Shown one piece after another: positions 1-64,000 of a stretch of DNA of 64,000 bases. The first letter of the stretch is position 1. The number at the start of each line of letters is the position of its first letter. A model generated the notes under the pieces. It was given only the letters and a program-made list of their open reading frames with translations, did no database searches and was not told the origin of the DNA. The position numbers were made by a program, and so were the translations under genes. The DNA is from Pectobacterium brasiliense. GTDB taxonomy: Bacteria; Pseudomonadota; Gammaproteobacteria; Enterobacterales; Enterobacteriaceae. The stretch is from positions 3,162,001 to 3,226,000 of the forward strand of contig NZ_JACGFN010000001.1 in the NCBI RefSeq assembly GCF_016950255.1, in the 5' to 3' direction.

Positions 1-3000
1 GCCGCTCATCTCGCGCGTCAGCCACCCCATCACATCATATTCGCGGTGTTGGGCGAATGCCCCGCCTGAACGGGACGCTTCCCGTCCGGCGGCATCATGA
101 ACAAGGGTGAGCTCCGCGCCGTCCGGCAACTGCACCTGTTGCAGTTCACCCGCCGCGCTGTAGCTGAACGTGCTGGTCAGTGCATCATCGCTCGCGTCTT
201 CCCAGGCCAGCGTCCGCGTCACGGTGCGTGCGGTATCATCAAACTGGCGGGTGAGCAGGGTGCCGTTCAGCCACTCCTGTACCACCCGGTCACGGAGGTC
301 ATACTCCAGTTGGACATGACTGGTCGCGGAGGTGACCTCGGTCAGCCTGCCTGCGGCGTCATAGCGATAATGCAGGGTATCGTCTGGTGCGGTTTCTTTG
401 ATGAGCAGTCCGCGTCCGTCATACAGAAAGTGGCGGGTTTCGCCTTCGCCATTACGGATGGCGATGCAGTGGCCGTCTTCGTCATAGGTGTAGTGGGTGT
501 CGGTGCCCGCCATATCCCGCTCGCGGATGACCCGCGCATCGGCATCCAGCCACCATTGCCAGCGGTTGCCGTCTGGGGCGATAACGGCGACCAGTTGCTG
601 GCTCTCTTTGTCGTACTCGTAACGCCAGGTGCGATCTTGTGCATCTGTTCGTGAGGTGAGCAGGTCAAAGGGGCCGTAGCTCTGGCGCCACAGTGCGCCG
701 TTGCCGTCCACGTAGCTCAGCAGGTTGTTATGCTTGTCGTACTGGCGTTTTTCTTCTTTCTCATCGGGGCGTATCAACTGCTCCGGCAGCTTCCAGCTCG
801 CACGACGATAGCCCAAACGGTACTGCGCGCCGTCCGGCCTCTGCCACTGCACGACTCTGTCCTGCTGGTCATATCGTAGCTGCTGGGTACGCCCCAGCGC
901 ATCGCTGGCACTCAGCAATCGTTGGCGATGATCGTAACGCAGCCGCGCCTGAACCTCGCCCGCCTGATCGCTCACCTGCGTCAGCAGGCCATGACGGTTC
1001 CAGGTAAATCGTACTTCGCGGGTATCCGGCCCTGTGAGTTTCTCCGGGTTGCCGGCCTCATCGAACGCCCATTGCCAGATGCGCCCCAGCGGGTCGGTGA
1101 TGCCGCATAACCGCTGTGCGTCGTCGTAGTCATAGGCCCAGGCATGACCGCTGCCGTCGATGAAGGCGCTGACCAGACCGCTGTCGTCCAGATAGGTGAA
1201 CTCAACCACCCGGCCAGCTGGGGAAACCTCACGTAGCAGGTTGCCGTGGTCGTCGTAGTCGTAGCGGGTGACGTGCCCTAACGGGGATTTTTCCCAGCTC
1301 ATTAGGTGCAGATGGTTGAAGCCAAACTCGCTGCGCTGACCTAATCCGTCGGTCATTACGACACGATCGTCGAGATACTCAAAATGCGCCGTCAGGTAGC
1401 CGTCGGCGCAGGTGGTGTAGACACATCGACCCTGATGATCATAGTCGTAGCGCGCCCAGGTCTGGTCGTTGTCATGCCAGCGCGTGAGTCGGTTTTTTTT
1501 GTCGTAGTCGTAGAACAGATGATAGGCATGGGCAGCATCGGCCTCGACCAGCCGGCCCTGTTCATCCTGCCGGTATTCAGCCAGTAGGGTTTTCTGCCCG
1601 GTATCAATACGCTGTATCTGGTGCAGATACTCGCCTCGCCACACCAGCAGCAGCTCGATATCATCACTGTGGCGTATCTTGCGCAGATAGCCTTTTGGAT
1701 CGCGGATCAGGGTAATGCGGTTGTCGTGTGGGTCATGTATCGAAGACAGGAGCAGCCGATCGCCCTGGGGCACATCGAATTCACGCCATGTAAGGCTCTC
1801 ACGGTCCCATAGGCTAAAGCCCTTTGCCCGCCGATACAGGGTAAAAGCTGGATAGAGCGGACAAAATACCGACTGCACATCCTGATGGAAGGTGAAATCG
1901 ATGTCGTATCCCTGCGCCAGTGTGATGACGACGTGAGTATTCAGGCCATCACGGCTGACCTGTGCCGTTTCGCTCCAGGTATCGTACCAGCCGCGTCCCA
2001 GCAGCCCGGTATGGGTGGCAGCGGAACGGTAAGTGCGCTCAAAAAGCAGAGGAAGTGTTTGCCCCAGTTCAATATCCTGACGCATCTCGATCACATCCCC
2101 GCTGGGAATGTAGACCGGATCTTTCAGGAAGCCGCGAGTCGCTTCCTTAATGCGTGCCAGGCCTTTGCTATTTTTAAAACCTTTGCTGGCACAGCGAACG
2201 GCTCTCCGTAACCCCACCGCCATTCTTAACGCGCCCATGCGCATGCCTTTCAGCACCGCGGTTGGCCCACGTGTAAACAGCTTGCCGAGTCCTTTGAACA
2301 TACCCCGGCTGGGCGGAACCAGAAACTCGACTGCAATCAGTAGCGCTTTTTCCCACCAGCTGAATTCGTCACTAATTTCCAGACAGGTTTGCTGGCCGGA
2401 ACCAAAAAAGACGGTTGATGCCCCTTCCTTGATGGTGGCACCACAGACGGTTTTATCGTCGATGCGCGCGGCGGGTGAGCCATTGACGTAGACGGTCTCA
2501 CTGCCTTGCGCAATGAGCTGGGGCGAGTTGTGCTTGGTGCAAGCGACGGTGTCGACTTCGGCACGGGAAATGGGCTGCTTCTCCGCAAACACCGTACCCG
2601 AACCAGAAGAAACGGGCCCAAACGGCGGCGCGCCGCTGTCGACCATCGCGGAGACCTTGCTGGAGACGCTGCTGATCAGTCCCCCAAGCAGGCTGACCGC
2701 GCCAAATCCCACCGCCAGTTTGACTGCCCCGACAACCAGCGCCGCCCCCATGCCGCCCGTTCCGACAACGGCGACGGCAATGGCTCCCGCGACCGCCGCA
2801 GCGGCGGCAAATACCACCGCCGCCACAACCGCCCCTGCGATCGCTCCAGCCAGCGCGCCGAGAAAGCTTTTGTGCTTGATGGTTTTGCCCGGTGATGTCG
2901 GGGGTTTTCCCTGACCCGGTTGAGGGCGACCCGCAGGCGGCGTCGGGCCTTTGCCTGCGTGCATGGCTCCGACGCGGGCAACACGGTTCAGAATGTCACT

Positions 3001-3006
3001 CAGCAT
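1..3006 (-). CDS. PAAR-domain Rhs effector, N-terminal part (runs off left edge)
   Basis: The reading frame starts with ATG at 3006 and stays open for 1002 codons to base 1, so the C-terminus is outside the window. Seen in order: a short N-terminus (MLSDILNRVARVGAMHAGK) that loosely resembles the prePAAR motif, a Pro/Gly-rich linker, a long Ala/Gly/Val-rich hydrophobic stretch (about residues 45-110) with several possible membrane helices, a PAAR domain (around YVNGSPAARIDDKTVCG), and then many YD repeats such as RYDYDHQGR that form the Rhs shell. In this family the PAAR domain tips the VgrG spike, the shell encloses a variable C-terminal toxin, and an Eag chaperone shields the hydrophobic segment. 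All three partners lie immediately upstream here. The toxin type cannot be read because the tip is not in the window. Confidence 0.93.
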   Translation of the reverse strand, partial: MLSDILNRVARVGAMHAGKGPTPPAGRPQPGQGKPPTSPGKTIKHKSFLGALAGAIAGAVVAAVVFAAAAAVAGAIAVAVVGTGGMGAALVVGAVKLAVGFGAVSLLGGLISSVSSKVSAMVDSGAPPFGPVSSGSGTVFAEKQPISRAEVDTVACTKHNSPQLIAQGSETVYVNGSPAARIDDKTVCGATIKEGASTVFFGSGQQTCLEISDEFSWWEKALLIAVEFLVPPSRGMFKGLGKLFTRGPTAVLKGMRMGALRMAVGLRRAVRCASKGFKNSKGLARIKEATRGFLKDPVYIPSGDVIEMRQDIELGQTLPLLFERTYRSAATHTGLLGRGWYDTWSETAQVSRDGLNTHVVITLAQGYDIDFTFHQDVQSVFCPLYPAFTLYRRAKGFSLWDRESLTWREFDVPQGDRLLLSSIHDPHDNRITLIRDPKGYLRKIRHSDDIELLLVWRGEYLHQIQRIDTGQKTLLAEYRQDEQGRLVEADAAHAYHLFYDYDKKNRLTRWHDNDQTWARYDYDHQGRCVYTTCADGYLTAHFEYLDDRVVMTDGLGQRSEFGFNHLHLMSWEKSPLGHVTRYDYDDHGNLLREVSPAGRVVEFTYLDDSGLVSAFIDGSGHAWAYDYDDAQRLCGITDPLGRIWQWAFDEAGNPEKLTGPDTREVRFTWNRHGLLTQVSDQAGEVQARLRYDHRQRLLSASDALGRTQQLRYDQQDRVVQWQRPDGAQYRLGYRRASWKLPEQLIRPDEKEEKRQYDKHNNLLSYVDGNGALWRQSYGPFDLLTSRTDAQDRTWRYEYDKESQQLVAVIAPDGNRWQWWLDADARVIRERDMAGTDTHYTYDEDGHCIAIRNGEGETRHFLYDGRGLLIKETAPDDTLHYRYDAAGRLTEVTSATSHVQLEYDLRDRVVQEWLNGTLLTRQFDDTARTVTRTLAWEDASDDALTSTFSYSAAGELQQVQLPDGAELTLVHDAAGREASRSGGAFAQHREYDVMGWLTREMSG

Positions 3007-3017
3007 GATGACTCCTT

Positions 3018-3425
3018 TCAGGTGGCAGCTTTAAAGGTCTCGACCACCGCCAGCATTGCTGTTTTCTGCTCCGCACTGAGCTCGCCTGCTACGGTTACGG
3101 TAAACGTCATCAATAGCTCACCGCGCACCTGCATCACGACAACCTGATGCATCGGCCCTTCCGGTGACCGCCAGGTATATTCCAGACCGTGTGCGGGTTG
3201 CCCATCCAGCGTCAATGTCCAAACGCCGCGCTCTTCATACCCTTTCAGGTGTGCTGCAAACTGGGCCAACGTCTGCTGATAAACCGTCTCTGCCGTCAGA
3301 CCGAAGTCAATCGGGGTACGGTTAACAACCAGATTGATGGCATCTCCCGGCAGGACAAAAACATGGAGTGATTCATCGCGCCAGTCGGCGGGGATAGCCA
3401 GCGTCCCTTCATTCATCTGATACAT
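3018..3425 (-). CDS. EagR/DcrB-like (DUF1795) chaperone for the Rhs effector
   Basis: This 135-residue protein (beginning MYQMNEGTLAIP) has no signal peptide and belongs to the DUF1795/DcrB-like family. Its members encoded beside PAAR-Rhs effectors are effector-associated chaperones (EagR) that bind the N-terminal hydrophobic helices of the effector and load it onto VgrG. The position fits: 8 bases after vgrG and 11 bases before the PAAR-Rhs gene, all on one strand. An ATG at 3431 would add two residues, but AAGG touches it directly, while the ATG at 3425 has the same AAGG at six bases, so 3425 is preferred. The family call is from sequence character; the chaperone role is inferred from context. 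Confidence 0.85.
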   Translation of the reverse strand: MYQMNEGTLAIPADWRDESLHVFVLPGDAINLVVNRTPIDFGLTAETVYQQTLAQFAAHLKGYEERGVWTLTLDGQPAHGLEYTWRSPEGPMHQVVVMQVRGELLMTFTVTVAGELSAEQKTAMLAVVETFKAAT

Positions 3426-3433
3426 AGTCATCC

Positions 3434-5287
3434 TTAATTCAAATCGATACGGGTGCCGTTCAGCGTCAGGTTATTCCCGACGATCTCAATATCCCCGCTG
3501 TGCTTGATTGAGATATAGCCCGCACCCGTACCAATCTGAATGCTGCCATCTTCGGCGTGGATAAAGATATCGTTCGTCACCCTCAGCGTTTCATTGTCTT
3601 CCACGACGGTGCTCCGGTTTTTCTTCACCACCACCGTTTGCTCCCCTTGGATCTCAGTAATCTGATCGGCAATGACGGAGACCGTCTGGTTCTGCTGCAC
3701 GACGACCGTCTGATCGCGGCCAATGTTTTCGTTGTGATCCACATTCACCGATGTACTGCGGTTATTCAGCACCACGGTGTTCATGTCTTTCTGAGCATGG
3801 ATAAACACTTCTTCCTGACCAGCCTGATCCTCAAAGCGCAGTTCGTTGAACCCAGCGCCTTTGTGGGTTGTGGTGCGCAGTGTGGTGCGCGTTTTGTTGG
3901 CGGGCAGCGGGTAGGGTGATGGATTGGTCGCGTGGAAGGTTCTGCCCGTCACGATGGGCTGATCCGGGTCACCTTCGAGGAAACTCACAATGACTTCATG
4001 GCCGATGCGCGGAATAGCGATCAGGCCGTACTGGCCACCGGCCCAGCCTTGGCTGACGCGAACCCAGCAGGAACTCTGGTCATCGCTCGCGCCGTAGCGG
4101 TCCCACGGGAATTGCAGTTTCACCCGGCCGTATTGGTCGCAGTAAATCTCTTCACCCGCCGGGCCGACAACGGTGGCGATTTGCGGGCCATCGACCATCG
4201 GCTTGTACGGCAGATCGGCGCGCCAGGTGGTGCTGGCTTTCACGACCTCGAAGCTGTTGCTGTAGGTGGTCGGTTCGCCGCCGCTTTCTTCTTCCAGCGC
4301 CTGCGGCTGCTGTCCACTATGAGTGATGGCAACCAGTTGCCAGGCGATATTGAGTGCCAGATTGGGGTGTTCAGTTAAGGTAAAACTGCTGCCCGGCATC
4401 AGTTCGGCGGCATTGGATTCGCCCGAGCCGGTCATCGCGCCCGCTCGCAGCGCGTCCAGCCGATAGCCGGTAAAGGCTTTGCCGCTTGGGTCTTGCTTAA
4501 AACGACCGGGGTAGTCGAAGTGTTGATAGCTTTCGCGCTGGTGCTCCAGCTCACCACTCATCTTGTTGTGCAGCAATCCGTAAGCTGGGGTTTTGAAGCT
4601 GTAATCCTTCAGCGCCACCTCGGCAGTTCGCACGGCCTCGGCATAGCGGAAACGGCGTACATACGCCCCTTCGCTCAGCCCCTGTGTGGCAAGGTTGAAA
4701 AACAGTTCAGGGCCTTTGGCCAGCGCGCCGGCATCGTCGGCAAAAACCAGCCGATGTTTGCCTTCCTCAAACTCATGGAAGAAGTACAGACCTTCCTCTG
4801 CGGCCAGCCGGGTAATAAAGGCTAAATCACTTTCCCGATACTGCACGCAGTATTCCCGCACCGCGTGCTCGTTACGCAGCGCAAAGGCGTAGTCGGTGAT
4901 GCCGGATTCTTCGAGCAGCGCGCCAATAATGGCTTCCGGTTTCTGTGCCTGAAAAATACGGGCGTTAGTGCGTAGCCCTAAACGCCACAGCGCTGGACGG
5001 ACCTCCGCCTGATAGCGCGTGCGGCGAAAACCGGTGTCGCCCTGTGCGAACGCGCTGACAATGCCGCTCACGCGTCTTTGGAGTTCGCCTTCGTACCACA
5101 CCAGGAGTTCACAGGGCTGGTCGAGAACAGCACCAAAATCGATCCCCGGTAAGGGGCTGGCCAGATTCAGCGACAGGGCAAACGGCTGGTTAAGCGCCTC
5201 GCTGAGCTGAAAATCCACCACGGCAAAAGTCGATGCAGGCAATGCGCCGACCTTAACGGTGAACTGTAATCCTGTACTGTTTGCCAT
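3434..5287 (-). CDS. vgrG: Type VI secretion spike protein VgrG (TssI)
   Basis: A 617-residue VgrG with the usual gp27-like N-terminal half (for example [21 protein letters not shown]), a gp5-like OB region ([52 protein letters not shown]) and a C-terminal beta-helix region of repeated V/I-x-x-N/D patterns ending NGTRIDLN. Nothing is fused after the helix, so it is a structural spike and not an evolved VgrG. The start at 5287 has a strong AGGAGG Shine-Dalgarno sequence; an upstream in-frame ATG at 5314 lacks that support. It follows hcp and precedes the Eag-like chaperone and PAAR-Rhs gene, so it most likely carries that Rhs effector. No tss core genes (sheath, baseplate, ClpV) are in the window, so this is an auxiliary effector cluster as far as can be seen. 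Confidence 0.95.
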
Positions 5288-5346
5288 CCGTCCTCCTGAT
5301 GCTCTCATCCACACTCAGGCATGGCGTGGGCCATGGCTCAATGCAG

Positions 5347-5370
5347 AAAACCCGGGCAAGCCCGGGTTAA
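5347..5370 (-). terminator. Hairpin with T run between hcp and vgrG
   Basis: On the minus strand AACCCGGG-CTTG-CCCGGGTT forms a perfect hairpin running into TTTT. It sits just after the hcp stop and about 60 bases before the vgrG start. It looks like an intrinsic terminator that would make Hcp more abundant than the downstream genes by partial read-through. Confidence 0.7.
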
Positions 5371-5377
5371 ATAGGAA

Positions 5378-5896
5378 TTACGCTTCGACCGGCGCACGCC
5401 AGTCATCGGAACCAGAAGTTCCTGCAACGGTGTGTTCCCAATCGATTTTGCGGTAGGCCAGCGATACTTCGATCAACTGGGTGTAGTCCAGCTTCGCTGG
5501 ATCCTGGCAGTGTGGCATCTGGCAGTTAACGTCAACGATGGTGGCATCGGTCAGCACGGTAGAGAAGAAATGCTCTTGCTTACCTTCAACCGACGTGCGG
5601 TACCATTTCAGGGTCACGGTTGGCAGCATTTCGCCAGACGCCAGGGCGTTGTACATCAGCGGAACCGCTTTGTTCAGCGCGACGGTGAATTTGAACGGTT
5701 TATGCACACGTTGGCCGGACGGCTGACCAGACTGTGGGTCGGTCGGTACGGTAACGATGTGTTTGAATTCCTGTACCAGCATTTCGTCTTCGTGGCCTTC
5801 CACATAGATGTTGCCGACAGAATCAGATGTGAAAGCACCCGCGGTGATGTTGCCCTGCGTTTTACCTTCGATGCTGATATAGCATGGAGTTGGCAT
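5378..5896 (-). CDS. hcp: Type VI secretion tube protein Hcp (TssD)
   Basis: A 172-residue Hcp starting MPTPCYISIEGKTQGNI, the classic Hcp N-terminus, with later Hcp-typical stretches QEFKHIVTVPTDPQSGQPSG and VTLKWYRTS. Hcp stacks as hexameric rings to form the inner tube fired by the type VI sheath and can carry small effectors. The start at 5896 has a good ribosome-binding site (AAGGAG, with seven bases to the ATG); the frame extends upstream to 5971 but that region contains the promoter. It heads a same-strand series hcp-vgrG-eagR-rhs and is preceded by a sigma-54-type promoter. Confidence 0.96.
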   Translation of the reverse strand: MPTPCYISIEGKTQGNITAGAFTSDSVGNIYVEGHEDEMLVQEFKHIVTVPTDPQSGQPSGQRVHKPFKFTVALNKAVPLMYNALASGEMLPTVTLKWYRTSVEGKQEHFFSTVLTDATIVDVNCQMPHCQDPAKLDYTQLIEVSLAYRKIDWEHTVAGTSGSDDWRAPVEA

Positions 5897-5961
5897 AGTC
5901 TTGCTCCTTGTTGTTAAACGGAATGAGTTGTTGAACGGGGTTAGTACTTCGCCGTTCACAT

Positions 5962-5977
5962 AGCAATTCATGTGCCA
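5962..5977 (-). promoter_or_regulatory. Sigma-54 (RpoN) promoter of hcp
   Basis: On the minus strand the sequence reads TGGCACATGAATTGCT, which matches the -24/-12 consensus TGGCAC-N5-TTGCW with the GG and GC dinucleotides correctly spaced. Transcription would start near 5951, giving a leader of about 55 bases before the hcp ATG at 5896. Sigma-54 control of hcp operons through a bacterial enhancer-binding protein (VasH type) is established in other type VI systems; that it acts here is inferred. Confidence 0.8.
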
Positions 5978-6038
5978 AATTTCATCTATTTGTTTTATAA
6001 GGTAATTTACCTAATTAAAATTTTTACTAAGCAAAATT

Positions 6039-6137
6039 TGAGCAAGAAGTTGCGCAGACTTCCTGAATCGTTTGCAGACATTGCGCAAAAAGTGATTTAC
6101 ACCAGAAAGTGAGCAAGAAATTGCGCAGAATGCGCAG
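6039..6137. promoter_or_regulatory. Repeated TTGCGCA motifs upstream of hcp (candidate enhancer)
   Basis: A 20-base direct repeat (TGAGCAAGAAGTTGCGCAGA and, one base different, TGAGCAAGAAATTGCGCAGA) occurs at about 6040 and 6110. The core TTGCGCA is found at 6050, 6081 and 6121, with a TGCGCAG at 6131. The cluster lies about 90-190 bases upstream of the predicted hcp start site, where a sigma-54 activator would be expected to bind. I see no gene in the remaining AT-rich sequence between here and the avtA terminator. Confidence 0.55.
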
Positions 6138-6364
6138 TTATACTGAAAGTTTTGGTTAGGACTATGAGATGACCGTCTTTTTGGAATGAATTAACTATTG
6201 ATCAGGTGATAATCAATGTTATTGCCGATTAAAAATGCAGGAAATAATTCAATAAACTAATCGTTAGCTGCCTGATGTTGTGGTGGTAAGAACGGGATGA
6301 CAGAAACGGGAGAGTGAATAAAAAGAGGAGAATGCCTGACCTTGGCATGCTGCAAGTGGTCGGT

Positions 6365-6392
6365 AAAAATAGTGGGGCGGTGCGTTGCCCCA
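6365..6392 (-). terminator. Terminator after avtA
   Basis: On the minus strand TGGGGC, an eight-base loop and GCCCCA form a hairpin followed by CTATTTTT, a reasonable intrinsic terminator about 40 bases beyond the avtA stop. Confidence 0.65.
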
Positions 6393-6432
6393 ACCGTATT
6401 TCGTTTAATGACGCGTCTATTCTTGCGGTGAG

Positions 6433-7683
6433 TTAGCCTTCTTGCATCGCCTTTTCCACTTCTTCCGCCAGAATCGCAATACCGCGTTCGATCTTTTCCG
6501 GCTCTGGCACATAGTTCATGCGCATGCACTGGTGAGCGTGCGGCCAGCCCTGATCTAAGCCAGGGAAGAAATAGTGACCCGGCACCATGAGGACGCCGCG
6601 TTTTTTCAGGCGTTGGTACAGAATTTCTGTCGTGATAGGCAGATCCTTAAACCACAGCCACAGGAAGATCGCACCTTCCGGCTTATGAATCAGGCACTGC
6701 TCGGGCGACAGGTAGCGGCGAATAATCGCGATGGTTTCTGTTACGCGCTGTTGGTAGAACGGGCGTACGACGTCATTAGATAAGCGCAGCAGATCGCCAC
6801 GCTGAATCATCTCGTGCGCCAACGCTGGGCCGATTGCGCCGGGAGACAAACTAATGATGCCGTTCATGTTACCGATCGCCGAGATCACTTTTTCATCCGC
6901 AATCACGATACCGCAGCGTGAGCCGGGCAGACCGAGCTTGGACAGACTCATGCACAGGATGATATTCGGGTTCCACAGCGGTGTGGCATCGCTGAAGATG
7001 ATGCCAGGGAAAGGCACGCCGTAGGCGTTATCAATCAGCAGGGGAATGTTGTGCTGCTGCGCGAGAATATCCAGACGCATCAGCTCGTCGTCGGTCAGCA
7101 CGTTACCGGTCGGGTTGGTCGGGCGGGATACGCACACCAGCCCGATCTCATCGGTAATCGACAGGTGATCGAAATCGACGTGATATTTAAATTGCCCTTC
7201 GGGCAGCAGTTCGATCTGCGGACGAACGGAGACGAACATATTGTCGTCCAGCCCGGAATCTGAATAGCCGATATATTCCGGTGCCAGCGGGAACAGCACC
7301 TTTTTCAAGCTGCCATCGCTGTGGCGACCTGCAAACAGGTTAAATAAGTAGAAAAACGCACTCTGGCTGCCATTTGTCAGAGCAATGTTCTGTGGTCCAA
7401 TCTGCCAGCCTAATTCATTACTCAGCAGCTCGGCCAACGCCTTAAGCAGCGTATCCTTACCTTGCGGGCCGTCGTAGTTGCATAGCGCTTCCGTTAATTT
7501 CCCTTGTTCCAGCATATCCTGACACAGCTGTTTGAAGTAGCTATCCATCTCCGGAATATGCGCCGGATTGCCGCCGCCCAGCATGATTGCGCCTGGCGTA
7601 CGCAGCCCTTCGTTCAGGTCGTCCATTAATTGGGTGATGCCAGCGTGACGCGTGAATTTGTTGCCGAAAAGAGAAAAGTTCAT
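6433..7683 (-). CDS. avtA: Valine-pyruvate aminotransferase AvtA
   Basis: A 416-residue fold-type I PLP aminotransferase that matches AvtA closely in length and N-terminus (MNFSLFGNKFTRHAGITQLM). It interconverts 2-oxoisovalerate and valine using alanine/pyruvate, linking alanine and branched-chain amino acid synthesis in the cytosol. Seen: the substrate-side GGGNPAHIPEM loop, the RPTNPTGNV segment, LIDNAYG (Asp218 and Tyr221 of the cofactor site) and SLSKLGLPGSRCG with Lys249 as the predicted Schiff-base lysine. Full length, with no sign of damage. It is monocistronic, with a terminator downstream and the regulatory region of the next, divergent gene upstream. Confidence 0.95.
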   Translation of the reverse strand: MNFSLFGNKFTRHAGITQLMDDLNEGLRTPGAIMLGGGNPAHIPEMDSYFKQLCQDMLEQGKLTEALCNYDGPQGKDTLLKALAELLSNELGWQIGPQNIALTNGSQSAFFYLFNLFAGRHSDGSLKKVLFPLAPEYIGYSDSGLDDNMFVSVRPQIELLPEGQFKYHVDFDHLSITDEIGLVCVSRPTNPTGNVLTDDELMRLDILAQQHNIPLLIDNAYGVPFPGIIFSDATPLWNPNIILCMSLSKLGLPGSRCGIVIADEKVISAIGNMNGIISLSPGAIGPALAHEMIQRGDLLRLSNDVVRPFYQQRVTETIAIIRRYLSPEQCLIHKPEGAIFLWLWFKDLPITTEILYQRLKKRGVLMVPGHYFFPGLDQGWPHAHQCMRMNYVPEPEKIERGIAILAEEVEKAMQEG

Positions 7684-7833
7684 AGTTTATTTATCAGTGG
7701 TCGTACACAGGTTACCGGCAACCATAGCGCTTGCGCCAATAGGGTGCAATGTGGTCAAAAAACAGACTGGTAATTTTTTATCCCGCGTAGCGTGTAATAC
7801 TCAGAATAATTTGCTGACTCTAACCTGGGTGTG

Positions 7834-7880
7834 GAAATGATTTCAGACAGTCGGCTTTATTTTGCTGAAACGATTTCAGC
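7834..7880. promoter_or_regulatory. Two similar inverted repeats (possible operators) upstream of the DUF4432 gene
   Basis: GAAATGATTTC (7834-7844) and GCTGAAACGATTTCAGC (7864-7880) share the pattern GAAA-N3-TTTC, with centres 33 bases apart, about three helical turns. The spacing suggests cooperative binding of one dimeric regulator. They lie in the avtA/DUF4432 divergent region. They are not KdgR boxes: the half-site spacing is too short. The regulator is unknown. Confidence 0.4.
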
Positions 7881-7985
7881 TTTTACCGATCAATGTCTCA
7901 ATAATTCTGCAATTATAGATGCCATTCACAGCGAGTTAGTGATGCTAATCGAATAAATAACGCGACAATGCCAAATTTTTCCATC

Positions 7986-8029
7986 TGGTGATAGCTATCA
8001 CATTCTGACTATCCACTGATTTGTAGTCT
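7986..8029 (+). promoter_or_regulatory. CRP-activated promoter of the DUF4432 gene
   Basis: GGTGA-TAGCTA-TCACA (7987-8002) matches the CRP consensus TGTGA-N6-TCACA at nine of ten half-site bases. Its centre is 41.5 bases from a start near 8036, and a weak -10-like TAGTCT lies at 8024-8029: class II CRP geometry. It implies catabolite control of the downstream gene. The rest of the 392-base divergent region holds no gene that I can see. Confidence 0.65.
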
Positions 8030-8075
8030 TTAGCTCGCATTAGCTAAAACAATTCAGCAGAGAGGGATGGTTAAC

Positions 8076-9284
8076 ATGAAAAAATTACTGGCTATAGGCA
8101 TTACACTGGCGCTGACATCATGGCAACTCTCGGCGCAGACGTTTGTGCTGACAGATGCTGAAAGCAGTGTTGAAAAGGGAAACTGGCAAATTGGCAGTGA
8201 TGCCCTGAAGATCAAAAGTCAGCATTTCAGCATTGAGCAAAAAGTCCTGCACGGCGGACGTCAGGAAGGCAGTAAAGTGATCACGATTACCAGTCAGGAC
8301 GGCCTGAAAATTGCCCTCAGCCCGACGCGAGGGATGAACTTGCTGCATGTGACGGGCAAAAACATCCGTTTGGGGTGGGATTCGCCGGTTGATGAGGTCG
8401 TCAACCCGAATACCATCAATCTGGAAAGCCGTAACGGACTGGGCTGGCTGGAAGGTTTCAATGAGATGATGGTGCGCTGCGGCTTCGAATGGACGGGGCA
8501 CCCGGTCGTCAGCGAGGGCATGATCTATACCCTGCACGGCCGCGCGGGAAACACGCCAGCGTCAAAAGTGGTGGTGGAAGTCAGCGATACCGCACCGCAC
8601 ACCATTACGGTGCGCGGCCTGCTGAAGGAAAACAGCTTCAAGAAGTCGAATCTAGAAACCTGGACCGAGCTGCGCTACGTCCCTGGCAGCGAGTCGTTTA
8701 CCGTGCACGATGTGCTGACCAACAAAGCCGACTACGCGCGCGACTATCAGATTATCTACCACAGTAATTTCGGTACGCCGATTCTGGAAGAAGGCGCGCG
8801 TTTCATTGCGCCGGTAAAAGACATTTCTCCGTTTAATGACCATGCCAAAGCAGGTCTGGCAACCTGGCAAACCTACAAAGGGCCGACAAAAGACTTTGAT
8901 GAAATGGTGTTCAACATTACACCGTATACGGATGCACAGGGTAAAACGCTGGCGGCACTGGTGAACAAGGCGGGAGATAAGGGCGTGTCTATTGCCTTTG
9001 ACACCCATCAACTGCCGCTGCTGACGCTGTGGAAAAACACGGATACGGAAAAACAGGGCTACGTCACGGGGATCGAACCCGGTACTAACTACGCCTATCC
9101 GGTTACGATTGAACGCGAACAAGGACGGGTCAAAAAGCTACAGCGCGGCCAGAGCACGACGTTTGAGCTGACATACAGCCTGTTGAGTAGCGCCGATGCG
9201 GTACAGAAAACGGAGCAGAAAGTGAAAGCCATTCAGGGTGACAACAAAACCACGCTGACGGAAAAACCCATCGCCATCGAGTAA
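8076..9284 (+). CDS. Secreted aldose 1-epimerase-like protein (DUF4432)
   Basis: A 402-residue protein with a Sec signal peptide (MKKLLAIGITLALTSWQLSA, cleavage likely before QTF), so periplasmic. The body matches the DUF4432 family, which shares the galactose-mutarotase-like beta-sandwich: LSPTRGMNLLHVTG, LGWDSP, GLGWLEGFNEMMVRCG, TLHGRAGNTPAS and the late GIEPGTNYAYP. Family members are linked to sugar catabolism but the substrate is not known. The ATG at 8067 abuts the AGAGGG Shine-Dalgarno, whereas 8076 has it nine bases upstream, so 8076 is preferred. The promoter carries a CRP site and two inverted repeats, consistent with a role in catabolism of plant-derived sugars; this is inference. 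The gene is monocistronic. Confidence 0.8.
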   Translation: MKKLLAIGITLALTSWQLSAQTFVLTDAESSVEKGNWQIGSDALKIKSQHFSIEQKVLHGGRQEGSKVITITSQDGLKIALSPTRGMNLLHVTGKNIRLGWDSPVDEVVNPNTINLESRNGLGWLEGFNEMMVRCGFEWTGHPVVSEGMIYTLHGRAGNTPASKVVVEVSDTAPHTITVRGLLKENSFKKSNLETWTELRYVPGSESFTVHDVLTNKADYARDYQIIYHSNFGTPILEEGARFIAPVKDISPFNDHAKAGLATWQTYKGPTKDFDEMVFNITPYTDAQGKTLAALVNKAGDKGVSIAFDTHQLPLLTLWKNTDTEKQGYVTGIEPGTNYAYPVTIEREQGRVKKLQRGQSTTFELTYSLLSSADAVQKTEQKVKAIQGDNKTTLTEKPIAIE

Positions 9285-9446
9285 CGCTATCTATGCCGGC
9301 CACAGAATCTGGTGGTCGGCCATCTCACGTCATGGTTACGCTGAGTCATTGTCACGTAACGCCATAATTATCTTTTCTTATCCGTTTTTTCATTTTACGC
9401 GTACCTTGAAGAAGGTATTTGTTACGTATTTGATCAGGGGATGAGG

Positions 9447-10358
9447 ATGTCGTTGAAAGATGCGCTGCTTGCGCTTTGTGTTGTCGTGCTATGGGGCGTG
9501 AACTTCGTGGTGATCAAGGTTGGGCTGAACGACATGCCGCCTTTCTTATTGGCAGGGCTACGTTTTTCGCTGGTGGCGCTCCCGGCAATTTTCTTTGTTC
9601 CTTTCCCACGTATTCCCCTGAAATGGCTGCTCGCCTATGGCATGACGATCAGCTTTGGTCAGTTTGGCTTCTTGTTCCTCGCCATTAAGCTGGGTATGCC
9701 TGCGGGGATTGCCTCGCTGGTGTTACAGGCGCAGGCCTTTTTTACCCTGCTGGTTGGCGCAGTCTTGCTGTCGGAAAAGCTACGTTGGAATCACGTTGTC
9801 GGCATTCTGGTGGCGGCGCTAGGGATGGTGGTGCTGGCAGAAGGTCGCACAGCGCTGCAAATGTCGTCCGGAATGACGACCACCACGCTGCTACTGACGC
9901 TGGCGGCGGCGCTGTCATGGGCGGTGGGCAACATCATCAATAAAGTGATCATGAGCCAAAACAGCGACGTGCGCATCATGTCACTGGTGGTGTGGGGAGC
10001 GCTGGTGCCTGTCGTGCCGTTTTTCATCAGCTCCTGGCTGTTTGAAGGTCGGGACGCGATTGTCCATAGTTTAACGACCATCCAACTGCCGACGATATTA
10101 TCTCTGGTTTATCTGGCATTTGCGGCAACCATCATCGGCTACGGGATTTGGGGAAGCTTGCTGGCGCGCTATGAAACCTGGCGTGTGGCACCCCTGTCGC
10201 TACTGGTGCCGGTGGTTGGGTTGGTCAGCGCCGCCGTGTTCCTCGGCGAATCTCTTTCACTGTTGCAGGTTGTGGGCGCGGTACTGATTATGGTCGGCCT
10301 GCTGGTGAATGTGTTTGGCGCGCGGTTACGTTCATGGCTACCCGTGCGGCACATGTGA
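9447..10358 (+). CDS. eamA: EamA, cysteine/O-acetylserine exporter (DMT family)
   Basis: A 303-residue inner-membrane protein of the drug/metabolite transporter superfamily with about ten hydrophobic segments in two EamA repeats. The N-terminus (LLALCVVVLWGVNFVVIKVG), GMPAGIASLVLQAQAFFTLL and YGIWGSLLARYETWRVAPLS closely match E. coli EamA (YdeD), which exports O-acetylserine and cysteine. An ATG six bases upstream (9441) touches the AGGGG ribosome-binding site, so 9447 is the better start. It stands alone between the DUF4432 gene and ggt. The substrate is taken from the E. coli protein; residue-level proof is not possible here. Confidence 0.88.
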   Translation: MSLKDALLALCVVVLWGVNFVVIKVGLNDMPPFLLAGLRFSLVALPAIFFVPFPRIPLKWLLAYGMTISFGQFGFLFLAIKLGMPAGIASLVLQAQAFFTLLVGAVLLSEKLRWNHVVGILVAALGMVVLAEGRTALQMSSGMTTTTLLLTLAAALSWAVGNIINKVIMSQNSDVRIMSLVVWGALVPVVPFFISSWLFEGRDAIVHSLTTIQLPTILSLVYLAFAATIIGYGIWGSLLARYETWRVAPLSLLVPVVGLVSAAVFLGESLSLLQVVGAVLIMVGLLVNVFGARLRSWLPVRHM

Positions 10359-10571
10359 ACCCTATGCCTCGCTATGGGGCGTATTTATCGTGCAGCGTCG
10401 CAAAGATAAGCGGCTATTTTCGCAATTTTTCATGTCTTTCCTACGCTTCTTACTGCTGCTGGTGAATTCGCTAAGCCGTGTCTGTTTATTGGCGTGGACT
10501 TTGCAGGTTAGCCAGGCAAGAGGGTAGGCAATAAAAGCAGTGATTGAAATCAACGGGATAAAGGGATCTGC

Positions 10572-12350
10572 ATGAGAATAAAAAACATAACATCGGGAAA
10601 ATGGTTGTTGTCACTGAGCGTGACGGCGCTGCTAGTGAGTGGAACCGTGCAGGCGGCGTCTGCCCCTGCGGTGGAAGCGAAAAACGGTATGGTGGTCAGC
10701 TCGCAATATCTGGCTTCGCAGATTGGCGTCGATATCCTGAAAATGGGCGGCAATGCGATTGATGCCGCTGTGGCCGTGGGTTACGCGCAGGCGGTGGTAA
10801 ATCCCTGCTGTGGCAATATCGGTGGCGGTGGATTTATGACGCTGCACCTGGCCGATGGGAAAGACACCTTTATCAACTTCCGTGAAACCGCACCCGCGGC
10901 GGCCAGCGCCAACATGTATCTGAATGCTGATGGGAGTGTGAAAAAAGACGCGAGCTTGTACGGTTATCTGGCCGCTGGCGTACCGGGAACGGTGCTGGGG
11001 CTGGATACCGCGCTGCAAAAATACGGCAAATTGACACGCGAACAGGTGATGGCACCGGCGATTAAACTGGCGCGTGAAGGCTTTGAGCTTACGCGAGCGG
11101 ATACCGATATTCTGGACACCACGGTAAAGCGTTTCAAAGCCGATCCTGAAGCGGCGCGTATTTTCCTGCGCCCTGACGGCAGCGCGTTGCAGCCCGGCGA
11201 TAAGCTGGTGCAAACCGATCTGGCGAATACGCTGGCGGCGATTGCCGCGAAAGGGCCGGATGCTTTCTACAAGGGCACGATCCCGCAGACGGTGGAGAAG
11301 GCGGCAAAGCAGGGCGGTGGCATTCTGACGGCAGCTGATTTTGCCAATTACCGCATTACCGAAACGGCACCGGTAACCTGTAACTATCGCGGTTATCAAT
11401 TTGTCTCTTCGCCGCCGCCCAGCTCCGGTGGCGTCACGATGTGTGAAATTCTCAATATTGTCGAAGGTTACGACATTAAATCGACAGGCTTCAATTCGGC
11501 AGCCACCGTGCATGTGCTGACGGAAGCGATGCGTCATGCGTACATGGACCGCAACACCTATCTCGGCGATCCGGCGTTTGTGAGTAATCCCGTCGAGCGC
11601 TTGTTGAGTAAGGACTACGCCGCTGAAATCCGCAAACAAATCGAACCGGAGAACGCGACGCCGTCCAAAAACGTACAGCCGGGGATTGGCCCGCACGAGC
11701 GGCCGGAAACCACGCACTATTCCATTGTAGATAATCAGGGCAATGCGGTATCCACCACGTATACCGTGAATGGGCGTTTTGGTTCGGTGGTGATCGCGCC
11801 GGGTACAGGCTTCTTCCTCAATAACGAAATGGATGATTTTACCGTGAAGGTTGGCGAGAAAAACCTGTACGGATTGGTGCAAGGAGAACGTAATTCAATC
11901 GCCCCCGGTAAGCGCCCACTTTCGTCCATGAGCCCGTCACTGGTGACGAAAGATGGTAAAGTATTCATGGTGCTCGGTTCACCCGGCGGTTCGCGTATTA
12001 TCACCATCACGCTGCAAACGGCGCTGAATATCATCGATCACGGCATGGCGCCGCAGGAAGCGGTGGACGCACCGCGCATCCACCATCAGTGGCTGCCGGA
12101 CGAGGTGTATTACGAACAGCGCGGGCTGTCTGCAGATACGCTGAACCTGCTGAAGCAGCGCGGCTACAAGATGGTGGAACAAACGCCTTGGGGTGCAGCG
12201 GAGCTGATTCTGGTCGGCTTGCTGGGTGCGGCGGGCGTGACGCCTGCGGATTCGGGCAATGACTCGGCGGTATCCGGCAAAGTGCGTGAAGGCTACCTGT
12301 ACGGCGCAAATGACATCCGCCGCCCGGCCGGGGCAGCGATAGGGTATTGA
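10572..12350 (+). CDS. ggt: Gamma-glutamyltranspeptidase (glutathione hydrolase)
   Basis: A 592-residue periplasmic Ntn-hydrolase precursor with a signal peptide (WLLSLSVTALLVSGTVQAAS). It hydrolyses or transfers the gamma-glutamyl group of glutathione and related peptides, after self-cleavage into large and small subunits. The predicted cleavage site and nucleophile is Thr380 in ETTHYSIVD. Other family signatures are GGNAIDAAVAVGYAQAV near the start, NIGGGGFMTLH, FRETAPAAA with the substrate-binding Arg, FFLNNEMDDF, and KRPLSSMSPSLV with the Ser pair that binds the gamma-glutamyl carboxylate. The length is normal. The 213 bases before it hold no other gene that I can see, and a hairpin follows the stop. 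Confidence 0.96.
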   Translation: MRIKNITSGKWLLSLSVTALLVSGTVQAASAPAVEAKNGMVVSSQYLASQIGVDILKMGGNAIDAAVAVGYAQAVVNPCCGNIGGGGFMTLHLADGKDTFINFRETAPAAASANMYLNADGSVKKDASLYGYLAAGVPGTVLGLDTALQKYGKLTREQVMAPAIKLAREGFELTRADTDILDTTVKRFKADPEAARIFLRPDGSALQPGDKLVQTDLANTLAAIAAKGPDAFYKGTIPQTVEKAAKQGGGILTAADFANYRITETAPVTCNYRGYQFVSSPPPSSGGVTMCEILNIVEGYDIKSTGFNSAATVHVLTEAMRHAYMDRNTYLGDPAFVSNPVERLLSKDYAAEIRKQIEPENATPSKNVQPGIGPHERPETTHYSIVDNQGNAVSTTYTVNGRFGSVVIAPGTGFFLNNEMDDFTVKVGEKNLYGLVQGERNSIAPGKRPLSSMSPSLVTKDGKVFMVLGSPGGSRIITITLQTALNIIDHGMAPQEAVDAPRIHHQWLPDEVYYEQRGLSADTLNLLKQRGYKMVEQTPWGAAELILVGLLGAAGVTPADSGNDSAVSGKVREGYLYGANDIRRPAGAAIGY

Positions 12351-12362
12351 GTTGAAAGAACG

Positions 12363-12389
12363 TCAGGGGAGGCTATTTGCCTCCCCTGA
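12363..12389. terminator. Hairpin between ggt and the convergent gene
   Basis: A perfect 10-base inverted repeat (TCAGGGGAGG, loop CTATTTG, CCTCCCCTGA) 12 bases after the ggt stop. No strong T run follows on either side, so termination is plausible but not certain. Confidence 0.55.
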
Positions 12390-12451
12390 TGCCAATGACG
12401 TAACGCCCTGCTATGAAGTAATCAGAGAAAAGGTGTGGCTGCTGATTTATT

Positions 12452-13459
12452 TCATTTCTGTAATTCGTAGACTTTGAACGTATTCTCGCTATCGATACCG
12501 ACTAGCTTATTTTCCCCAGCACGACGGAAGACGAAGTCATCTTTCTGACCGCGTGGAATACGAATCAGCTCATTATCAAGATGCGCCTTAACCGATGAAT
12601 TCCCCTTCATTTTCACCGTGCCATCTTGCGCGATAAACAGCTCGGGCCCACCGCTGCGCGTTACATAGTGTCCGACTGGCAAACCAGAGGCTGGGGAGGA
12701 AACGTCATTTTCCGTGAGTGACTGTAGAGCTTCGGCTTTTGGGCATCCTTTACTATTCCATTCCAGCGCATCGCAAGCCCGCTGTAGTGCATCTCGGGCG
12801 GCAAGATATTGTCCGCTACTCCACAATGCATTGGCGGCTTCATTACACATTTTCCCAGACAACCCAGTGCGACATGATTCAACAACGGTAGCGATCCATT
12901 CTGGCTCGAGTGGCATTGGTAAATTCAGATTCGTTGTTGCGGCTAATGCTTTTTTTATTCGATCGCCGGCAAAAGCAATGCTGTCCCACTGTTCACAAGC
13001 GGCGTAAATATTATCCAGGCATAGTTGTTTAAGTGTATTAACATCACTTTTCTGCATTAGCGTTGAGCATGCTGACATATTCCCCCAACACTGTTTACTT
13101 AATTCACTTTCTGGTTTTTTTACATTGTCACTACACTCTTTGGCTTCCGTTAATACATATTCCCCAGAGAAGTCTTTAAGTGTTTTACGGTCGGGGGAGA
13201 TATCAAAGTCTGACGTCATGAGTGATTCCATGGAGACCATGTCAACTTTGTTATCATTCAGAATATAGTGCGCTGTGATACGGTCATTTTTATACACTTT
13301 GTGTAATAGCTGAGTATTAATGACGTGAATTTCAAATCCACGATCGCTCGTATAAATACCGCAACTGAGTCCAGCGGATGATGGTTGGGCGAGGACGGGA
13401 AATGCGAAGATAGTTATGATGAAAAGGAAAAATGTACGTAACTGCATGAACAGAGACAT
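12452..13459 (-). CDS. Hypothetical secreted cysteine-rich protein
   Basis: A 335-residue protein that I do not recognise. It begins with a clear signal peptide (LRTFFLFIITIFAFPVLAQ) and so is likely periplasmic. The mature part contains about twelve cysteines, several paired within short intervals (SKQCWGNMSACSTLMQ; CLDNIYAACEQW; CRTGLSGKMCNEA; CDALEWNSKGC), suggesting disulfide-stabilised helical hairpins reminiscent of Sel1-like repeats. The last 70 residues look like a separate small beta domain (GHYVTRSGGPELFIAQDG). The ATG at 13459 has GGAGTG at a usual distance; Met5 is an alternative. It lies downstream of the CDI genes on the same strand, separated by an AT-rich gap of 220 bases in which I see nothing. 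No function is assigned. Confidence 0.7.
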   Translation of the reverse strand: MSLFMQLRTFFLFIITIFAFPVLAQPSSAGLSCGIYTSDRGFEIHVINTQLLHKVYKNDRITAHYILNDNKVDMVSMESLMTSDFDISPDRKTLKDFSGEYVLTEAKECSDNVKKPESELSKQCWGNMSACSTLMQKSDVNTLKQLCLDNIYAACEQWDSIAFAGDRIKKALAATTNLNLPMPLEPEWIATVVESCRTGLSGKMCNEAANALWSSGQYLAARDALQRACDALEWNSKGCPKAEALQSLTENDVSSPASGLPVGHYVTRSGGPELFIAQDGTVKMKGNSSVKAHLDNELIRIPRGQKDDFVFRRAGENKLVGIDSENTFKVYELQK

Positions 13460-13679
13460 CGTGTTTCACTCCATTGATGTGTGTATTTATTGCCGCGATC
13501 GCTTGGCAAGAGCACAAATCATACTCGTATAACTCTTCAATGGCGAACTTATTCTTTTAACTCATCAATAAAAGATAAGGTAATAATGTTACTATCACCC
13601 GACTTTACTTCTTCTACAATATATGTGTTCTAACTCTAATATTTTTATCTTATCTCGTTGTATCCATAGATTTTTTATC

Positions 13680-14006
13680 TTATTTTGGACCTTCCCAAAG
13701 GAGCTTCGACTTCATTTCTTTTGGAACCATTTCAAAAAGAGATGATATAAGTTCTTTTTGGCCGCTATAAGCTATTGAAATTTCATCGCTACAGTTTTCA
13801 ATATAATACCTTGCTTGATTGTTAAGAAAGTAGATGTCGTGATCTTCAAAGTCTGGCGTCAAGATCGTGTAAGCCAGGTTATGGATCAGTTCTGCTTCAT
13901 AGTAGCATGAACGATCGGTTCTTCCCTTATGTGACTGTACGTTCCGAATATAAGGGATAGCGAGGAGAAGCATTTTAACGTAGATTTCGTTTTTATTAAT
14001 TTTCAT
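13680..14006 (-). CDS. Small hypothetical protein near the CDI locus (possible orphan immunity)
   Basis: A 108-residue, probably cytosolic protein starting MKINKNEIYVKMLLLAIPYI, with no signal peptide and no motif that I recognise. It is AT-rich like the end of the CDI locus and reads in the same direction, but the strong hairpin at 14070-14100 separates it from cdiI. Small orphan immunity genes commonly accumulate behind cdiI, and its size and acidic character fit that, but there is no direct sequence evidence. GGAT stands in front of the ATG as a weak ribosome-binding site. Confidence 0.55.
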   Translation of the reverse strand: MKINKNEIYVKMLLLAIPYIRNVQSHKGRTDRSCYYEAELIHNLAYTILTPDFEDHDIYFLNNQARYYIENCSDEISIAYSGQKELISSLFEMVPKEMKSKLLWEGPK

Positions 14007-14069
14007 TTTTATCCGTTTTTTATTAATTGAAATAACAAGGGTAACTTAATAATTTTTTTATTATTTAAA

Positions 14070-14100
14070 TAACCCTGAGCCTATGGCAGGCTCAGGGTTA
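14070..14100 (-). terminator. Terminator of the cdiBAI operon
   Basis: TAACCCTGAGCC and GGCTCAGGGTTA form a perfect 12-base stem with a seven-base loop, 23 bases beyond the cdiI stop. The flanks are A/T-rich. This is the strongest hairpin in the region and marks the operon end. Confidence 0.75.
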
Positions 14101-14122
14101 TGATTTTTATATTATTATCATG

Positions 14123-14611
14123 CTATCTCAGCCAAAATGGCAGATCATCAGGCCCCAGCGCATCATACTGTTCGAGGGGGCGATTTTTATCTTCGATAAA
14201 CCAAGGTAAGTCAGAAATAACGGTTTTTACAGGGACGTAAGTGCCAAAGTCATGATAAAAAGATTCGGAAGATTTTACGGCATTATAAAAATTTTTAAAA
14301 TGCTCTGAAAAAATGGTAGCCAAGTTACCTTTATCAAGGCATAAAGTTGATAAACTAATATTCCCACCAATATCATCCCAATTTATTTCTGTGGGTAAAG
14401 TACGGCTAAATAGCGCCTCTACCTGAAGTGCTTGCTCGGAAGCTAGATGAAGATCATTTTTTTCCAAGTAGCGACGATAAAGTCCATCAGTCAACAAACT
14501 GGTACTCATCCCTGAAGTGATCTGCGCTATGCATTGGAAAAAAATATACATATCAAGAGATGTACCGCAATTGTAGACGGTATGCCCACCATGGAATCCT
14601 ACGTTTTTCAT
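14123..14611 (-). CDS. cdiI: CdiI-type immunity protein
   Basis: A 162-residue cytosolic protein (begins MKNVGFHGGHTVYNCG, ends LGPDDLPFWLR) whose ATG overlaps the cdiA stop by four bases, so the two are translationally coupled. That position, directly after the toxin-encoding end of cdiA, is where the cognate immunity gene always lies in cdiBAI loci. The protein is expected to bind and neutralise the adjacent CdiA C-terminal nuclease in the cytosol and so protect siblings. The sequence gives no catalytic motif. The assignment rests on position and size; specific pairing is inferred. Confidence 0.75.
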   Translation of the reverse strand: MKNVGFHGGHTVYNCGTSLDMYIFFQCIAQITSGMSTSLLTDGLYRRYLEKNDLHLASEQALQVEALFSRTLPTEINWDDIGGNISLSTLCLDKGNLATIFSEHFKNFYNAVKSSESFYHDFGTYVPVKTVISDLPWFIEDKNRPLEQYDALGPDDLPFWLR

Positions 14612-17600
14612 TTCGTCATGAATCCTATATCTGTCGCACTAAGTATGTTATTTGATTTGGTTACAATTTCTTTGATGATCGCACTCTTTTGAGCATCAGT
14701 CACAGTCTGCCCGCGTATATCAATAATAACTTCCTGCTTCATTCCTGCAGGTAAATTCATCTGACGTTCAATGGCTTGCTTTGATACATTGTTAATTAAC
14801 CCGCTTTGGTTAGTCGTAAGGTTATAATTTTTTACCTCTATACTGCAAATTGTACCTAAACACCAGTCTGGGCGTACGCTGCCTGCTGTGCCGTGCGGGA
14901 CCTCTTTACCGCCTTTAAAGCTGACCTGTTCACGCCAACCTTCTCCTAGATTTTTACCTACGTCAGTCTCCGACTTTCTCCAGGAAGGACGTTCTATCAG
15001 TGCAATTTCACTTTTAACCGTTTCAAACGCCGCTTCGGCCTCTTTAACTTTCCCTGAGTCTAGATATTTTCTAGCCTGCTTTATTGCCGCCTTACCCGCT
15101 ACTCCGAGGCCTGGGACAATCGCCGCTGCGGTTAAAAGATAATCAAGAGAGGTTTGCGCTTCTAATGCACTTTTGATCCCCCCTGCGACAGGTGTAAAGT
15201 CCATGATCATCATGACCGCAGCCATGCGGGCGTCAACACGTTCCTGTGCCGCTTTATCTCCTCCCTTCGCCGCTTCTATGTCGTTGGCATTTTCCTGAAA
15301 CATTTGGTCAATCTCATGTTCCAGAAAATTGTATCGGTAGGTTATTTCAGCAGCATTGGCTGCACTATTCACTCCTCCGGGCGAATTGGTGGCAATTGCG
15401 CCAGCCAGAGAACCGATAACTCGGGATATTAACGCACTGGTTTCGTCCTGCTGGGTGATTTTGAGAAGCGTAACGACTTGTTTATCAAGCTCGCTTTTGT
15501 ATTTTGGTTCAAACAAACTACTTCCCATTACTGCGCCAGCTAGCTCTGCCGCCAGCGCACCAGCCGCAGCGCCTTTAACGTCACCACCACTGATTTCAGC
15601 AGCGATACCTGCGACAACAGCATGGCTGAGGGCTTTGCCCGGTACGTCAAGGACTGTACCGTTATCCCCAATAAATTTTGCCCCTTCAGCATTAATCTGG
15701 CTGCCGACGTTACTCAAGAGTGCCGTGGTGAAATTATCTTTGAAGCTACCGCCGTTAATCGCGGTACCGATGCTGGAGCTGATCACTGACTGTCCGGCGA
15801 CGCGTTGCGCCACCTTACTCCAGTCACCGTTGCTGAGCATAGGTAGTCTGGTTTGGGTTGGACTTGCGCCTGTGTTGCTGATTTTTAATACGCTGTCGAA
15901 ACCAGCCAGCGCACCACCCACAGCCATTGAAGTCACCAGTGACTTAACGGAAGCACTGTTACCCAGTGTTTGCATGGTTTTGGTAAGGTTACCTTTGTTG
16001 TCGACTAGTGCGACTGCTGCTTGTGAGGTCAGAGCTGTCATACCTGAGTAAACTGCACCGGACATCACAGTGGCTGTCATTCCGGTCGCACCAGCGGCAT
16101 TGACCGTCGCTGTTGCTGCCATTCCTGCCAGACCAGCACCTGCGGTTACTGCTGCAACGGCAATGGCAATTACGGCACCCACCACTGGATTCAAACTTTG
16201 GGTGGTATGGTTCCAATTGGTGTAGGCATCTTGCACCGCGTTCCATTGCACATCTTTACGGGTATTCAACCCTTTTAGCCACGTCGCCCCTGGAGTATTG
16301 CTGAGAGTCAGTAACGCATTTTGCAGTGATTGAGCATTGCGTGTTTTTACGTCAGCAGAAATCCCTGTTGCGGCATCAACGGTAAACTGTCCGCCAGCAT
16401 GGATTGAGGGTAATAGCCAGGTGTCTTTGGTGTATCCCCTGTCGGAGTTTTTAATGAAAAAACCTTTCGATGTGGTGATGGTTTGCTCGAACGTGGTATT
16501 TTTTACCGCCTTAAAGATAACTTTACCTTGAGTACTGGTGAGTTTAGCGTTCTTACCTGCCTCTATTTTGCTCGCTTCATAGATGCTGTCATCACGGCTA
16601 AGCAGATTGATGTCGCTTCCGGCAGTAAACTCGGTCACCTTATTGCTGACATTATGGTATGTCCGTTTGCCCTTTTTCTTTTTGCCATACCAAGTGCGGC
16701 TGCTGGATTCTTGTTCATAATGGTTGGTTTCTTCCATGGCTTGCGCATACAGAAACCCTCCTTTAGCAGCCACGTCCATTGCGCCTTTTGCAACTAAACT
16801 TGTGGCCTGAAATAAGATGCTGCTGCTAGATAAAAGCGTCAGCACACCACCACTATTTAACACGACATTTTGTTGTGTCGTTGATTCATTAAATTCGTTA
16901 TTTCCTTCGCGCATCGCGTAATTTTTCAGTGCGTTAAATTCCATCTTCCCACGGGAACTTAACGTCATATCCCCTATTGAGGATAATGAGCTTCCGGATG
17001 CAATGAGAGCGCCATTTGTCGCAAGAGTAAGATTTCTCCTCGCATTAATCTGAGTGATAACATGGCGATCGTCTCTATTTTCTTCGTCGGGGGTGGCGAT
17101 GGCAGAATACGCGGTAGAGAGTAATGAAAGAGTGCTGCCAGCCAAGAGCGTAATATTACTGGCGGATAGATTTGCTGATTTAATATTAATTTCACCTCCC
17201 GAGTTTATCAGTAAATCCCCGGTGCTAAGCCGGCTTGATAATGAAGGTGTACGTGTTGATGGCAAAAACTCATTGTAGATATTACCTACGGTTTTAACAT
17301 CAATGGTTACCATGCCGTTGGCAATTAAATCAATACCTTTCCCGGCAGTAAGGGATACACCTGATAAGGTAATATTACCTTTTGCTTTGGCAAGAATGTT
17401 ATAGTCTGTAAATAAATAATTTAGCTTAAAAAATGCATCGTCAAATATTTTTTTATTATTCTCTTGAGTTGTTTCTATTCCTCGTTGATGAGTAATTAGA
17501 TCATGAATTGAATTGCTTATAGTAAGGTCTTTTCCTGCAACAAATACTGTATTTTGGTTATTTCTAAAGCTAACCCCAGATAGTTTTATATTTCCTCCTG

Positions 17601-19671
17601 CGTTTAGAGAGAGGGTGTCTTCAGCATGGAGTGAAGCATATAGGCGATTCCCGGAATTGTTAAATATTGGCAATGACGTTGTTGCATAAGTAATGTCACC
17701 TTCACGGCTGTTAAGGTTAATATTCCTTGCTCTAAAAATTGAGGTTGTTGAACCAATAGTAGATGTGGCATTGATATTTATATCATTTCTGCTTGATGAG
17801 AGATTTGATTGATCAATAATGACTGAGCTTTTAGATATCAAATTTGTATTTTTTGATGAATCAATTACACCATTTATTCTTATATCACCTGCGCTCAGCA
17901 ATACGTCATTCCCTTTAATATTTGTTGTATCAAGTGACATGACTGTTGGTGATTGCGGTTGTAGAGTGTTCTCTATTTTTATTAGCCTTTCAAAATCGGC
18001 AACGACATTCCCAGTGGCATGTACTTTTGCCGATAGCAACTGCTCGCCTTTAAAAACGCTCTCTTTGTCTTTGACCCTATAGTAAGCAAGGATAAGTGGC
18101 GTGCCATCATCCAGAATAGTTGTGCTGGTCGATTGTGGCGTATTAGAACGTCTAACAGCCTGTTCTTGTGCCGTTTCCGAACGGAAATTTGTTGTATGTT
18201 CAGTTTGTTTTAACAACGGAGAAATATTTAAAAAATCCTGTCCTGCCAGAAAGATATTTCCATAGGATTTCAAATTGCTGGCGTTATTCTCCAACCGTGT
18301 GGCATTAATATAGAGGTTTTTTGCTCCGTGAATTTCGGATTCAGATGTAGCAACTTCCCCTTCAAGCTCTTTTTTAACAATTAAAGGGATATACGTTTTT
18401 GCATCGGAAAGCGATCGTATTGGCAATTCATTACCAACATTAAGGTTGGCGTAAGTTAAATCCTTCTTCTCTTTGACAGCGATCTTATCTCTGACGTTTT
18501 GAAGCGAGTTCGTCCGAATCACCAAATCCCCGGTATTGGTTTTAATCGTCCCCGAGCGGTTTTCTACCTTAACGCCTTTGTTCCCTGCCGCGTCTTTTTG
18601 AATCCACAGGTTGTTGTTGGCCTCAATGGTGGCCTGCGTGTTGGTCAGGTTGTCGTTGAACAGGCGCATATCTTCGCCCGCGATGATATTGCCTCGGTTA
18701 TTCAATACGGTACTGGCAAGCGTGATATCTCGGTCGCTTTTCACCGTATTGCCTGCGGCAATATCGACCTGCTGTGCATTCAGATTAAGGTCGGTTTTCG
18801 CGTTTACATTACCGAGCTGGATTTTACCTTTGCTGTCCAGCGTAATGCCTTGCTGAGAGCTGGTCAGGTTAGCGACGTTAGCGCCGACTCCGTCCTCGGT
18901 TGCCACGAGTCGGATGCGTTCTGCATACATGCCGCCGAGCGCTTTGGTGTCGACTGCCAGCAGTGGTTTGGCACCTTCTCCGGCGATGGGGGCGATCGTG
19001 CCGGTTTTGAAATCGACCCGATTGCTGCCTTGAGTCAGTGTCAGGTTTTTCGCGTTGATTTTGCCGTTCAGTTCGGTTGCCCGGCTGAGGATATCGACAT
19101 AATCCGTTGCTGAACCGTCCAGGCCTTTGCCACCAATGGTGATGCTGCCTTTTTTCACTTCCAACGCTTCAAGTGCGCCTTGCTGATCCAACACCGGTTT
19201 ACCGGTTGTCAGCGTGGCTGAAGGCGTATTGATGAACCCACATCCGTCACAGGTGATGCCGTTCGGGTTGGCAATCAATACGTTGGCTTTATTCCCGAAG
19301 ACTTCGATCTTCCCTTGCAGGTCTGAGCGGGTGGAGCCCGTTACCTCGTTGATAATCAAATCGGCCGCTTTGCCATTGAGGTTGGCGTTAGCGTTTAACT
19401 GCCCAGCCAACTGCGATTGCCCCGCGGCAATGCTGTTGTTTAGCACAGCACCGGGTGTCCCGACGCTGAAATCTTTATAGGTATTGTGAGAAACACCCGC
19501 TGCGTTTGGCGTCGCGATATTGATGACCGGGACGGCACCCGCGTTGTTGACTTGCGTGCGTGGGCCGTCTGGCGTGAGTGCAGCGAACGCGGGGTGTAAC
19601 GGTTGAATTGCGGTCAGGTAGATCAGCAGATAGCTAAGTCCACGAGTGGTACGGTTATTGAATTTTTCCAT
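14608..19671 (-). CDS. cdiA: CdiA/HecA-type two-partner-secreted toxin with C-terminal nuclease
   Basis: A 1687-residue exoprotein. The N-terminus has an extended signal region and a TPS/hemagglutination domain with the NPNGI motif and the GLSYLLIYLTAIQPLHPAFA start. A long beta-helix region follows (many GNI and LNAG type repeats), then a DUF637-like Ala/Gly segment (about 1185-1285) and a pretoxin-like stretch (DFTPVAGGIKSALEAQTSLD, from about 1491). The last roughly 125 residues look like a PD-(D/E)XK nuclease: Asp1602 in SVRPDW and Glu1612/Lys1614 in IEVKNY, followed by an RQMNLPAGMKQ segment. No VENN motif was found. It is short for CdiA (usually over 3000 residues). In this family the tail is delivered into neighbours after contact. 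It lies between cdiB (38 bases upstream) and cdiI. Confidence 0.85.
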   Translation of the reverse strand: MEKFNNRTTRGLSYLLIYLTAIQPLHPAFAALTPDGPRTQVNNAGAVPVINIATPNAAGVSHNTYKDFSVGTPGAVLNNSIAAGQSQLAGQLNANANLNGKAADLIINEVTGSTRSDLQGKIEVFGNKANVLIANPNGITCDGCGFINTPSATLTTGKPVLDQQGALEALEVKKGSITIGGKGLDGSATDYVDILSRATELNGKINAKNLTLTQGSNRVDFKTGTIAPIAGEGAKPLLAVDTKALGGMYAERIRLVATEDGVGANVANLTSSQQGITLDSKGKIQLGNVNAKTDLNLNAQQVDIAAGNTVKSDRDITLASTVLNNRGNIIAGEDMRLFNDNLTNTQATIEANNNLWIQKDAAGNKGVKVENRSGTIKTNTGDLVIRTNSLQNVRDKIAVKEKKDLTYANLNVGNELPIRSLSDAKTYIPLIVKKELEGEVATSESEIHGAKNLYINATRLENNASNLKSYGNIFLAGQDFLNISPLLKQTEHTTNFRSETAQEQAVRRSNTPQSTSTTILDDGTPLILAYYRVKDKESVFKGEQLLSAKVHATGNVVADFERLIKIENTLQPQSPTVMSLDTTNIKGNDVLLSAGDIRINGVIDSSKNTNLISKSSVIIDQSNLSSSRNDININATSTIGSTTSIFRARNINLNSREGDITYATTSLPIFNNSGNRLYASLHAEDTLSLNAGGNIKLSGVSFRNNQNTVFVAGKDLTISNSIHDLITHQRGIETTQENNKKIFDDAFFKLNYLFTDYNILAKAKGNITLSGVSLTAGKGIDLIANGMVTIDVKTVGNIYNEFLPSTRTPSLSSRLSTGDLLINSGGEINIKSANLSASNITLLAGSTLSLLSTAYSAIATPDEENRDDRHVITQINARRNLTLATNGALIASGSSLSSIGDMTLSSRGKMEFNALKNYAMREGNNEFNESTTQQNVVLNSGGVLTLLSSSSILFQATSLVAKGAMDVAAKGGFLYAQAMEETNHYEQESSSRTWYGKKKKGKRTYHNVSNKVTEFTAGSDINLLSRDDSIYEASKIEAGKNAKLTSTQGKVIFKAVKNTTFEQTITTSKGFFIKNSDRGYTKDTWLLPSIHAGGQFTVDAATGISADVKTRNAQSLQNALLTLSNTPGATWLKGLNTRKDVQWNAVQDAYTNWNHTTQSLNPVVGAVIAIAVAAVTAGAGLAGMAATATVNAAGATGMTATVMSGAVYSGMTALTSQAAVALVDNKGNLTKTMQTLGNSASVKSLVTSMAVGGALAGFDSVLKISNTGASPTQTRLPMLSNGDWSKVAQRVAGQSVISSSIGTAINGGSFKDNFTTALLSNVGSQINAEGAKFIGDNGTVLDVPGKALSHAVVAGIAAEISGGDVKGAAAGALAAELAGAVMGSSLFEPKYKSELDKQVVTLLKITQQDETSALISRVIGSLAGAIATNSPGGVNSAANAAEITYRYNFLEHEIDQMFQENANDIEAAKGGDKAAQERVDARMAAVMMIMDFTPVAGGIKSALEAQTSLDYLLTAAAIVPGLGVAGKAAIKQARKYLDSGKVKEAEAAFETVKSEIALIERPSWRKSETDVGKNLGEGWREQVSFKGGKEVPHGTAGSVRPDWCLGTICSIEVKNYNLTTNQSGLINNVSKQAIERQMNLPAGMKQEVIIDIRGQTVTDAQKSAIIKEIVTKSNNILSATDIGFMTK

Positions 19672-19709
19672 GTGACTTTCCTTGTTTTCCTTTTGCTTGA
19701 ATAAAACGC

Positions 19710-21392
19710 TTAATTAAAAAACGCTGTAACAGGGAGGGAGACTTGCCAGTAAACGACGGCGTTGTCGGGATGGAGATCGTTCGGGAAGTGCAGCGGCACG
19801 CCGAGCGACACTGACTGGCTGACCCAACGTGAAGATGCAGACAGGCCGACGGAAGCACCGGTCATATTGCCACCATCGACTTTGCCGGCTTTCCCCGCAA
19901 TCCACCCGCTATCCAGCGCGGTGGTTAAGGCGATATCACCCAGAAACGGTAGGGTAGTGAATTGCCAATTCAGTTCATTACGCCAGTAGAAACCCCGATT
20001 GCCAGTTAGTGTCTGTTCCTTAAATCCCCGGACGGAATACTCGCCGCCGAGCGAGACGCGTTCGCTGGTATACAGGTTGTCCGGCGTGGTTTGGCCGTAA
20101 AGGGAAGTCAGAAAGTACAGCGATGGCGCAAGTGGGTAGAAATAGCTGCTGCTGACGCTAAATTTGCGGAACTCGCTGCGTGGCAGGCCACTATTTTCTT
20201 TTGTGTCATCTGTCGCGCCCCAACTCCTTACGCCATGGCTTAACATCGGGTTGAGCGTAAAATATCCCCCGACCAGCGTGGTGCTATAGCTGAGCCCAAG
20301 GCTAGCGCTACTGACCGTAGGGCTGCTGACCTCAAGGCGCTCGCCCGCCATGCGGTTCTCGGTGCGTCGGCGGGAGAGCGCGCCATCCAGCGCCAGCTTC
20401 TGCTTCCCATCCCGATAGAGCGTTCTGTTGAGGCTGAGCCGATGGGTATTACTTTGCCCTTCATAGCGATACGCGCTGCTGCCGATCGGGATCGGTTGGA
20501 AAAAGTCATTCCAGGCGTATTGGTAGCCGAGCGTCCAGTAGCCATAAGGCAAAGACATCCCGCCCGATAAGGCTTTGCTGCCGTAGCTATGGCTGAACGC
20601 GCTATCACGGCTGGCGGTGAGCCACCAGCGGTCGGCGAGTCGCAGTGGGTTATCAAACGTGAGGTGGGTGGAAAGCTGTTCGCGGCCCGTGCTTTTTTGT
20701 CCGCTGTTGTCTGTGCTGAGAGACAGGGTGACAGGGCGGGAGTGCGTGGTGCGTTTGAGATAAACAATCGAACTTCCGGCTTGTTTTCCCGGCTGAATAT
20801 CAATCGTCACCTGCTGCGAAGGCAGGCGATTAAGTTGTTCCATCCCTTGTTCGATATCGCGCAGATTAAGAATGCGTCCTTCCAGACCGGGGAAGGCCAT
20901 CTTGATTGCGAGTGGCGTTTCCCCTTCCATACGAATGGCTTCTATTTTTCCCTCGCTGACGCTGATGATGAGCGTGCCGTTGGAGAGGTCTTGTTCCTGC
21001 AAATAGGCTTGGCTGGTGACAAAGCCTCGATTGAGGTAGGTGTTGGTGGTTTCCCTCACGACGTTATGGATTGTGGCTAAATCAAGGCAGCGATTTTGGT
21101 AGCGCCGCTGAACAGCGGCCCGATCTTTCGTTGAAAGGGACTCTGCATCGTGAAAGACAATGTTTTGGATGGGGAAGCAGACGGCATCTTTTACTGTTGG
21201 TGCAGTGACCGTGGGTATCGTTAAGGTGGTGCTGTTTTCCAGCGATAAACGCTGCTGTTTGGCCTGCTCCAGTAATGACTTTTGCTGGAGCTCCAGCGCA
21301 TCGCGATCTGTTGGGCTGATGGCGGTGGCGGCAAAGGTTGAGCTGCTGAGACTCAAAAAAATAAGGCTTATAAAAGAAAGGGTTTTACACAA
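19710..21392 (-). CDS. cdiB: CdiB/HecB-type outer-membrane TPS transporter
   Basis: A 560-residue Omp85-family two-partner-secretion transporter (ShlB/FhaC type) that exports CdiA across the outer membrane. Seen: a signal peptide (FISLIFLSLSSSTFAA), an N-terminal plug-helix region, a POTRA segment (CFPIQNIVFHDAE; RGFVTSQAYLQEQDLSNGTL; LNRLPSQQVTIDI) and a 16-strand barrel with a VRGF signature (SVRGFKEQTLTG) and a C-terminal aromatic, PVTAFFN. The frame begins with TTG at 21392, preceded by AAGGAA; no in-frame ATG is available at this position, so TTG is the likely start. It heads the operon cdiB-cdiA-cdiI and lies downstream of a Fur-like operator. Confidence 0.9.
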   Translation of the reverse strand: MCKTLSFISLIFLSLSSSTFAATAISPTDRDALELQQKSLLEQAKQQRLSLENSTTLTIPTVTAPTVKDAVCFPIQNIVFHDAESLSTKDRAAVQRRYQNRCLDLATIHNVVRETTNTYLNRGFVTSQAYLQEQDLSNGTLIISVSEGKIEAIRMEGETPLAIKMAFPGLEGRILNLRDIEQGMEQLNRLPSQQVTIDIQPGKQAGSSIVYLKRTTHSRPVTLSLSTDNSGQKSTGREQLSTHLTFDNPLRLADRWWLTASRDSAFSHSYGSKALSGGMSLPYGYWTLGYQYAWNDFFQPIPIGSSAYRYEGQSNTHRLSLNRTLYRDGKQKLALDGALSRRRTENRMAGERLEVSSPTVSSASLGLSYSTTLVGGYFTLNPMLSHGVRSWGATDDTKENSGLPRSEFRKFSVSSSYFYPLAPSLYFLTSLYGQTTPDNLYTSERVSLGGEYSVRGFKEQTLTGNRGFYWRNELNWQFTTLPFLGDIALTTALDSGWIAGKAGKVDGGNMTGASVGLSASSRWVSQSVSLGVPLHFPNDLHPDNAVVYWQVSLPVTAFFN

Positions 21393-21525
21393 AATGAACG
21401 CGTTCCTTACGTTGATTTACATTTTGCGCTTATATACACAAATGCTTCATTTCGTGACTAGGTAAAATCGATAGCCAATAGAAATTCGACAGAATACGTT
21501 GTGAAATTTAATTTTTGAGAATAAA

Positions 21526-21576
21526 AATGATAGTCATTATCATTTTTATATAGATAGGCAGGTAACTATATCGTAA
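21526..21576 (-). promoter_or_regulatory. Candidate Fur-controlled promoter of cdiBAI
   Basis: AATGATAGTCATTATCATT (21526-21544) matches the Fur-box core AATGATAATCATTATC at 15 of 16 bases. On the minus strand a possible -35 TTACGA (21576-21571) and -10 TATATA (21552-21547), 18 bases apart, place the start inside the box, so Fur-Fe(II) would block transcription of cdiB about 140 bases downstream. The consensus is established; activity here is inferred. Confidence 0.65.
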
Positions 21577-21600
21577 GTCAGAGTAATTTTTATATTTATC

Positions 21601-21630
21601 ATAGGGTTTCCGCTGCGATGGAAACCCTAT
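21601..21630 (-). terminator. Terminator after bcsC
   Basis: ATAGGGTTTCC and GGAAACCCTAT form a perfect 11-base stem with an eight-base loop 20 bases beyond the bcsC stop. It is followed on the minus strand by an A/T-rich tract and separates the cellulose operon from the CDI promoter. Confidence 0.7.
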
Positions 21631-21650
21631 GAGGTCTGAAGTGGGGACGG

Positions 21651-24600
21651 TTACTTAAAGTCCGCGTACGGCGTAAGCGGCTGCGGTGGGCTGTCGAGAT
21701 CGCCCTGCCAGCCGGAGGCGGAGTAGCGCAGGTAGATGAGGCCGTGGCTTGGGGTGTAGTCCTTCGCTTGCTGAATGTCGATACCGACGCCCAGCGTCCA
21801 GTGTGAGCTGAGGCGGCGTTCGACGATGGCGCGTGCCGTATAGCCGAAGCCGGAACTGCTGCTGCCTTGTTCGATGGTGTCTCGGTCGGTGATCGCAGCG
21901 TTGCCCAGCAGGCCGGTCAACGGATAGCGACGCTGATCTTTGGTAGAAGAACGTGACCACGAGAGCGATCCACCGAGTTCCCACGACCAGTTTTCCGTCC
22001 GCTGCCGGTAGTTCACCGGTACGCCCAGAGAAAAGTATTGCTGTGGGCTGTAGTAGCCGCCCTGGCCAAGCGAATAACCGCTTAAGTCTTTCTGGTGTCG
22101 CCACCACATGCTGTTCAGACCGACCGTGACGCGTTGGTTATCCTCGTTAATCAGCTTGTAGTAATAACCTGCCATAGCGCGAGCGCGGTCATTATCGGCC
22201 ACGTTTTTACCCGTAATTTGGTGGACGCTGAAATCACTCCAGACGCCGTGCGCTTCGCCCCGATCGTAGCTCAGCCCGAGACTGATGCCCGTGGCACGCA
22301 CGCCGCCCCAGGTAATGCCGGTGCCAGGGTCTTTGGTGCCGCCGAAGGCGAGTAATGAGCTGGAGATTGGGCGGCGTGATGCTGTCGCGGTCCAGCCGAT
22401 TTGCCGCCAGTCGCCGCTGTAGCTTGCGCCACCGACGATATCGACCACGTCGAAGCCGAGCGGCGTGGTGCCGATATCTGCCGACCAGCGATCGTTCTTC
22501 CAGCCTGCGGCGACGCTGGTGCCGGTGGCTTTCTGTGATTTACCGTCGAAACAGTCCCGCGTGGCGCAGGTGCCGAAAGTTTCCCGGTAGGCACCGTTGC
22601 TGTCCGTTGAGAAGGAGCCAGCGTCCATCTGTACGGTATCGGTGCGGAAGAAGGCGCGACCATCGTACAACGGCATATCCACTTGCAGCATGGTGTTGTG
22701 AGCGCTCAGATCGGAAATCCCACCTGTTCCGCTTGAACTCCCGTAATCGTGATCCAGAGTGACGGTCACATCCTGCTTACGATACAGATCCGCCGCATCG
22801 GCGCGGATGCTGCGTTGCAGCCAGTCGTCTCCTGCCTGATTGCGCGTCAGTCGGGTATAGTCATCGTCGCTTTGCGGCAGAGCGGGCGTGATGCCGCTAG
22901 CAACCATCGACTGTTTATAGTCCTGCTGCGCCTGTTCAGGTTGAGACTGCTGTTGTTCAACGCGTGCCGCATCGCGGTAGACCAATGCTTTGCCCTGACC
23001 GACCGGTTCTTTCTGCGCGTCGATTTTTAGCTGACGGAAAAGCGCCGTCGACTTTTGCGGATTTCCGACCGCTTGCCAAGCGTTGGCGACGTGCCGCTGT
23101 GCGTTGAGGGTATCAGCCGCCTGCGCCGGGAGCTGGTTCAGACGCTGGCGTGCGTCATCTTGCCGACCCTGCGCGATAAATGCGTCGATCTCACCCAATT
23201 GTGCATCGGGGTTCTGCGGTTCTCGTGTGCGAATGCGTTGATAATCCGCCAGCGCCGTCGCGTATTCGCCCCGTGCCAGTGCCCAGTCTGCCAGCAGCAG
23301 ATCGATACGGGTGTTCGCCGGTTGCTGACGCAGAAAAGCGATAGCGGCGGATTCGTCCCCTGCATCGCGCATGGCTTCCGCTTTCGCCAGCGTGGTCTGT
23401 ATCGTCAGGCGCTGAGATAAATCGCGCATGTCGTCGCTCCACTGCGCTGCGGAAAGCGTGTTCAGGTGAGCGAGTGCTTGCTCATCACGATTGGTGGATG
23501 ACAGGTAAAGTGAGTAAACGTAGTTCTTCTGTGCGTCGGCCGGTGGCACGGCAGTCGCGCGTTGTACCACGCTGTCGGCCTGCTGCATTTGCCCCAGCTG
23601 GCGCAGCGTCTGGGCATAGCGATAGGCAAACCAGATATCGTTCGGATCCTGCTGGTTCGCCTGACGATACTTCTCTTCCGCCTGCGTCCACTGCTGCTGT
23701 TCCGCAAGTTGGTCTGCCTGTTGTTTTAGGATATTGAGTTGTAGCGCAGTAAGCGTATCCCGCATCGTGTTCTGCTGGCTGCGCGACAGGCTGTTGAGGT
23801 AAGTGAGTGCTTTCTCCGGCGACTGCCGCTGATAAATCCCGACCAGACCGCGCAGGGCGTTATCGTTGCCGGGTTCAAGGTGTAAAGCCTGCTGATAGAG
23901 CGGCTGGGCGGCGGTATCGTTTTGGCTGGCAACGGCGACATCACCCAGACCAATCAGCGCATAGGGATTGGTGTTATCCATCTGGCGTGCCTGCTGATAC
24001 TTCTGGCGTGCCAGCGGGAGGTTATTGGCTTTCAGCGCGTTGTCGCCTTCCGCAATGGTGGTCCAATATTGCGTACTTTTGATAAGCCCTTCCCATTTGC
24101 CGCTGTTCAGGCGATTCACATCCGCCTGTAGTGCCTTCTGGAACTGTGCCAGCGCTTTTACCCGATCGCCCGCGCGCAGATAAACCAGACCAATAGCGCC
24201 GATCAGTTCGGGGTCGTTGGGTGTGGTGGCCAGCGCCTTATTCAATTCGTCAAGCGTGGCACTATTGCCGCCACCATCTTCAATCTGTGCCAGTGCGCGC
24301 AGCCGGCCCTGATAAACGGGATCGGCTAATATTCCCTGCTGACGGCTGAGTTCTTTACGTGCCGTATCCGCCTGTTCACCTTCATCAAACACGGTCAGAA
24401 AGCGGTTGAGTTCCGCCACACTTTGTGGCGTGACCAGCATCCGACCAATAATTTCCAGCCACAGCGAAGCTGCCTGACTGCGTCCGACGGGATCGTTAGA
24501 AAGCTGTTTGAGGAGGGGATAGGCTTGTTCGTTACGATTCTGACTAAACAACAGCCGCGCCAGCACCATACGCAGCGGTACATTATTCGGATAGGCCTGA

Positions 24601-26231
24601 TCTAACGTCTCCAGTTGTTTAATCGCCAGAGGTTGTTGGTTGGGTAAGCGTGAGACCAGCCGCCAATACTCTACGGCAAGATCGAGCGTTGGGGGCTCGC
24701 CGTGAAAGAGCGAGTCGTACTGTGCTTTGGCTTCCGCATAGCGCCCGGCGGTAGACAGCAAACGCGCCTGCTGTAATTGCTGACGCGCGGTTTCCTGCGT
24801 CAGCGCCAGCGTGATTTCTGCCTGCCGGTAGAGGGCAGAATCGGGCGCTACTGCCTTTAGCTTGTCCAACTGCTGGCGCGCCTGCGCCTGATCGCCCTGA
24901 CGCAGCGCCAGCCGCAATCTGGCGGCGATAACCTCTGGGTTATCCGGGTTAATCAGCTCCAGTCGATGGAGCGACTGACGCACAATATCGTCTTTGTTGC
25001 TGGCTTCTCCCAAACGCACCTGCTCCATCAGGAACTGCTCTGGCGACGTAGTTTCTGCGCTGTATGCCTGCGGCGCAGTAACCAGCAATAACGGGAGCAG
25101 GCGCAGCCAGTTCAGCGCCAGATTGTTGGCTTTCAATGCGTTGTCACCTTTCGCGATCGTGGTCCAATCTTGCGTATTTTGGATGAGCCCTTCCCATCTA
25201 CCGCTGTGAAGACGGCTCATATCCACCTGTAATGCCTTCTGGAACTGTTCCAGTGCTTTTTTCCGATCGCCTTCGCGCAGGTAAACCAGAGCGACCGCGC
25301 CGATCAGTTCGGGGGTATTTGGCGTGGCAGCCAGCGCGTTATTCAGTTCATTGAGCATGGCGCTATTGCCACCGCGGCTTTCACCCTGTGCCAGGCTACG
25401 GAGACGTGTCTGATAGGTGGGATCGGCTAACATTTTCTGCTGGCGGTTAAGCTCTTTGCGGACGGTTTCTGCCCGTTTGCCTTCGTTAAATAGGGTCAGA
25501 AAGCGATTTAACTCTGCTACGCTCTGCGGCGTGACGGGCATCCGCCGAATGATCGCTAGCCATAGCGATGCCGCCTGACTGCGTCCGACGGGGGCGTTAG
25601 CCAACTGTTTCAGCAAAGGAGCGGTCTGCTCGTTACTACCCTGACGGAAGAGCAAGTATGACAGCGCAAGGCGCAGAGGAACGTTGTCAGGGTATACCTG
25701 ATCCAGCTCTGCCAGTTGCTTAAGCGCGACCAGCTCCTGATCCGGTAAGTAGGAAACCATACGCCAGTATTCAACGGCCAGATCGAGCGTTGGGGGTTCG
25801 CCGTGAAAGAGCGCGTCATACTGCGCTTTGGCTTCCGCATATTGCCCGGCGGTAGATAGCGAGCGAGCCTTCTGTAATTGTTGGCGCGTCTCTTCCTGCG
25901 TCAGTGCCAGTATCATGCTTGCATGACGATAGGCAGCGGAATCGGGTGCCAGCGTTTTCAGTTTTTCCAACAGCTGACGCGCCTGCGTTTGATCGCCCTG
26001 ACGCATCGCCAGCCGCAATTTGGCGGCAATTGCTTCGGGGTTATTTGGCGCGATAAGCTCCAGCCGATAGAGAGACTGACGCACGAGATCGTCTTTGTTG
26101 CTGGCTTCTCCCAGGCGCACCTGTTCCATCAGGAATTGCTCTGGCGACGCGGTTTCCGCGCTGTATGCCTGCGGTGCAGCAACCAGCAATAACGGGAGGA
26201 CGCGCAGCCAATTTAAGGTGTCGTTGCGCAT
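21651..26231 (-). CDS. bcsC: Cellulose synthase outer-membrane subunit BcsC with duplicated N-terminal TPR region
   Basis: A 1526-residue BcsC, about 370 residues longer than the E. coli protein (1157). BcsC exports cellulose: a periplasmic TPR solenoid leads to a C-terminal 16-strand beta-barrel (about the last 340 residues, beginning near VTLDHDYGSSSGTGG and ending LTPYADFK). The extra length is an internal tandem duplication: residues 7-373 and 374-740 align end to end without gaps, both starting NWLR(V/L)LPLLLV and both ending GDNALKANN. The second copy therefore carries an internal signal-peptide-like hydrophobic stretch. The normal TPR array resumes after copy 2 (LARQKYQQARQMDNTNPYAL). 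The start overlaps bcsZ by 19 bases. It is last in bcsRQABZC and a terminator follows. Confidence 0.93.
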   Translation of the reverse strand: MRNDTLNWLRVLPLLLVAAPQAYSAETASPEQFLMEQVRLGEASNKDDLVRQSLYRLELIAPNNPEAIAAKLRLAMRQGDQTQARQLLEKLKTLAPDSAAYRHASMILALTQEETRQQLQKARSLSTAGQYAEAKAQYDALFHGEPPTLDLAVEYWRMVSYLPDQELVALKQLAELDQVYPDNVPLRLALSYLLFRQGSNEQTAPLLKQLANAPVGRSQAASLWLAIIRRMPVTPQSVAELNRFLTLFNEGKRAETVRKELNRQQKMLADPTYQTRLRSLAQGESRGGNSAMLNELNNALAATPNTPELIGAVALVYLREGDRKKALEQFQKALQVDMSRLHSGRWEGLIQNTQDWTTIAKGDNALKANNLALNWLRLLPLLLVTAPQAYSAETTSPEQFLMEQVRLGEASNKDDIVRQSLHRLELINPDNPEVIAARLRLALRQGDQAQARQQLDKLKAVAPDSALYRQAEITLALTQETARQQLQQARLLSTAGRYAEAKAQYDSLFHGEPPTLDLAVEYWRLVSRLPNQQPLAIKQLETLDQAYPNNVPLRMVLARLLFSQNRNEQAYPLLKQLSNDPVGRSQAASLWLEIIGRMLVTPQSVAELNRFLTVFDEGEQADTARKELSRQQGILADPVYQGRLRALAQIEDGGGNSATLDELNKALATTPNDPELIGAIGLVYLRAGDRVKALAQFQKALQADVNRLNSGKWEGLIKSTQYWTTIAEGDNALKANNLPLARQKYQQARQMDNTNPYALIGLGDVAVASQNDTAAQPLYQQALHLEPGNDNALRGLVGIYQRQSPEKALTYLNSLSRSQQNTMRDTLTALQLNILKQQADQLAEQQQWTQAEEKYRQANQQDPNDIWFAYRYAQTLRQLGQMQQADSVVQRATAVPPADAQKNYVYSLYLSSTNRDEQALAHLNTLSAAQWSDDMRDLSQRLTIQTTLAKAEAMRDAGDESAAIAFLRQQPANTRIDLLLADWALARGEYATALADYQRIRTREPQNPDAQLGEIDAFIAQGRQDDARQRLNQLPAQAADTLNAQRHVANAWQAVGNPQKSTALFRQLKIDAQKEPVGQGKALVYRDAARVEQQQSQPEQAQQDYKQSMVASGITPALPQSDDDYTRLTRNQAGDDWLQRSIRADAADLYRKQDVTVTLDHDYGSSSGTGGISDLSAHNTMLQVDMPLYDGRAFFRTDTVQMDAGSFSTDSNGAYRETFGTCATRDCFDGKSQKATGTSVAAGWKNDRWSADIGTTPLGFDVVDIVGGASYSGDWRQIGWTATASRRPISSSLLAFGGTKDPGTGITWGGVRATGISLGLSYDRGEAHGVWSDFSVHQITGKNVADNDRARAMAGYYYKLINEDNQRVTVGLNSMWWRHQKDLSGYSLGQGGYYSPQQYFSLGVPVNYRQRTENWSWELGGSLSWSRSSTKDQRRYPLTGLLGNAAITDRDTIEQGSSSSGFGYTARAIVERRLSSHWTLGVGIDIQQAKDYTPSHGLIYLRYSASGWQGDLDSPPQPLTPYADFK
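24021..25121 (-). repeat. Copy 2 of the 1101-base bcsC tandem duplication
   Basis: This is in frame and contiguous with copy 1 and encodes residues about 371-737 of BcsC. Copy 2 differs from copy 1 at many positions (roughly three quarters of residues identical by eye), so the duplication is old enough to have diverged and is not an assembly duplicate. Its left end abuts the unduplicated TPR region. Confidence 0.88.
25122..26222 (-). repeat. Copy 1 of the 1101-base bcsC tandem duplication
   Basis: This encodes the true signal peptide and the first TPR block of BcsC (residues about 4-370). The offset to copy 2 is exactly 1101 bases (367 codons), measured at both ends: at the signal-peptide segment (26182 versus 25081) and at the junction (25124 versus 24023). 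Confidence 0.88.
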
Positions 26232-27328
26232 TGGCTACCCCGATACGGTAAAAGTTGGCCTTGTGAAGTGAAGCGATAGCGCTTCTGATCCCATCCCTGA
26301 CCAAAAAGCGTCAGCGAGGCAGAGAAATAAGCATCGTCACCCGGTGGATTGGCAGCGAGCCGCTGTCGCTGGGTGCCCAGTGCGTCCGGCTGACGAGAGA
26401 GCATCGGAAGCAGCGAGGCGGAAAAGCCTACCGATCCTTGTCCGGTGACGGTGCCTGTCGCGGTGTCCGCTTTTTCGGGCGGTAGCCCTTGCTGGATCGT
26501 CTGCTGAACCATCGGCTGAAACTGTTTGAGTAAATCGGTTTTCCCTCTACTGCTGTCGGCCATCATCCCCGCCCACAGATAGACGCGGATGGCGTCATAG
26601 CTGCCGACATTAGGTTTGGTGGTATCGGACTGCCAGCCTTTGCCTTTTTGCCAGATGACCCAATCAGGCGAAAACCCTTTCGGTGCGGTTTCCAACAGCA
26701 GGCGCTGCGTGGTGCGCTGCATGGCTTTCCACTTCTCGTCCAGCGGCGCAAATCGTGCCAGCAGTTGCGGCGGCAGGTAGCTGGGGTTCAAGCGCCAGCT
26801 CTCTTTCTCTACGAAGCCCACTTTGCCGGGCAGTAACATCACGCCCAGCCCCGGAATCGTCACCACCTCTTCTTTGGCGATACGCGCAAGCAGCGCGGTG
26901 CCTAGCGTCTGATAGCTTGCCTCTTTCCACAGCCGGCCAGCTTCAAGCAGGCTATAGGCAATCCACAGATCGGCATCGGAAGCGGAGTTCGGATCCAGCA
27001 CCGTCCACTGTTTATCCGTGTTCTCTCCCCACAGCCAGGCGGGCAGATTCGCGCGTAAATCGCCTGCGGACAGGTTGTCCTCTGTCCATTTCAGCAGCCG
27101 ATCAAACATCACACGATCGTTGGCGACCAGCGCAAAGAACAGGGCGTAGCTTTGCCCTTCGGACGTGGTGATTTTATTGGGCGTTGAGGTATCAATCACT
27201 CTTCCTTCTTCGCTGATGTAATACTGCTTGTACTGCTCCCAGGCTGGCCAGTCGCAGACGGCGGCGGTGGCCAGGGAAGCCCATAGCCACAGCAGCGTGG
27301 GAGTCAGGTAGCGCAGCACGCGTGGCAT
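26213..27328 (-). CDS. bcsZ: Periplasmic endo-1,4-beta-glucanase BcsZ (GH8)
   Basis: A 371-residue GH8 cellulase with a signal peptide (LRYLTPTLLWLWASLATAA). It trims nascent cellulose in the periplasm and is needed for normal cellulose export. Seen: the general-acid Glu in ITTSEGQSYALFFAL, and WTVLDPNSASDADLWIAYSL, which contains the GH8 signature with conserved Asp residues and continues to LLEAGRLW. Its length matches E. coli BcsZ (368). It starts six bases after bcsB and overlaps bcsC by 19 bases, so translation is probably coupled. No missing motifs were seen. Confidence 0.95.
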   Translation of the reverse strand: MPRVLRYLTPTLLWLWASLATAAVCDWPAWEQYKQYYISEEGRVIDTSTPNKITTSEGQSYALFFALVANDRVMFDRLLKWTEDNLSAGDLRANLPAWLWGENTDKQWTVLDPNSASDADLWIAYSLLEAGRLWKEASYQTLGTALLARIAKEEVVTIPGLGVMLLPGKVGFVEKESWRLNPSYLPPQLLARFAPLDEKWKAMQRTTQRLLLETAPKGFSPDWVIWQKGKGWQSDTTKPNVGSYDAIRVYLWAGMMADSSRGKTDLLKQFQPMVQQTIQQGLPPEKADTATGTVTGQGSVGFSASLLPMLSRQPDALGTQRQRLAANPPGDDAYFSASLTLFGQGWDQKRYRFTSQGQLLPYRGSQCATTP

Positions 27329-27334
27329 GGTGCG

Positions 27335-29653
27335 TTAATCCCTTTCATCCGGCGACAGGCGACGGCGGCTGAAGAGTCTCAGACCTCGCCACAGCAGCCA
27401 GGCAATAATAATGACGCTGACGGTGGACATGATCGCCAGCCAGACGGGATGTTGCGCCAGTACGTGCCAGATACGTTCCCACCACGGCAGGTGGCCGACG
27501 TAATAAACATCGCCGACGCGCAGATTATTGATGCCCGATTCGCGGATGACGGAAACGGAACCGAACAGCGAGGCTCTTTTTTCACTGTCGATCAGCGCGT
27601 TGTTGAGTAGTGTATAACCCTGCGGACTATCGGCTAGCAGCGCGACAACGCTGCGCTGGTCGTGATACGGGGACTGGAAGCCGATAATCGCCGACATCGC
27701 TCCGTCACTGCTGACGGTGGTTTTACTGTCTGGCTTCGCGTCAGACTCGGGGGAGCCCATGTCCGGCATTGCGGTCTGGCGTAGCGGCTGTTTGATCCAG
27801 CTTTTTGTTTGTTCGACCAGTAGGTTAATTTTACTACTGTCGTGCAGTTCAGGCGGGATAGCGCCGATCATCAAAATATCGCGGTCCTGCTTGTCTACCT
27901 GCGTCCAGTCATCGCTGAGCTGCATCGCTAACGCCGGATAGCCGGTTTGCGCCCCAATGTTGCCGATTGCGTTCAGCATGGCGCTGAGCTGAGCCGGTTG
28001 TGGCTGTTTGTTCACCAGCACCAAGGTTTGTGACAGGTCAGCCAGTCGGCTGAACGGATAGCCGGCATTGGCAAAAGCACGTAGATCCGGCATTGCCATA
28101 AAGTGTCGGTAACCAGAGAAGTTAACGGTCGAGCTGCCGTCGATGACGGCGTGATTCACGACTGGCGTATAAGTTTCGCAGCGGTCGGCGGTGCCGCTGG
28201 AGAGCAACGTAGTGTAGTTGAAATCAAAGCGCAGCTCGTTGGTCGTGCCCAGTTTCAGCGCCGGAATAGACAGGGTCTTGTCGGAATCCCGTAGCCCTTG
28301 TGTGAGCGGCAGACGCATCAACAGGGAATTCTGGTCCTGCTCCGGCGCCAGCGAGAACGCCTGTACGAACTGGTTGTTCAGGTTAATACTCAGGCGCGAG
28401 CCATCCATAATCTGCGGTGCGGTGTAGCGATATTTCAGACGCATATCGATGCCCTGGCTGCGGATCAGGAACAGGTCGGGCGGCAGGTTCATGGTCAGCG
28501 AAATCGGCCGGGGCACGATACCGTCGGTTTGCAGCTGTTCGTTATATTGCTGCAGTTCGGCGAAGGTCATCGGGCGGTCGGTGCGAACCCAGTTTGGCGC
28601 ATCATACGGCTGGCGTGGGGCAAGCTGCTCCACCTTATCGATGGTGACGCTTTGCCCACGGAACAGCGCGTTCCCCTGTGCGATGCCCTGCACGGCGGTG
28701 AACAGTTCATTGTCATCACGTCCCTGAACCAGCAGTAGTTTCACATGAGGATCGTTAGGGTGGCTGATGATCGATACCGTTGGCCCGTTCACGGCGGGAG
28801 TATCGCGCAGGAAATCCGGCCGCTTATCGTTGGTAGCGAACACAATACCGTGGCTATTCGGCAGTTGGTTGAAGAGGGCTGGGAAAGACTGCCCGCGCCA
28901 TTGTGCTTTGCTGCCAAACCACGAGGCGAGTACCGCGGCGGCATGCTGTTGCACCAGATCCGGCTGGCCGGCAAAGACGATGGGCAGCGTCAGTGGGCGG
29001 GTATCGCGGCTGTCAAAAAACGGTGCTGGGAACGGCGACAGATCGTCTTTCAGCGTCAATTTCTGGAATTGTAGATTGAGCGCACTGGCTTTGCTGATAT
29101 CCAGCCACAGGCTGGTGCTGGCTGGGTTTTCGCAGATGTTCTGATAATGGCCGACGAACACCAACTGCATACGGTTAAAGTCCGTGATGTAGCGCGGATC
29201 GATAGGAATGCGAACGCGGTTGGATTTCCCCATCTGCTCTTTGCTAATCGTGGTGACGCCCATGAGCTCATTGTTCAGGTAAACCTTGATATGCGACTCG
29301 GTGGGGATCAGCGCCGGTGACGGGGTAAACTCGAGATCGAGGGAAGCCTGTGTGACCACTTCATCGCTGCGAACGCCAAACTCAATCTGTCCGTCGGGAT
29401 TGATACCGCGTAGCGCAAAGGCGCCCGGCGCAGGCGCGATTTGCGCAAAGGGCATCACCACGTTGCGCACGGCGGTGTTGGTTGCCGGTTGCGCCAGAGG
29501 AATCGCTGGCATCGTCATCGCTGGCGTTGCGGTGGCAGGCGGCTGAGTTGCGCCCCCTTCTGCCAGTGTTTGTGCGTACGGCGCGGTGACAGCCTGAGAT
29601 AATGAGCTGACGCCTAAAGCCAATGCGGTGAACCAGATTATTTTTTTCGTCAT
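27335..29653 (-). CDS. bcsB: Cellulose synthase periplasmic regulatory subunit BcsB
   Basis: A 772-residue BcsB with a signal peptide (KIIWFTALALGVSSLSQAV), a Pro/Ala-rich linker, alternating carbohydrate-binding and flavodoxin-like domains (RGINPDGQIEFGVRSDEVVT; RIPIDPRYITDFNRMQLVF; VWLDISK-like TSLWLDISKAS; DRCETYTPVVNHAVIDGSST) and a single C-terminal membrane helix (VWLAIMSTVSVIIIAWLLW) followed by a basic tail. It anchors to BcsA and guides the glucan across the periplasm. The length is close to E. coli BcsB (779). The gap of 74 bases to bcsA is the largest inside the operon. Confidence 0.95.
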   Translation of the reverse strand: MTKKIIWFTALALGVSSLSQAVTAPYAQTLAEGGATQPPATATPAMTMPAIPLAQPATNTAVRNVVMPFAQIAPAPGAFALRGINPDGQIEFGVRSDEVVTQASLDLEFTPSPALIPTESHIKVYLNNELMGVTTISKEQMGKSNRVRIPIDPRYITDFNRMQLVFVGHYQNICENPASTSLWLDISKASALNLQFQKLTLKDDLSPFPAPFFDSRDTRPLTLPIVFAGQPDLVQQHAAAVLASWFGSKAQWRGQSFPALFNQLPNSHGIVFATNDKRPDFLRDTPAVNGPTVSIISHPNDPHVKLLLVQGRDDNELFTAVQGIAQGNALFRGQSVTIDKVEQLAPRQPYDAPNWVRTDRPMTFAELQQYNEQLQTDGIVPRPISLTMNLPPDLFLIRSQGIDMRLKYRYTAPQIMDGSRLSINLNNQFVQAFSLAPEQDQNSLLMRLPLTQGLRDSDKTLSIPALKLGTTNELRFDFNYTTLLSSGTADRCETYTPVVNHAVIDGSSTVNFSGYRHFMAMPDLRAFANAGYPFSRLADLSQTLVLVNKQPQPAQLSAMLNAIGNIGAQTGYPALAMQLSDDWTQVDKQDRDILMIGAIPPELHDSSKINLLVEQTKSWIKQPLRQTAMPDMGSPESDAKPDSKTTVSSDGAMSAIIGFQSPYHDQRSVVALLADSPQGYTLLNNALIDSEKRASLFGSVSVIRESGINNLRVGDVYYVGHLPWWERIWHVLAQHPVWLAIMSTVSVIIIAWLLWRGLRLFSRRRLSPDERD

Positions 29654-29727
29654 CGTGTCATCATCAATGTTAAGGGCCTTTCTCGTTGTCAGGAGAAAGA
29701 CCGTTGATCACGGCCTGTGAATGGCAA

Positions 29728-32427
29728 TCAAGCCACTGTCTTTTCTGTAAACAGGTTCTCTTGTGCAAATCGCGTTTCATGGGCAGACGGCGTTTTGCCC
29801 TGATGTCCGGCTTTTTCCGGCAGCGCAGCACCCGACGGGGTTGTGACGGTGCGTTTCCCTACATAGCGTGGGATGAATGACACCACCCACACCACGATGT
29901 TGAGGAAGGCCAGGATAATGTTGCGTATGACAGGCGGCGCGTAATCGGCCAGACGCAGGTAGCCGCGAAAGCCGAGTGCCAGCACATCAACCAGACTTTC
30001 GACCGGTTTATCCTGCGGGAAGCTGTCTTGCCAGAGCGCCCAGGTGTCGGCGCGGGCAAACGTACACTGAATGAAATCAATATGCTGGCGGATGGTCAGG
30101 TTGGTCATACGCAGGCCAATCTTGTTGTCGAACGCGCGGGTAACGCTGAACGGGAAGGCGTATTCCTGCTGACCGCGTTTTAGCAACAGTGAGACGCTGT
30201 CCCCGACCTGAAGAATACCCGACTCGCGGGCTTCAACGCCGACGCCGCCATCGGAATAGTCGCGCAGGACACAGGGGAAAAGATGACCATCGGCACGGAG
30301 GATGGCGGCGGACATCGACATTTCCACCCGGTGGGCCTGACGTACCTGCTTGGCTTCTACGGCAACCGCGACGGCTCCGCCTAAAATGGTCATGTTGTAC
30401 ACGACCCACAGCAGGCTGATGAGCACCGTCATGATCTCTTCCGGCGGCCCGTAAATCAGACGCCAGAGGCCATACACGATCCCTGCGATATTCAGCAGCA
30501 CCAGCACCAGATAAGGTCGCGTAATCACCCAATCGACATGCTGTTCTTCCACCAGTCCGCCTTTGGCCGTCACGTTGAATTTCCCTTTGTGTGGGTTAAA
30601 CAGCGCGACGGTCGTCGGGCGGGCGATGTACCACGCCAGCACGGTTTCATAGATCTCACTCCAGAACGAGTGACGGTAGCGCCCCTGAATACGCGAGTTG
30701 GTCAGGCTGGCGTGTACCATGTGCGGCAGCACGTAGAGTGCGATGGCCAGCGCCGGGGCGAAGATGATGTAGGCATGCAGCAGGAGGAACGCCAGCGGCG
30801 CAGTCAGGAAGATCAGCCGCGGAATACCGGACAGAAAGTGCATCATGGCGTTGGCATAACACAGCCGCTGCCCCAGTTTCAGCCCCTTGCCGAACAGCGG
30901 GTTATCCAGCCGGAAGATTTGCACCATGCCACGCGCCCAGCGAATACGTTGCCCGATGTGCGCCGAGAGGCTCTCGGTCGCCAGTCCGGCGGCCTGTGGA
31001 ATGCGGATATACGCCGAGCTGTAGCCAAGGCGATGCAGGCGCAGTGAGGTGTGGGCATCTTCCGTCACCGTTTCGACCGCAATCCCGCCAATCTCATCCA
31101 GCGGTTTACGCCGCAGGATGGCGCAGGATCCGCAGAAGAACGTGGCGTCCCACATGTCGTTACCGTCCTGAACCAGACCGTAGAACAGCGTGCCTTCATT
31201 GGGCGTACGGCGGAAGCGTCCCAGATTGCGTTCGAATGGATCGGGCGAGAAGAAATGGTGCGGCGTTTGCAGCATCGCCAGCTTTTTGTCTTTGAAGAAC
31301 CAGCCCATGGTTAATTGCAGGAAAGAGCGGGTAGGGACGTGGTCGCAGTCGAAAATGGCGACGAACTCGCCTTTCGCCTGTTTCAGGGCGTTGTTGATGT
31401 TCCCGGCTTTGGCATGTTCGTGCGTGACGCGGGCGATGTAATGGACGCCGACGTCTTCTGCGAAGGCCTTAAATTCGGCGCGGCCGCCGTCATCCAGAAT
31501 ATAGATGTTGAGCTTATCTTTAGGCCAGTCGATACCTAACGCGGCATACACCGTTGGTTTCACGACGCTCAAGGGTTCATTGTAGGTCGGGATCATCAGA
31601 TCGACGGTTGGCCACGTTTTGCTGTCTTCCGGCAGTGAAACCGGGTGGCGGTTCAGCGGCCAGATCGTCTGGAAATAGCCCAGAACCAACACGACCCAGG
31701 CATAGGTTTCCGCTGCCAGCAGCAGCATGCCGCAGATCAGACTCAGCGGATCGTCCCAGTTCAGCGTTTCAGTGTAGCGCCACCACAGGTAACGGCAGGA
31801 AACCGTGAAAGAAAGGGCGATCATCATGAGCGTCGGCATGCGTCCCGGCATGTTGCGAACGAGCATGGCGATGCACCACAGCAGCGTCATGAAAATAAAC
31901 TGCGACAGTAAATCAAACGGTTGCGTGATACATAGCAGCGCCAGCGCCGCACACAGCAGGCTCAGCGCGACCGTCACTAGCCTCTGAAGGCGGCTCGTCT
32001 TGGTGGAGCCTGATTCATGGTCTTCGCGATCGTCAGTATTCGTGTGGCTAAAGCGGGTAAACAGCGCTTGCTGCGCGTTCATGTAGCGTTGCCGCCAGCG
32101 CGGCAGCGCGGAGAAGTAATTGCGGCGCGATGTCGGCAACTGGCCGTTTTTGATGGTCAGCAGCCAAATACCCTGCGTTAGATAGCGAAGAATATCGGCC
32201 GGACGCGGGCGTTGAGGCGAAATGTGTGGGAACCAGTAGGTTCGCTGCGCGCGAATCTGTTGCCAGCCCTCAGACTCCAGCCGCAGGAAGATCCAGCCGA
32301 GTATCGCAAACAGCGTGGCGAAAAAGGCGGCAAAGGCGGAGGCACCCTGCTGACGATAGCCGCGGTAGCGCTGCTGTATCGCCTGTCTGGCGGGCGGAAC
32401 GAGGAACAAGCGCAGGATTCCACTCAT
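29728..32427 (-). CDS. bcsA: Cellulose synthase catalytic subunit BcsA
   Basis: An 899-residue inner-membrane GT2 synthase that polymerises UDP-glucose into beta-1,4-glucan and threads it through its own channel. Seen: N-terminal membrane helices, the glycosyltransferase core with DDGG, DCDH, TVTEDAH and the Q-x-x-R-W signature (QRIRW), further helices, then a PilZ domain with RxxxR (RQAHR) and D-x-S-x-x-G (DYSDGG), which binds c-di-GMP and releases the gating loop. All catalytic and regulatory residues looked for are present, so the enzyme should be c-di-GMP-activated. It overlaps bcsQ by four bases. The length is close to E. coli BcsA (872). Confidence 0.96.
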   Translation of the reverse strand: MSGILRLFLVPPARQAIQQRYRGYRQQGASAFAAFFATLFAILGWIFLRLESEGWQQIRAQRTYWFPHISPQRPRPADILRYLTQGIWLLTIKNGQLPTSRRNYFSALPRWRQRYMNAQQALFTRFSHTNTDDREDHESGSTKTSRLQRLVTVALSLLCAALALLCITQPFDLLSQFIFMTLLWCIAMLVRNMPGRMPTLMMIALSFTVSCRYLWWRYTETLNWDDPLSLICGMLLLAAETYAWVVLVLGYFQTIWPLNRHPVSLPEDSKTWPTVDLMIPTYNEPLSVVKPTVYAALGIDWPKDKLNIYILDDGGRAEFKAFAEDVGVHYIARVTHEHAKAGNINNALKQAKGEFVAIFDCDHVPTRSFLQLTMGWFFKDKKLAMLQTPHHFFSPDPFERNLGRFRRTPNEGTLFYGLVQDGNDMWDATFFCGSCAILRRKPLDEIGGIAVETVTEDAHTSLRLHRLGYSSAYIRIPQAAGLATESLSAHIGQRIRWARGMVQIFRLDNPLFGKGLKLGQRLCYANAMMHFLSGIPRLIFLTAPLAFLLLHAYIIFAPALAIALYVLPHMVHASLTNSRIQGRYRHSFWSEIYETVLAWYIARPTTVALFNPHKGKFNVTAKGGLVEEQHVDWVITRPYLVLVLLNIAGIVYGLWRLIYGPPEEIMTVLISLLWVVYNMTILGGAVAVAVEAKQVRQAHRVEMSMSAAILRADGHLFPCVLRDYSDGGVGVEARESGILQVGDSVSLLLKRGQQEYAFPFSVTRAFDNKIGLRMTNLTIRQHIDFIQCTFARADTWALWQDSFPQDKPVESLVDVLALGFRGYLRLADYAPPVIRNIILAFLNIVVWVVSFIPRYVGKRTVTTPSGAALPEKAGHQGKTPSAHETRFAQENLFTEKTVA

Positions 32428-33161
32428 ACACCGCTTTCCTTAACGTGAATCAGGCACCAGTTTGCCAGCGTCATGATCTCTTCTGCTGCCACGCTGTCCG
32501 GGCGGCATTCGCCCAGTGGCTGCTTCAGCATCAGCGATTCTGCTAAGGCTTCGTCACGGTGTACCACCAGCGGCAGCAGGTGCGAGAGTGTGTGCAGCCA
32601 GAGCTGGTGCAAATCCTGCTGAAGCGTGCTGAGAGTAGAAAATTGATTCACCAGAAAATGGCACTGACGCGGCAATGCCTGCTGATGTAAGCGTGAATGG
32701 CAGTTGGCATCGGCCACCACCACCTGAAAAACGGTATTCGCGGTGGCTAAGGCCTGTCGCGTGAGCGGGCTGTTGTCTGCCGGTACATCGATCAGTATCC
32801 AGCGATGGCGACCCGCCGCGCTGAGCTGTGCCAGATTGTTTTGCCAGAGTGCGGGGTGCTGGTGGTAATGCTGTTGGAGCGTCGCGATCTCCTGTGTATT
32901 CAGGTGACCAAACGGCAGGAAATCCAGACCGGGGAGATATTGCATGGCACCCGTTTGCCACGGCGCGCCATCGGCTTCCGCTCGCGCCCAGCCGCGGCGC
33001 TGTTCAAACGGCATATTAAAATTAATGCGCAGCAAGTTGTCCGGCGAAAAATCAATCACCAGCGCGGATTCTCCCAGCCGTTGGAAGGCCCAACCCAGCG
33101 CGGCGGCGATTGAGGTGGTACCTACGCCTCCACGGATTCCTTGCAAAGCAATCACGGGCAT
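32424..33161 (-). CDS. bcsQ: Cellulose biosynthesis ATPase BcsQ (MinD/ParA-like)
   Basis: A 245-residue MinD/ParA-family protein. The deviant Walker A is GIRGGVGTTS, with no lysine at the signature position but a Thr-Thr-Ser P-loop end as in E. coli BcsQ (YhjQ); a switch I-like ALVIDFSPDN and a WILIDVPADNSPLT segment follow. BcsQ works with BcsR and BcsE in a cytosolic complex that localises and stabilises the synthase. The start at 33161 follows the bcsR stop by two bases, and the stop overlaps bcsA. It is full length, so the locus is not of the E. coli K-12 type, which carries a bcsQ stop mutation. Confidence 0.92.
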   Translation of the reverse strand: MPVIALQGIRGGVGTTSIAAALGWAFQRLGESALVIDFSPDNLLRINFNMPFEQRRGWARAEADGAPWQTGAMQYLPGLDFLPFGHLNTQEIATLQQHYHQHPALWQNNLAQLSAAGRHRWILIDVPADNSPLTRQALATANTVFQVVVADANCHSRLHQQALPRQCHFLVNQFSTLSTLQQDLHQLWLHTLSHLLPLVVHRDEALAESLMLKQPLGECRPDSVAAEEIMTLANWCLIHVKESGV

Positions 33162-33163
33162 CG

Positions 33164-33373
33164 TCAGTCACTCCCAGCCGGTTCTTTTAATTCATCTAGC
33201 AGCGGCCAGCGCGCCATCATTTGGCTAAGACGCGCCTGACGGGCGATATCGATATAGCTTATTTCAGGTAAAGAAAAAGCCTGACTGAGAACCCGTAGAT
33301 CGTCGTCGGTTCTTGCACTTTCGGCTAAATCGGCGCGTGCGCTGGTATCTATACGAGTCGGTTCGTTATTCAT
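33164..33373 (-). CDS. bcsR: BcsR, small cellulose biosynthesis regulator
   Basis: A 69-residue protein starting MNNEPTRIDTSARADL, matching the size and the C-terminal LSLPEISYIDIARQ-like region of BcsR (here FSLPEISYIDIARQARLSQM). It partners BcsQ and BcsE in the inner-membrane Bcs complex. The frame extends upstream to 33433, but the start at 33373 has AGAGG eight bases before it and gives the family length. It is the first gene of bcsRQABZC. Confidence 0.88.
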   Translation of the reverse strand: MNNEPTRIDTSARADLAESARTDDDLRVLSQAFSLPEISYIDIARQARLSQMMARWPLLDELKEPAGSD

Positions 33374-33713
33374 CCCATGCCTCTGAAATAGGCTATCCAT
33401 TATCATTGATATCGATAAAGGGAAAACATCCAAATAGCAGATGTGGTGCGTCTTTTATTGCACCCATAACAGACAGTCTGGCAGATGAAGGATTACGATT
33501 CTGCTGTCTTTAATAAGGAGTCAGGTGTGCTCGTTAACTATAGCAATGAATTGATGATTGCAATGTGAATAGGAAAAAATAGTAACGGGTGATTTATCAA
33601 GGGATAGGAATAATTTATAGCGCAAAGTTGTGATCCCTCGGGGGGCTGCTAGAGTTTATTTTGACTGTGTTATTAAGGTGGAACGCTGCCATTAACGGAA
33701 AAGAAATCAGTCT
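33374..33713. promoter_or_regulatory. Divergent promoter region bcsR / bcsE
   Basis: 340 AT-rich bases between the two divergent cellulose operons. On the plus strand a weak TTGTGA, 16-base spacer, TAGAGT pair lies about 60 bases before bcsE. I see no gene and no clear known operator in this stretch. Confidence 0.45.
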
Positions 33714-35318
33714 ATGAAGCAGAACTTTTCATTAGGTATTCGTGACCTTTGGGATGAGCTGGTTATGCTCCAGCAGGCGGGCTTTTATTGGGTGAATATT
33801 GATCGGCAGATTGATGCCGCCTTATTTTGCCAGCAAATTATGCTCGGCCAAAATAACGACGCGAGAGTGGCGTTAATAGGCTGTGGGGAACGATCTGATT
33901 CTCTTTTGACGGCATTATTTACGGCAGAAAATAATAACGCCGAAAAGAAACAATTATCCTGCTACGCATTGCCGGAAAATAAAGCCGCGTTGCTGAATTT
34001 AACCGATGACTTAATGCGTGCATTGCGCCCCAAAAATCGTCTGTTAGTGCTTTATGCTCCCGCTAGCCTGTGGCGAGATATCTCGCCAGAAAGGCTCCAG
34101 CGCTGGATCGATGACACCGCGGCATGGCTGCATCAGCGCCAGTGTACGCTGGTGGTGATCAGCCACAGCACCGGTGTAACCCGCTTGAGGAATATGCTGA
34201 TTTCTCAACATCGTGGACTCTATGGTTTAGCCAGTCTGCAATGGCAGCAGGATCGCGCGCAGTATCTGGTGTCATGGTGGGCAACGGAAAGGGGCGTGCG
34301 GGCGAATAAGGTGCAGATGCTGCAATCCGACAGTGACGGGTGGTACATGCTGAAGGAAGAGGAGCCGATCCTCACGCCGTCTCTGGACGATGATGGACTC
34401 TTTTTGATGGAAAAGAGCGTGATGGAAGGCGCGCCTGCGCTGTCAGAAAACTGGCAGCTACTGGATGATAACGCCATTTTGGTACAAACCGGCATGCTGA
34501 CCCACGCGGCGACCCTCGTTTTTGCGCTCAATCAAACCAGTCAGGTGGATACGCTCGTCAAACAGGTTCATAGCCTGCGGCGGCAGCGTGGTGAATTGCT
34601 GAAGATTGTGGTGCGGGAAATGAAGCCTTGTCTGCGCGCCAGCGACGAGCGTCTGCTATTGGCATGTGGTGCGAATATTATTGTCTCTCATTCAGAACCG
34701 CTATCCCGTTTCCTGACGCGGGTTGAAAGTGTGCAAGGGCAGCGCTTTACCAAACACGTTCCTGTCGATGTTGAAGTCTTGCTGACCACCATGCGGCCGC
34801 TACAGATTAAGGGCTACCAACCCCCTGATATCTTTCGGCAATCTGTGCAGATGTTGATTGATAGCACGCTGATGCCGGAAGGCAGCAAGGGCGTACTGGT
34901 CGCATTGCGCCCCGTACCGGGCGTGCGGGCGGCGCAGGCGCTGACGCTCTGCACGCTGCGACGCTTTGGTGATGTCGTCACGATCGCGCAGGATCGCCTG
35001 TTTTTGTTCCTGTCCAATTGTCGCCTGAATGAGCTGGATATCGCGCTGAAATCCATTTTCCGCCTGCCCGTGGATGAAGCGTTCAGCAATCGGATTGTCT
35101 GGTCACAAGACTTACAGATTCTGGCAGAAGTTAAATCGCTGGCGCAGGGCGATACGCTGGAGCAAGAGCGGCAGATTAACGACTATGTGCAATTGCAGCA
35201 GACCGAATCTGCACCGCGCAGCCAGGTGACGCGGCGTGAACCTATTGCTATCGACCTATTGGCACCCGATCTATTGGGTTCCAATTTACGGGCCCACGCA
35301 CCGGGAGAGCCGTCATGA
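33714..35318 (+). CDS. bcsE: BcsE, c-di-GMP-binding cellulose regulator
   Basis: A 534-residue cytosolic protein with the features of BcsE: a degenerate N-terminal receiver-like part, a middle NTPase-like part (VALIGCGERSDSL; RLLVLYAPASLW) and a C-terminal GIL domain, where RxGD (Arg-Phe-Gly-Asp, in RRFGDVVTIAQD) is the c-di-GMP-binding I-site-like motif. BcsE raises cellulose output by binding c-di-GMP and tethering BcsR/BcsQ and BcsF. The size matches E. coli BcsE (523). It is first of bcsEFG, with the next start overlapping by four bases. Confidence 0.93.
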   Translation: MKQNFSLGIRDLWDELVMLQQAGFYWVNIDRQIDAALFCQQIMLGQNNDARVALIGCGERSDSLLTALFTAENNNAEKKQLSCYALPENKAALLNLTDDLMRALRPKNRLLVLYAPASLWRDISPERLQRWIDDTAAWLHQRQCTLVVISHSTGVTRLRNMLISQHRGLYGLASLQWQQDRAQYLVSWWATERGVRANKVQMLQSDSDGWYMLKEEEPILTPSLDDDGLFLMEKSVMEGAPALSENWQLLDDNAILVQTGMLTHAATLVFALNQTSQVDTLVKQVHSLRRQRGELLKIVVREMKPCLRASDERLLLACGANIIVSHSEPLSRFLTRVESVQGQRFTKHVPVDVEVLLTTMRPLQIKGYQPPDIFRQSVQMLIDSTLMPEGSKGVLVALRPVPGVRAAQALTLCTLRRFGDVVTIAQDRLFLFLSNCRLNELDIALKSIFRLPVDEAFSNRIVWSQDLQILAEVKSLAQGDTLEQERQINDYVQLQQTESAPRSQVTRREPIAIDLLAPDLLGSNLRAHAPGEPS

Positions 35319-35533
35319 ACCTGATTGATATCGTGCAACTGGTGTTATTGAGCGCGGTCGTTTTCTTTACGCTTGGCTATCTGGCACGCCGTGTGATTCC
35401 CCACTGGCTTCAGTACTGGAAAAACAGGCTATTGTCACCGCGTTACCTGAAACCTGCGAGTGTCTGGATGCGCAGCCCTTCTTCAACAAAGACGGTCTCA
35501 ACCAAGCCGACTTCAGCAGAGACTAAAAAATAA
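35315..35533 (+). CDS. bcsF: BcsF, small membrane anchor of the Bcs complex
   Basis: A 72-residue protein with a single N-terminal membrane helix (IVQLVLLSAVVFFTLGYLA) followed by a basic cytosolic tail. BcsF (YhjT) anchors BcsE, and through it the cytosolic vestibule, to the inner membrane. Its ATG overlaps the bcsE stop by four bases, and bcsG starts two bases after its stop. Slightly longer than the E. coli protein (63). Confidence 0.88.
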   Translation: MNLIDIVQLVLLSAVVFFTLGYLARRVIPHWLQYWKNRLLSPRYLKPASVWMRSPSSTKTVSTKPTSAETKK

Positions 35534-35534
35534 A

Positions 35535-37193
35535 ATGGACGAAAAAAAACCTACGCGGCAACAGGATACGCAAAAACAGCAGAATATATGGCGCTACTGG
35601 CGTGGGCTCGGTGCCTGGAATGTGTATTTTTTGCTGAAATTTGCCCTGTTATGGTTTGGCTACCTGAATTTTCATCCGCTGCTTAATCTGGTCTTTCTGG
35701 CGTTTCTGCTGTTCCCAATCCCCAATGTCACGCTGCACCGCTGGCGTCATATTATTGCCATCCCGCTCGGTATCGGGCTGTTTTACCACGACACCTGGCT
35801 GCCGGGCATTAACAGTATTATCAGTCAGGGATCGCAGGTTGCGGGCTTTAGCGCAGCCTATTTGCTGGAGCTGTTAAACCGCTTCATTAACTGGCAAATG
35901 GTCGGTGCGGCGGCGGTGATTACCGTCGCCTACCTATTCTTCGCACAGTGGATTCGTATTACGGTGTTTACCGTGGCGGCGTTGGCGTGGTTAAACCTTG
36001 TCAATCTGGCGGGCCCAGCGGTGTCGTTGATGCCAGCGGTATCGACGGCGTCTGCTCCCTCGGCGGCGTCCCCGGCTGGCGGAGACGCTGCGCTGCCTGA
36101 GGCCACTTTACCGCCAACAAACGCCAATTTAACGGCTTATCTGAACCAGTTTTACACACGAGAAAAAGCGCGAGCCACGGCGTTCCCCGCTGCGCTGCCG
36201 CAGGATGCTCAGCCTTTTGATCTCCTGATTATCAATATCTGTTCGCTGTCGTGGTCGGATCTGGAAGTGGCGCAGCTAGAGAATCATCCGCTGTGGAAGA
36301 AGTTCGATATCCTGTTCAGCCAGTTTAACTCTGCCGCCGCTTACAGTGGGCCTGCGTCAATTCGCCTGCTACGGGCAAGCTGTGGTCAACAGTCTCATAT
36401 TGATTTGTATCAGCCGGTGAACCAACAGTGTTACTTGTTCAGTAATTTGGTGGCGCTGGGTTTTGAAGAGCAATTGATGCTCGATCATTCCGGCGTCTTT
36501 GGTAATTACCTGCGTGAGGTGCGTGAAGAGGGAGATATTCAGATCCCGATGCTGTCGCAGGAGGGCATTAGTCACCAGATTACCTCATTCGACGGCGAGC
36601 CGATTTATAACGATCTGGAATTGTTGAATCGCTGGCTGGGCGAGCGGGAGAAAGCGACGACGACACGTAACGCGACCTTCTTTAACCTGCTTCCGCTGCA
36701 CGATGGTAATCGCTTTGTGGGAAGCAAGCAGTCGGCGGACTATGCGCCACGCGCGAAGATTCTGTTTGACCAACTGGATGCGTTTTTTGACGTGTTGCAA
36801 AAGTCCGGCCGTAAAGTCATGGTGATTGTGGTGCCAGAGCACGGCGCAGCGCTGGCTGGGGATAAGATGCAAATGTCTGGTCTGCGCGATATTCCCAGTC
36901 CGAGCATCACGCATGTTCCCGTCGGCGTGAAACTGTTTGGCCTACAGGCACCGCATCAGGGCAATGCGCTGGAGATTGCGTCGCCGAGCAGCTATCTGGC
37001 AATTTCGGAGCTGGTGGCGCGCATGGTCGACGGCAAAGTGTTCACCGCGCCGTCTGTTGACTGGCAAACGCTGACGAGCGCACTGCCGCAAACGGAAGCG
37101 ATCTCGGAAAATGAGAACGCTATCGTGATGCAATATCAGGGAAAACCTTACATTCGTCTGAACGGCGGAGACTGGGTGCCTTACCCGCAATAA
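35535..37193 (+). CDS. bcsG: BcsG, cellulose phosphoethanolamine transferase
   Basis: A 552-residue inner-membrane enzyme with N-terminal helices (FLLKFALLWFGYL; FLAFLLFPIP) and a periplasmic alkaline-phosphatase-like domain that transfers phosphoethanolamine from phosphatidylethanolamine to cellulose. Seen: the nucleophile Ser in AAYSGPASIRLLRASCGQ, and the metal-binding segment VPEHGAALAGDKMQM. An Ala/Pro-rich linker (about 170-210) separates the halves. The true start is the ATG at 35535 just after the bcsF stop; the frame is open further upstream inside bcsF but gives no extra domain. Length matches E. coli BcsG (559). The product would be pEtN-cellulose. Confidence 0.94.
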   Translation: MDEKKPTRQQDTQKQQNIWRYWRGLGAWNVYFLLKFALLWFGYLNFHPLLNLVFLAFLLFPIPNVTLHRWRHIIAIPLGIGLFYHDTWLPGINSIISQGSQVAGFSAAYLLELLNRFINWQMVGAAAVITVAYLFFAQWIRITVFTVAALAWLNLVNLAGPAVSLMPAVSTASAPSAASPAGGDAALPEATLPPTNANLTAYLNQFYTREKARATAFPAALPQDAQPFDLLIINICSLSWSDLEVAQLENHPLWKKFDILFSQFNSAAAYSGPASIRLLRASCGQQSHIDLYQPVNQQCYLFSNLVALGFEEQLMLDHSGVFGNYLREVREEGDIQIPMLSQEGISHQITSFDGEPIYNDLELLNRWLGEREKATTTRNATFFNLLPLHDGNRFVGSKQSADYAPRAKILFDQLDAFFDVLQKSGRKVMVIVVPEHGAALAGDKMQMSGLRDIPSPSITHVPVGVKLFGLQAPHQGNALEIASPSSYLAISELVARMVDGKVFTAPSVDWQTLTSALPQTEAISENENAIVMQYQGKPYIRLNGGDWVPYPQ

Positions 37194-37199
37194 TCTCAC

Positions 37200-37236
37200 C
37201 CCGATCACTTGATCGGGTAGGCGAGAATCCTACCCG
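37200..37236 (+). terminator. Hairpins after bcsG
   Basis: CCCGATCACTTGATCGGG and, overlapping it, CGGGTAGG-N7-CCTACCCG followed by ATTCTT. These are mutually exclusive stems that probably end the bcsEFG transcript. The remaining 290 bases up to the next gene hold no gene that I can see. Confidence 0.55.
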
Positions 37237-37529
37237 ATTCTTCAGTCTGCTCCCCGAATAGCGATACTGGCTTATGCAGGGGATATCCCCTATTCTGAGG
37301 CCGCGTTATCGCTGTTGCCAAAGGTAGCCTAGGATTAAGATGAAATCCCCCGAACATCAGCAGAAAACAGCGTTAAGGCGGCGATAAGCTGCCTTATACT
37401 ATTTGCCGCGTGTAAATCGTGTTGCTGTGTGTAACGCGTGCGCATTTTTCGCGTTGTATATTGCTCACCTATTTGTTGTTTGGTGGGCCAGGTATTCAGG
37501 TCTGCATAAAAGGTTGACGGAGAAAGCGC

Positions 37530-38714
37530 TTGCGGCTCAGACGTTCATTAACGATTAAACAGATGACAGCCGTGTCTGCCGTGGCACTGGTGACGATCAG
37601 CCTGTTTATCGTCATACAGCTTTTTCACTTTGTGCATCAGCGCCGTGAAGATTATGCCAAGCAGTTGGAGAGCATCGCGTATTCCGTGCGTCAACCGCTG
37701 ACGGATGCGGTGTTACAAGGGGAAGTGCAGCGGGCGGGCAATATTCTGGACAGCTTATTACCCGTTGCCTTTCTGAGCCGTGCAGATGTGCTGCTGCCGG
37801 ATGATTTCCAGACGCTGCACGCGAATTTCCCGAAAGAGCGGCCGGTGCCAGACTGGATCGCACGGGTCTTTAAGCTGCCTATCCGCATCTCTATTCCGCT
37901 CTATTCGCCACCGCAGACGCAGTATTCGGCTCCGCTGGCGCATCTGGTGTTGCAGGCGGATTCCTACCGGATGTATCAATTTATCGTCAGCACCTTTTCA
38001 ACCATGTTGGCGACGTATCTGCTGCTGGCGCTGATTATGTCGATCGCCATTACCTGGTGCATTAACCGCCTGCTGATACACCCGCTGCGTGGGATTATTG
38101 TCGAGTTACAGAATCTCCCGCCGGATGACATGCTCCACCGTCAACTTACGCTGCCGCCCTGGCATCAGGACGATGAGCTGGGCGCGCTGGTGCGCAGCTA
38201 TAACCGCAATCAACAGCTGCTGGCGCAGTCGCTTTCTGTAGGAACGGAAGGCGCGGGGCTGCCGGACAAAGCGCACTTCATGCGACGCCTTGAACAGCGT
38301 CTGGCCGATGCGACACCGTTTAGTCTGCTGGTTTTCGGGCTTGATTCGTCCGCCAGCAAGCAGGGTAAGGTAGACATGCTGGCGAAGCAGCTCAGCGCGG
38401 CGATTGAAGAACAGAACGAGGCTGGGCTCATCTATCTGGCGCGTCTCGACTGTGATGAGTTCGCTATCATCGGGAAGCAGCTGCAATCCGCCGGACAGGC
38501 GCAAGATTGGGCGCAAAACGTGATGCTGGCGATTAATTCTCCCTTTTTACCGGCGGGCTCTCAGCCTGCGCGGGCTGTCAGCGTCGGAATCCTTACCATT
38601 ACCGATCCTCGACCCGAGGACGCGGCACTGCTTTTATCACAGGCACGTTTTGCTATGCAGCTGGCGAGGCGTGATAAAAAATCCGGGCTTCATTCTCTCA
38701 CGGTGCCTTCCTGA
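37530..38714 (+). CDS. hmsP: HmsP-like (YhjK) protein lacking the EAL domain
   Basis: A 394-residue inner-membrane protein matching the N-terminal part of HmsP/YhjK: a helix (VALVTISLFIVIQLFHFV), a periplasmic sensor (about 35-150), a second helix (LLLALIMSIAITWCI), a HAMP linker and a degenerate GGDEF domain with LDCDEF in place of the active site. HmsP is usually about 650 residues with a C-terminal EAL phosphodiesterase that limits c-di-GMP-dependent polysaccharide. Here the frame stops with TGA right after the GGDEF-like fold, and no EAL remnant is seen downstream. The start is TTG at 37530 with GGAG nine bases upstream. Residual role, if any, would be structural or regulatory. Confidence 0.82.
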   Translation: MRLRRSLTIKQMTAVSAVALVTISLFIVIQLFHFVHQRREDYAKQLESIAYSVRQPLTDAVLQGEVQRAGNILDSLLPVAFLSRADVLLPDDFQTLHANFPKERPVPDWIARVFKLPIRISIPLYSPPQTQYSAPLAHLVLQADSYRMYQFIVSTFSTMLATYLLLALIMSIAITWCINRLLIHPLRGIIVELQNLPPDDMLHRQLTLPPWHQDDELGALVRSYNRNQQLLAQSLSVGTEGAGLPDKAHFMRRLEQRLADATPFSLLVFGLDSSASKQGKVDMLAKQLSAAIEEQNEAGLIYLARLDCDEFAIIGKQLQSAGQAQDWAQNVMLAINSPFLPAGSQPARAVSVGILTITDPRPEDAALLLSQARFAMQLARRDKKSGLHSLTVPS

Positions 38715-38772
38715 GTATTTGCAGGTAACGCAAATGTTACTTTTCATAGAAATGTTTCCTGAGCGGCACATT

Positions 38773-38787
38773 CCCCGTATGACGGGG
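38773..38787 (+). terminator. Small hairpin after hmsP-like gene
   Basis: CCCCGT-ATG-ACGGGG, 59 bases after the stop, followed by GTTTGAGGGCTTTT. A weak intrinsic terminator or part of the dctA control region. Confidence 0.4.
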
Positions 38788-38826
38788 GTTTGAGGGCTTT
38801 TCAAGGCAATATCACTGCCGAAAAAA

Positions 38827-38870
38827 TGTGCATCTGTTACAAGTAAATTGCATTGATGTTTCTTTATAAT
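38827..38870 (+). promoter_or_regulatory. CRP-type promoter of dctA
   Basis: TGTGC-ATCTGT-TACAA (38827-38842) is a partial CRP site (seven of ten half-site bases), and a perfect TATAAT lies at 38865-38870. The implied start near 38877 is 42 bases from the CRP centre, class II geometry. E. coli dctA is CRP-dependent. A leader of about 157 bases follows. The rest of the 319-base gap shows no gene. Confidence 0.5.
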
Positions 38871-39033
38871 TCCTGCTGACGTGATTCAGCTCTTGTTTTT
38901 AACCTATCGTTCACAAACTAAACTTATAAAACATTCTCAGCTTGTTATTGCAATGTTACTTTCCGGCGCAATCACAGGCGGCATTTTCGTACCCTATTCC
39001 CCTCCTGTGTTTTCCCCACCATAGGACGTATGT

Positions 39034-40326
39034 ATGAAAACATCAATTTTTAAAAGTCTTTATTTTCAAGTTCTTGCCGCCATTACAATAGGGATACTGT
39101 TGGGGCATTTCTACCCCCAGCTTGGTGAGCAAATGAAGCCGCTGGGCGATGGGTTTGTTAAATTAATTAAAATGATTATTGCGCCGGTTATCTTCTGTAC
39201 GGTAGTTACCGGTATCGCAGGCATGGAAAGTATGAAGTCGGTCGGTCGTACTGGTGCGGTCGCTCTGCTGTATTTTGAAATCGTGAGTACGATTGCGCTG
39301 ATTATCGGTCTGGTCGTGGTTAACGTGGTGCAACCTGGCGTGGGCATGAACATCGACCCAAGTACGCTTGATGCGTCTGCGGTGGCGGTTTATACCCAAC
39401 AGGCTTCGCAACAGGGTCTGATTCCGTTCCTGATGGATGTAATTCCGGCGAGTGTGGTCGGTGCGTTTGCCAGCGGTAATATCTTGCAGGTTCTGCTGTT
39501 TGCCGTAATGTTCGGCTTTGCTCTGCACCGCCTAGGGGCAAAAGGCAAAGTGATTTTTGACGTGATCGACAGCTTCTCCAAGGTCATTTTCGGCGTCATT
39601 AACATGATCATGAAACTGGCTCCGCTGGGTGCGTTCGGTGCAATGGCCTTCACCATCGGTAAATATGGTGTCGGTACGCTGATACAGCTGGGACAGCTGA
39701 TCGCTTGCTTCTACATCACCTGTGTTCTGTTCGTGTTTCTGGTGTTGGGCAGTATTGCCAGAGCGACAGGCTTCAGTATCTTCAAATTCATTCGCTACAT
39801 CCGTGAAGAACTGCTGATCGTACTGGGCACATCCTCTTCTGAATCCGTGCTGCCACGTATGCTGGAGAAGATGGAGAAGGTCGGTTGTAAAAAATCGGTC
39901 GTTGGTCTGGTTATTCCTACCGGATACTCGTTCAACCTTGATGGCACTTCCATCTATCTGACAATGGCCGCGGTATTTATCGCTCAGGCGACCAACAGCC
40001 ACATGGATATCTGGCATCAGATTACCCTTCTGGTGGTACTGCTGCTGTCCTCTAAAGGTGCAGCGGGCGTGACGGGAAGTGGATTCATCGTGCTGGCGGC
40101 AACGCTGTCTGCCGTGGGCCACCTGCCTGTTGCCGGTCTGGCGTTGATTCTGGGTATTGACCGCTTTATGTCAGAAGCCCGTGCGCTGACCAACCTGATT
40201 GGTAACGGTGTGGCGACCATCGTGGTAGCAAAATACTGCCGCGAGCTGGACGAGAAGAAACTGGATGCTGAGCTGTCTGGCACCAACAAGAACGATAATG
40301 GGATTACACCGACTGCACAGTCATAA
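39034..40326 (+). CDS. dctA: C4-dicarboxylate transporter DctA
   Basis: A 430-residue sodium/dicarboxylate symporter (DAACS family) that takes up succinate, fumarate, malate and aspartate across the inner membrane under aerobic conditions. Seen: about eight hydrophobic segments, the Ser-rich reentrant motif [36 protein letters not shown] with the transport-site NLDGT, and [17 protein letters not shown], all hallmark substrate and cation-binding loops. The length equals E. coli DctA (428). A strong terminator follows. Confidence 0.97.
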
Positions 40327-40350
40327 TTCCGATACGGTTTTCTAAATCAG

Positions 40351-40388
40351 TTCCCCACGGCGTTAACGCCCCGTGGGGGAATTTTTTT
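40351..40388 (+). terminator. Terminator after dctA
   Basis: TCCCCACGG and CCGTGGGGGA enclose the palindrome GCGTTAACGC, followed by ATTTTTTT. A textbook intrinsic terminator. Confidence 0.9.
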
Positions 40389-40668
40389 GTCTGCCAACAC
40401 GTCGAACCAAACCGTTTCCCTTCCTTTTCTTACCCGCCCTGAAACGTAAAAATATTGTTAAATATGACTATTTTTACCTTTTTTGCTGATTATTTCGTCT
40501 TCTGGAGTGACATAGACAAAAGCGCGCTGTCCAAGGGAATGGTACACTTCGCGTCTTTAATTTTTTCCGTGATATATCCACGAGAGTGTGCGGTGGCAGA
40601 CGCAAGGCCACCATAATGATCAACAATAACCACATTATTATGTTGGATAGCTATGAGTAGGGGTTCAC
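40389..40668. other. Intergenic region before yhjJ
   Basis: 280 AT-rich bases after the dctA terminator and before yhjJ. It must hold the yhjJ promoter, but no hexamer pair stands out, and I see no gene. Confidence 0.5.
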
Positions 40669-42186
40669 ATGCAGGGCACCAAAAAGGCGCTTTTCGTTGG
40701 TGGTTTGTTGCTGGCCGTGGTCAGCAGCGGCGTGCAGGCTGAAGCACTACAGCCCGATCCTGCCTGGCAGCAGGGTAAGCTTGATAATGGTTTTACCTGG
40801 CAGTTATTAACCACACCACAGCGCCCCGGCGATCGGGTTGAGCTGCGTCTGGTTGTGAATGCTGGGTCGCTGCTGGAAAACGCCCAGCAGGTAGGTTTTG
40901 CCCATTTTCTTCCCCGTCTGGCCTTAGCGCCCGGCGATAAGCTGTCCGCTGCCCAGCAGCCTTCTATGTGGATGCGGGATGCTAACAGCTCACGCGTCCT
41001 GCCTCCGGTCATTGTCTCGTATGACTTCACATCGTATAACCTGAGTTTGCCGAATAATCGCCCCGAATTGCTGAAAGAAGCGCTGGCGTGGCTTTCGGAA
41101 AGCGCAGGGCAGATGACGTTCGACGAAAAAAGCCTACAGGCTGCGTTGAAGGTGCCCGATCAGGTGGCAACCTTTCCGATTAACCCACAGGATCCGAGCT
41201 GGCGCTATCGTCTGAAAGGCTCACCCCTGCTGGCGCACGATCCTGCTCAGGACGTCAAACCGCCGTTGAATGGCGAGCAGCTCCAGCAGTTTTATAAAAC
41301 CTGGTATACGCCAGATGCGATGACGCTCTACATCGTCGGTCATGTGGATAACCGCAGCGTGATCGAGCAGATCGGGAAAGCCTTCTCCCCGCTGGAAGGG
41401 AAACGTGAAGCGCCCGCGCCGTTGCCGACACTGAGCCCGCTACCGCCGCAGGCGATCAGCCTGATGAATAACAACGTCCAACAGGATACGCTGTCGCTGA
41501 TGTGGGATGCCCCGTGGCACCCGATTCGTGAATCGCAGGCGCTGGTTCGCTACTGGTTGGGTGATATGACGCGGGAAGCGATGTTCTGGCGCCTACAGCA
41601 GGCGCTGGAGAAGAGCCCGCTGAAGAGCAACAATCTCCGCTTCGACTGCAATGTGTTTTATACCCGTTCTCAGTGCGCGATTCATATGGATGTCCCGAAT
41701 AGTGAGGGCGTTGAGCCGGGCGTGACGTTTATGGCGCGTGAGCTGGCGACGCTGCGTGAAAAAGGGCTGACACAGCAAGAGTTTGATGCGCTGATTGCGC
41801 GCAAGACGGACGAGCTGAACAAGCTGTTTGCGACCTATGCGCGGACCAGCACGGACATCCTGATGGATCAGCGATTGCGCTCCCAACAGAATGGCGTCGT
41901 AGATATTTCTCCCGAGCAGTATCAGAAACTGCGCCAGACCTATCTGTCCGCGTTGACGCTCGATATGCTGAATCAGGAACTGCACCAGCAGCTGGTACAG
42001 GATACAACGCTGATGTTGATCCAACAGCCTGGTGAACCGGAAGCGAATATGAAAGCGTTGCAGGAAGCCTACGACCGGATTATGACACCAGCGACCGAGC
42101 CGGTTGCCAGCGCCGCGGCGGCTGCGCCTGAAGGTGCCATTCCTGAAGGAACGAAACCGCAGGAAACGGCACCTGCTGCACAGTAA
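40669..42186 (+). CDS. yhjJ: YhjJ, periplasmic M16-family peptidase-like protein
   Basis: A 505-residue protein with a signal peptide (LFVGGLLLAVVSSGVQAE) and an M16 (pitrilysin-like) fold: the N-terminal domain (LDNGFTWQLLTTPQRPGDRV, VNAGSLLENAQQVGFAHFL) and a second domain (YKTWYTPDAMTLYIVGHVD). The zinc motif HxxEH is absent: the expected position reads FAHFLPRLAL. The protein is therefore probably not a zinc protease and may be a non-catalytic partner. The C-terminus is Ala/Pro-rich. Position next to dctA and kdgK matches E. coli yhjJ. Function unknown. Confidence 0.87.
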   Translation: MQGTKKALFVGGLLLAVVSSGVQAEALQPDPAWQQGKLDNGFTWQLLTTPQRPGDRVELRLVVNAGSLLENAQQVGFAHFLPRLALAPGDKLSAAQQPSMWMRDANSSRVLPPVIVSYDFTSYNLSLPNNRPELLKEALAWLSESAGQMTFDEKSLQAALKVPDQVATFPINPQDPSWRYRLKGSPLLAHDPAQDVKPPLNGEQLQQFYKTWYTPDAMTLYIVGHVDNRSVIEQIGKAFSPLEGKREAPAPLPTLSPLPPQAISLMNNNVQQDTLSLMWDAPWHPIRESQALVRYWLGDMTREAMFWRLQQALEKSPLKSNNLRFDCNVFYTRSQCAIHMDVPNSEGVEPGVTFMARELATLREKGLTQQEFDALIARKTDELNKLFATYARTSTDILMDQRLRSQQNGVVDISPEQYQKLRQTYLSALTLDMLNQELHQQLVQDTTLMLIQQPGEPEANMKALQEAYDRIMTPATEPVASAAAAAPEGAIPEGTKPQETAPAAQ

Positions 42187-42220
42187 TTCGTTAATCAGTC
42201 AGTCATTAATCAGTAAATAG

Positions 42221-42245
42221 AAAAGGCCGCGATTGCGGCCTTTTA
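42221..42245. terminator. Bidirectional terminator between yhjJ and kdgK
   Basis: AAAAGGCCGC-GATT-GCGGCCTTTT, a perfect hairpin flanked by A and T runs that serves both convergent genes. Confidence 0.92.
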
Positions 42246-42268
42246 CTTATTATCACGCGACAGCCTGT

Positions 42269-43201
42269 TTATGCAGGCATTGCCTCTAGCGGGATAATTG
42301 CGCCACGGTATTGAATGACCGTGCTGGCCGTCAGGTGACCGCGCTGTGCGGCTTCCTGTGTGCTACCGCCGTTCAGACGTACTGCCAGATAACCTGCGCT
42401 GAAAGAGTCGCCTGCGGCGGTGGTATCGACCACTTTCTCTTTTGGCAGTTTGATCGCAGGGACATCAACCAGCTCCTGTCCGCGTTCAGACACGATGCAG
42501 GAATCGGCACCGCGTTTGATGACGACTTCGTTGACGCCCAAACCGTGCGTCCGATCCAGCACTGCTTCCAGCGGCTTCGTGCCCCACAGCATGTCTTCGT
42601 CATCCAGTGTCAGGAAAGCGATATCAGTACAGGACAGAATGTCGGTGTAGGCCTGCTGCGTTTCTTCTTTGCTCTGCCACAGACGTGGACGGTAGTTGTT
42701 ATCAAAAATCACTTTACCGCCGTTAGCGCGGCAGGCGCGCAGCAGGGCGAGAAGGCGCTGACGGCTTTCTGGGTTCAGAATCGCCAGACTGATGCCGCTC
42801 AGGTAGAGATAGTCAAACTGTGCCAGCGACTGACCGATTTTTTCTGCTTCCGGGCTGTCCAGCCAGTAGCGGGCCGCGGCATCATTACGCCAATAGTAGA
42901 ATGTACGCTCGCCGCTATCGTCGGTTTCAATGAAGTATAAACCGGGCAGCTTGTTGTCCAGTCGCTGAATCAGGTCGGTTTTCACCCCTTCTTTCTGCCA
43001 GGCAGCCACCATCTCGGTACTGAAGCTATCGGTACCGAGCGCAGTCACGTAATGCACGCCCAGCTTATCAGCGTTTACCTGACGGGCAATGTAAACGGCA
43101 GTGTTCAGCGTATCGCCGCCAAATCCACGGTTAAGATCCGTGCCCTTCTGCGACAGTTCGATCATGCATTCGCCGATTACGGCAATGTTAGTAGTTGTCA
43201 T
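42269..43201 (-). CDS. kdgK: 2-dehydro-3-deoxygluconokinase KdgK
   Basis: A 310-residue PfkB-family sugar kinase that phosphorylates 2-keto-3-deoxygluconate (KDG) to KDPG, the step by which pectate and glucuronate breakdown enters the Entner-Doudoroff pathway. Seen: N-terminal NIAVIGECMIELSQKG, the glycine-rich GGDTLNTAVYIAR, and the PfkB signature DTTAAGDSFSAGYLA with the catalytic Asp. The frame extends to 43282, but ATG 43201 gives the family N-terminus. A KdgR-type operator lies 86 bases upstream, so the gene should be derepressed when KDG accumulates during pectin degradation. Confidence 0.96.
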   Translation of the reverse strand: MTTTNIAVIGECMIELSQKGTDLNRGFGGDTLNTAVYIARQVNADKLGVHYVTALGTDSFSTEMVAAWQKEGVKTDLIQRLDNKLPGLYFIETDDSGERTFYYWRNDAAARYWLDSPEAEKIGQSLAQFDYLYLSGISLAILNPESRQRLLALLRACRANGGKVIFDNNYRPRLWQSKEETQQAYTDILSCTDIAFLTLDDEDMLWGTKPLEAVLDRTHGLGVNEVVIKRGADSCIVSERGQELVDVPAIKLPKEKVVDTTAAGDSFSAGYLAVRLNGGSTQEAAQRGHLTASTVIQYRGAIIPLEAMPA

Positions 43202-43286
43202 CACTTTTGGCCTGTTTGAAAAGCTGGGTATAAAAAATGCGGAAATTAACGTCAGTCTCAACATTACGCGAGACTGAGTCAATAGC

Positions 43287-43305
43287 CTTGAAACGATGTT
43301 TTATT
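43287..43305 (-). promoter_or_regulatory. KdgR operator upstream of kdgK
   Basis: CTTGAAACGATGTTTTATT matches the soft-rot KdgR-box consensus AATRAAAYRNYRTTTYATT at 17 of 19 positions. It lies 86 bases upstream of the kdgK start. KdgR represses pectinolysis and KDG genes in Pectobacterium and Dickeya; binding here is inferred. Confidence 0.75.
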
Positions 43306-43348
43306 TTTTCATGACGCAGATCGGAAAACCAGTGCTTTCACGCTGCTT

Positions 43349-44365
43349 TTAGCGATCGGAAGGGGGTGCTTTCTCTTGCTCATTCTTATCCGTCGAGGTG
43401 TCGCCTTTGTAGTTCGCCGTGGCGATCCAGGCGGCGCAGAAGAGTGTCAGACGAGCAAAGAAATAGAAGAACGCCATCAGACCAATGACCGAACCGAACG
43501 CGGCACCGGAAGGTGAGCTGGCCAGTTTAGGCAGCGCGACGGTCATCGCGAACTTGATCACTTCAAAGCCCACTGCGGCGATCAGCGTGCCGCGAAAGAG
43601 TGCTTTGCGTTTGGGTTTATGGCGCGGTAAAACGAAAAATATCCACAGGAATAACAGATAGTTGGCGAAGATGGAGATCGACAGGGCAATCAGCGTCAAC
43701 GCGGGGCGCAGCCACTCGATGCCATCCAGCCCCAGCGCGGTCACAATCATGTTTTGCGCGGTGCCAGCAACGGAGGTCAGGAAAAGCGTAATGATAAGTG
43801 CAATGACCAGACCGGTCAGCGACAGGAAATCCCGCGTGTACTGAAAGTAAATCTTCTCTTCATCTTTCGGGTTCCGTTCCCACACGTCGCGCGACTGGGC
43901 GCGAATCGCCTCACGCAGGTTTCCCATCCAACTGATGCCAGAATAGAGCGCGATCAGCAAACCGGTAATCCCTACGGTAGTACGCTGCTGCACGGCGGTG
44001 TTAACGGTACTTTTCAGCGTATTGGCCAGATTAGGATCGCTGATACTGTTGACGATACGGTTAATCAGCCCCGTCAGCAGGTCAGGGTTTGAGGCCAGCA
44101 CAAAACCCACGGCGGCAAAAGACACCATGAGAATCGGGATCAGCGACAGAAAGGAAAAATAGGTAATGGCCGCGCCAAACTGGTTGCCCATCCGATCGTT
44201 AAAACGTTCGCCCGCGCGAATCAGGTGCGCCACGCTGGGGATCGCCTGAATGCGTGCGGCCAGACGCTTACTCTTGTCCAGAAACGAGAGGGGTTTCTGT
44301 GGTGATTGATCCCCTTCTGGGGTTGACGATGTTGACTGGCGTTCCGGGTCTGCCGGTGCAGGCAT
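43349..44365 (-). CDS. yhjD: YhjD, YihY/BrkB-family inner-membrane protein
   Basis: A 338-residue multi-pass inner-membrane protein of the YihY/BrkB family with about six hydrophobic segments. The SVAHLIRAGERFNDRMGNQF stretch followed by GAAITYFSFLSLIPILMVSF matches E. coli YhjD, which has been linked to lipid A/lipopolysaccharide export when MsbA is bypassed; the family function is otherwise unclear. The N-terminal 30 residues are Pro/Ser-rich and cytosolic, and the tail is charged. It reads toward kdgK with the KdgR site between them, and its own promoter faces yhhS. Confidence 0.88.
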   Translation of the reverse strand: MPAPADPERQSTSSTPEGDQSPQKPLSFLDKSKRLAARIQAIPSVAHLIRAGERFNDRMGNQFGAAITYFSFLSLIPILMVSFAAVGFVLASNPDLLTGLINRIVNSISDPNLANTLKSTVNTAVQQRTTVGITGLLIALYSGISWMGNLREAIRAQSRDVWERNPKDEEKIYFQYTRDFLSLTGLVIALIITLFLTSVAGTAQNMIVTALGLDGIEWLRPALTLIALSISIFANYLLFLWIFFVLPRHKPKRKALFRGTLIAAVGFEVIKFAMTVALPKLASSPSGAAFGSVIGLMAFFYFFARLTLFCAAWIATANYKGDTSTDKNEQEKAPPSDR

Positions 44366-44494
44366 TGCGTTTCTCCTGTGTTCGGGATTAGTTTATTAGC
44401 ATAAGGTTGATTATAACCAACAATATAAGAATGTTACTTTTCGATGTTTTTCTGAACGTACGTCATACACGGACGTTAAGCGAGTGAATTTTCC

Positions 44495-45691
44495 ATGCCA
44501 ACACCTTCCCCATCCGAACCGGCGCTGAGCGGGCTGCGCCTTAATCTGCGTATCGTTTCGATTGTGGCGTTCAACTTCGCCAGCTATCTGAATATCGGCC
44601 TGCCGTTAGCGGTGCTGCCGGGGTATGTGCACGATCACCTTGGCTACAGTGCATTCTGGGCTGGGCTGGTGATCAGCCTGCAATACTTCTCCACGCTACT
44701 GAGCCGACCGCATGCGGGCCGCAGCGCCGACGAAAAAGGACCGAAAAAAATCGTCGTCTGGGGGCTGGCTGGCGTCATGCTGAGCGGGGTGTTTTACCTG
44801 ATGGCTGCCTTTAGCGATGCCTCGCCTGTAATCACGCTGCTGTTGTTGTGTCTCGGGCGTGTCGTGCTGGGAGCCGGACAGAGCTTTGCCGGTACCGGTG
44901 CAACGCTCTGGGGCGTCGGTGTGGTCGGTTCTCGACACATTGGACGCGTGATTTCATGGAATGGTATTGCCACCTATGGCGCGATGGCGATCGGCGCACC
45001 GCTCGGCGTCTGGCTCAACCATATCGGTGGGCTAAAACTGCTTTCCGTATGCATTATCCTGATCGCAGCCGTGGCGATTGTCCTCGCACTGCCGCGTCCG
45101 GCGGTGCAGGTCGCGCCGGGGAAAAAGATTCCCTTCCGTGAAGTGCTGGGGAAAGTCTGGGTTTACGGCATTATTTTGGCGATCGCCTCTGCGGGTTTTG
45201 GTGTGATCGCCACCTTCATCACGCTGTTTTATGCTGACCGGAACTGGGAAGGCGCGGCGCTGACGCTGACCATTTTCAGCTGTGCCTTTGTCGGCGCACG
45301 ATTGGTGTTTCCTAACAGTATTCAACGGTTTGGCGGACTGCGCGTGGCGATGGCGTGCTTCGTGGTTGAAATCGTCGGGTTGTTGCTGGTCTGGGGAGCA
45401 ACGCAGCCGCTGATGGCGGAAGTCGGTGCGTTCCTCGCGGGGGCGGGCTTCTCTCTGGTGTTCCCGGCATTAGGTGTTGTCGCCGTTAAGGCCGTATCGC
45501 CGCAGAATCAGGGTAGCGCGCTGGCAACCTATACGATATTTCTTGATTTATCGCTGGGCATCGTCGGGCCAGTGGCGGGTATGCTGATGGCCTATACCGG
45601 TATCGCCTCTATTTATCTGGCGGCGGCGCTGCTAGGGCTATGCGGTCTGGCACTGACGTGGAGACTGGCTCAGCGAATCACCAGCGTGTAG
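44495..45691 (+). CDS. yhhS: YhhS, major facilitator transporter
   Basis: A 398-residue MFS protein with twelve predicted helices. It closely matches E. coli YhhS: LRLNLRIVSIVAFNFASYL, NIGLPLAVLPGYVHD, ISLQYFSTLLSRPHAGR and GVGVVGSRHIGRVISWNGIA. Motif A-like GRSADEKGPKK lies between helices 2 and 3. The substrate is unknown (arabinose efflux-like in E. coli annotations). The gene faces dcrB convergently, with a shared hairpin terminator. Confidence 0.88.
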   Translation: MPTPSPSEPALSGLRLNLRIVSIVAFNFASYLNIGLPLAVLPGYVHDHLGYSAFWAGLVISLQYFSTLLSRPHAGRSADEKGPKKIVVWGLAGVMLSGVFYLMAAFSDASPVITLLLLCLGRVVLGAGQSFAGTGATLWGVGVVGSRHIGRVISWNGIATYGAMAIGAPLGVWLNHIGGLKLLSVCIILIAAVAIVLALPRPAVQVAPGKKIPFREVLGKVWVYGIILAIASAGFGVIATFITLFYADRNWEGAALTLTIFSCAFVGARLVFPNSIQRFGGLRVAMACFVVEIVGLLLVWGATQPLMAEVGAFLAGAGFSLVFPALGVVAVKAVSPQNQGSALATYTIFLDLSLGIVGPVAGMLMAYTGIASIYLAAALLGLCGLALTWRLAQRITSV

Positions 45692-45696
45692 AAAAT

Positions 45697-45724
45697 GACA
45701 GTAACCACCTTGGTGGCTACTGTC
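45697..45724. terminator. Bidirectional hairpin between yhhS and dcrB
   Basis: GACAGTAACCACC-TT-GGTGGCTACTGTC, a 13-base stem with one mismatch lying between the two convergent stops. Confidence 0.65.
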
Positions 45725-45739
45725 TGACGATAACACCGA

Positions 45740-46306
45740 TTACTTCAGCTTCAGGGTGTGGATGATGCCTTCTGCTTCGCTCTGTGCCTGTTGCTGATTG
45801 CTGGCTGGCAGCGTGATCTGCAAGGTCAGCAGTTGGTTTTCCACTTTGCCCAGCACGACAGAGGAATAAGCCTGTTGTCCGCTGCTAGTGATAATGCTGT
45901 CGAGCTGTTGCAGCTTCTTGCCGTCAACGTCGATGGTCTTGTTGGTGACAACCTGGAGGTTGGCGTCACGTGTGCGCTGTTGATCTTCCAGACGCTGCGC
46001 CAGCACGGTCAACTCTTCTGTTGTGTTGTCGCCCAGAATCACGATGACCGCTTTCTGCCCATTATCATTGGCGTAAACGTGCATGTTATTCGCTTGCGTA
46101 CCGACCTTACCGCTTTGATCACGCATATCAGCCGGCAGGGTAAATGCCACCTTGCCATCCATTAATTCGATATTCTGACCTGCGCTGGCTTCTGCGGCAG
46201 GTTTATCTTGTGCGCCCGATTTTGCAGCGTCATCCGTTTTGCCATCACAGGCAGCAAGCAGGCCGACAAGCAAGCCGACACCGAGGTATTTGATTACATT
46301 CGACAT
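45740..46306 (-). CDS. dcrB: DcrB lipoprotein
   Basis: A 188-residue lipoprotein: signal peptide with lipobox LLAAC (Cys at residue 20), then an Ala/Lys linker and a DUF1795/PsbP-like domain ([38 protein letters not shown]). E. coli DcrB is needed for phage C1 and C6 DNA entry and supports lipoprotein maturation and envelope integrity. The ATG at 46306 gives the signal peptide; the longer upstream frame does not. It is in the same order as E. coli (yhhS, dcrB, yhhQ) and shares its fold with the Eag-like chaperone at 3018-3425. Confidence 0.93.
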
Positions 46307-46492
46307 GGGATCCCTTTCTCTCGTTTTTGAAACAGATAATCGTTTAAACAGGTAATAACAGTATGGCACCCTATTCAGATAGCAAAAACAAGCATTTTGT
46401 TGTTGCAAACCGTTGTGTGTGCCTGCGTTATTTTTACAAAACGATGAATGACTTAACGAGAAAAGGCGGCGCAAATGGCCGCCCGATTGACA

Positions 46493-47170
46493 TTAATGAT
46501 GGCTGCTGGCGGAACGGTAGTTAGCTGGATCTTTCTGTTCGCTCAGACGTTTGAGCACCATGTTCAGCATGACACCGTACATCGGCAGGAAGAACGCCAG
46601 ACTGATCAGCAGCTTGAAGGCATAATCCACCATCGCGATTTCAACCCAATTTGCCGCCATGAAGGCATCAGTGCTGCGGTAAAATGCAATGAAGAAAAAG
46701 GCCAGCGTATCGCTGAAATTACCAAACACGGTCGACACAGCCGGTGCGACCCACCACGCGCGTTTCTGGCGCAGGCGGTTGAAGACGTGAACATCCAGAA
46801 TCTGACCGAGAACATAAGCCATGAAGCTGGCGCAGGCGATGCGCGCCACGACGATATTCACTTGACTTAATGCCTCGAACGACTGCCACGATCCCTGATA
46901 AAACAGGCTCGACACCAGATAGGAAATGACCAGAGCAGGCACCATCACGGTCAGAATGATACGACGCGCCAGCGGCGCACCGAAAACCCGTACCGTCAGG
47001 TCAGTTGCCAGAAAAATAAACGGGAAGGTAAACGCGCCCCAGGTGGTATGAAAACCGAAAATCAATACTGGGAGCTGAACCAGATAATTACTCGACGTAA
47101 TGATCAGGACATGGAACAACGATAGCCAGATCAGCGCCGTAAGCCGCTGCTGGGGAGTAAAACGATACAT
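46493..47170 (-). CDS. yhhQ: YhhQ, queuosine precursor transporter
   Basis: A 225-residue inner-membrane protein of the VUT/ECF-like family with six helices. It matches E. coli YhhQ, which imports the queuosine precursors preQ0 and preQ1 for tRNA modification. Seen: LIWLSLFHVLIITSSNYLVQ, the conserved TWGAFTFPFIFLATDLTVR with its Asp-Leu-Thr motif, and a histidine tail. It starts 186 bases before dcrB and faces tusA divergently. Confidence 0.93.
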   Translation of the reverse strand: MYRFTPQQRLTALIWLSLFHVLIITSSNYLVQLPVLIFGFHTTWGAFTFPFIFLATDLTVRVFGAPLARRIILTVMVPALVISYLVSSLFYQGSWQSFEALSQVNIVVARIACASFMAYVLGQILDVHVFNRLRQKRAWWVAPAVSTVFGNFSDTLAFFFIAFYRSTDAFMAANWVEIAMVDYAFKLLISLAFFLPMYGVMLNMVLKRLSEQKDPANYRSASSHH

Positions 47171-47403
47171 AATGTGACCTTTTTGGTTATTGGGGTTAGG
47201 GAACCCAAGAGATAACGTGCAGATTTATGCTGCAACGCGGCGGCATAATACGCAATTGTTTAGCTAATGCAATTATTTCGCTACGGGCATGTGTTTTGCC
47301 AGGAAAAGATGGTTGTTTTCTGCGCAAACGTTGTCGTCGCTTGCGTCGGGAAATCCTCAGCGTAAACTAAGGCGGTTTTTTGATTCCTGTACTGAGAACG
47401 TTG

Positions 47404-47646
47404 ATGACCGATCCCTTTACCAACCCGGATAAAACCCTTGATGCCCAGGGGCTGCGATGCCCAGAGCCTGTAATGATGGTGCGTAAGATGGTACGCCAGA
47501 TGGAAACCGGGCAAACGCTACTGATTATTGCCGACGATCCGGCCACCACCCGCGATATTCCCGGTTTTTGCGTGTTCATGGAGCATGAACTTCTGGCGCA
47601 GGAGACCGAACAGCTTCCCTATCGGTATCTGTTGCGCAAAGGGTAA
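47404..47646 (+). CDS. tusA: Sulfurtransferase TusA
   Basis: An 80-residue TusA (SirA). It accepts persulfide sulfur from IscS on Cys (in [18 protein letters not shown]) and passes it to TusBCD for 2-thiolation of tRNA wobble uridine. The CPxP motif is intact. The ATG at 47404 gives the family N-terminus; an upstream in-frame start at 47380 is unlikely. Position beside zntA and yhhQ matches E. coli. Confidence 0.95.
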
Positions 47647-47647
47647 T

Positions 47648-47694
47648 ACTCGTCATACTTCAAGCAGCAGGTGCGCGGCGTTGCACCGCGCACC
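47648..47694. repeat. Palindromic intergenic element between tusA and zntA
   Basis: ACTCGTCATACTTCAAGCAG is followed by a perfect hairpin, GGTGCGCGG-N7-CCGCGCACC (47670-47694). The sequence resembles a short repeat that I recall as frequent in intergenic regions of Pectobacterium, Yersinia and Serratia; the hairpin may also end both convergent transcripts. Multicopy status was not tested. Confidence 0.45.
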
Positions 47695-47705
47695 GTAGAC
47701 TGCGA

Positions 47706-50069
47706 TTAGTCCTGTTTTCTCAAGAGCCGCAGCGCGTTAGCGGTGACCAGCGCGGTTGCGCCGGAATCCGCCAGTACGGCGAGCCACAGCCCGGTAATGC
47801 CCAGAATACTGGTGACCAGAAATACCGCTTTCAGCCCCAGTGCGATGGTAATGTTCTGGCGAATATTGCGCTGCGTCGCCCGCGACAGGCTAATCATCGC
47901 CGCCAGCCCGGTCAGACGGCTGTGCGTTAAGGCTGCATCGGCTGTCTCCAACGCCACATCCGTACCGCTTCCCATTGCAATTCCGATCGTTGCGGCTTTC
48001 ATCGCCGGTGCGTCGTTGATGCCGTCGCCGACCATCGCCACGGGATGCTGCTGACTCAATTCGCTGACTGCCGCGACCTTATCGGCGGGGAGCAGGCTGG
48101 CGCGGTAATCGATCCCTAATGTCGCCGCAATCGCCGCCGCCGCGCGGGGATTATCGCCCGTAAGCATGACGCCACGAATCCCCAACTGCTGCAAAGCATC
48201 CAGCGCTTCACGTGCATCGTGGCGTAGCGTATCGCTCAACGCCAGCACGCCGAGTACGCTATCGTCCTCTTGCACCACCACGACGGTTTTTCCTTCGTTT
48301 TCCAGCGCCTCAACCCGCTGTAACCAGTCGGCATCAAGCAGATCGGGCGCGACGCGAGTCGGCGCGCTGACCTGAATTCGCTTGCCGCCAATCGTACCTT
48401 CCACGCCGACACCTGCCAGCGCTTTGCGATTTTCCGCCATTGGCAGGAATGTGCTGCTGGATCGCGCATGCTGGACGATCGCTTTGGCAAGCGGATGGTG
48501 CGAACCGGACTCCACGGCGGCGGTGCGCGTCAGCAGCGCCGTTGCGCTCACGCCCGCGGCGGGCAATACGTCCGTCACCTGCGGCTTGCCTTCTGTCAGC
48601 GTGCCCGTTTTATCGAACGCGATAGTCTTGATGCTGCCCAGCGATTCCAGCGCCGCGCCGCCTTTAATCAGCGCTCCACGGCGCGTTGCAGCGGCCAGCC
48701 CGGACGTAATTGCCGCAGGCGTTGAGATCACCAGCGCACACGGACAGCCGATTAACAACAGCGTCAGGCCGCGATAAATCCACTCTTGCCACGGCTGCGC
48801 CAGCAGCAACGGCGGAACCAGAATTACCAGCAGCGACAGCAGCATGATGGCTGGCGTGTAATAGCGGCTAAATTTATCGAGGAAGCGCTCTATCGGCGCA
48901 CGGCGCTCTTCCGCTTCTTCGATCAGTTGCAGAATGCGATCGATCGCGCTGTTGCCCGGCTGTGACACCACGCGCAACTGCACGACCCGATCGACGCACA
49001 GGCTACCTGCGGCAATTTTCTCACCGGGCGTACGTTCAACGGGAACCGATTCACCGGTCAGCGCGCTTTCATCAAAGCTGGCGTCGCTGTTCAAAAGCTC
49101 CGCATCGGCGGGGAGCCGCCCACCGGGGGCGACTTCAATCACGTCACCGGGAACCAGACTGGCGACGGGAACGAGGCGTCGCTGGCCGTTGCCGACGACC
49201 GTGGCATCTTCGGGAAGCAGCGCCATCAGCGCCGTTACGCCCCGCCGTGCGCGGTTTGCCGCGTAAGATTCCAGATGTTCGCCCAGCATAAACAGCAGCA
49301 GGATGACGGTGGCTTCGGTGGTGGCACCAATCAAGAGCGCCCCGATGGAGGCCACGCTCATCAGCGTTTCAATCGCGAAGGGTGTACCCGTGCGAATGAG
49401 CTGCACCGTTTTCTTCAGTATCGGAATCAGCCCGACAAGGGTGGTCGCGATAAACGCGATCTGCCCGCCGCGCTCGCTTAGCAGGGAAAGTCCCCAGCTT
49501 GCAGCAGCCAGCAGAGTGAAAAGTATTAAGAAACCATATTCATGCACGAAGCGACGTACGGTCGAGGTGTCGGGCGGAGTGAGGGGGAGTGCGGTGTCCT
49601 GCAAGGTGAAGCCCGCTTGCTGAACGGCATGTTGAACCTGAAATCGAATATCGGTGTTGGCATCAACAACCAATTTTTCGGTGGCGAACAGCACTTTGGC
49701 CTGTTCAATTCCGGTGAGATTTTTTACTGCATTTTCGATTTTACGTGCGCAGCTGGGACAATCCATCCCGCTGATTTTCCAGCTGAAACGCTGGTGGGAT
49801 CGGGGCCTATCGCTGTCTCCGCCGTCGGGGTCGTCTGAATCTGCGCTACCGCCGCTGTCTGACGACGACTGATCTGTGCCACACGCGCTCTGCACTACGG
49901 CGTCAGATGTGTGTTTGGTTGAACAGCAGCTGTGGTCGGCGTGGTTTGAATGCTGCGTGTGCTCGTTGCAACAGCTTTTAGTACGGGATGGCGCACTGCG
50001 CGGCGCGTGGTGAACGCCGTTATTGCAGCAGGCTGATTTCTCAGTGCTGTGGTGCTGATGAGAGTGCAT
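47706..50069 (-). CDS. zntA: Zinc/cadmium/lead-exporting P-type ATPase ZntA
   Basis: A 787-residue P1B-type ATPase that exports Zn(II), Cd(II) and Pb(II) across the inner membrane. Domains in order: a long Cys/His-rich N-terminal tail (about 95 residues, containing SACCNNGVHH, SCCNEH and SCCSTKH), an HMA domain with GMDCPSCARKIE, membrane helices, the A-domain TGES, the membrane CPC (GCPCALV), the phosphorylation motif DKTGTLTEGK, HP (SGSHHPLAKAI), TGDNP and GDGINDAPAMK. It is about 55 residues longer than E. coli ZntA (732), mostly from the tail. I see no ZntR-type operator in the 94 bases to yhhN. Confidence 0.95.
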   Translation of the reverse strand: MHSHQHHSTEKSACCNNGVHHAPRSAPSRTKSCCNEHTQHSNHADHSCCSTKHTSDAVVQSACGTDQSSSDSGGSADSDDPDGGDSDRPRSHQRFSWKISGMDCPSCARKIENAVKNLTGIEQAKVLFATEKLVVDANTDIRFQVQHAVQQAGFTLQDTALPLTPPDTSTVRRFVHEYGFLILFTLLAAASWGLSLLSERGGQIAFIATTLVGLIPILKKTVQLIRTGTPFAIETLMSVASIGALLIGATTEATVILLLFMLGEHLESYAANRARRGVTALMALLPEDATVVGNGQRRLVPVASLVPGDVIEVAPGGRLPADAELLNSDASFDESALTGESVPVERTPGEKIAAGSLCVDRVVQLRVVSQPGNSAIDRILQLIEEAEERRAPIERFLDKFSRYYTPAIMLLSLLVILVPPLLLAQPWQEWIYRGLTLLLIGCPCALVISTPAAITSGLAAATRRGALIKGGAALESLGSIKTIAFDKTGTLTEGKPQVTDVLPAAGVSATALLTRTAAVESGSHHPLAKAIVQHARSSSTFLPMAENRKALAGVGVEGTIGGKRIQVSAPTRVAPDLLDADWLQRVEALENEGKTVVVVQEDDSVLGVLALSDTLRHDAREALDALQQLGIRGVMLTGDNPRAAAAIAATLGIDYRASLLPADKVAAVSELSQQHPVAMVGDGINDAPAMKAATIGIAMGSGTDVALETADAALTHSRLTGLAAMISLSRATQRNIRQNITIALGLKAVFLVTSILGITGLWLAVLADSGATALVTANALRLLRKQD

Positions 50070-50163
50070 GTCTTCCTCCTGGGTTATTAGTGATAGCCAT
50101 TCTCATCAGGAACTTTACACCGCCGCTCAATGCTTAGCCAGATTTTCGTTAGCGCCGCGAACG

Positions 50164-50793
50164 TCAGAAATAGAGGGAGCGAACGATCAGGAAATGGCCG
50201 CCAAAATAGCCCGCTGCCACAATCGCCTGATGGGCGCGGAATGGAAAACGGTAATGGTGAATCAGCCAGGCCGCATGGGCGATAAACAGCAGTACGGTGC
50301 CCGTCAGCAGGGAGAAATTCGCGTTTGTCCCCAGCGCAAAATACCGCTCGCCAGCAATCCAGACCATTAACGTCGTCATGATGATGAATGCGCAGGCGGG
50401 CCAACGCTGTGCTTCTAATCGTCCCCAGATAATCGCGATCAGGATCGCGGCCAGAATGACGAGCGTTAATGCCAGCGGCCAAAAGAACGTGAGTGAAATC
50501 TGCCCGGTAAAAAAGCTAATGGTGTACAGCAGGTGGGAGAGGAAATAAGCGCCAAACGCGTAAAGCAGGCGCTGAGTCGGCAGCAACAGCAGGGTGTCTG
50601 CGACCAGCGTTGCCAGCAGCCCCAACACAATCAGATAACCCGGTACACCAAGCAGCGGCGTCTGCCAGGCCAGAGCCAGCAGCAGTAGCATCGTGACTGG
50701 CTTGAATAACCAACGTTGCCACGTTGGACCACGGTAGCTGGCGTCCACATACAACCAGCCAGAAAAAAGTACAGCAATAAATGACCAAAGCAT
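50164..50793 (-). CDS. yhhN: YhhN, lysoplasmalogenase-family membrane protein
   Basis: A 209-residue inner-membrane protein of the YhhN/TMEM86 family with seven or eight helices. It matches E. coli YhhN at [38 protein letters not shown] and [11 protein letters not shown]. Animal members hydrolyse lysoplasmalogen; the bacterial substrate is uncertain. It lies upstream of zntA on the same strand and could be co-transcribed with it. Confidence 0.88.
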
Positions 50794-50984
50794 AGCGTGT
50801 CCTTTTTGTGTTTTTGTTTGTGTCAGGATAAAAATAAACCGTTCTTTATTCAGTGTAGGGGATTGTGGGGAAGTTAAACAACACGAGGCGAGACGGATGC
50901 GACTTCTGTGAGCTTCATGGTATGTTATCGCCTGTTTTTATTGTAAATGGGCGCCGTGAAGTCTCGAAGGGAGTATTGTGTTGA

Positions 50985-51305
50985 ATGAGTAATGAATCCG
51001 CGCTTTATCGTATTCAATTTATAAATAACGGTAAGAATTACCAGCTTTACGTGCGTGAGTTGGTACAGAGCAGCCTGTTCGGTTTTATTGAAATTGCCGA
51101 CTTCGTGTTTGATAGCCAATCTACGGTGTTGGTTGACCCGTCAACCGAGAAACTAAAAACGGAATTCTCTGGCGTTAGCCGCAGTTTCATTCCTCTACAG
51201 GCGATCATTCGCATTGATGCCGTGACGGAAAAAGGCAGCGCCCGCATTTCTGATTTAGGCGACAACGTTACCGCGTTCCCTTATCTTCCTGGCAAGAAAC
51301 CCTGA
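50985..51305 (+). CDS. DUF1820 family protein
   Basis: A 106-residue cytosolic protein (starts MSNESALYRIQFINNGKNYQ) belonging to the gammaproteobacterial DUF1820 family: LYVRELVQSSLFGFIEIADF, STEKLKTEFSGVSRSFIPLQ, IIRIDAV. The function is unknown. It precedes yhhM with a one-base stop/start overlap (TGATG), so they form a coupled pair. Confidence 0.85.
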   Translation: MSNESALYRIQFINNGKNYQLYVRELVQSSLFGFIEIADFVFDSQSTVLVDPSTEKLKTEFSGVSRSFIPLQAIIRIDAVTEKGSARISDLGDNVTAFPYLPGKKP

Positions 51306-51664
51306 TGGGTGATTTTCCCTGGCTATTGGTTTTCGCTGTTGGTGCAATTCTGCTGCTGGCAGCGCGACAATACCGACGCCAACGTTATCGGGAAGCGCAG
51401 AATGATGCGGCTCCGCTGCGTATTGTGAGCGCAGAGGTGAAACACAAACGCGAATTTCCCCGCACTCGTCGGCGTGCGCGTGAGCATCAGGTGATGGTCA
51501 TGGAGGACATGCTTTATGAGGCAACATTTAGGCCGATTGCTGGCAGCGGGGATATTACATTGCGCCTCGAAAGCGCGGATTATCACCAGCTTGATACCGG
51601 TATGCAGGGATCGTTGCAGCTAAAGGGCACGCGTTTTATTCGCTTTGTGCCCCAGCAGAGGTAG
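51305..51664 (+). CDS. yhhM: YhhM, DUF2500 family protein
   Basis: A 119-residue protein with one N-terminal membrane helix (FPWLLVFAVGAILLLAA) and a DUF2500 domain on the far side of the membrane (YEATFRPIAGSGDITLRLES; GSLQLKGTRFIRFVPQ). The size equals E. coli YhhM and the position next to yhhL and rsmD is conserved. No function is known. Start overlaps the preceding stop by one base. Confidence 0.88.
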   Translation: MGDFPWLLVFAVGAILLLAARQYRRQRYREAQNDAAPLRIVSAEVKHKREFPRTRRRAREHQVMVMEDMLYEATFRPIAGSGDITLRLESADYHQLDTGMQGSLQLKGTRFIRFVPQQR

Positions 51665-51667
51665 CGA

Positions 51668-51946
51668 TTACAGCTTCGGTGGCTTAGGCTGCTTTTTCTG
51701 CCACGCCAGCAATTCAAACACGCCAAAAAGGAAAATACGGGCCTGAAGCGCGCGGTTCAGCGCGGGGCTGTCCTTCGGCTGGCTGGATTTTAACAGCAGC
51801 AGCTGAAAACCATGCATCAGGATCATAAACACCATCGCCACGGTCATGAAAATATTCAACGGCTTGGGAAATGGCTGAATCAGGTTAAGCAGCAGAAATC
51901 CCCACACGCCCAGCATCAATAGCCTGCCAAGGTTAATCAAAATCAT
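51668..51946 (-). CDS. yhhL: YhhL, DUF1145 family membrane protein
   Basis: A 92-residue protein with two or three membrane helices (LLMLGVWGFLLLNLIQPFP; NIFMTVAMVFMILMHGFQLL) and a basic tail. It matches the DUF1145 family and E. coli YhhL in size and position directly downstream of rsmD (26 bases). Function unknown. Confidence 0.88.
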   Translation of the reverse strand: MILINLGRLLMLGVWGFLLLNLIQPFPKPLNIFMTVAMVFMILMHGFQLLLLKSSQPKDSPALNRALQARIFLFGVFELLAWQKKQPKPPKL

Positions 51947-51972
51947 CTCTTACCCTTACGTTGCTGCGAAGA

Positions 51973-52548
51973 TTATTGACGAATGTATAAACGGTAGGCG
52001 ACCTGACCGGCAATTTTCTCACGGTGCAGTTGCCAATTTTCCGGGATAGTCAGCTGCGCATTTTCCGCCTCGGTTTCCACGTAAATCCACGCGTCGGGTG
52101 CCAGCCAGCCCTGTTGTTCCAGCAGTGCGAGCGTGTTGTTCAGTAGCTCTTTGCGAAACGGTGGATCGAGAAACACGACGTCAAACGGCGTGCCCGGCTT
52201 CGCCAGCCAGCTCAGGGCATCCGTATTGACCACCTCGGCGTTTTCCGCCCGAAGCAGTGCCAGATTTTGCGTTAACTGCTGCGCAACTGCACGCTCCATC
52301 TCCAATAATGTGGCGTGTGCGGCATAACGGGATAAGGCTTCCAGCCCGAGTGCGCCGCTGCCGGCAAAGCAGTCCAGACAGCGTGCCTGTTGAATGACGG
52401 GAGCCAGCCAGTTAAACAGCGTTTCCCGCACGCGATCGGTAGTGGGACGTAAACCGGGGCTATCAGGAACCGGAAGTTTTCTGCCGCGCCATTGACCACC
52501 GATGATTCGGATTTGTCCGGCGGCTGACGATGCATTTTTTTTAGCCAT
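51973..52548 (-). CDS. rsmD: 16S rRNA m2G966 methyltransferase RsmD
   Basis: A 191-residue class I SAM-dependent methyltransferase that methylates N2 of G966 in 16S rRNA on the 30S subunit. Seen: N-terminal IRIIGGQWRGRKLPVPDSPG, the conserved RPTTDRVRETLFNWL, SAM-binding DCFAGSGALGLEALSR, and the catalytic DPPF (FLDPPFRKELL). Divergent from ftsY as in E. coli. The length is usual. Confidence 0.95.
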   Translation of the reverse strand: MAKKNASSAAGQIRIIGGQWRGRKLPVPDSPGLRPTTDRVRETLFNWLAPVIQQARCLDCFAGSGALGLEALSRYAAHATLLEMERAVAQQLTQNLALLRAENAEVVNTDALSWLAKPGTPFDVVFLDPPFRKELLNNTLALLEQQGWLAPDAWIYVETEAENAQLTIPENWQLHREKIAGQVAYRLYIRQ

Positions 52549-52896
52549 AGCTCACAGGGTTATTGTTGTGCCGCATCATCGTGGTGTGGATACGGGCAGG
52601 AAATTTCTGGCGCTATTCTAGCGGCGGTTACGTGTAGAGGGAATGTTAAGATGGTCGTTAAAGCGCTTAAGCCAAAATTTTGTGCTATCTACGGCTTTCG
52701 ATAACGCGCAGCGTTTGACACACTTCGTTACGGACATTGCCTTTCGTTACGAAGATTGTCGACAGCGCCGAGAATTGTCCGTCATTGCCCCCGTTGGCTG
52801 CGTGTTGCTGTCGGCAGGAAAGTGTTAAACTTATTGTTTAAATATGATTTTCATTGATTGATTCGCTGCGGCGAGCAGCGTGGAGCGCGATCGCAC
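52549..52896. promoter_or_regulatory. Divergent region rsmD / ftsY
   Basis: 348 bases that must contain promoters for rsmD and for ftsYEX. An AT-rich TTAAACTTATTGTTTAAATATGAT stretch (about 52826-52849) near ftsY could hold a -10. I see no gene and no clear operator. Confidence 0.45.
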
Positions 52897-54408
52897 ATGT
52901 CAAAAGAAAAGAAGCGCGGTTTTTTTTCCTGGCTGGGATTAGGGAAACAGGAAGAGAAACAACAGGAACAGCCGCAAGAGCAGCCTGTTTTTCAAGAGAA
53001 GCCGACTGTTCAAGAGAAGATTGTTGTTGACGAACAGCCGTCAGCGGCGGAGCCGGATGCTGCTGCATCGGCTCATCAGACCGTTGAGCACGCGCCGGAG
53101 CAGGTAGATAAACCGCTGACGGAAGCGCCTGTCGTTCTGGAAAAGCCTGTCGTTGAAGAACAGATAAAGGTTGAAGCGGAACAGCTGATCCAACCTGCCG
53201 CCGAGCGTGACGTTACCGCAGCGGCTGACGAACCGACCGACACTATCCCTGAATCAGCCGTATCGACCCCTATTATTTCGGAAACAGACGATCGTGACGC
53301 GATAGAACATGACGTTCTCGATCGAGATGTCGTCGATCCGATCGTACAGACCGAGATCGCCGACAGCGCGACGGTGGCTAATGCTGAGCCGGACGTTGTG
53401 CAGCAAGAAGAGCAAGAATACAAAGAACAAGAATCTGTGCAGCCAGATGATGTGCCTGTCGTGGCGCAAGAACAGGAACGTCCGACGAAAGAAGGTTTCT
53501 TCGCTCGCCTGAAACGCAGTCTGGTAAAAACGCGCCAGAACCTCGGTTCAGGATTTATCGGATTGTTTCGCGGTAAGAAAATCGACGACGATCTGTTTGA
53601 TGAACTGGAAGAACAGCTGCTGGTTGCGGATGTCGGGGTCGAGACGACCCGTAAAATCATCACCAGCCTGACAGAGCACGCCAGCCGCCGCCAACTGAAA
53701 GATGCTGATACGCTTTTTGTGAAGCTGAAAGAAGAAATGGCGGAGATTCTTGCTAAGGTGGACGCCCCGCTGAATATCGAAGGCAAAACGCCGTATGTCA
53801 TTCTGATGGTTGGCGTTAATGGCGTGGGTAAAACCACCACCATCGGGAAAATGGCACGTCAGTTCCAGGCGCAGGGTAAATCCGTGATGCTGGCGGCGGG
53901 GGACACTTTCCGTGCGGCGGCGGTCGAGCAGCTTCAGGTCTGGGGACAGCGCAATAACGTTGCTGTGGTCGCACAGCATACGGGTGCGGATTCGGCATCG
54001 GTGATTTTCGATGCGATTCAGGCAGCGAAAGCGCGCGGCGTTGATGTCCTGATCGCGGACACCGCGGGTCGCTTGCAGAACAAAGCGCACCTGATGGAAG
54101 AGCTGAAAAAGATTGTGCGCGTGATGAAGAAGCTGGATGAAGACGCGCCGCATGAAGTGATGCTGACGTTGGATGCGAGCACCGGGCAGAACGCGGTGAG
54201 TCAGGCCAAGCTGTTTAATGAAGCGGTTGGGCTGACGGGTATTACCTTAACTAAGCTGGACGGGACCGCGAAAGGCGGGGTGATTTTCGCCATTGCTGAC
54301 CAGTTCGCTATTCCTATCCGCTATATTGGGGTAGGTGAAGGTATTGAAGATTTACGGCCATTCAAGGCCGACGATTTTATTGAGGCACTTTTTGCCCGAG
54401 AGGATTAA
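52897..54408 (+). CDS. ftsY: Signal recognition particle receptor FtsY
   Basis: A 503-residue SRP receptor GTPase that docks ribosome-SRP complexes on the inner membrane and SecYEG. Domains: basic N-terminus (SKEKKRGFFSWLGLGK), a long acidic A domain (about 20-200, Glu/Gln/Val rich), then the NG domain: GLFRGKKIDDDLFDELEEQL, G1 GVNGVGKTTTIGK, DTFRAAAVEQL, DTAGRLQ, TKLDGTAKGG. The ATG at 52897 gives the known N-terminus; the frame begins earlier (52858) but without a better site. First of ftsYEX; ftsE starts five bases after. Confidence 0.96.
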   Translation: MSKEKKRGFFSWLGLGKQEEKQQEQPQEQPVFQEKPTVQEKIVVDEQPSAAEPDAAASAHQTVEHAPEQVDKPLTEAPVVLEKPVVEEQIKVEAEQLIQPAAERDVTAAADEPTDTIPESAVSTPIISETDDRDAIEHDVLDRDVVDPIVQTEIADSATVANAEPDVVQQEEQEYKEQESVQPDDVPVVAQEQERPTKEGFFARLKRSLVKTRQNLGSGFIGLFRGKKIDDDLFDELEEQLLVADVGVETTRKIITSLTEHASRRQLKDADTLFVKLKEEMAEILAKVDAPLNIEGKTPYVILMVGVNGVGKTTTIGKMARQFQAQGKSVMLAAGDTFRAAAVEQLQVWGQRNNVAVVAQHTGADSASVIFDAIQAAKARGVDVLIADTAGRLQNKAHLMEELKKIVRVMKKLDEDAPHEVMLTLDASTGQNAVSQAKLFNEAVGLTGITLTKLDGTAKGGVIFAIADQFAIPIRYIGVGEGIEDLRPFKADDFIEALFARED

Positions 54409-54413
54409 AACGG

Positions 54414-55085
54414 ATGATTCGTTTTGAACAGGTCAGTAAAGCTTACCTCGGTGGGCGTCAGGCATTACAAGGGGTCGATTTCCATCTGCGCCCCGCGGAA
54501 ATGGCGTTCCTGACCGGCCATTCCGGCGCAGGGAAAAGTACCCTGCTGAAACTGATTTGTGGCATTGAGCGTCCCAGCGCGGGTCAGATTTTGTTTGGCG
54601 GTCACAATATCAGCCGCCTGAAAAAACGCGAAGTCCCGTTCCTGCGACGCCAGATCGGCATGATCTTTCAGGATCACCATCTGCTGATGGAACGCACGGT
54701 CTATGACAACGTCGCGATGCCGCTCATCATCGCGGGTGCCAGCAGTGAGGATATCCGTCGCCGGGTATCCGCCGCGTTGGACAAGGTTGGCCTGCTGGAT
54801 AAAGCGAAAAACTATCCTATCCAGCTGTCCGGTGGTGAGCAGCAGCGCGTTGGCATTGCGCGTGCGGTGGTGAACAAACCCGCCGTATTGCTGGCAGATG
54901 AACCGACTGGCAACCTGGACGAAGCGCTGTCAGAAGGCATTTTGCGCCTGTTTGAAGAATTCAATCGCGTTGGCGTTACCGTTCTGATGGCGACGCATGA
55001 CACTGGGCTGATCGCCCGCCGTAATTACCGTGTGCTGACGCTGTCGGATGGTCGCATGGTGGGGGGAAACCACAATGGCGAATAA
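54414..55085 (+). CDS. ftsE: Cell-division ABC ATPase FtsE
   Basis: A 223-residue ABC ATPase that pairs with FtsX to activate peptidoglycan hydrolases (through EnvC) at the septum. Walker [11 protein letters not shown]-loop IFQDHHLL, signature [14 protein letters not shown], Walker [11 protein letters not shown]-loop MATHD are all present. The length equals E. coli FtsE. The gene overlaps ftsX by 11 bases. Confidence 0.97.
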
Positions 55086-56043
55086 CGTCCGTAACGCGAA
55101 AAAGCCTGTCGCGAAAGCCAAAGCGCTGCGCGGCGGCTGGCAGGAACAGTGGCGCTATGCCTGGATGAATACGCTAGCTGATATGCTGCGCCAGCCGCTG
55201 GCTACCTTTCTGACCGTGATGGTCATCGCCATCTCGTTGGCGCTACCTAGCATCTGCTATCTGGTATGGAAAAACGTCAGTCAGGCGGCCACACAGTGGT
55301 ATCCCTCGCCGCAGCTGACGGTGTATCTGGATAAATCGCTGGATGACAACGCGGCGCAGGCGGTGATCACGCAGCTTCAATCTGAAGAGGGCGTTGATAA
55401 AGTCAATTACCTGTCGCGCAATGAAGCGATGGGCGAATTCCGCAACTGGTCCGGTTTTGGCGGCGCGCTCGATATGCTGGAAGAGAATCCGCTGCCGGCG
55501 GTAGCGATTATCACGCCGAAAATGAGTTTTCAGGATTCCACCACGCTGACGACGCTGCGCGACCGAGTGGCGGCGACGCAGGGCGTGGATGAAGTACGGA
55601 TGGATGACAGCTGGTTTGCGCGGCTGGTGGCATTGACCAATCTGGTTGGGCAAATTTCCGTGACGATTGGCGTCCTGATGGTGGTTGCCGTCTTTTTGGT
55701 GATCGGCAACAGCGTGCGCCTGAGTATTTTCAGCCGCCGCGAAACCATCAACGTGATGAAGCTGATTGGGGCGACAGACGGCTTTATTCTGCGTCCGTTC
55801 CTGAATGGCGGGGCAGCAATGGGCGTAGGCGGCGCTGTACTGTCGCTGATTTTATCGCAAGCGCTGGTCTGGAAGCTGGGCGCCGTGGTGACGCAGGTGG
55901 CGTCCGTCTTCGGTACGACGTTTGCCGTCAAAGGATTAAGCTGGGATGAATCCCTGCTGCTACTGTTAATCGCTGGCATGATTGGCTGGTTGGCCGCCTG
56001 GCTGGCAACGGTGCAACATTTACGCCGTTTTACACCACAGTAA
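55075..56043 (+). CDS. ftsX: Cell-division membrane protein FtsX
   Basis: A 322-residue inner-membrane partner of FtsE, with a short basic cytosolic N-terminus, four helices and a large periplasmic loop that binds EnvC. Seen: [59 protein letters not shown], and [20 protein letters not shown]. The start at 55075 overlaps the ftsE end; a second Met upstream at 55048 lies in the coding part of ftsE and is less likely. The N-terminal tail is shorter than in E. coli (352). Confidence 0.95.
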
Positions 56044-56054
56044 GCGTTTTCTGG

Positions 56055-56060
56055 TATAAT
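56055..56060 (+). promoter_or_regulatory. Extended -10 promoter after ftsX, upstream of rpoH
   Basis: TGG-TATAAT is a perfect extended -10 element just after the ftsX stop, matching the distal housekeeping promoter of rpoH in enterobacteria in position. A clear -35 is not seen. Confidence 0.6.
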
Positions 56061-56212
56061 TATCCCCTGTAATTCAGACCGTATTGCAGGGGAAGTCTCC
56101 TCAGCGACATCTCTTCTTTGTTCTTCCCGCTGTGTTTTCCCCTTGGTTTAGCGTGTGTGAGTGACGCGTTTTTCTCCTGCTTGATCTCTGACATGAGGTG
56201 AATAAAATGAGA

Positions 56213-56240
56213 GGAACTTGCGAGCGAAATCACAGTCTGA
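56213..56240 (+). promoter_or_regulatory. Sigma-E promoter of rpoH
   Basis: GGAACTT (56213-56219), a 16-base spacer, and TCTGA (56236-56240) match the sigma-E consensus GGAACTT-N16-TCTGA. In E. coli this promoter drives rpoH when envelope stress or extreme heat is present. The remaining region between ftsX and rpoH (332 bases) holds no gene. Confidence 0.85.
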
Positions 56241-56375
56241 ATAGACAGATTTTAGGATTTGACTGAATACGCTTTAAAGGTGCCGTGTTTTGCCATCTTC
56301 GCGCAAAACGATGCGGTGAAGCAGTGCTAAGATAGTCGACTGCAATATGACGAGTAGAGCAACTGAGAGGGTTGA

Positions 56376-57233
56376 ATGACCAAAGATATGCAAACTTTCA
56401 CCTTAGTTCCCCAGGGCAGTCTGGAAGGGTATATTCGTGCCGCCAATGCCTATCCGATGCTGACGGCGGAGGAAGAGCGGGCGCTGGCTGAACGGCTGCA
56501 TTATCAGGGCGATCTGGAGGCTGCTAAGCACCTGATTCTGTCACACCTGCGTTTTGTTATTCACGTTGCCCGTAACTATTCCGGCTACGGCCTGCCGCAG
56601 GCGGACCTGATTCAGGAAGGGAACATCGGCCTGATGAAAGCGGTACGTCGCTTTAACCCTGAAGTTGGCGTGCGTCTGGTTTCTTTCGCCGTGCATTGGA
56701 TCAAAGCCGAAATTCATGAATACGTGCTGCGTAACTGGCGTATCGTGAAAGTCGCGACCACTAAAGCACAGCGTAAACTGTTCTTTAACCTGCGTAAGTC
56801 AAAAACGCGCCTCGGCTGGTTTAATCAGGATGAAGTCGAACTGGTCGCCCGTGAGCTTGGCGTGACCAGCAAAGACGTGCGTGAGATGGAATCCCGTATG
56901 GCGGCGCAGGACATGACGTTCGATCCGACGCCGGAAGAGGATTCGCACGACGGCAAGGCGATGTCGCCGATGCTTTACCTACAGGATAAATCGTCTGACT
57001 TTGCCGATGGCATTGAAGAAGATAACTGGGAAACGCATGCGGCCGATAAGCTCACCTATGCGCTGGAAGGGCTGGACGAACGCAGCCAGCACATTATTCG
57101 CGCCCGCTGGTTGGATGATGACAACAAATCCACCTTGCAGGAACTGGCCGATCAATACGGTGTTTCCGCAGAGCGTGTGCGTCAGTTAGAAAAGAATGCG
57201 ATGAAAAAACTGCGAGCGGCGATAGAAGCCTAA
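56376..57233 (+). CDS. rpoH: Heat-shock sigma factor RpoH (sigma-32)
   Basis: A 285-residue group 3 sigma factor that directs RNA polymerase to heat-shock promoters. Seen: region 2 with [20 protein letters not shown] and [20 protein letters not shown], the RpoH box QRKLFFNLR (about residues 132-140), and region 4 helix-turn-helix [20 protein letters not shown]. It is the same length as E. coli RpoH. In that species the start of the coding sequence folds as an RNA thermometer; the structure was not modelled here. It stands alone after ftsX with its own promoters and a terminator. Confidence 0.97.
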
Positions 57234-57258
57234 TCGCTCTCATCGTCTCTTTCTGTAG

Positions 57259-57289
57259 CGACCGGGTAATGCCCGGTCGTTTTGTTTTT
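57259..57289 (+). terminator. Terminator after rpoH
   Basis: CGACCGGG-TAATG-CCCGGTCG followed by TTTTGTTTTT, a strong intrinsic terminator. Confidence 0.92.
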
Positions 57290-57297
57290 GTCTGGGG

Positions 57298-57747
57298 TCA
57301 GTCCGGCTTATCTGGGTTGATTTCGTCAAGAATCAGCGTCGTTTCTTTTCTGCGAATATAGCGCCAGCCGCCGGATACGGGGGAGAATCCGCAGGACACC
57401 ATAAACCGTGCCAGCACGTCCTCTTTGATCGCGGCATGATTCGCTGTGGCCAACCACCACTCATTCACTTCAGGAAGCTGACGGCGCGCCTCATCAACCA
57501 AAAGTTGTCCTACTCCCCGGCGGCGCGTCACTTCACGTACCATCAGATCGCTCAGCTCTGCATAGTCCCCCGCAATTTCGACCAGCATTCCTCCGAGTAA
57601 CCGATCGTTAAAACGCGCGGCAAAGAGTCGTCGAGTTGGTTTTAGTCCCGCTTCTAATAAATCAATGTTTTGATGCGGCCAGATTTTTGCCAGATCAATT
57701 TTGTCCTGAGGGCTGAATTGGGTGAGGCATTCAACGGTGAGTTTCAT
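57298..57747 (-). CDS. panM: PanM (PanZ), PanD-activating GNAT protein
   Basis: A 149-residue GNAT-family protein that, with acetyl-CoA or CoA, triggers self-cleavage of aspartate decarboxylase PanD for beta-alanine and pantothenate synthesis. Seen: MKLTVECLTQFSPQDKIDLA, a matching KIWP, RLFAARFNDRLLGGMLVEI and the acetyl-CoA-binding VREVTRRRGVGQLLVDEA (R/Q-x-x-G-x-G/A type). The ATG at 57747 is favoured over 57759 by the family N-terminus. It lies between rpoH and livK, as in E. coli, on the opposite strand from both. Confidence 0.92.
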   Translation of the reverse strand: MKLTVECLTQFSPQDKIDLAKIWPHQNIDLLEAGLKPTRRLFAARFNDRLLGGMLVEIAGDYAELSDLMVREVTRRRGVGQLLVDEARRQLPEVNEWWLATANHAAIKEDVLARFMVSCGFSPVSGGWRYIRRKETTLILDEINPDKPD

Positions 57748-58151
57748 TTTTATCGGCACTCCATCATATGAGTGAAGAATAATGTAGTTGTTTTGTAGTG
57801 GATCAGTTGTGTAATTTGAGCGTTATGGTTAATAGGGCAAATGTTTTTCTCATTCTTCGTTTTTCGAGTAATCCATCAACAATTAATGCACAAAGTAGAA
57901 TATCTGACTATATATAAATTGAATGCTGGTTTTTGCATCTGGTGTTTTGTGCTGTTTGCTCCGCTTGTTTCTGACAGTGTCAGTTGATTTGCAGCATAAA
58001 ATTCCTGTTTAATAATATGAAAAATAAAGCCTTATTAGAAAAGATTACTAATAATAACCTAAGCCTTTCTTACTTATAAGAAAATATCAGGTTATGGCAG
58101 AAGGCGGTCAGGTTTTCGGCAATATCCATAATGACAGATGGGGTAAAAAGA
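57748..58151. other. Intergenic region panM / livK
   Basis: 404 bases, very AT-rich after 57830, containing a small palindrome CTGACAGTGTCAG at 57971-57983. It must hold the livK promoter and possibly Lrp sites, which are too degenerate to call by eye. In E. coli livJ lies upstream of panM; no livJ copy is present here. No gene seen. Confidence 0.5.
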
Positions 58152-59264
58152 ATGAAATTCAGTAAAGGTAAAGTATTGCTGATGGGTTGTATGGCTGCGG
58201 CGTTGAGTCACGCGGTCAGCGCTGCCGATATTAAGGTTGCGGTTGTGGGTGCAATGTCTGGCCCAGTTGCACAGTATGGCGATATGGAATTCATTGGCGC
58301 GCGTCAGGCTATTGAAGACATTAATGCAAAAGGCGGCGTAAACGGTAACAAGCTGGTTGGCGTTGAATATGATGACGCGTGTGACCCTAAGCAGGCGGTT
58401 GCCGTTGCGAACAAAGTCATCAATGACGGTATCCGTTATGTGATTGGTCATTTGTGTTCCTCCTCCACGCAGCCTGCGTCTGATATTTATGAAGAAGAAG
58501 GCGTGATCATGATTACGCCTGCGGCAACCAACGCCGACTTGACCACGCGCGGCTACAAAATGGTGCTGCGCACGACGGGGCTGGATTCCGATCAGGGGCC
58601 AACCTCAGCAAAATACATTGTCGAAACCATCAAACCGCAGCGTATCGCCGTGGTTCATGACAAACAGCAATATGGTGAAGGCCTGGCCCGCTCTGTTCAG
58701 GATAGCCTGAAAAAAGCTGGTGCGAATGTTGTGCTGTTTGAAGGTGTGACGGCGGGTGATAAAGATTTCTCTACGCTGGTTGCACGTCTGAAGAAAGAGA
58801 ACGTCGACTTCGTCTATTTCGGCGGCTACTACCCGGAAATGGGACAGATTCTGCGTCAGGCGCGTCAGGCTGGCATGACCACCAAATTCATGGGCCCAGA
58901 AGGCGTGGGTAACTCTTCGCTGTCCAACATCGCAGGCGATGCCTCCGAAGGTATGCTGGTGACGCTGCCGAAGCGTTACGATCAGGTTCCTGCTAACCAG
59001 CCGATTGTCGATGCGCTGAAAGCCAAGAAACTGGATCCAACCGGTCCGTTCGTCTGGACGACCTACGCTGCGCTGCAATCGCTGACCACTGCAATGGCAC
59101 GTACCAATAGCGATGAACCGGAAAAACTGGCCGCAGATCTGAAAGCGAACTCTGTGGATACGGTAATGGGGCCATTAAGCTGGGATGCAAAAGGCGACCT
59201 GAAAGGGTTTGAATTTGGCGTATTTGAGTGGCACAAAGACGGTACTTCCAGCGCAGTGAAATAA
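58152..59264 (+). CDS. livK: Branched-chain amino acid binding protein LivK
   Basis: A 370-residue periplasmic binding protein of the LIV-I/LS transporter. Signal peptide about 1-25 ([19 protein letters not shown]), mature start [20 protein letters not shown]. Seen: a disulfide pair (DDACDP and [10 protein letters not shown]), and the ligand-contact stretch [18 protein letters not shown]. It is closest to E. coli LivK. The true ATG is 58152; an upstream in-frame ATG at 58131 has no signal-peptide logic. Followed by hairpins and livHMGF on the same strand. Confidence 0.94.
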
Positions 59265-59284
59265 TCATCATGCCCGAGGCGGGG

Positions 59285-59402
59285 AACGGTTGAAGACACC
59301 GTTGTCTGCCTCTTCGGCGTGGAGAGCATTCTCCGCCCGCTGAGTGTGTACCAATAATAATCCCTCAATACCGAAGCCCCCGTTGCCGCAAGGCGCGGGG
59401 GC
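59285..59402 (+). terminator. Hairpins between livK and livH
   Basis: Two stems: AACGGT-N7-ACCGTT (59285-59303) and GCCCCCG...CGGGGGC (59376-59402) with an inner GCC-GCAA-GGC. Neither is followed by a T run. They probably stabilise livK mRNA or lower read-through so that the binding protein exceeds the permease. Confidence 0.5.
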
Positions 59403-59421
59403 AGCATTTAAGGTTTAAGGT

Positions 59422-60348
59422 ATGTCCGAGCAGTTCCTTTACTTTTTTCAGCAGATGTTCAACGGCCTGACGTTGGGCAGCACCTATGCGCTGATCGCCA
59501 TTGGCTACACCATGGTTTATGGCATTATCGGCATGATTAACTTCGCACACGGCGAAGTGTATATGATCGGTAGCTACGTCTCCTTTATTGTGATTGCGGC
59601 CCTGATGATGATGGGCATCGATGCTGGCTGGCTCCTGATTGGTGTCGCCTTTATTGCCGCCGTGGTCATTTCCAGCGCCTACGGCTGGAGTATCGAACGG
59701 GTAGCCTACCGACCTGTTCGAACGTCAAAGCGCCTGATTGCGCTGATTTCTGCCATCGGGATGTCAATTTTCCTGCAAAACTACGTCAGCCTGAATCAGG
59801 GCTCGCGTGATGTTGCGCTGCCGAGTCTGGTGACCGGTCAGTGGGTGCTGGGCGAAAGCAATGGCTTTGCCGCGACGATTAGCACCATGCAATTGACTAT
59901 CTGGATCGTGACGTTCCTCGCCATGCTGGCGCTGACGCTATTTATTCGCTACTCCCGTATGGGGCGCGCCTGTCGCGCCTGTGCTGAAGACCTGAAAATG
60001 GCTAGCCTGCTGGGTATCAGCACCGATCGCGTGATCTCCCTGACCTTCGTCATTGGCGCGCTCATGGCCGCTGTTGCTGGCGTGCTGCTGGGGCAATTTT
60101 ACGGCGTCATCAACCCCTATATCGGCTTTATGGCCGGGATGAAAGCCTTTACGGCGGCGGTACTGGGTGGAATCGGCAGCATCCCTGGTGCGATGATCGG
60201 TGGGCTGATTCTGGGCGTAGCCGAAGCGCTCACGTCCGCTTACCTGAGCACGGAATACAAAGATGCGGTGTCGTTTGCGCTGCTGATTGTGGTGCTGCTG
60301 GTGATGCCAACCGGTATTTTGGGTCGTCCGGAGGTTGAGAAAGTATGA
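59422..60348 (+). CDS. livH: Branched-chain amino acid permease LivH
   Basis: A 308-residue inner-membrane permease of the LIV-I ABC transporter, with eight or so helices: LTLGSTYALIAIGYTMVYG, IIGMINFAHGEVYMIGSYVS and GGIGSIPGAMIGGLILGVAE. It pairs with LivM. The stop overlaps the livM start by four bases. Length equals E. coli LivH. Confidence 0.95.
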   Translation: MSEQFLYFFQQMFNGLTLGSTYALIAIGYTMVYGIIGMINFAHGEVYMIGSYVSFIVIAALMMMGIDAGWLLIGVAFIAAVVISSAYGWSIERVAYRPVRTSKRLIALISAIGMSIFLQNYVSLNQGSRDVALPSLVTGQWVLGESNGFAATISTMQLTIWIVTFLAMLALTLFIRYSRMGRACRACAEDLKMASLLGISTDRVISLTFVIGALMAAVAGVLLGQFYGVINPYIGFMAGMKAFTAAVLGGIGSIPGAMIGGLILGVAEALTSAYLSTEYKDAVSFALLIVVLLVMPTGILGRPEVEKV

Positions 60349-61621
60349 AACAGCTCAACCTGTTTAATGCGTTAGTTTCCGCGTTCATGCTGCTGGTGCT
60401 GGCCTCGTTCTTAATGGGCATGCAACTGGCGCTGGATGGCACCAAATTGGTGGTGCGCGGTGCTGATGAAGTCCGTTGGTATTGGATTGGCGCGGGCTGC
60501 ATCGTGGTGTTTTTCTTCCAGTTGATTCGCCCGTTCTTCCAGCAAAGCATCAAGAAATTCTCTGCACCGTCGCTGGTGCTGCCGAGCTTTGATGGCAGTA
60601 CGCCACGGCAGAAAATATTAGCCGCGGCATTGATTATCGCCGCTATCGCCTGGCCGTTTCTGGTGTCGCGCGGTACGGTGGATATCGCCACCCTCACGCT
60701 GATTTACGTGATGCTGGGTTTGGGCTTGAACGTTGTGGTTGGCCTTTCTGGCCTGCTGGTATTGGGTTACGGCGGGTTTTACGCCATTGGCGCGTATACC
60801 TATGCGCTGCTGAACCACTATTACGGATTGGGCTTCTGGGAAAGTTTGCCGCTGGCGGGCATGGTGGCGGCGCTTTCCGGCTTCCTGCTGGGGTTCCCGG
60901 TGCTGCGTTTGCGCGGTGATTATCTGGCGATTGTGACGCTCGGATTCGGCGAGATTGTCCGTATCCTGCTGCTGAACAACACTGAAATTACCGGTGGCCC
61001 GAACGGCATCAGCCAGATCCCTAAACCGACCTTCTTTGGTCTGGAATTCGGTCGCAGCGCGCGCGCGATGGCGGTTGGGATACGTTCCACAATTTCTTCG
61101 GTCTGCAATATGACCCGAGTGACCGTATTATCTTTCTGTATCTGGTCGCGCTGCTGCTGGTCGTGTTGACCCTGTTTGTGATTAATCGTCTGCTGCGGAT
61201 GCCGTTAGGGCGTGCCTGGGAAGCGCTGCGCGATGATGAAATCGCCTGCCGCTCTCTGGGGCTAAGCCCAACGCGCATTAAGTTGACCGCTTTCACTATC
61301 AGCGCCGCGTTCGCGGGTTTTGCCGGTACGCTGTTTGCCGCGCGTCAGGGCTTCGTTAGCCCGGAATCGTTCACGTTCGCTGAATCTGCCTTTGTGTTAG
61401 CCATCGTCGTGCTGGGCGGAATGGGCTCGCAGTTTGCGGTCATTCTTGCGGCAATCTTGCTGGTCGTGTCCCGCGAGCTGATGCGCGATCTGAATGAATA
61501 CAGCATGCTGCTGCTGGGTGCGTTGATGGTTCTGATGATGATTTGGCGTCCGCAAGGCCTGCTGCCGATGAAGCGTCCTGAGATGAAGTTGAAAGTCGCG
61601 AAGAAGGAAGAGCAAGCATGA
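60345..61621 (+). pseudogene. livM: livM, frameshifted branched-chain amino acid permease
   Basis: Two partial frames together make one LivM. The first (60345-61169) reads correctly to GLEFGRSAR, then runs out of frame to an early stop. The second frame (used to 61621) continues with the family sequence: [20 protein letters not shown], then [18 protein letters not shown] and [20 protein letters not shown]. The break is in GCGCGCGCGCG at 61057-61067. Removing two bases restores a 424-residue protein, the usual size (E. coli 425). So this is a two-base expansion (or one-base loss) in a GC run. Without repair the permease would lack its last helices and the transporter would probably fail. A sequencing error is also possible. 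livG overlaps the end by four bases, as usual. Confidence 0.88.
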
Positions 61622-62388
61622 GCACGCAGCCACTATTATCAGTCAGAGGTCTGATGATGCGTTTTGGCGGCCTGCTGGCGGTCAATAACGTTGAAATGGA
61701 TATTCATGCGGGCGAAATTGTCTCGCTGATCGGCCCGAATGGGGCGGGGAAGACTACTGTCTTTAACTGCCTGACTGGTTTTTATCGCCCAAGCGGCGGC
61801 ACCATCATGCTGCGCGATCGTCATCTGGAAGGGTTATCCGGACAGGCCATTGCCCGAATGGGCGTGGTGCGCACATTCCAGCACGTTCGTCTGTTCCGTG
61901 AAATGACGGTGGTGGAGAACCTGCTGGTGGCACAGCATCAGCACCTGAAAAGCGGCGTGTTTGCCGGGCTGTTGAAAACGCCGGGCTTTCGTCGTGCGGA
62001 AGCCGATGCGCAGGAGCGCGCCGCGGTGTGGCTGGAGCGTATCGGTCTGTTAGATTTAGCGAACCGTCAGGCGGGGAATCTGGCTTACGGCCAGCAGCGC
62101 CGTCTGGAAATCGCCCGCTGCATGGTGACGCGCCCTGAGCTGCTGATGCTGGATGAGCCTGCGGCCGGTCTGAACCCGAAAGAAACTGACGAGTTAAATC
62201 AGCTGATTGCGGAACTGCGCGATAGCCATCAGGTGTCCGTGTTGTTGATTGAACATGATATGAAGCTGGTCATGGGAATTTCCGACCGGATTTATGTCGT
62301 CAATCAGGGAACACCGCTGGCACAAGGCACCCCAGCTGAAATTCGTAACAACCCGGATGTCATCCGTGCATATCTGGGTGAAGGATAA
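61618..62388 (+). CDS. livG: Branched-chain amino acid ABC ATPase LivG
   Basis: A 256-residue ATPase of the LIV-I transporter. Walker [23 protein letters not shown] as signature, Walker [11 protein letters not shown], and IEHDMK as H-loop are intact. Its start overlaps the livM stop. Size equals E. coli LivG (255). It is followed five bases later by livF. Confidence 0.96.
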
Positions 62389-62393
62389 CGTTT

Positions 62394-63095
62394 ATGCTGT
62401 CATTACATCAGGTTTCGGCCCACTACGGAAAAATTCAGGCGCTGCATCAGGTAAGCCTGCATATTAATCAGGGCGAGATTGTTACGCTGATCGGCGCGAA
62501 CGGTGCCGGTAAAACCACGCTGTTGGGCACGCTGTGCGGTGACCCGCGCGCGACGGAAGGCACCATCACGTTTGACGGTAAGGACATCACAAACTGGCAG
62601 ACCGCGCAGATTATGCGTGAAGCTATCGCGATTGTGCCGGAAGGGCGTCGCGTCTTTTCCCGCATGACGGTAGAAGAAAATCTGGCGATGGGTGGGTTCT
62701 TTGCCGAGCGCGATCAGTATCAGGAGCGCATTGCACGCGTCTACGATCTGTTCCCGCGTCTGTATGAGCGACGCGCCCAGCGTTCCGGCACGATGTCCGG
62801 CGGTGAGCAGCAGATGCTGGCGATTGGCCGTGCGCTGATGAGCCAGCCGCGTTTACTGCTGCTGGACGAACCGTCGCTGGGTCTGGCTCCGATTATCATC
62901 CTGCAAATTTTCGACACGATCCAGCAACTGCGTGAAGAGGGCATGACCATCTTCCTGGTGGAGCAAAACGCCAATCAGGCGCTGAAATTGGCAGACCGGG
63001 GTTATGTACTTGAAAACGGCCATGTCGTGTTGGAAGATACCGGTGCGGCATTGTTAGCTAATGAAGCGGTACGTTCGGCCTATCTGGGCGGATAA
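62394..63095 (+). CDS. livF: Branched-chain amino acid ABC ATPase LivF
   Basis: A 233-residue ATPase that forms the heterodimer with LivG. Walker A GANGAGKTT, signature MSGGEQQMLAIGRA, Walker B LLLLDEPSLG and VEQNANQAL as H-loop are present. Last of livKHMGF; an aminotransferase gene follows after 29 bases. Confidence 0.96.
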   Translation: MLSLHQVSAHYGKIQALHQVSLHINQGEIVTLIGANGAGKTTLLGTLCGDPRATEGTITFDGKDITNWQTAQIMREAIAIVPEGRRVFSRMTVEENLAMGGFFAERDQYQERIARVYDLFPRLYERRAQRSGTMSGGEQQMLAIGRALMSQPRLLLLDEPSLGLAPIIILQIFDTIQQLREEGMTIFLVEQNANQALKLADRGYVLENGHVVLEDTGAALLANEAVRSAYLGG

Positions 63096-63124
63096 TTAAA
63101 GTTTTGTTGAAAGGTTAAGAAGAG

Positions 63125-64000
63125 ATGGCCATTGAAGGGTTGTTAGCGCACCGCATCGCTCAGTTAAAAAGTTCCGCCATCCGTGAACTGCTGAAACACA
63201 GCAAGATGGAAAATATTATCTCGCTGGCTGGCGGGATTCCGTCAGATGCATTATTTGATTTCGAAGGACTCAGCCAGGCCACGCAGTTAGCGATTACCGA
63301 ACAGCCGAAAACGGCATTCCAGTATGGCTTAACTGAAGGCAGCGGCGTGCTGCGCGATCGCATTGCCGAGCTGTGTGCCGTACGCGGCGTCAAAACGCGC
63401 GGTGACGATATTGTCGTGACGGCCGGTTCGCAGCAGGCGCTGGACTTGATCATGCGAGCGATGGTCGATCCGGGCGACGTGTTCGTCGTTGAACGCCCGA
63501 CTTACTTGGCGGCGCTGCAAACGCTGGAACTGGCGCAGGCGCAGGTGATGTCTGTGTCATCCGATGCCGACGGCATGGTCGTCGACGAGCTGGAAGAACT
63601 GCTGACGAAACAGCGTATCAAAGGCGTTTATATCGTTCCGAACTTCGGTAACCCGAGCGGCGTGACGTTGAGCTATGAACGTCGCCTGAAATTGATTCAG
63701 CTGGCAGAGCGCTACGGTTTTGTCATTATCGAAGACGATCCCTATGGTGAGCTGCGCTTCACCGAAGAGCGCAACCCGACGCTGTTCCAACTGGCGCAGG
63801 AGCAACTGGGTAGCACGGAATACGTGCTGTATACCTCTACGTTCTCGAAGGTGCTGGCACCGGGTTTACGTCTCGGTTGGGCGATTCTGCCGGATTGGCT
63901 GTTGCACAAAGTGGCGATTATCAAACAGGCCGCTGACCTGCACGCCAGCGCACTGTCGCAGACCGTCGCGGAGTGCTATCTGGGGCTGGGACGTCTGGAT
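63125..64000 (+). CDS. PLP-dependent class I/II aminotransferase (cut by right edge)
   Basis: The frame begins with ATG at 63125 behind an AGAAGAG ribosome-binding site and is open for 292 codons to the last base, so the C-terminus is missing. It starts MAIEGLLAHRIAQLKSSAIR and contains ISLAGGIPSDALFDFEG, FQYGLTEGSGVLRDRIAELC, YIVPNFGNPSGVTLSYERRL, IIEDDPYGELRF and YTSTFSKVLAPGLRLGW, where Lys in STFSKVLAPG is the predicted PLP lysine. This is the pattern of 2-aminoadipate/aromatic/MocR-type aminotransferases without the DNA-binding domain. The distance of 29 bases from livF suggests co-transcription and a possible role in branched-chain or aromatic amino acid metabolism; the substrate is not settled. 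Confidence 0.88.
   Translation, partial: MAIEGLLAHRIAQLKSSAIRELLKHSKMENIISLAGGIPSDALFDFEGLSQATQLAITEQPKTAFQYGLTEGSGVLRDRIAELCAVRGVKTRGDDIVVTAGSQQALDLIMRAMVDPGDVFVVERPTYLAALQTLELAQAQVMSVSSDADGMVVDELEELLTKQRIKGVYIVPNFGNPSGVTLSYERRLKLIQLAERYGFVIIEDDPYGELRFTEERNPTLFQLAQEQLGSTEYVLYTSTFSKVLAPGLRLGWAILPDWLLHKVAIIKQAADLHASALSQTVAECYLGLGRLD

Follow-up and report, generated by a model that had tools for sequence, protein, structure and literature searches.

A doubled N-terminal TPR region in BcsC of Pectobacterium: an old, constrained and probably horizontally shared variant

The bridging of the inner-membrane synthase and the outer-membrane pore by BcsC in E. coli was described only in 2024 (PMC11379886). 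In the stretch of Pectobacterium brasiliense DNA analysed here (64,000 nucleotides, in the following called the window), bcsC encodes a protein with its N-terminal TPR region in two tandem copies, which raises the questions whether this duplication is real, how old it is and what the doubled gene makes. We find a real, old and constrained BcsC variant that has probably been shared horizontally and that is hidden in representative protein records by the annotation of start sites.

The doubled gene and its locus

The doubled bcsC was called as an open reading frame of 1526 codons on the minus strand (21651–26231), beside bcsA, bcsB and bcsZ. The 3' end of bcsZ, coding for a GH8 cellulase (26213–27328), overlaps the bcsC start by 19 bases; bcsB (27335–29653), bcsA (29728–32427) and bcsQ (32424–33161), all recognized by profile matches, are likewise found on the minus strand, and bcsE and bcsG on the plus strand. 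The barrel domain BCSC_C is present in the product (PF05420 positions 1–334 of 336, residues 1173–1504, 405.2 bits), and the full-length equivalog model NF008520 is matched in two stretches with 2244.8 bits at a cut-off of 858, the best stretch pairing residues 377–1525 with model positions 9–1157. By both profiles the doubled protein stays a BcsC. It departs from the canonical layout of one signal peptide and one array of about 19 TPRs in that the signal peptide (by inspection) and the N-terminal TPR block both occur twice. With BcsC of E. coli and Enterobacter CJF-002, which have 19 TPRs and a 16-stranded barrel (PMC11379886), it shares the barrel, the TPRs after the duplication, the docking residues of TPR#1 and the operon context, whereas the second signal peptide and TPR block, and with them an internal signal sequence, set it apart; its 1526 residues compare with the 1157 positions of NF008520. 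The TPR proteins PgaA and AlgK, from other systems of polysaccharide export, resemble it in using a TPR domain for this task (PMC5638805), and the PgaA match of the window protein is weak (TIGR03939, 29.3 bits, cut-off 366.65).

Residues 7–373 and 374–740 align without gaps and are identical at 281 of 367 positions (76.6%). An in-frame tandem duplication of the N-terminal TPR region with about three quarters identity, an offset of 1101 bases and a total of 1526 residues had been proposed in a previous sequence-only reading of this DNA, and all of these features were reproduced; the coordinates given there (24021–26222) mark the right region and lie about 9 bases off the exact blocks (24012–26213). 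By self-alignment, copy 1 (residues 7–373) occupies 25113–26213 and copy 2 (residues 374–740), which joins the rest of BcsC as single-copy genes do, 24012–25112, both on the minus strand. More than 60 identities were obtained at offset 367 alone in a scan from 300 to 439, and identity ends sharply at the far edge of the unit. Two unrelated TPR arrays, an outcome named in advance as fatal to the duplication, are ruled out by the gapless identity. On the DNA level the copies are 77.1% identical over 1101 bases, with 66, 41 and 145 differences at first, second and third codon positions and with 108 synonymous and 86 non-synonymous codon differences. A repeat search of the window returned one direct family (a 300-base stretch, 78%, spacing 1101); Tandem Repeats Finder, with periods up to 500, reported none.

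Two points go beyond what had been noted before: the duplicated unit takes in the signal peptide, and other Pectobacterium have this junction too. Unit 1 starts in codon 7 of bcsC, at the base that also ends the stop codon of bcsZ. As the unit contains the signal peptide (residues 1–24, 26160–26231, minus strand), copy 2 opens with an internal signal-peptide-like segment, NWLRLLPLLLVTAPQAYSA (25056–25112, minus strand), and no other 15 consecutive residues of the protein are as hydrophobic as residues 371–385; signal peptides, like the Shine-Dalgarno likeness discussed below, were judged by eye and hydropathy. The junction reads ...ALKANNLAL-NWLRLLPLLLVTAPQAYSA... in the doubled protein, and the corresponding site reads ...ALKANNLPLARQKY... 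or near it in most single-copy proteins. Doubled proteins are longer than single-copy ones by 367 residues (1526, 1526 and 1531 against 1159 or 1164). In the doubled BcsC a segment resembling a signal peptide is retained in the interior of a secreted protein.

Distribution in genomes and protein records

A bcsC match was found in 23 of 25 Pectobacterium genomes searched, the exceptions being G013 and G014, and was in one piece in 22 of the 23; in G021 it consists of four partly overlapping pieces, and the gene looks broken. Three of the 22 one-piece genes are doubled (the window genome, G002 and G023) and share the same junction. The other 19 are single-copy genes of 1159 or 1164 aa, which lack copy 1 and are 86–93% identical to the window protein over approximately residues 365–1526. 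A single copy in other strains had been put forward as a refuting result; it is the common state, and the doubled form nevertheless recurs. The BcsC of G002 is the same in protein sequence as P0001 from P. atrosepticum ICMP 1526, which is 92% identical to the window protein, also 1526 aa long, has the same doubled layout and junction and differs from it in sequence divergence only.

The representation in protein databases is less obvious. A search with the junction region against approximately 5.8 billion proteins gave 62 candidates and 8 hits, of which P0001, P0002 and P0003, all from Pectobacterium, span the junction, and the other five (P0004–P0008) have 64% coverage; this search admits proteins of approximately 840–2670 aa. 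Among the protein matches listed (120 of 1263 and 120 of 143), P0002 (P. brasiliense, a cluster of 284 members) and P0003 (P. versatile, 193 members) have 1189-aa representatives that begin at a Met matching residue 338, inside copy 1, and read across the junction. With P0002 the window protein matches at 1171 of 1189 residues. Due to the annotated start at this internal Met the duplication is hidden in the representatives of clusters with 477 members together, and the NF008520 best stretch at residues 377–1525 may lie behind this choice of start. This suggests that, in large clusters of proteins, a duplication on the scale of a domain can be masked by the annotation of start sites.

P. versatile KC01 (L037) has a single-copy bcsC and the P. 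versatile representative P0003 has the junction, so that the two forms exist under one species name. P0121, named as a partial P. versatile protein and as a fragment outside the size range of the junction search, has the normal start, runs through copy 1 and the junction and ends just beyond. Its residues 7–126 are of the copy-2 type of P0003 (120/120) and its residues 327–366 equal copy 1 of the window (40/40). Copy 1 of P0121 is therefore a mosaic, copy-2-type over approximately 7–246 and copy-1-type over approximately 247–373, and this chimera points to conversion between the copies.

At the level of the order, 75 of 394 genomes, a sample drawn evenly from a larger group with G023 left out, gave PF05420 matches at E values up to 1e-20. 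Judged by frame length alone, open frames above 1,457 aa among these 75 were found for the window gene and G002 and none outside Pectobacterium. In searches of an open-access library no title or opening abstract was found to describe a duplication inside BcsC, in agreement with the previous statement that no such form was known. One P. brasiliense genome paper has bcsC in its operon list (PMC6567464), and in passages of PMC7112194, which covers duplications of loci and operons, no BcsC-internal one was found.

History and constraint of the two copies

In a tree of 26 N-terminal blocks, whose bootstrap had not settled, the three copy-1 blocks form one clade (support 100/100, stem 0.16). The copy-2 blocks form no clade (3 changes) and are scattered among single-copy blocks. 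Copy 2 and the rest of the gene of G002 both pair with P. peruviense (copy-2 support 99/95); copy 2 of G023 falls near blocks of P. carotovorum and P. versatile, with P. carotovorum nearest by identity (90.5%). Copy 2 of the window is on the P. atrosepticum/peruviense side, and the rest of the window gene is sister to G020; by its position in the tree this block (24012–25112) looks to have recombined on its own. That copy-2 blocks simply track species is consequently only partly so: it applies to G002, G023 was not placed, and for the window copy it does not apply.

Within genomes, dS between copy 1 and copy 2 amounts to 0.72–0.88, as large as between species, which rules out a recent duplication within the window genome. 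Between species, copy 1 shows a dS of 0.37–0.41 compared to 0.55–0.70 for the rest of the gene, and the 95% codon-bootstrap intervals of this deficit exclude zero in all three pairs. Compared to copy 2, the dS of copy 1 is lower in two of three pairs, the interval for window and G002 including zero. Among 171 single-copy pairs, a block-to-rest dS ratio as low as that of copy 1 was met in only 1, 4 and 1 cases. The low synonymous divergence of copy 1 relative to the rest of the gene indicates that the doubled allele probably spread between lineages. Tree and distances place the separation of copy 1 from other bcsC early in Pectobacterium or close to its base; later the doubled allele probably moved between lineages, by recombination. 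Besides copying within one gene, arrival of the block from an unsampled relative is possible.

Selection on copy 1 was assessed from the same comparisons. Between species dN/dS is 0.13–0.15 for copy 1 and 0.09–0.12 for copy 2, with a mean of 0.106 for single-copy blocks and approximately 0.07 for the remainder of bcsC. The excess of copy 1 over this remainder has intervals that exclude zero in all three pairs, pointing towards weaker constraint on copy 1; for the difference from copy 2 they do so in none. All three copy-1 blocks have 1101 bases and are open, free of stops and of length changes, a state that is partly forced, since translation from the start codon has to pass through copy 1 to reach the remainder of bcsC. 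Judged by these codon comparisons, copy 1 is old and under coding constraint.

Docking heads, predicted structure and possible products

In E. coli, TPR#1 contacts the terminal BcsB via Q30, Q34, L37, Q49, R53, L56 and I57 (PMC11379886). Both copies in all three doubled proteins have FQLQRLI at these seven positions, six of them as in E. coli, and the same residues are found in the 19 single-copy Pectobacterium proteins and in Brenneria alni; F instead of Q at position 30 is common to all 22 Pectobacterium genes and Brenneria alni. TPR#1 of copy 1 (26052–26147, minus strand) and of copy 2 (24951–25046, minus strand) are accordingly two candidate BcsB-docking heads, with the bcsB of the locus as the expected partner. 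As copy 1 repeats the docking TPR#1, the number of docking heads changes besides the reach. In the E. coli geometry the sixth BcsB alone can bind BcsC (PMC11379886), so that it is not evident how one hexamer could take two heads, and the second head may lack a partner within one complex. Nine positions of the BcsB groove, taken from PMC11379886, were compared by eye between window and E. coli: six are identical, and L162, F163 and V209 differ. By eye, the window BcsB has R and Y at L162 and F163, which lie under helix 1 of BcsC. These two changes possibly co-vary with the change of Q30 to F in BcsC.

The earlier expectation of a solenoid about twice as long, with altered reach, is supported in part. 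AlphaFold2 was applied to residues 25–800 with 27 sequences and shallow coverage of copy 1, giving a mean pLDDT of 80.0 and a pTM of 0.41, at which the relative placement of the solenoids is not defined. The model has helical repeats for copy 1 and again for copy 2, predicting two solenoids instead of one longer one; the reach would change. Between them a linker of 38 residues (358–395; 25047–25160, minus strand; model residues 334–371) is predicted with pLDDT below 50, which contains the internal signal peptide. Its low confidence may stem from the signal-peptide columns of the alignment. Two shorter low-pLDDT stretches are located within copy 1. The five best Foldseek matches are the five chains of 5xw7, the crystal structure of BcsC TPRs (TM by target 0.58–0.72), and for the Enterobacter structure flexible hinges are reported in this region (PMC5638805).

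Shortly before the junction lies a candidate internal start (25134–25151, minus strand) consisting of AAAGGTGA (25144–25151) and, seven bases further, the in-frame TTG codon 366 (25134–25136). Codon 366 is TTG in all three copy-1 blocks and CTG or CTA in all 22 copy-2 and single-copy Pectobacterium blocks; AAAGGTGA occurs in the former (3/3) and in none of the latter, and the shorter AAGGTGA is found by eye in nine of these 22 as well. A start at this TTG would yield MKANNLALNWLRLLPLLLVTAPQAYSA..., a protein of 1161 aa with a leading signal peptide. Synonymous differences among the three doubled genes dip at codons 365–392 (pS 0.16), a value reached or undercut in 4 of 713 windows including the dip itself, three of which begin at codons 360–365 and one at 69. 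At the protein level, the internal signal segment NWLRLLPLLLVTAPQAYSA does not vary among the three doubled genes. From these features internal initiation at codon 366 is possible.

Starting from what is observed directly, namely the duplication, the shared junction, the single copy-1 clade and the coding constraint, we prefer the explanation that the doubled gene makes a two-headed BcsC with a flexible joint, for which we see about even chances from sequence and model. In a single event at or near the base of Pectobacterium, a stretch of 1101 bases that starts at codon 7, spans 367 codons and ends midway through a TPR would have been placed in frame before a second copy, and the allele would have persisted and then probably passed between lineages by recombination. 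The first signal peptide would export the whole chain. Copy 1 would form one more TPR solenoid at the N-terminus, with a TPR#1 that could dock a terminal BcsB subunit, and a flexible linker with a relic internal signal peptide would connect it to a normal BcsC of copy 2, the remaining TPRs and the outer-membrane barrel, bringing a second TPR#1. The outcome would be a longer and looser tether between synthase and pore with two BcsB-docking sites per pore. The presence of bcsQ, A, B, Z, E and G counts for this explanation; the patchy occurrence of copy 1 (3/22) counts against it, since BcsC works without it in the genus.

The main rival, somewhat unlikely in our view, assumes two products, either by the internal TTG start giving a canonical 1161-aa pre-BcsC or by a signal peptidase cut at the internal AYS site, and copy 1 would then be a separate or released TPR part that binds BcsB and either competes with BcsC or regulates it. 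The restriction of TTG and AAAGGTGA to copy-1 blocks, the invariant signal segment and the synonymous dip all fit, as does the annotation of P0002 and P0003 from Met 338, although this reflects annotation and not expression. However, the copy-1 blocks share one ancestor, so that TTG and site may be a single event, and AAGGTGA in nine other blocks shows the site to be mostly plain coding sequence. The low synonymous window at codon 69 lies far from the junction, and the dip could reflect recent shared descent of the junction. Copy 1 would moreover be free to decay if the internal start sufficed, yet it is constrained, and access of signal peptidase to an internal, weakly hydrophobic segment is hard to explain. 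On sequence features we regard it as unlikely that the two-headed BcsC of 1526 aa comes from the same gene as a second product, either a normal BcsC of 1161 aa or a TPR head set free; if true, the cell could tune the coupling of synthase and pore or tie two synthase complexes to one pore.

Slightly less probable still is a tolerated, nearly neutral duplication, in which the doubled protein acts as a normal BcsC does and the additional block persists, its loss requiring recombination between repeats of 77% identity. The small number of doubled species genes, the single-copy state of KC01 beside the junction in P0003, the conversion visible in P0121 and the higher dN/dS of copy 1 compared to the remainder of bcsC are in accordance with it; a dN/dS of 0.13–0.15 at a dS of about 0.4, unbroken copy-1 blocks (0/3 broken), intact docking residues and the probable spread of the allele between lineages speak against it. 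Tandem repeats are prone to misassembly and the partial P0121 ends just beyond the junction, yet an assembly or annotation artefact is extremely improbable and in effect refuted by separate genomes: the copies differ at 23% of bases, and the same junction is present in three genomes and three protein clusters, one of which has the same protein as G002. Pectobacterium offers a natural experiment, in which related strains differ by a whole extra candidate docking head and solenoid.

Downstream of bcsC the window contains a two-partner secretion pair (region 13680–21392) with a ShlB/FhaC-type transporter (19710–21392) and an exoprotein of 1687 aa (14608–19671) that carries DUF637 and a PT-VENN match just below its cut-off. 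The two small ORFs that follow (14123–14611 and 13680–14006), both free of Pfam matches, are possibly immunity genes.
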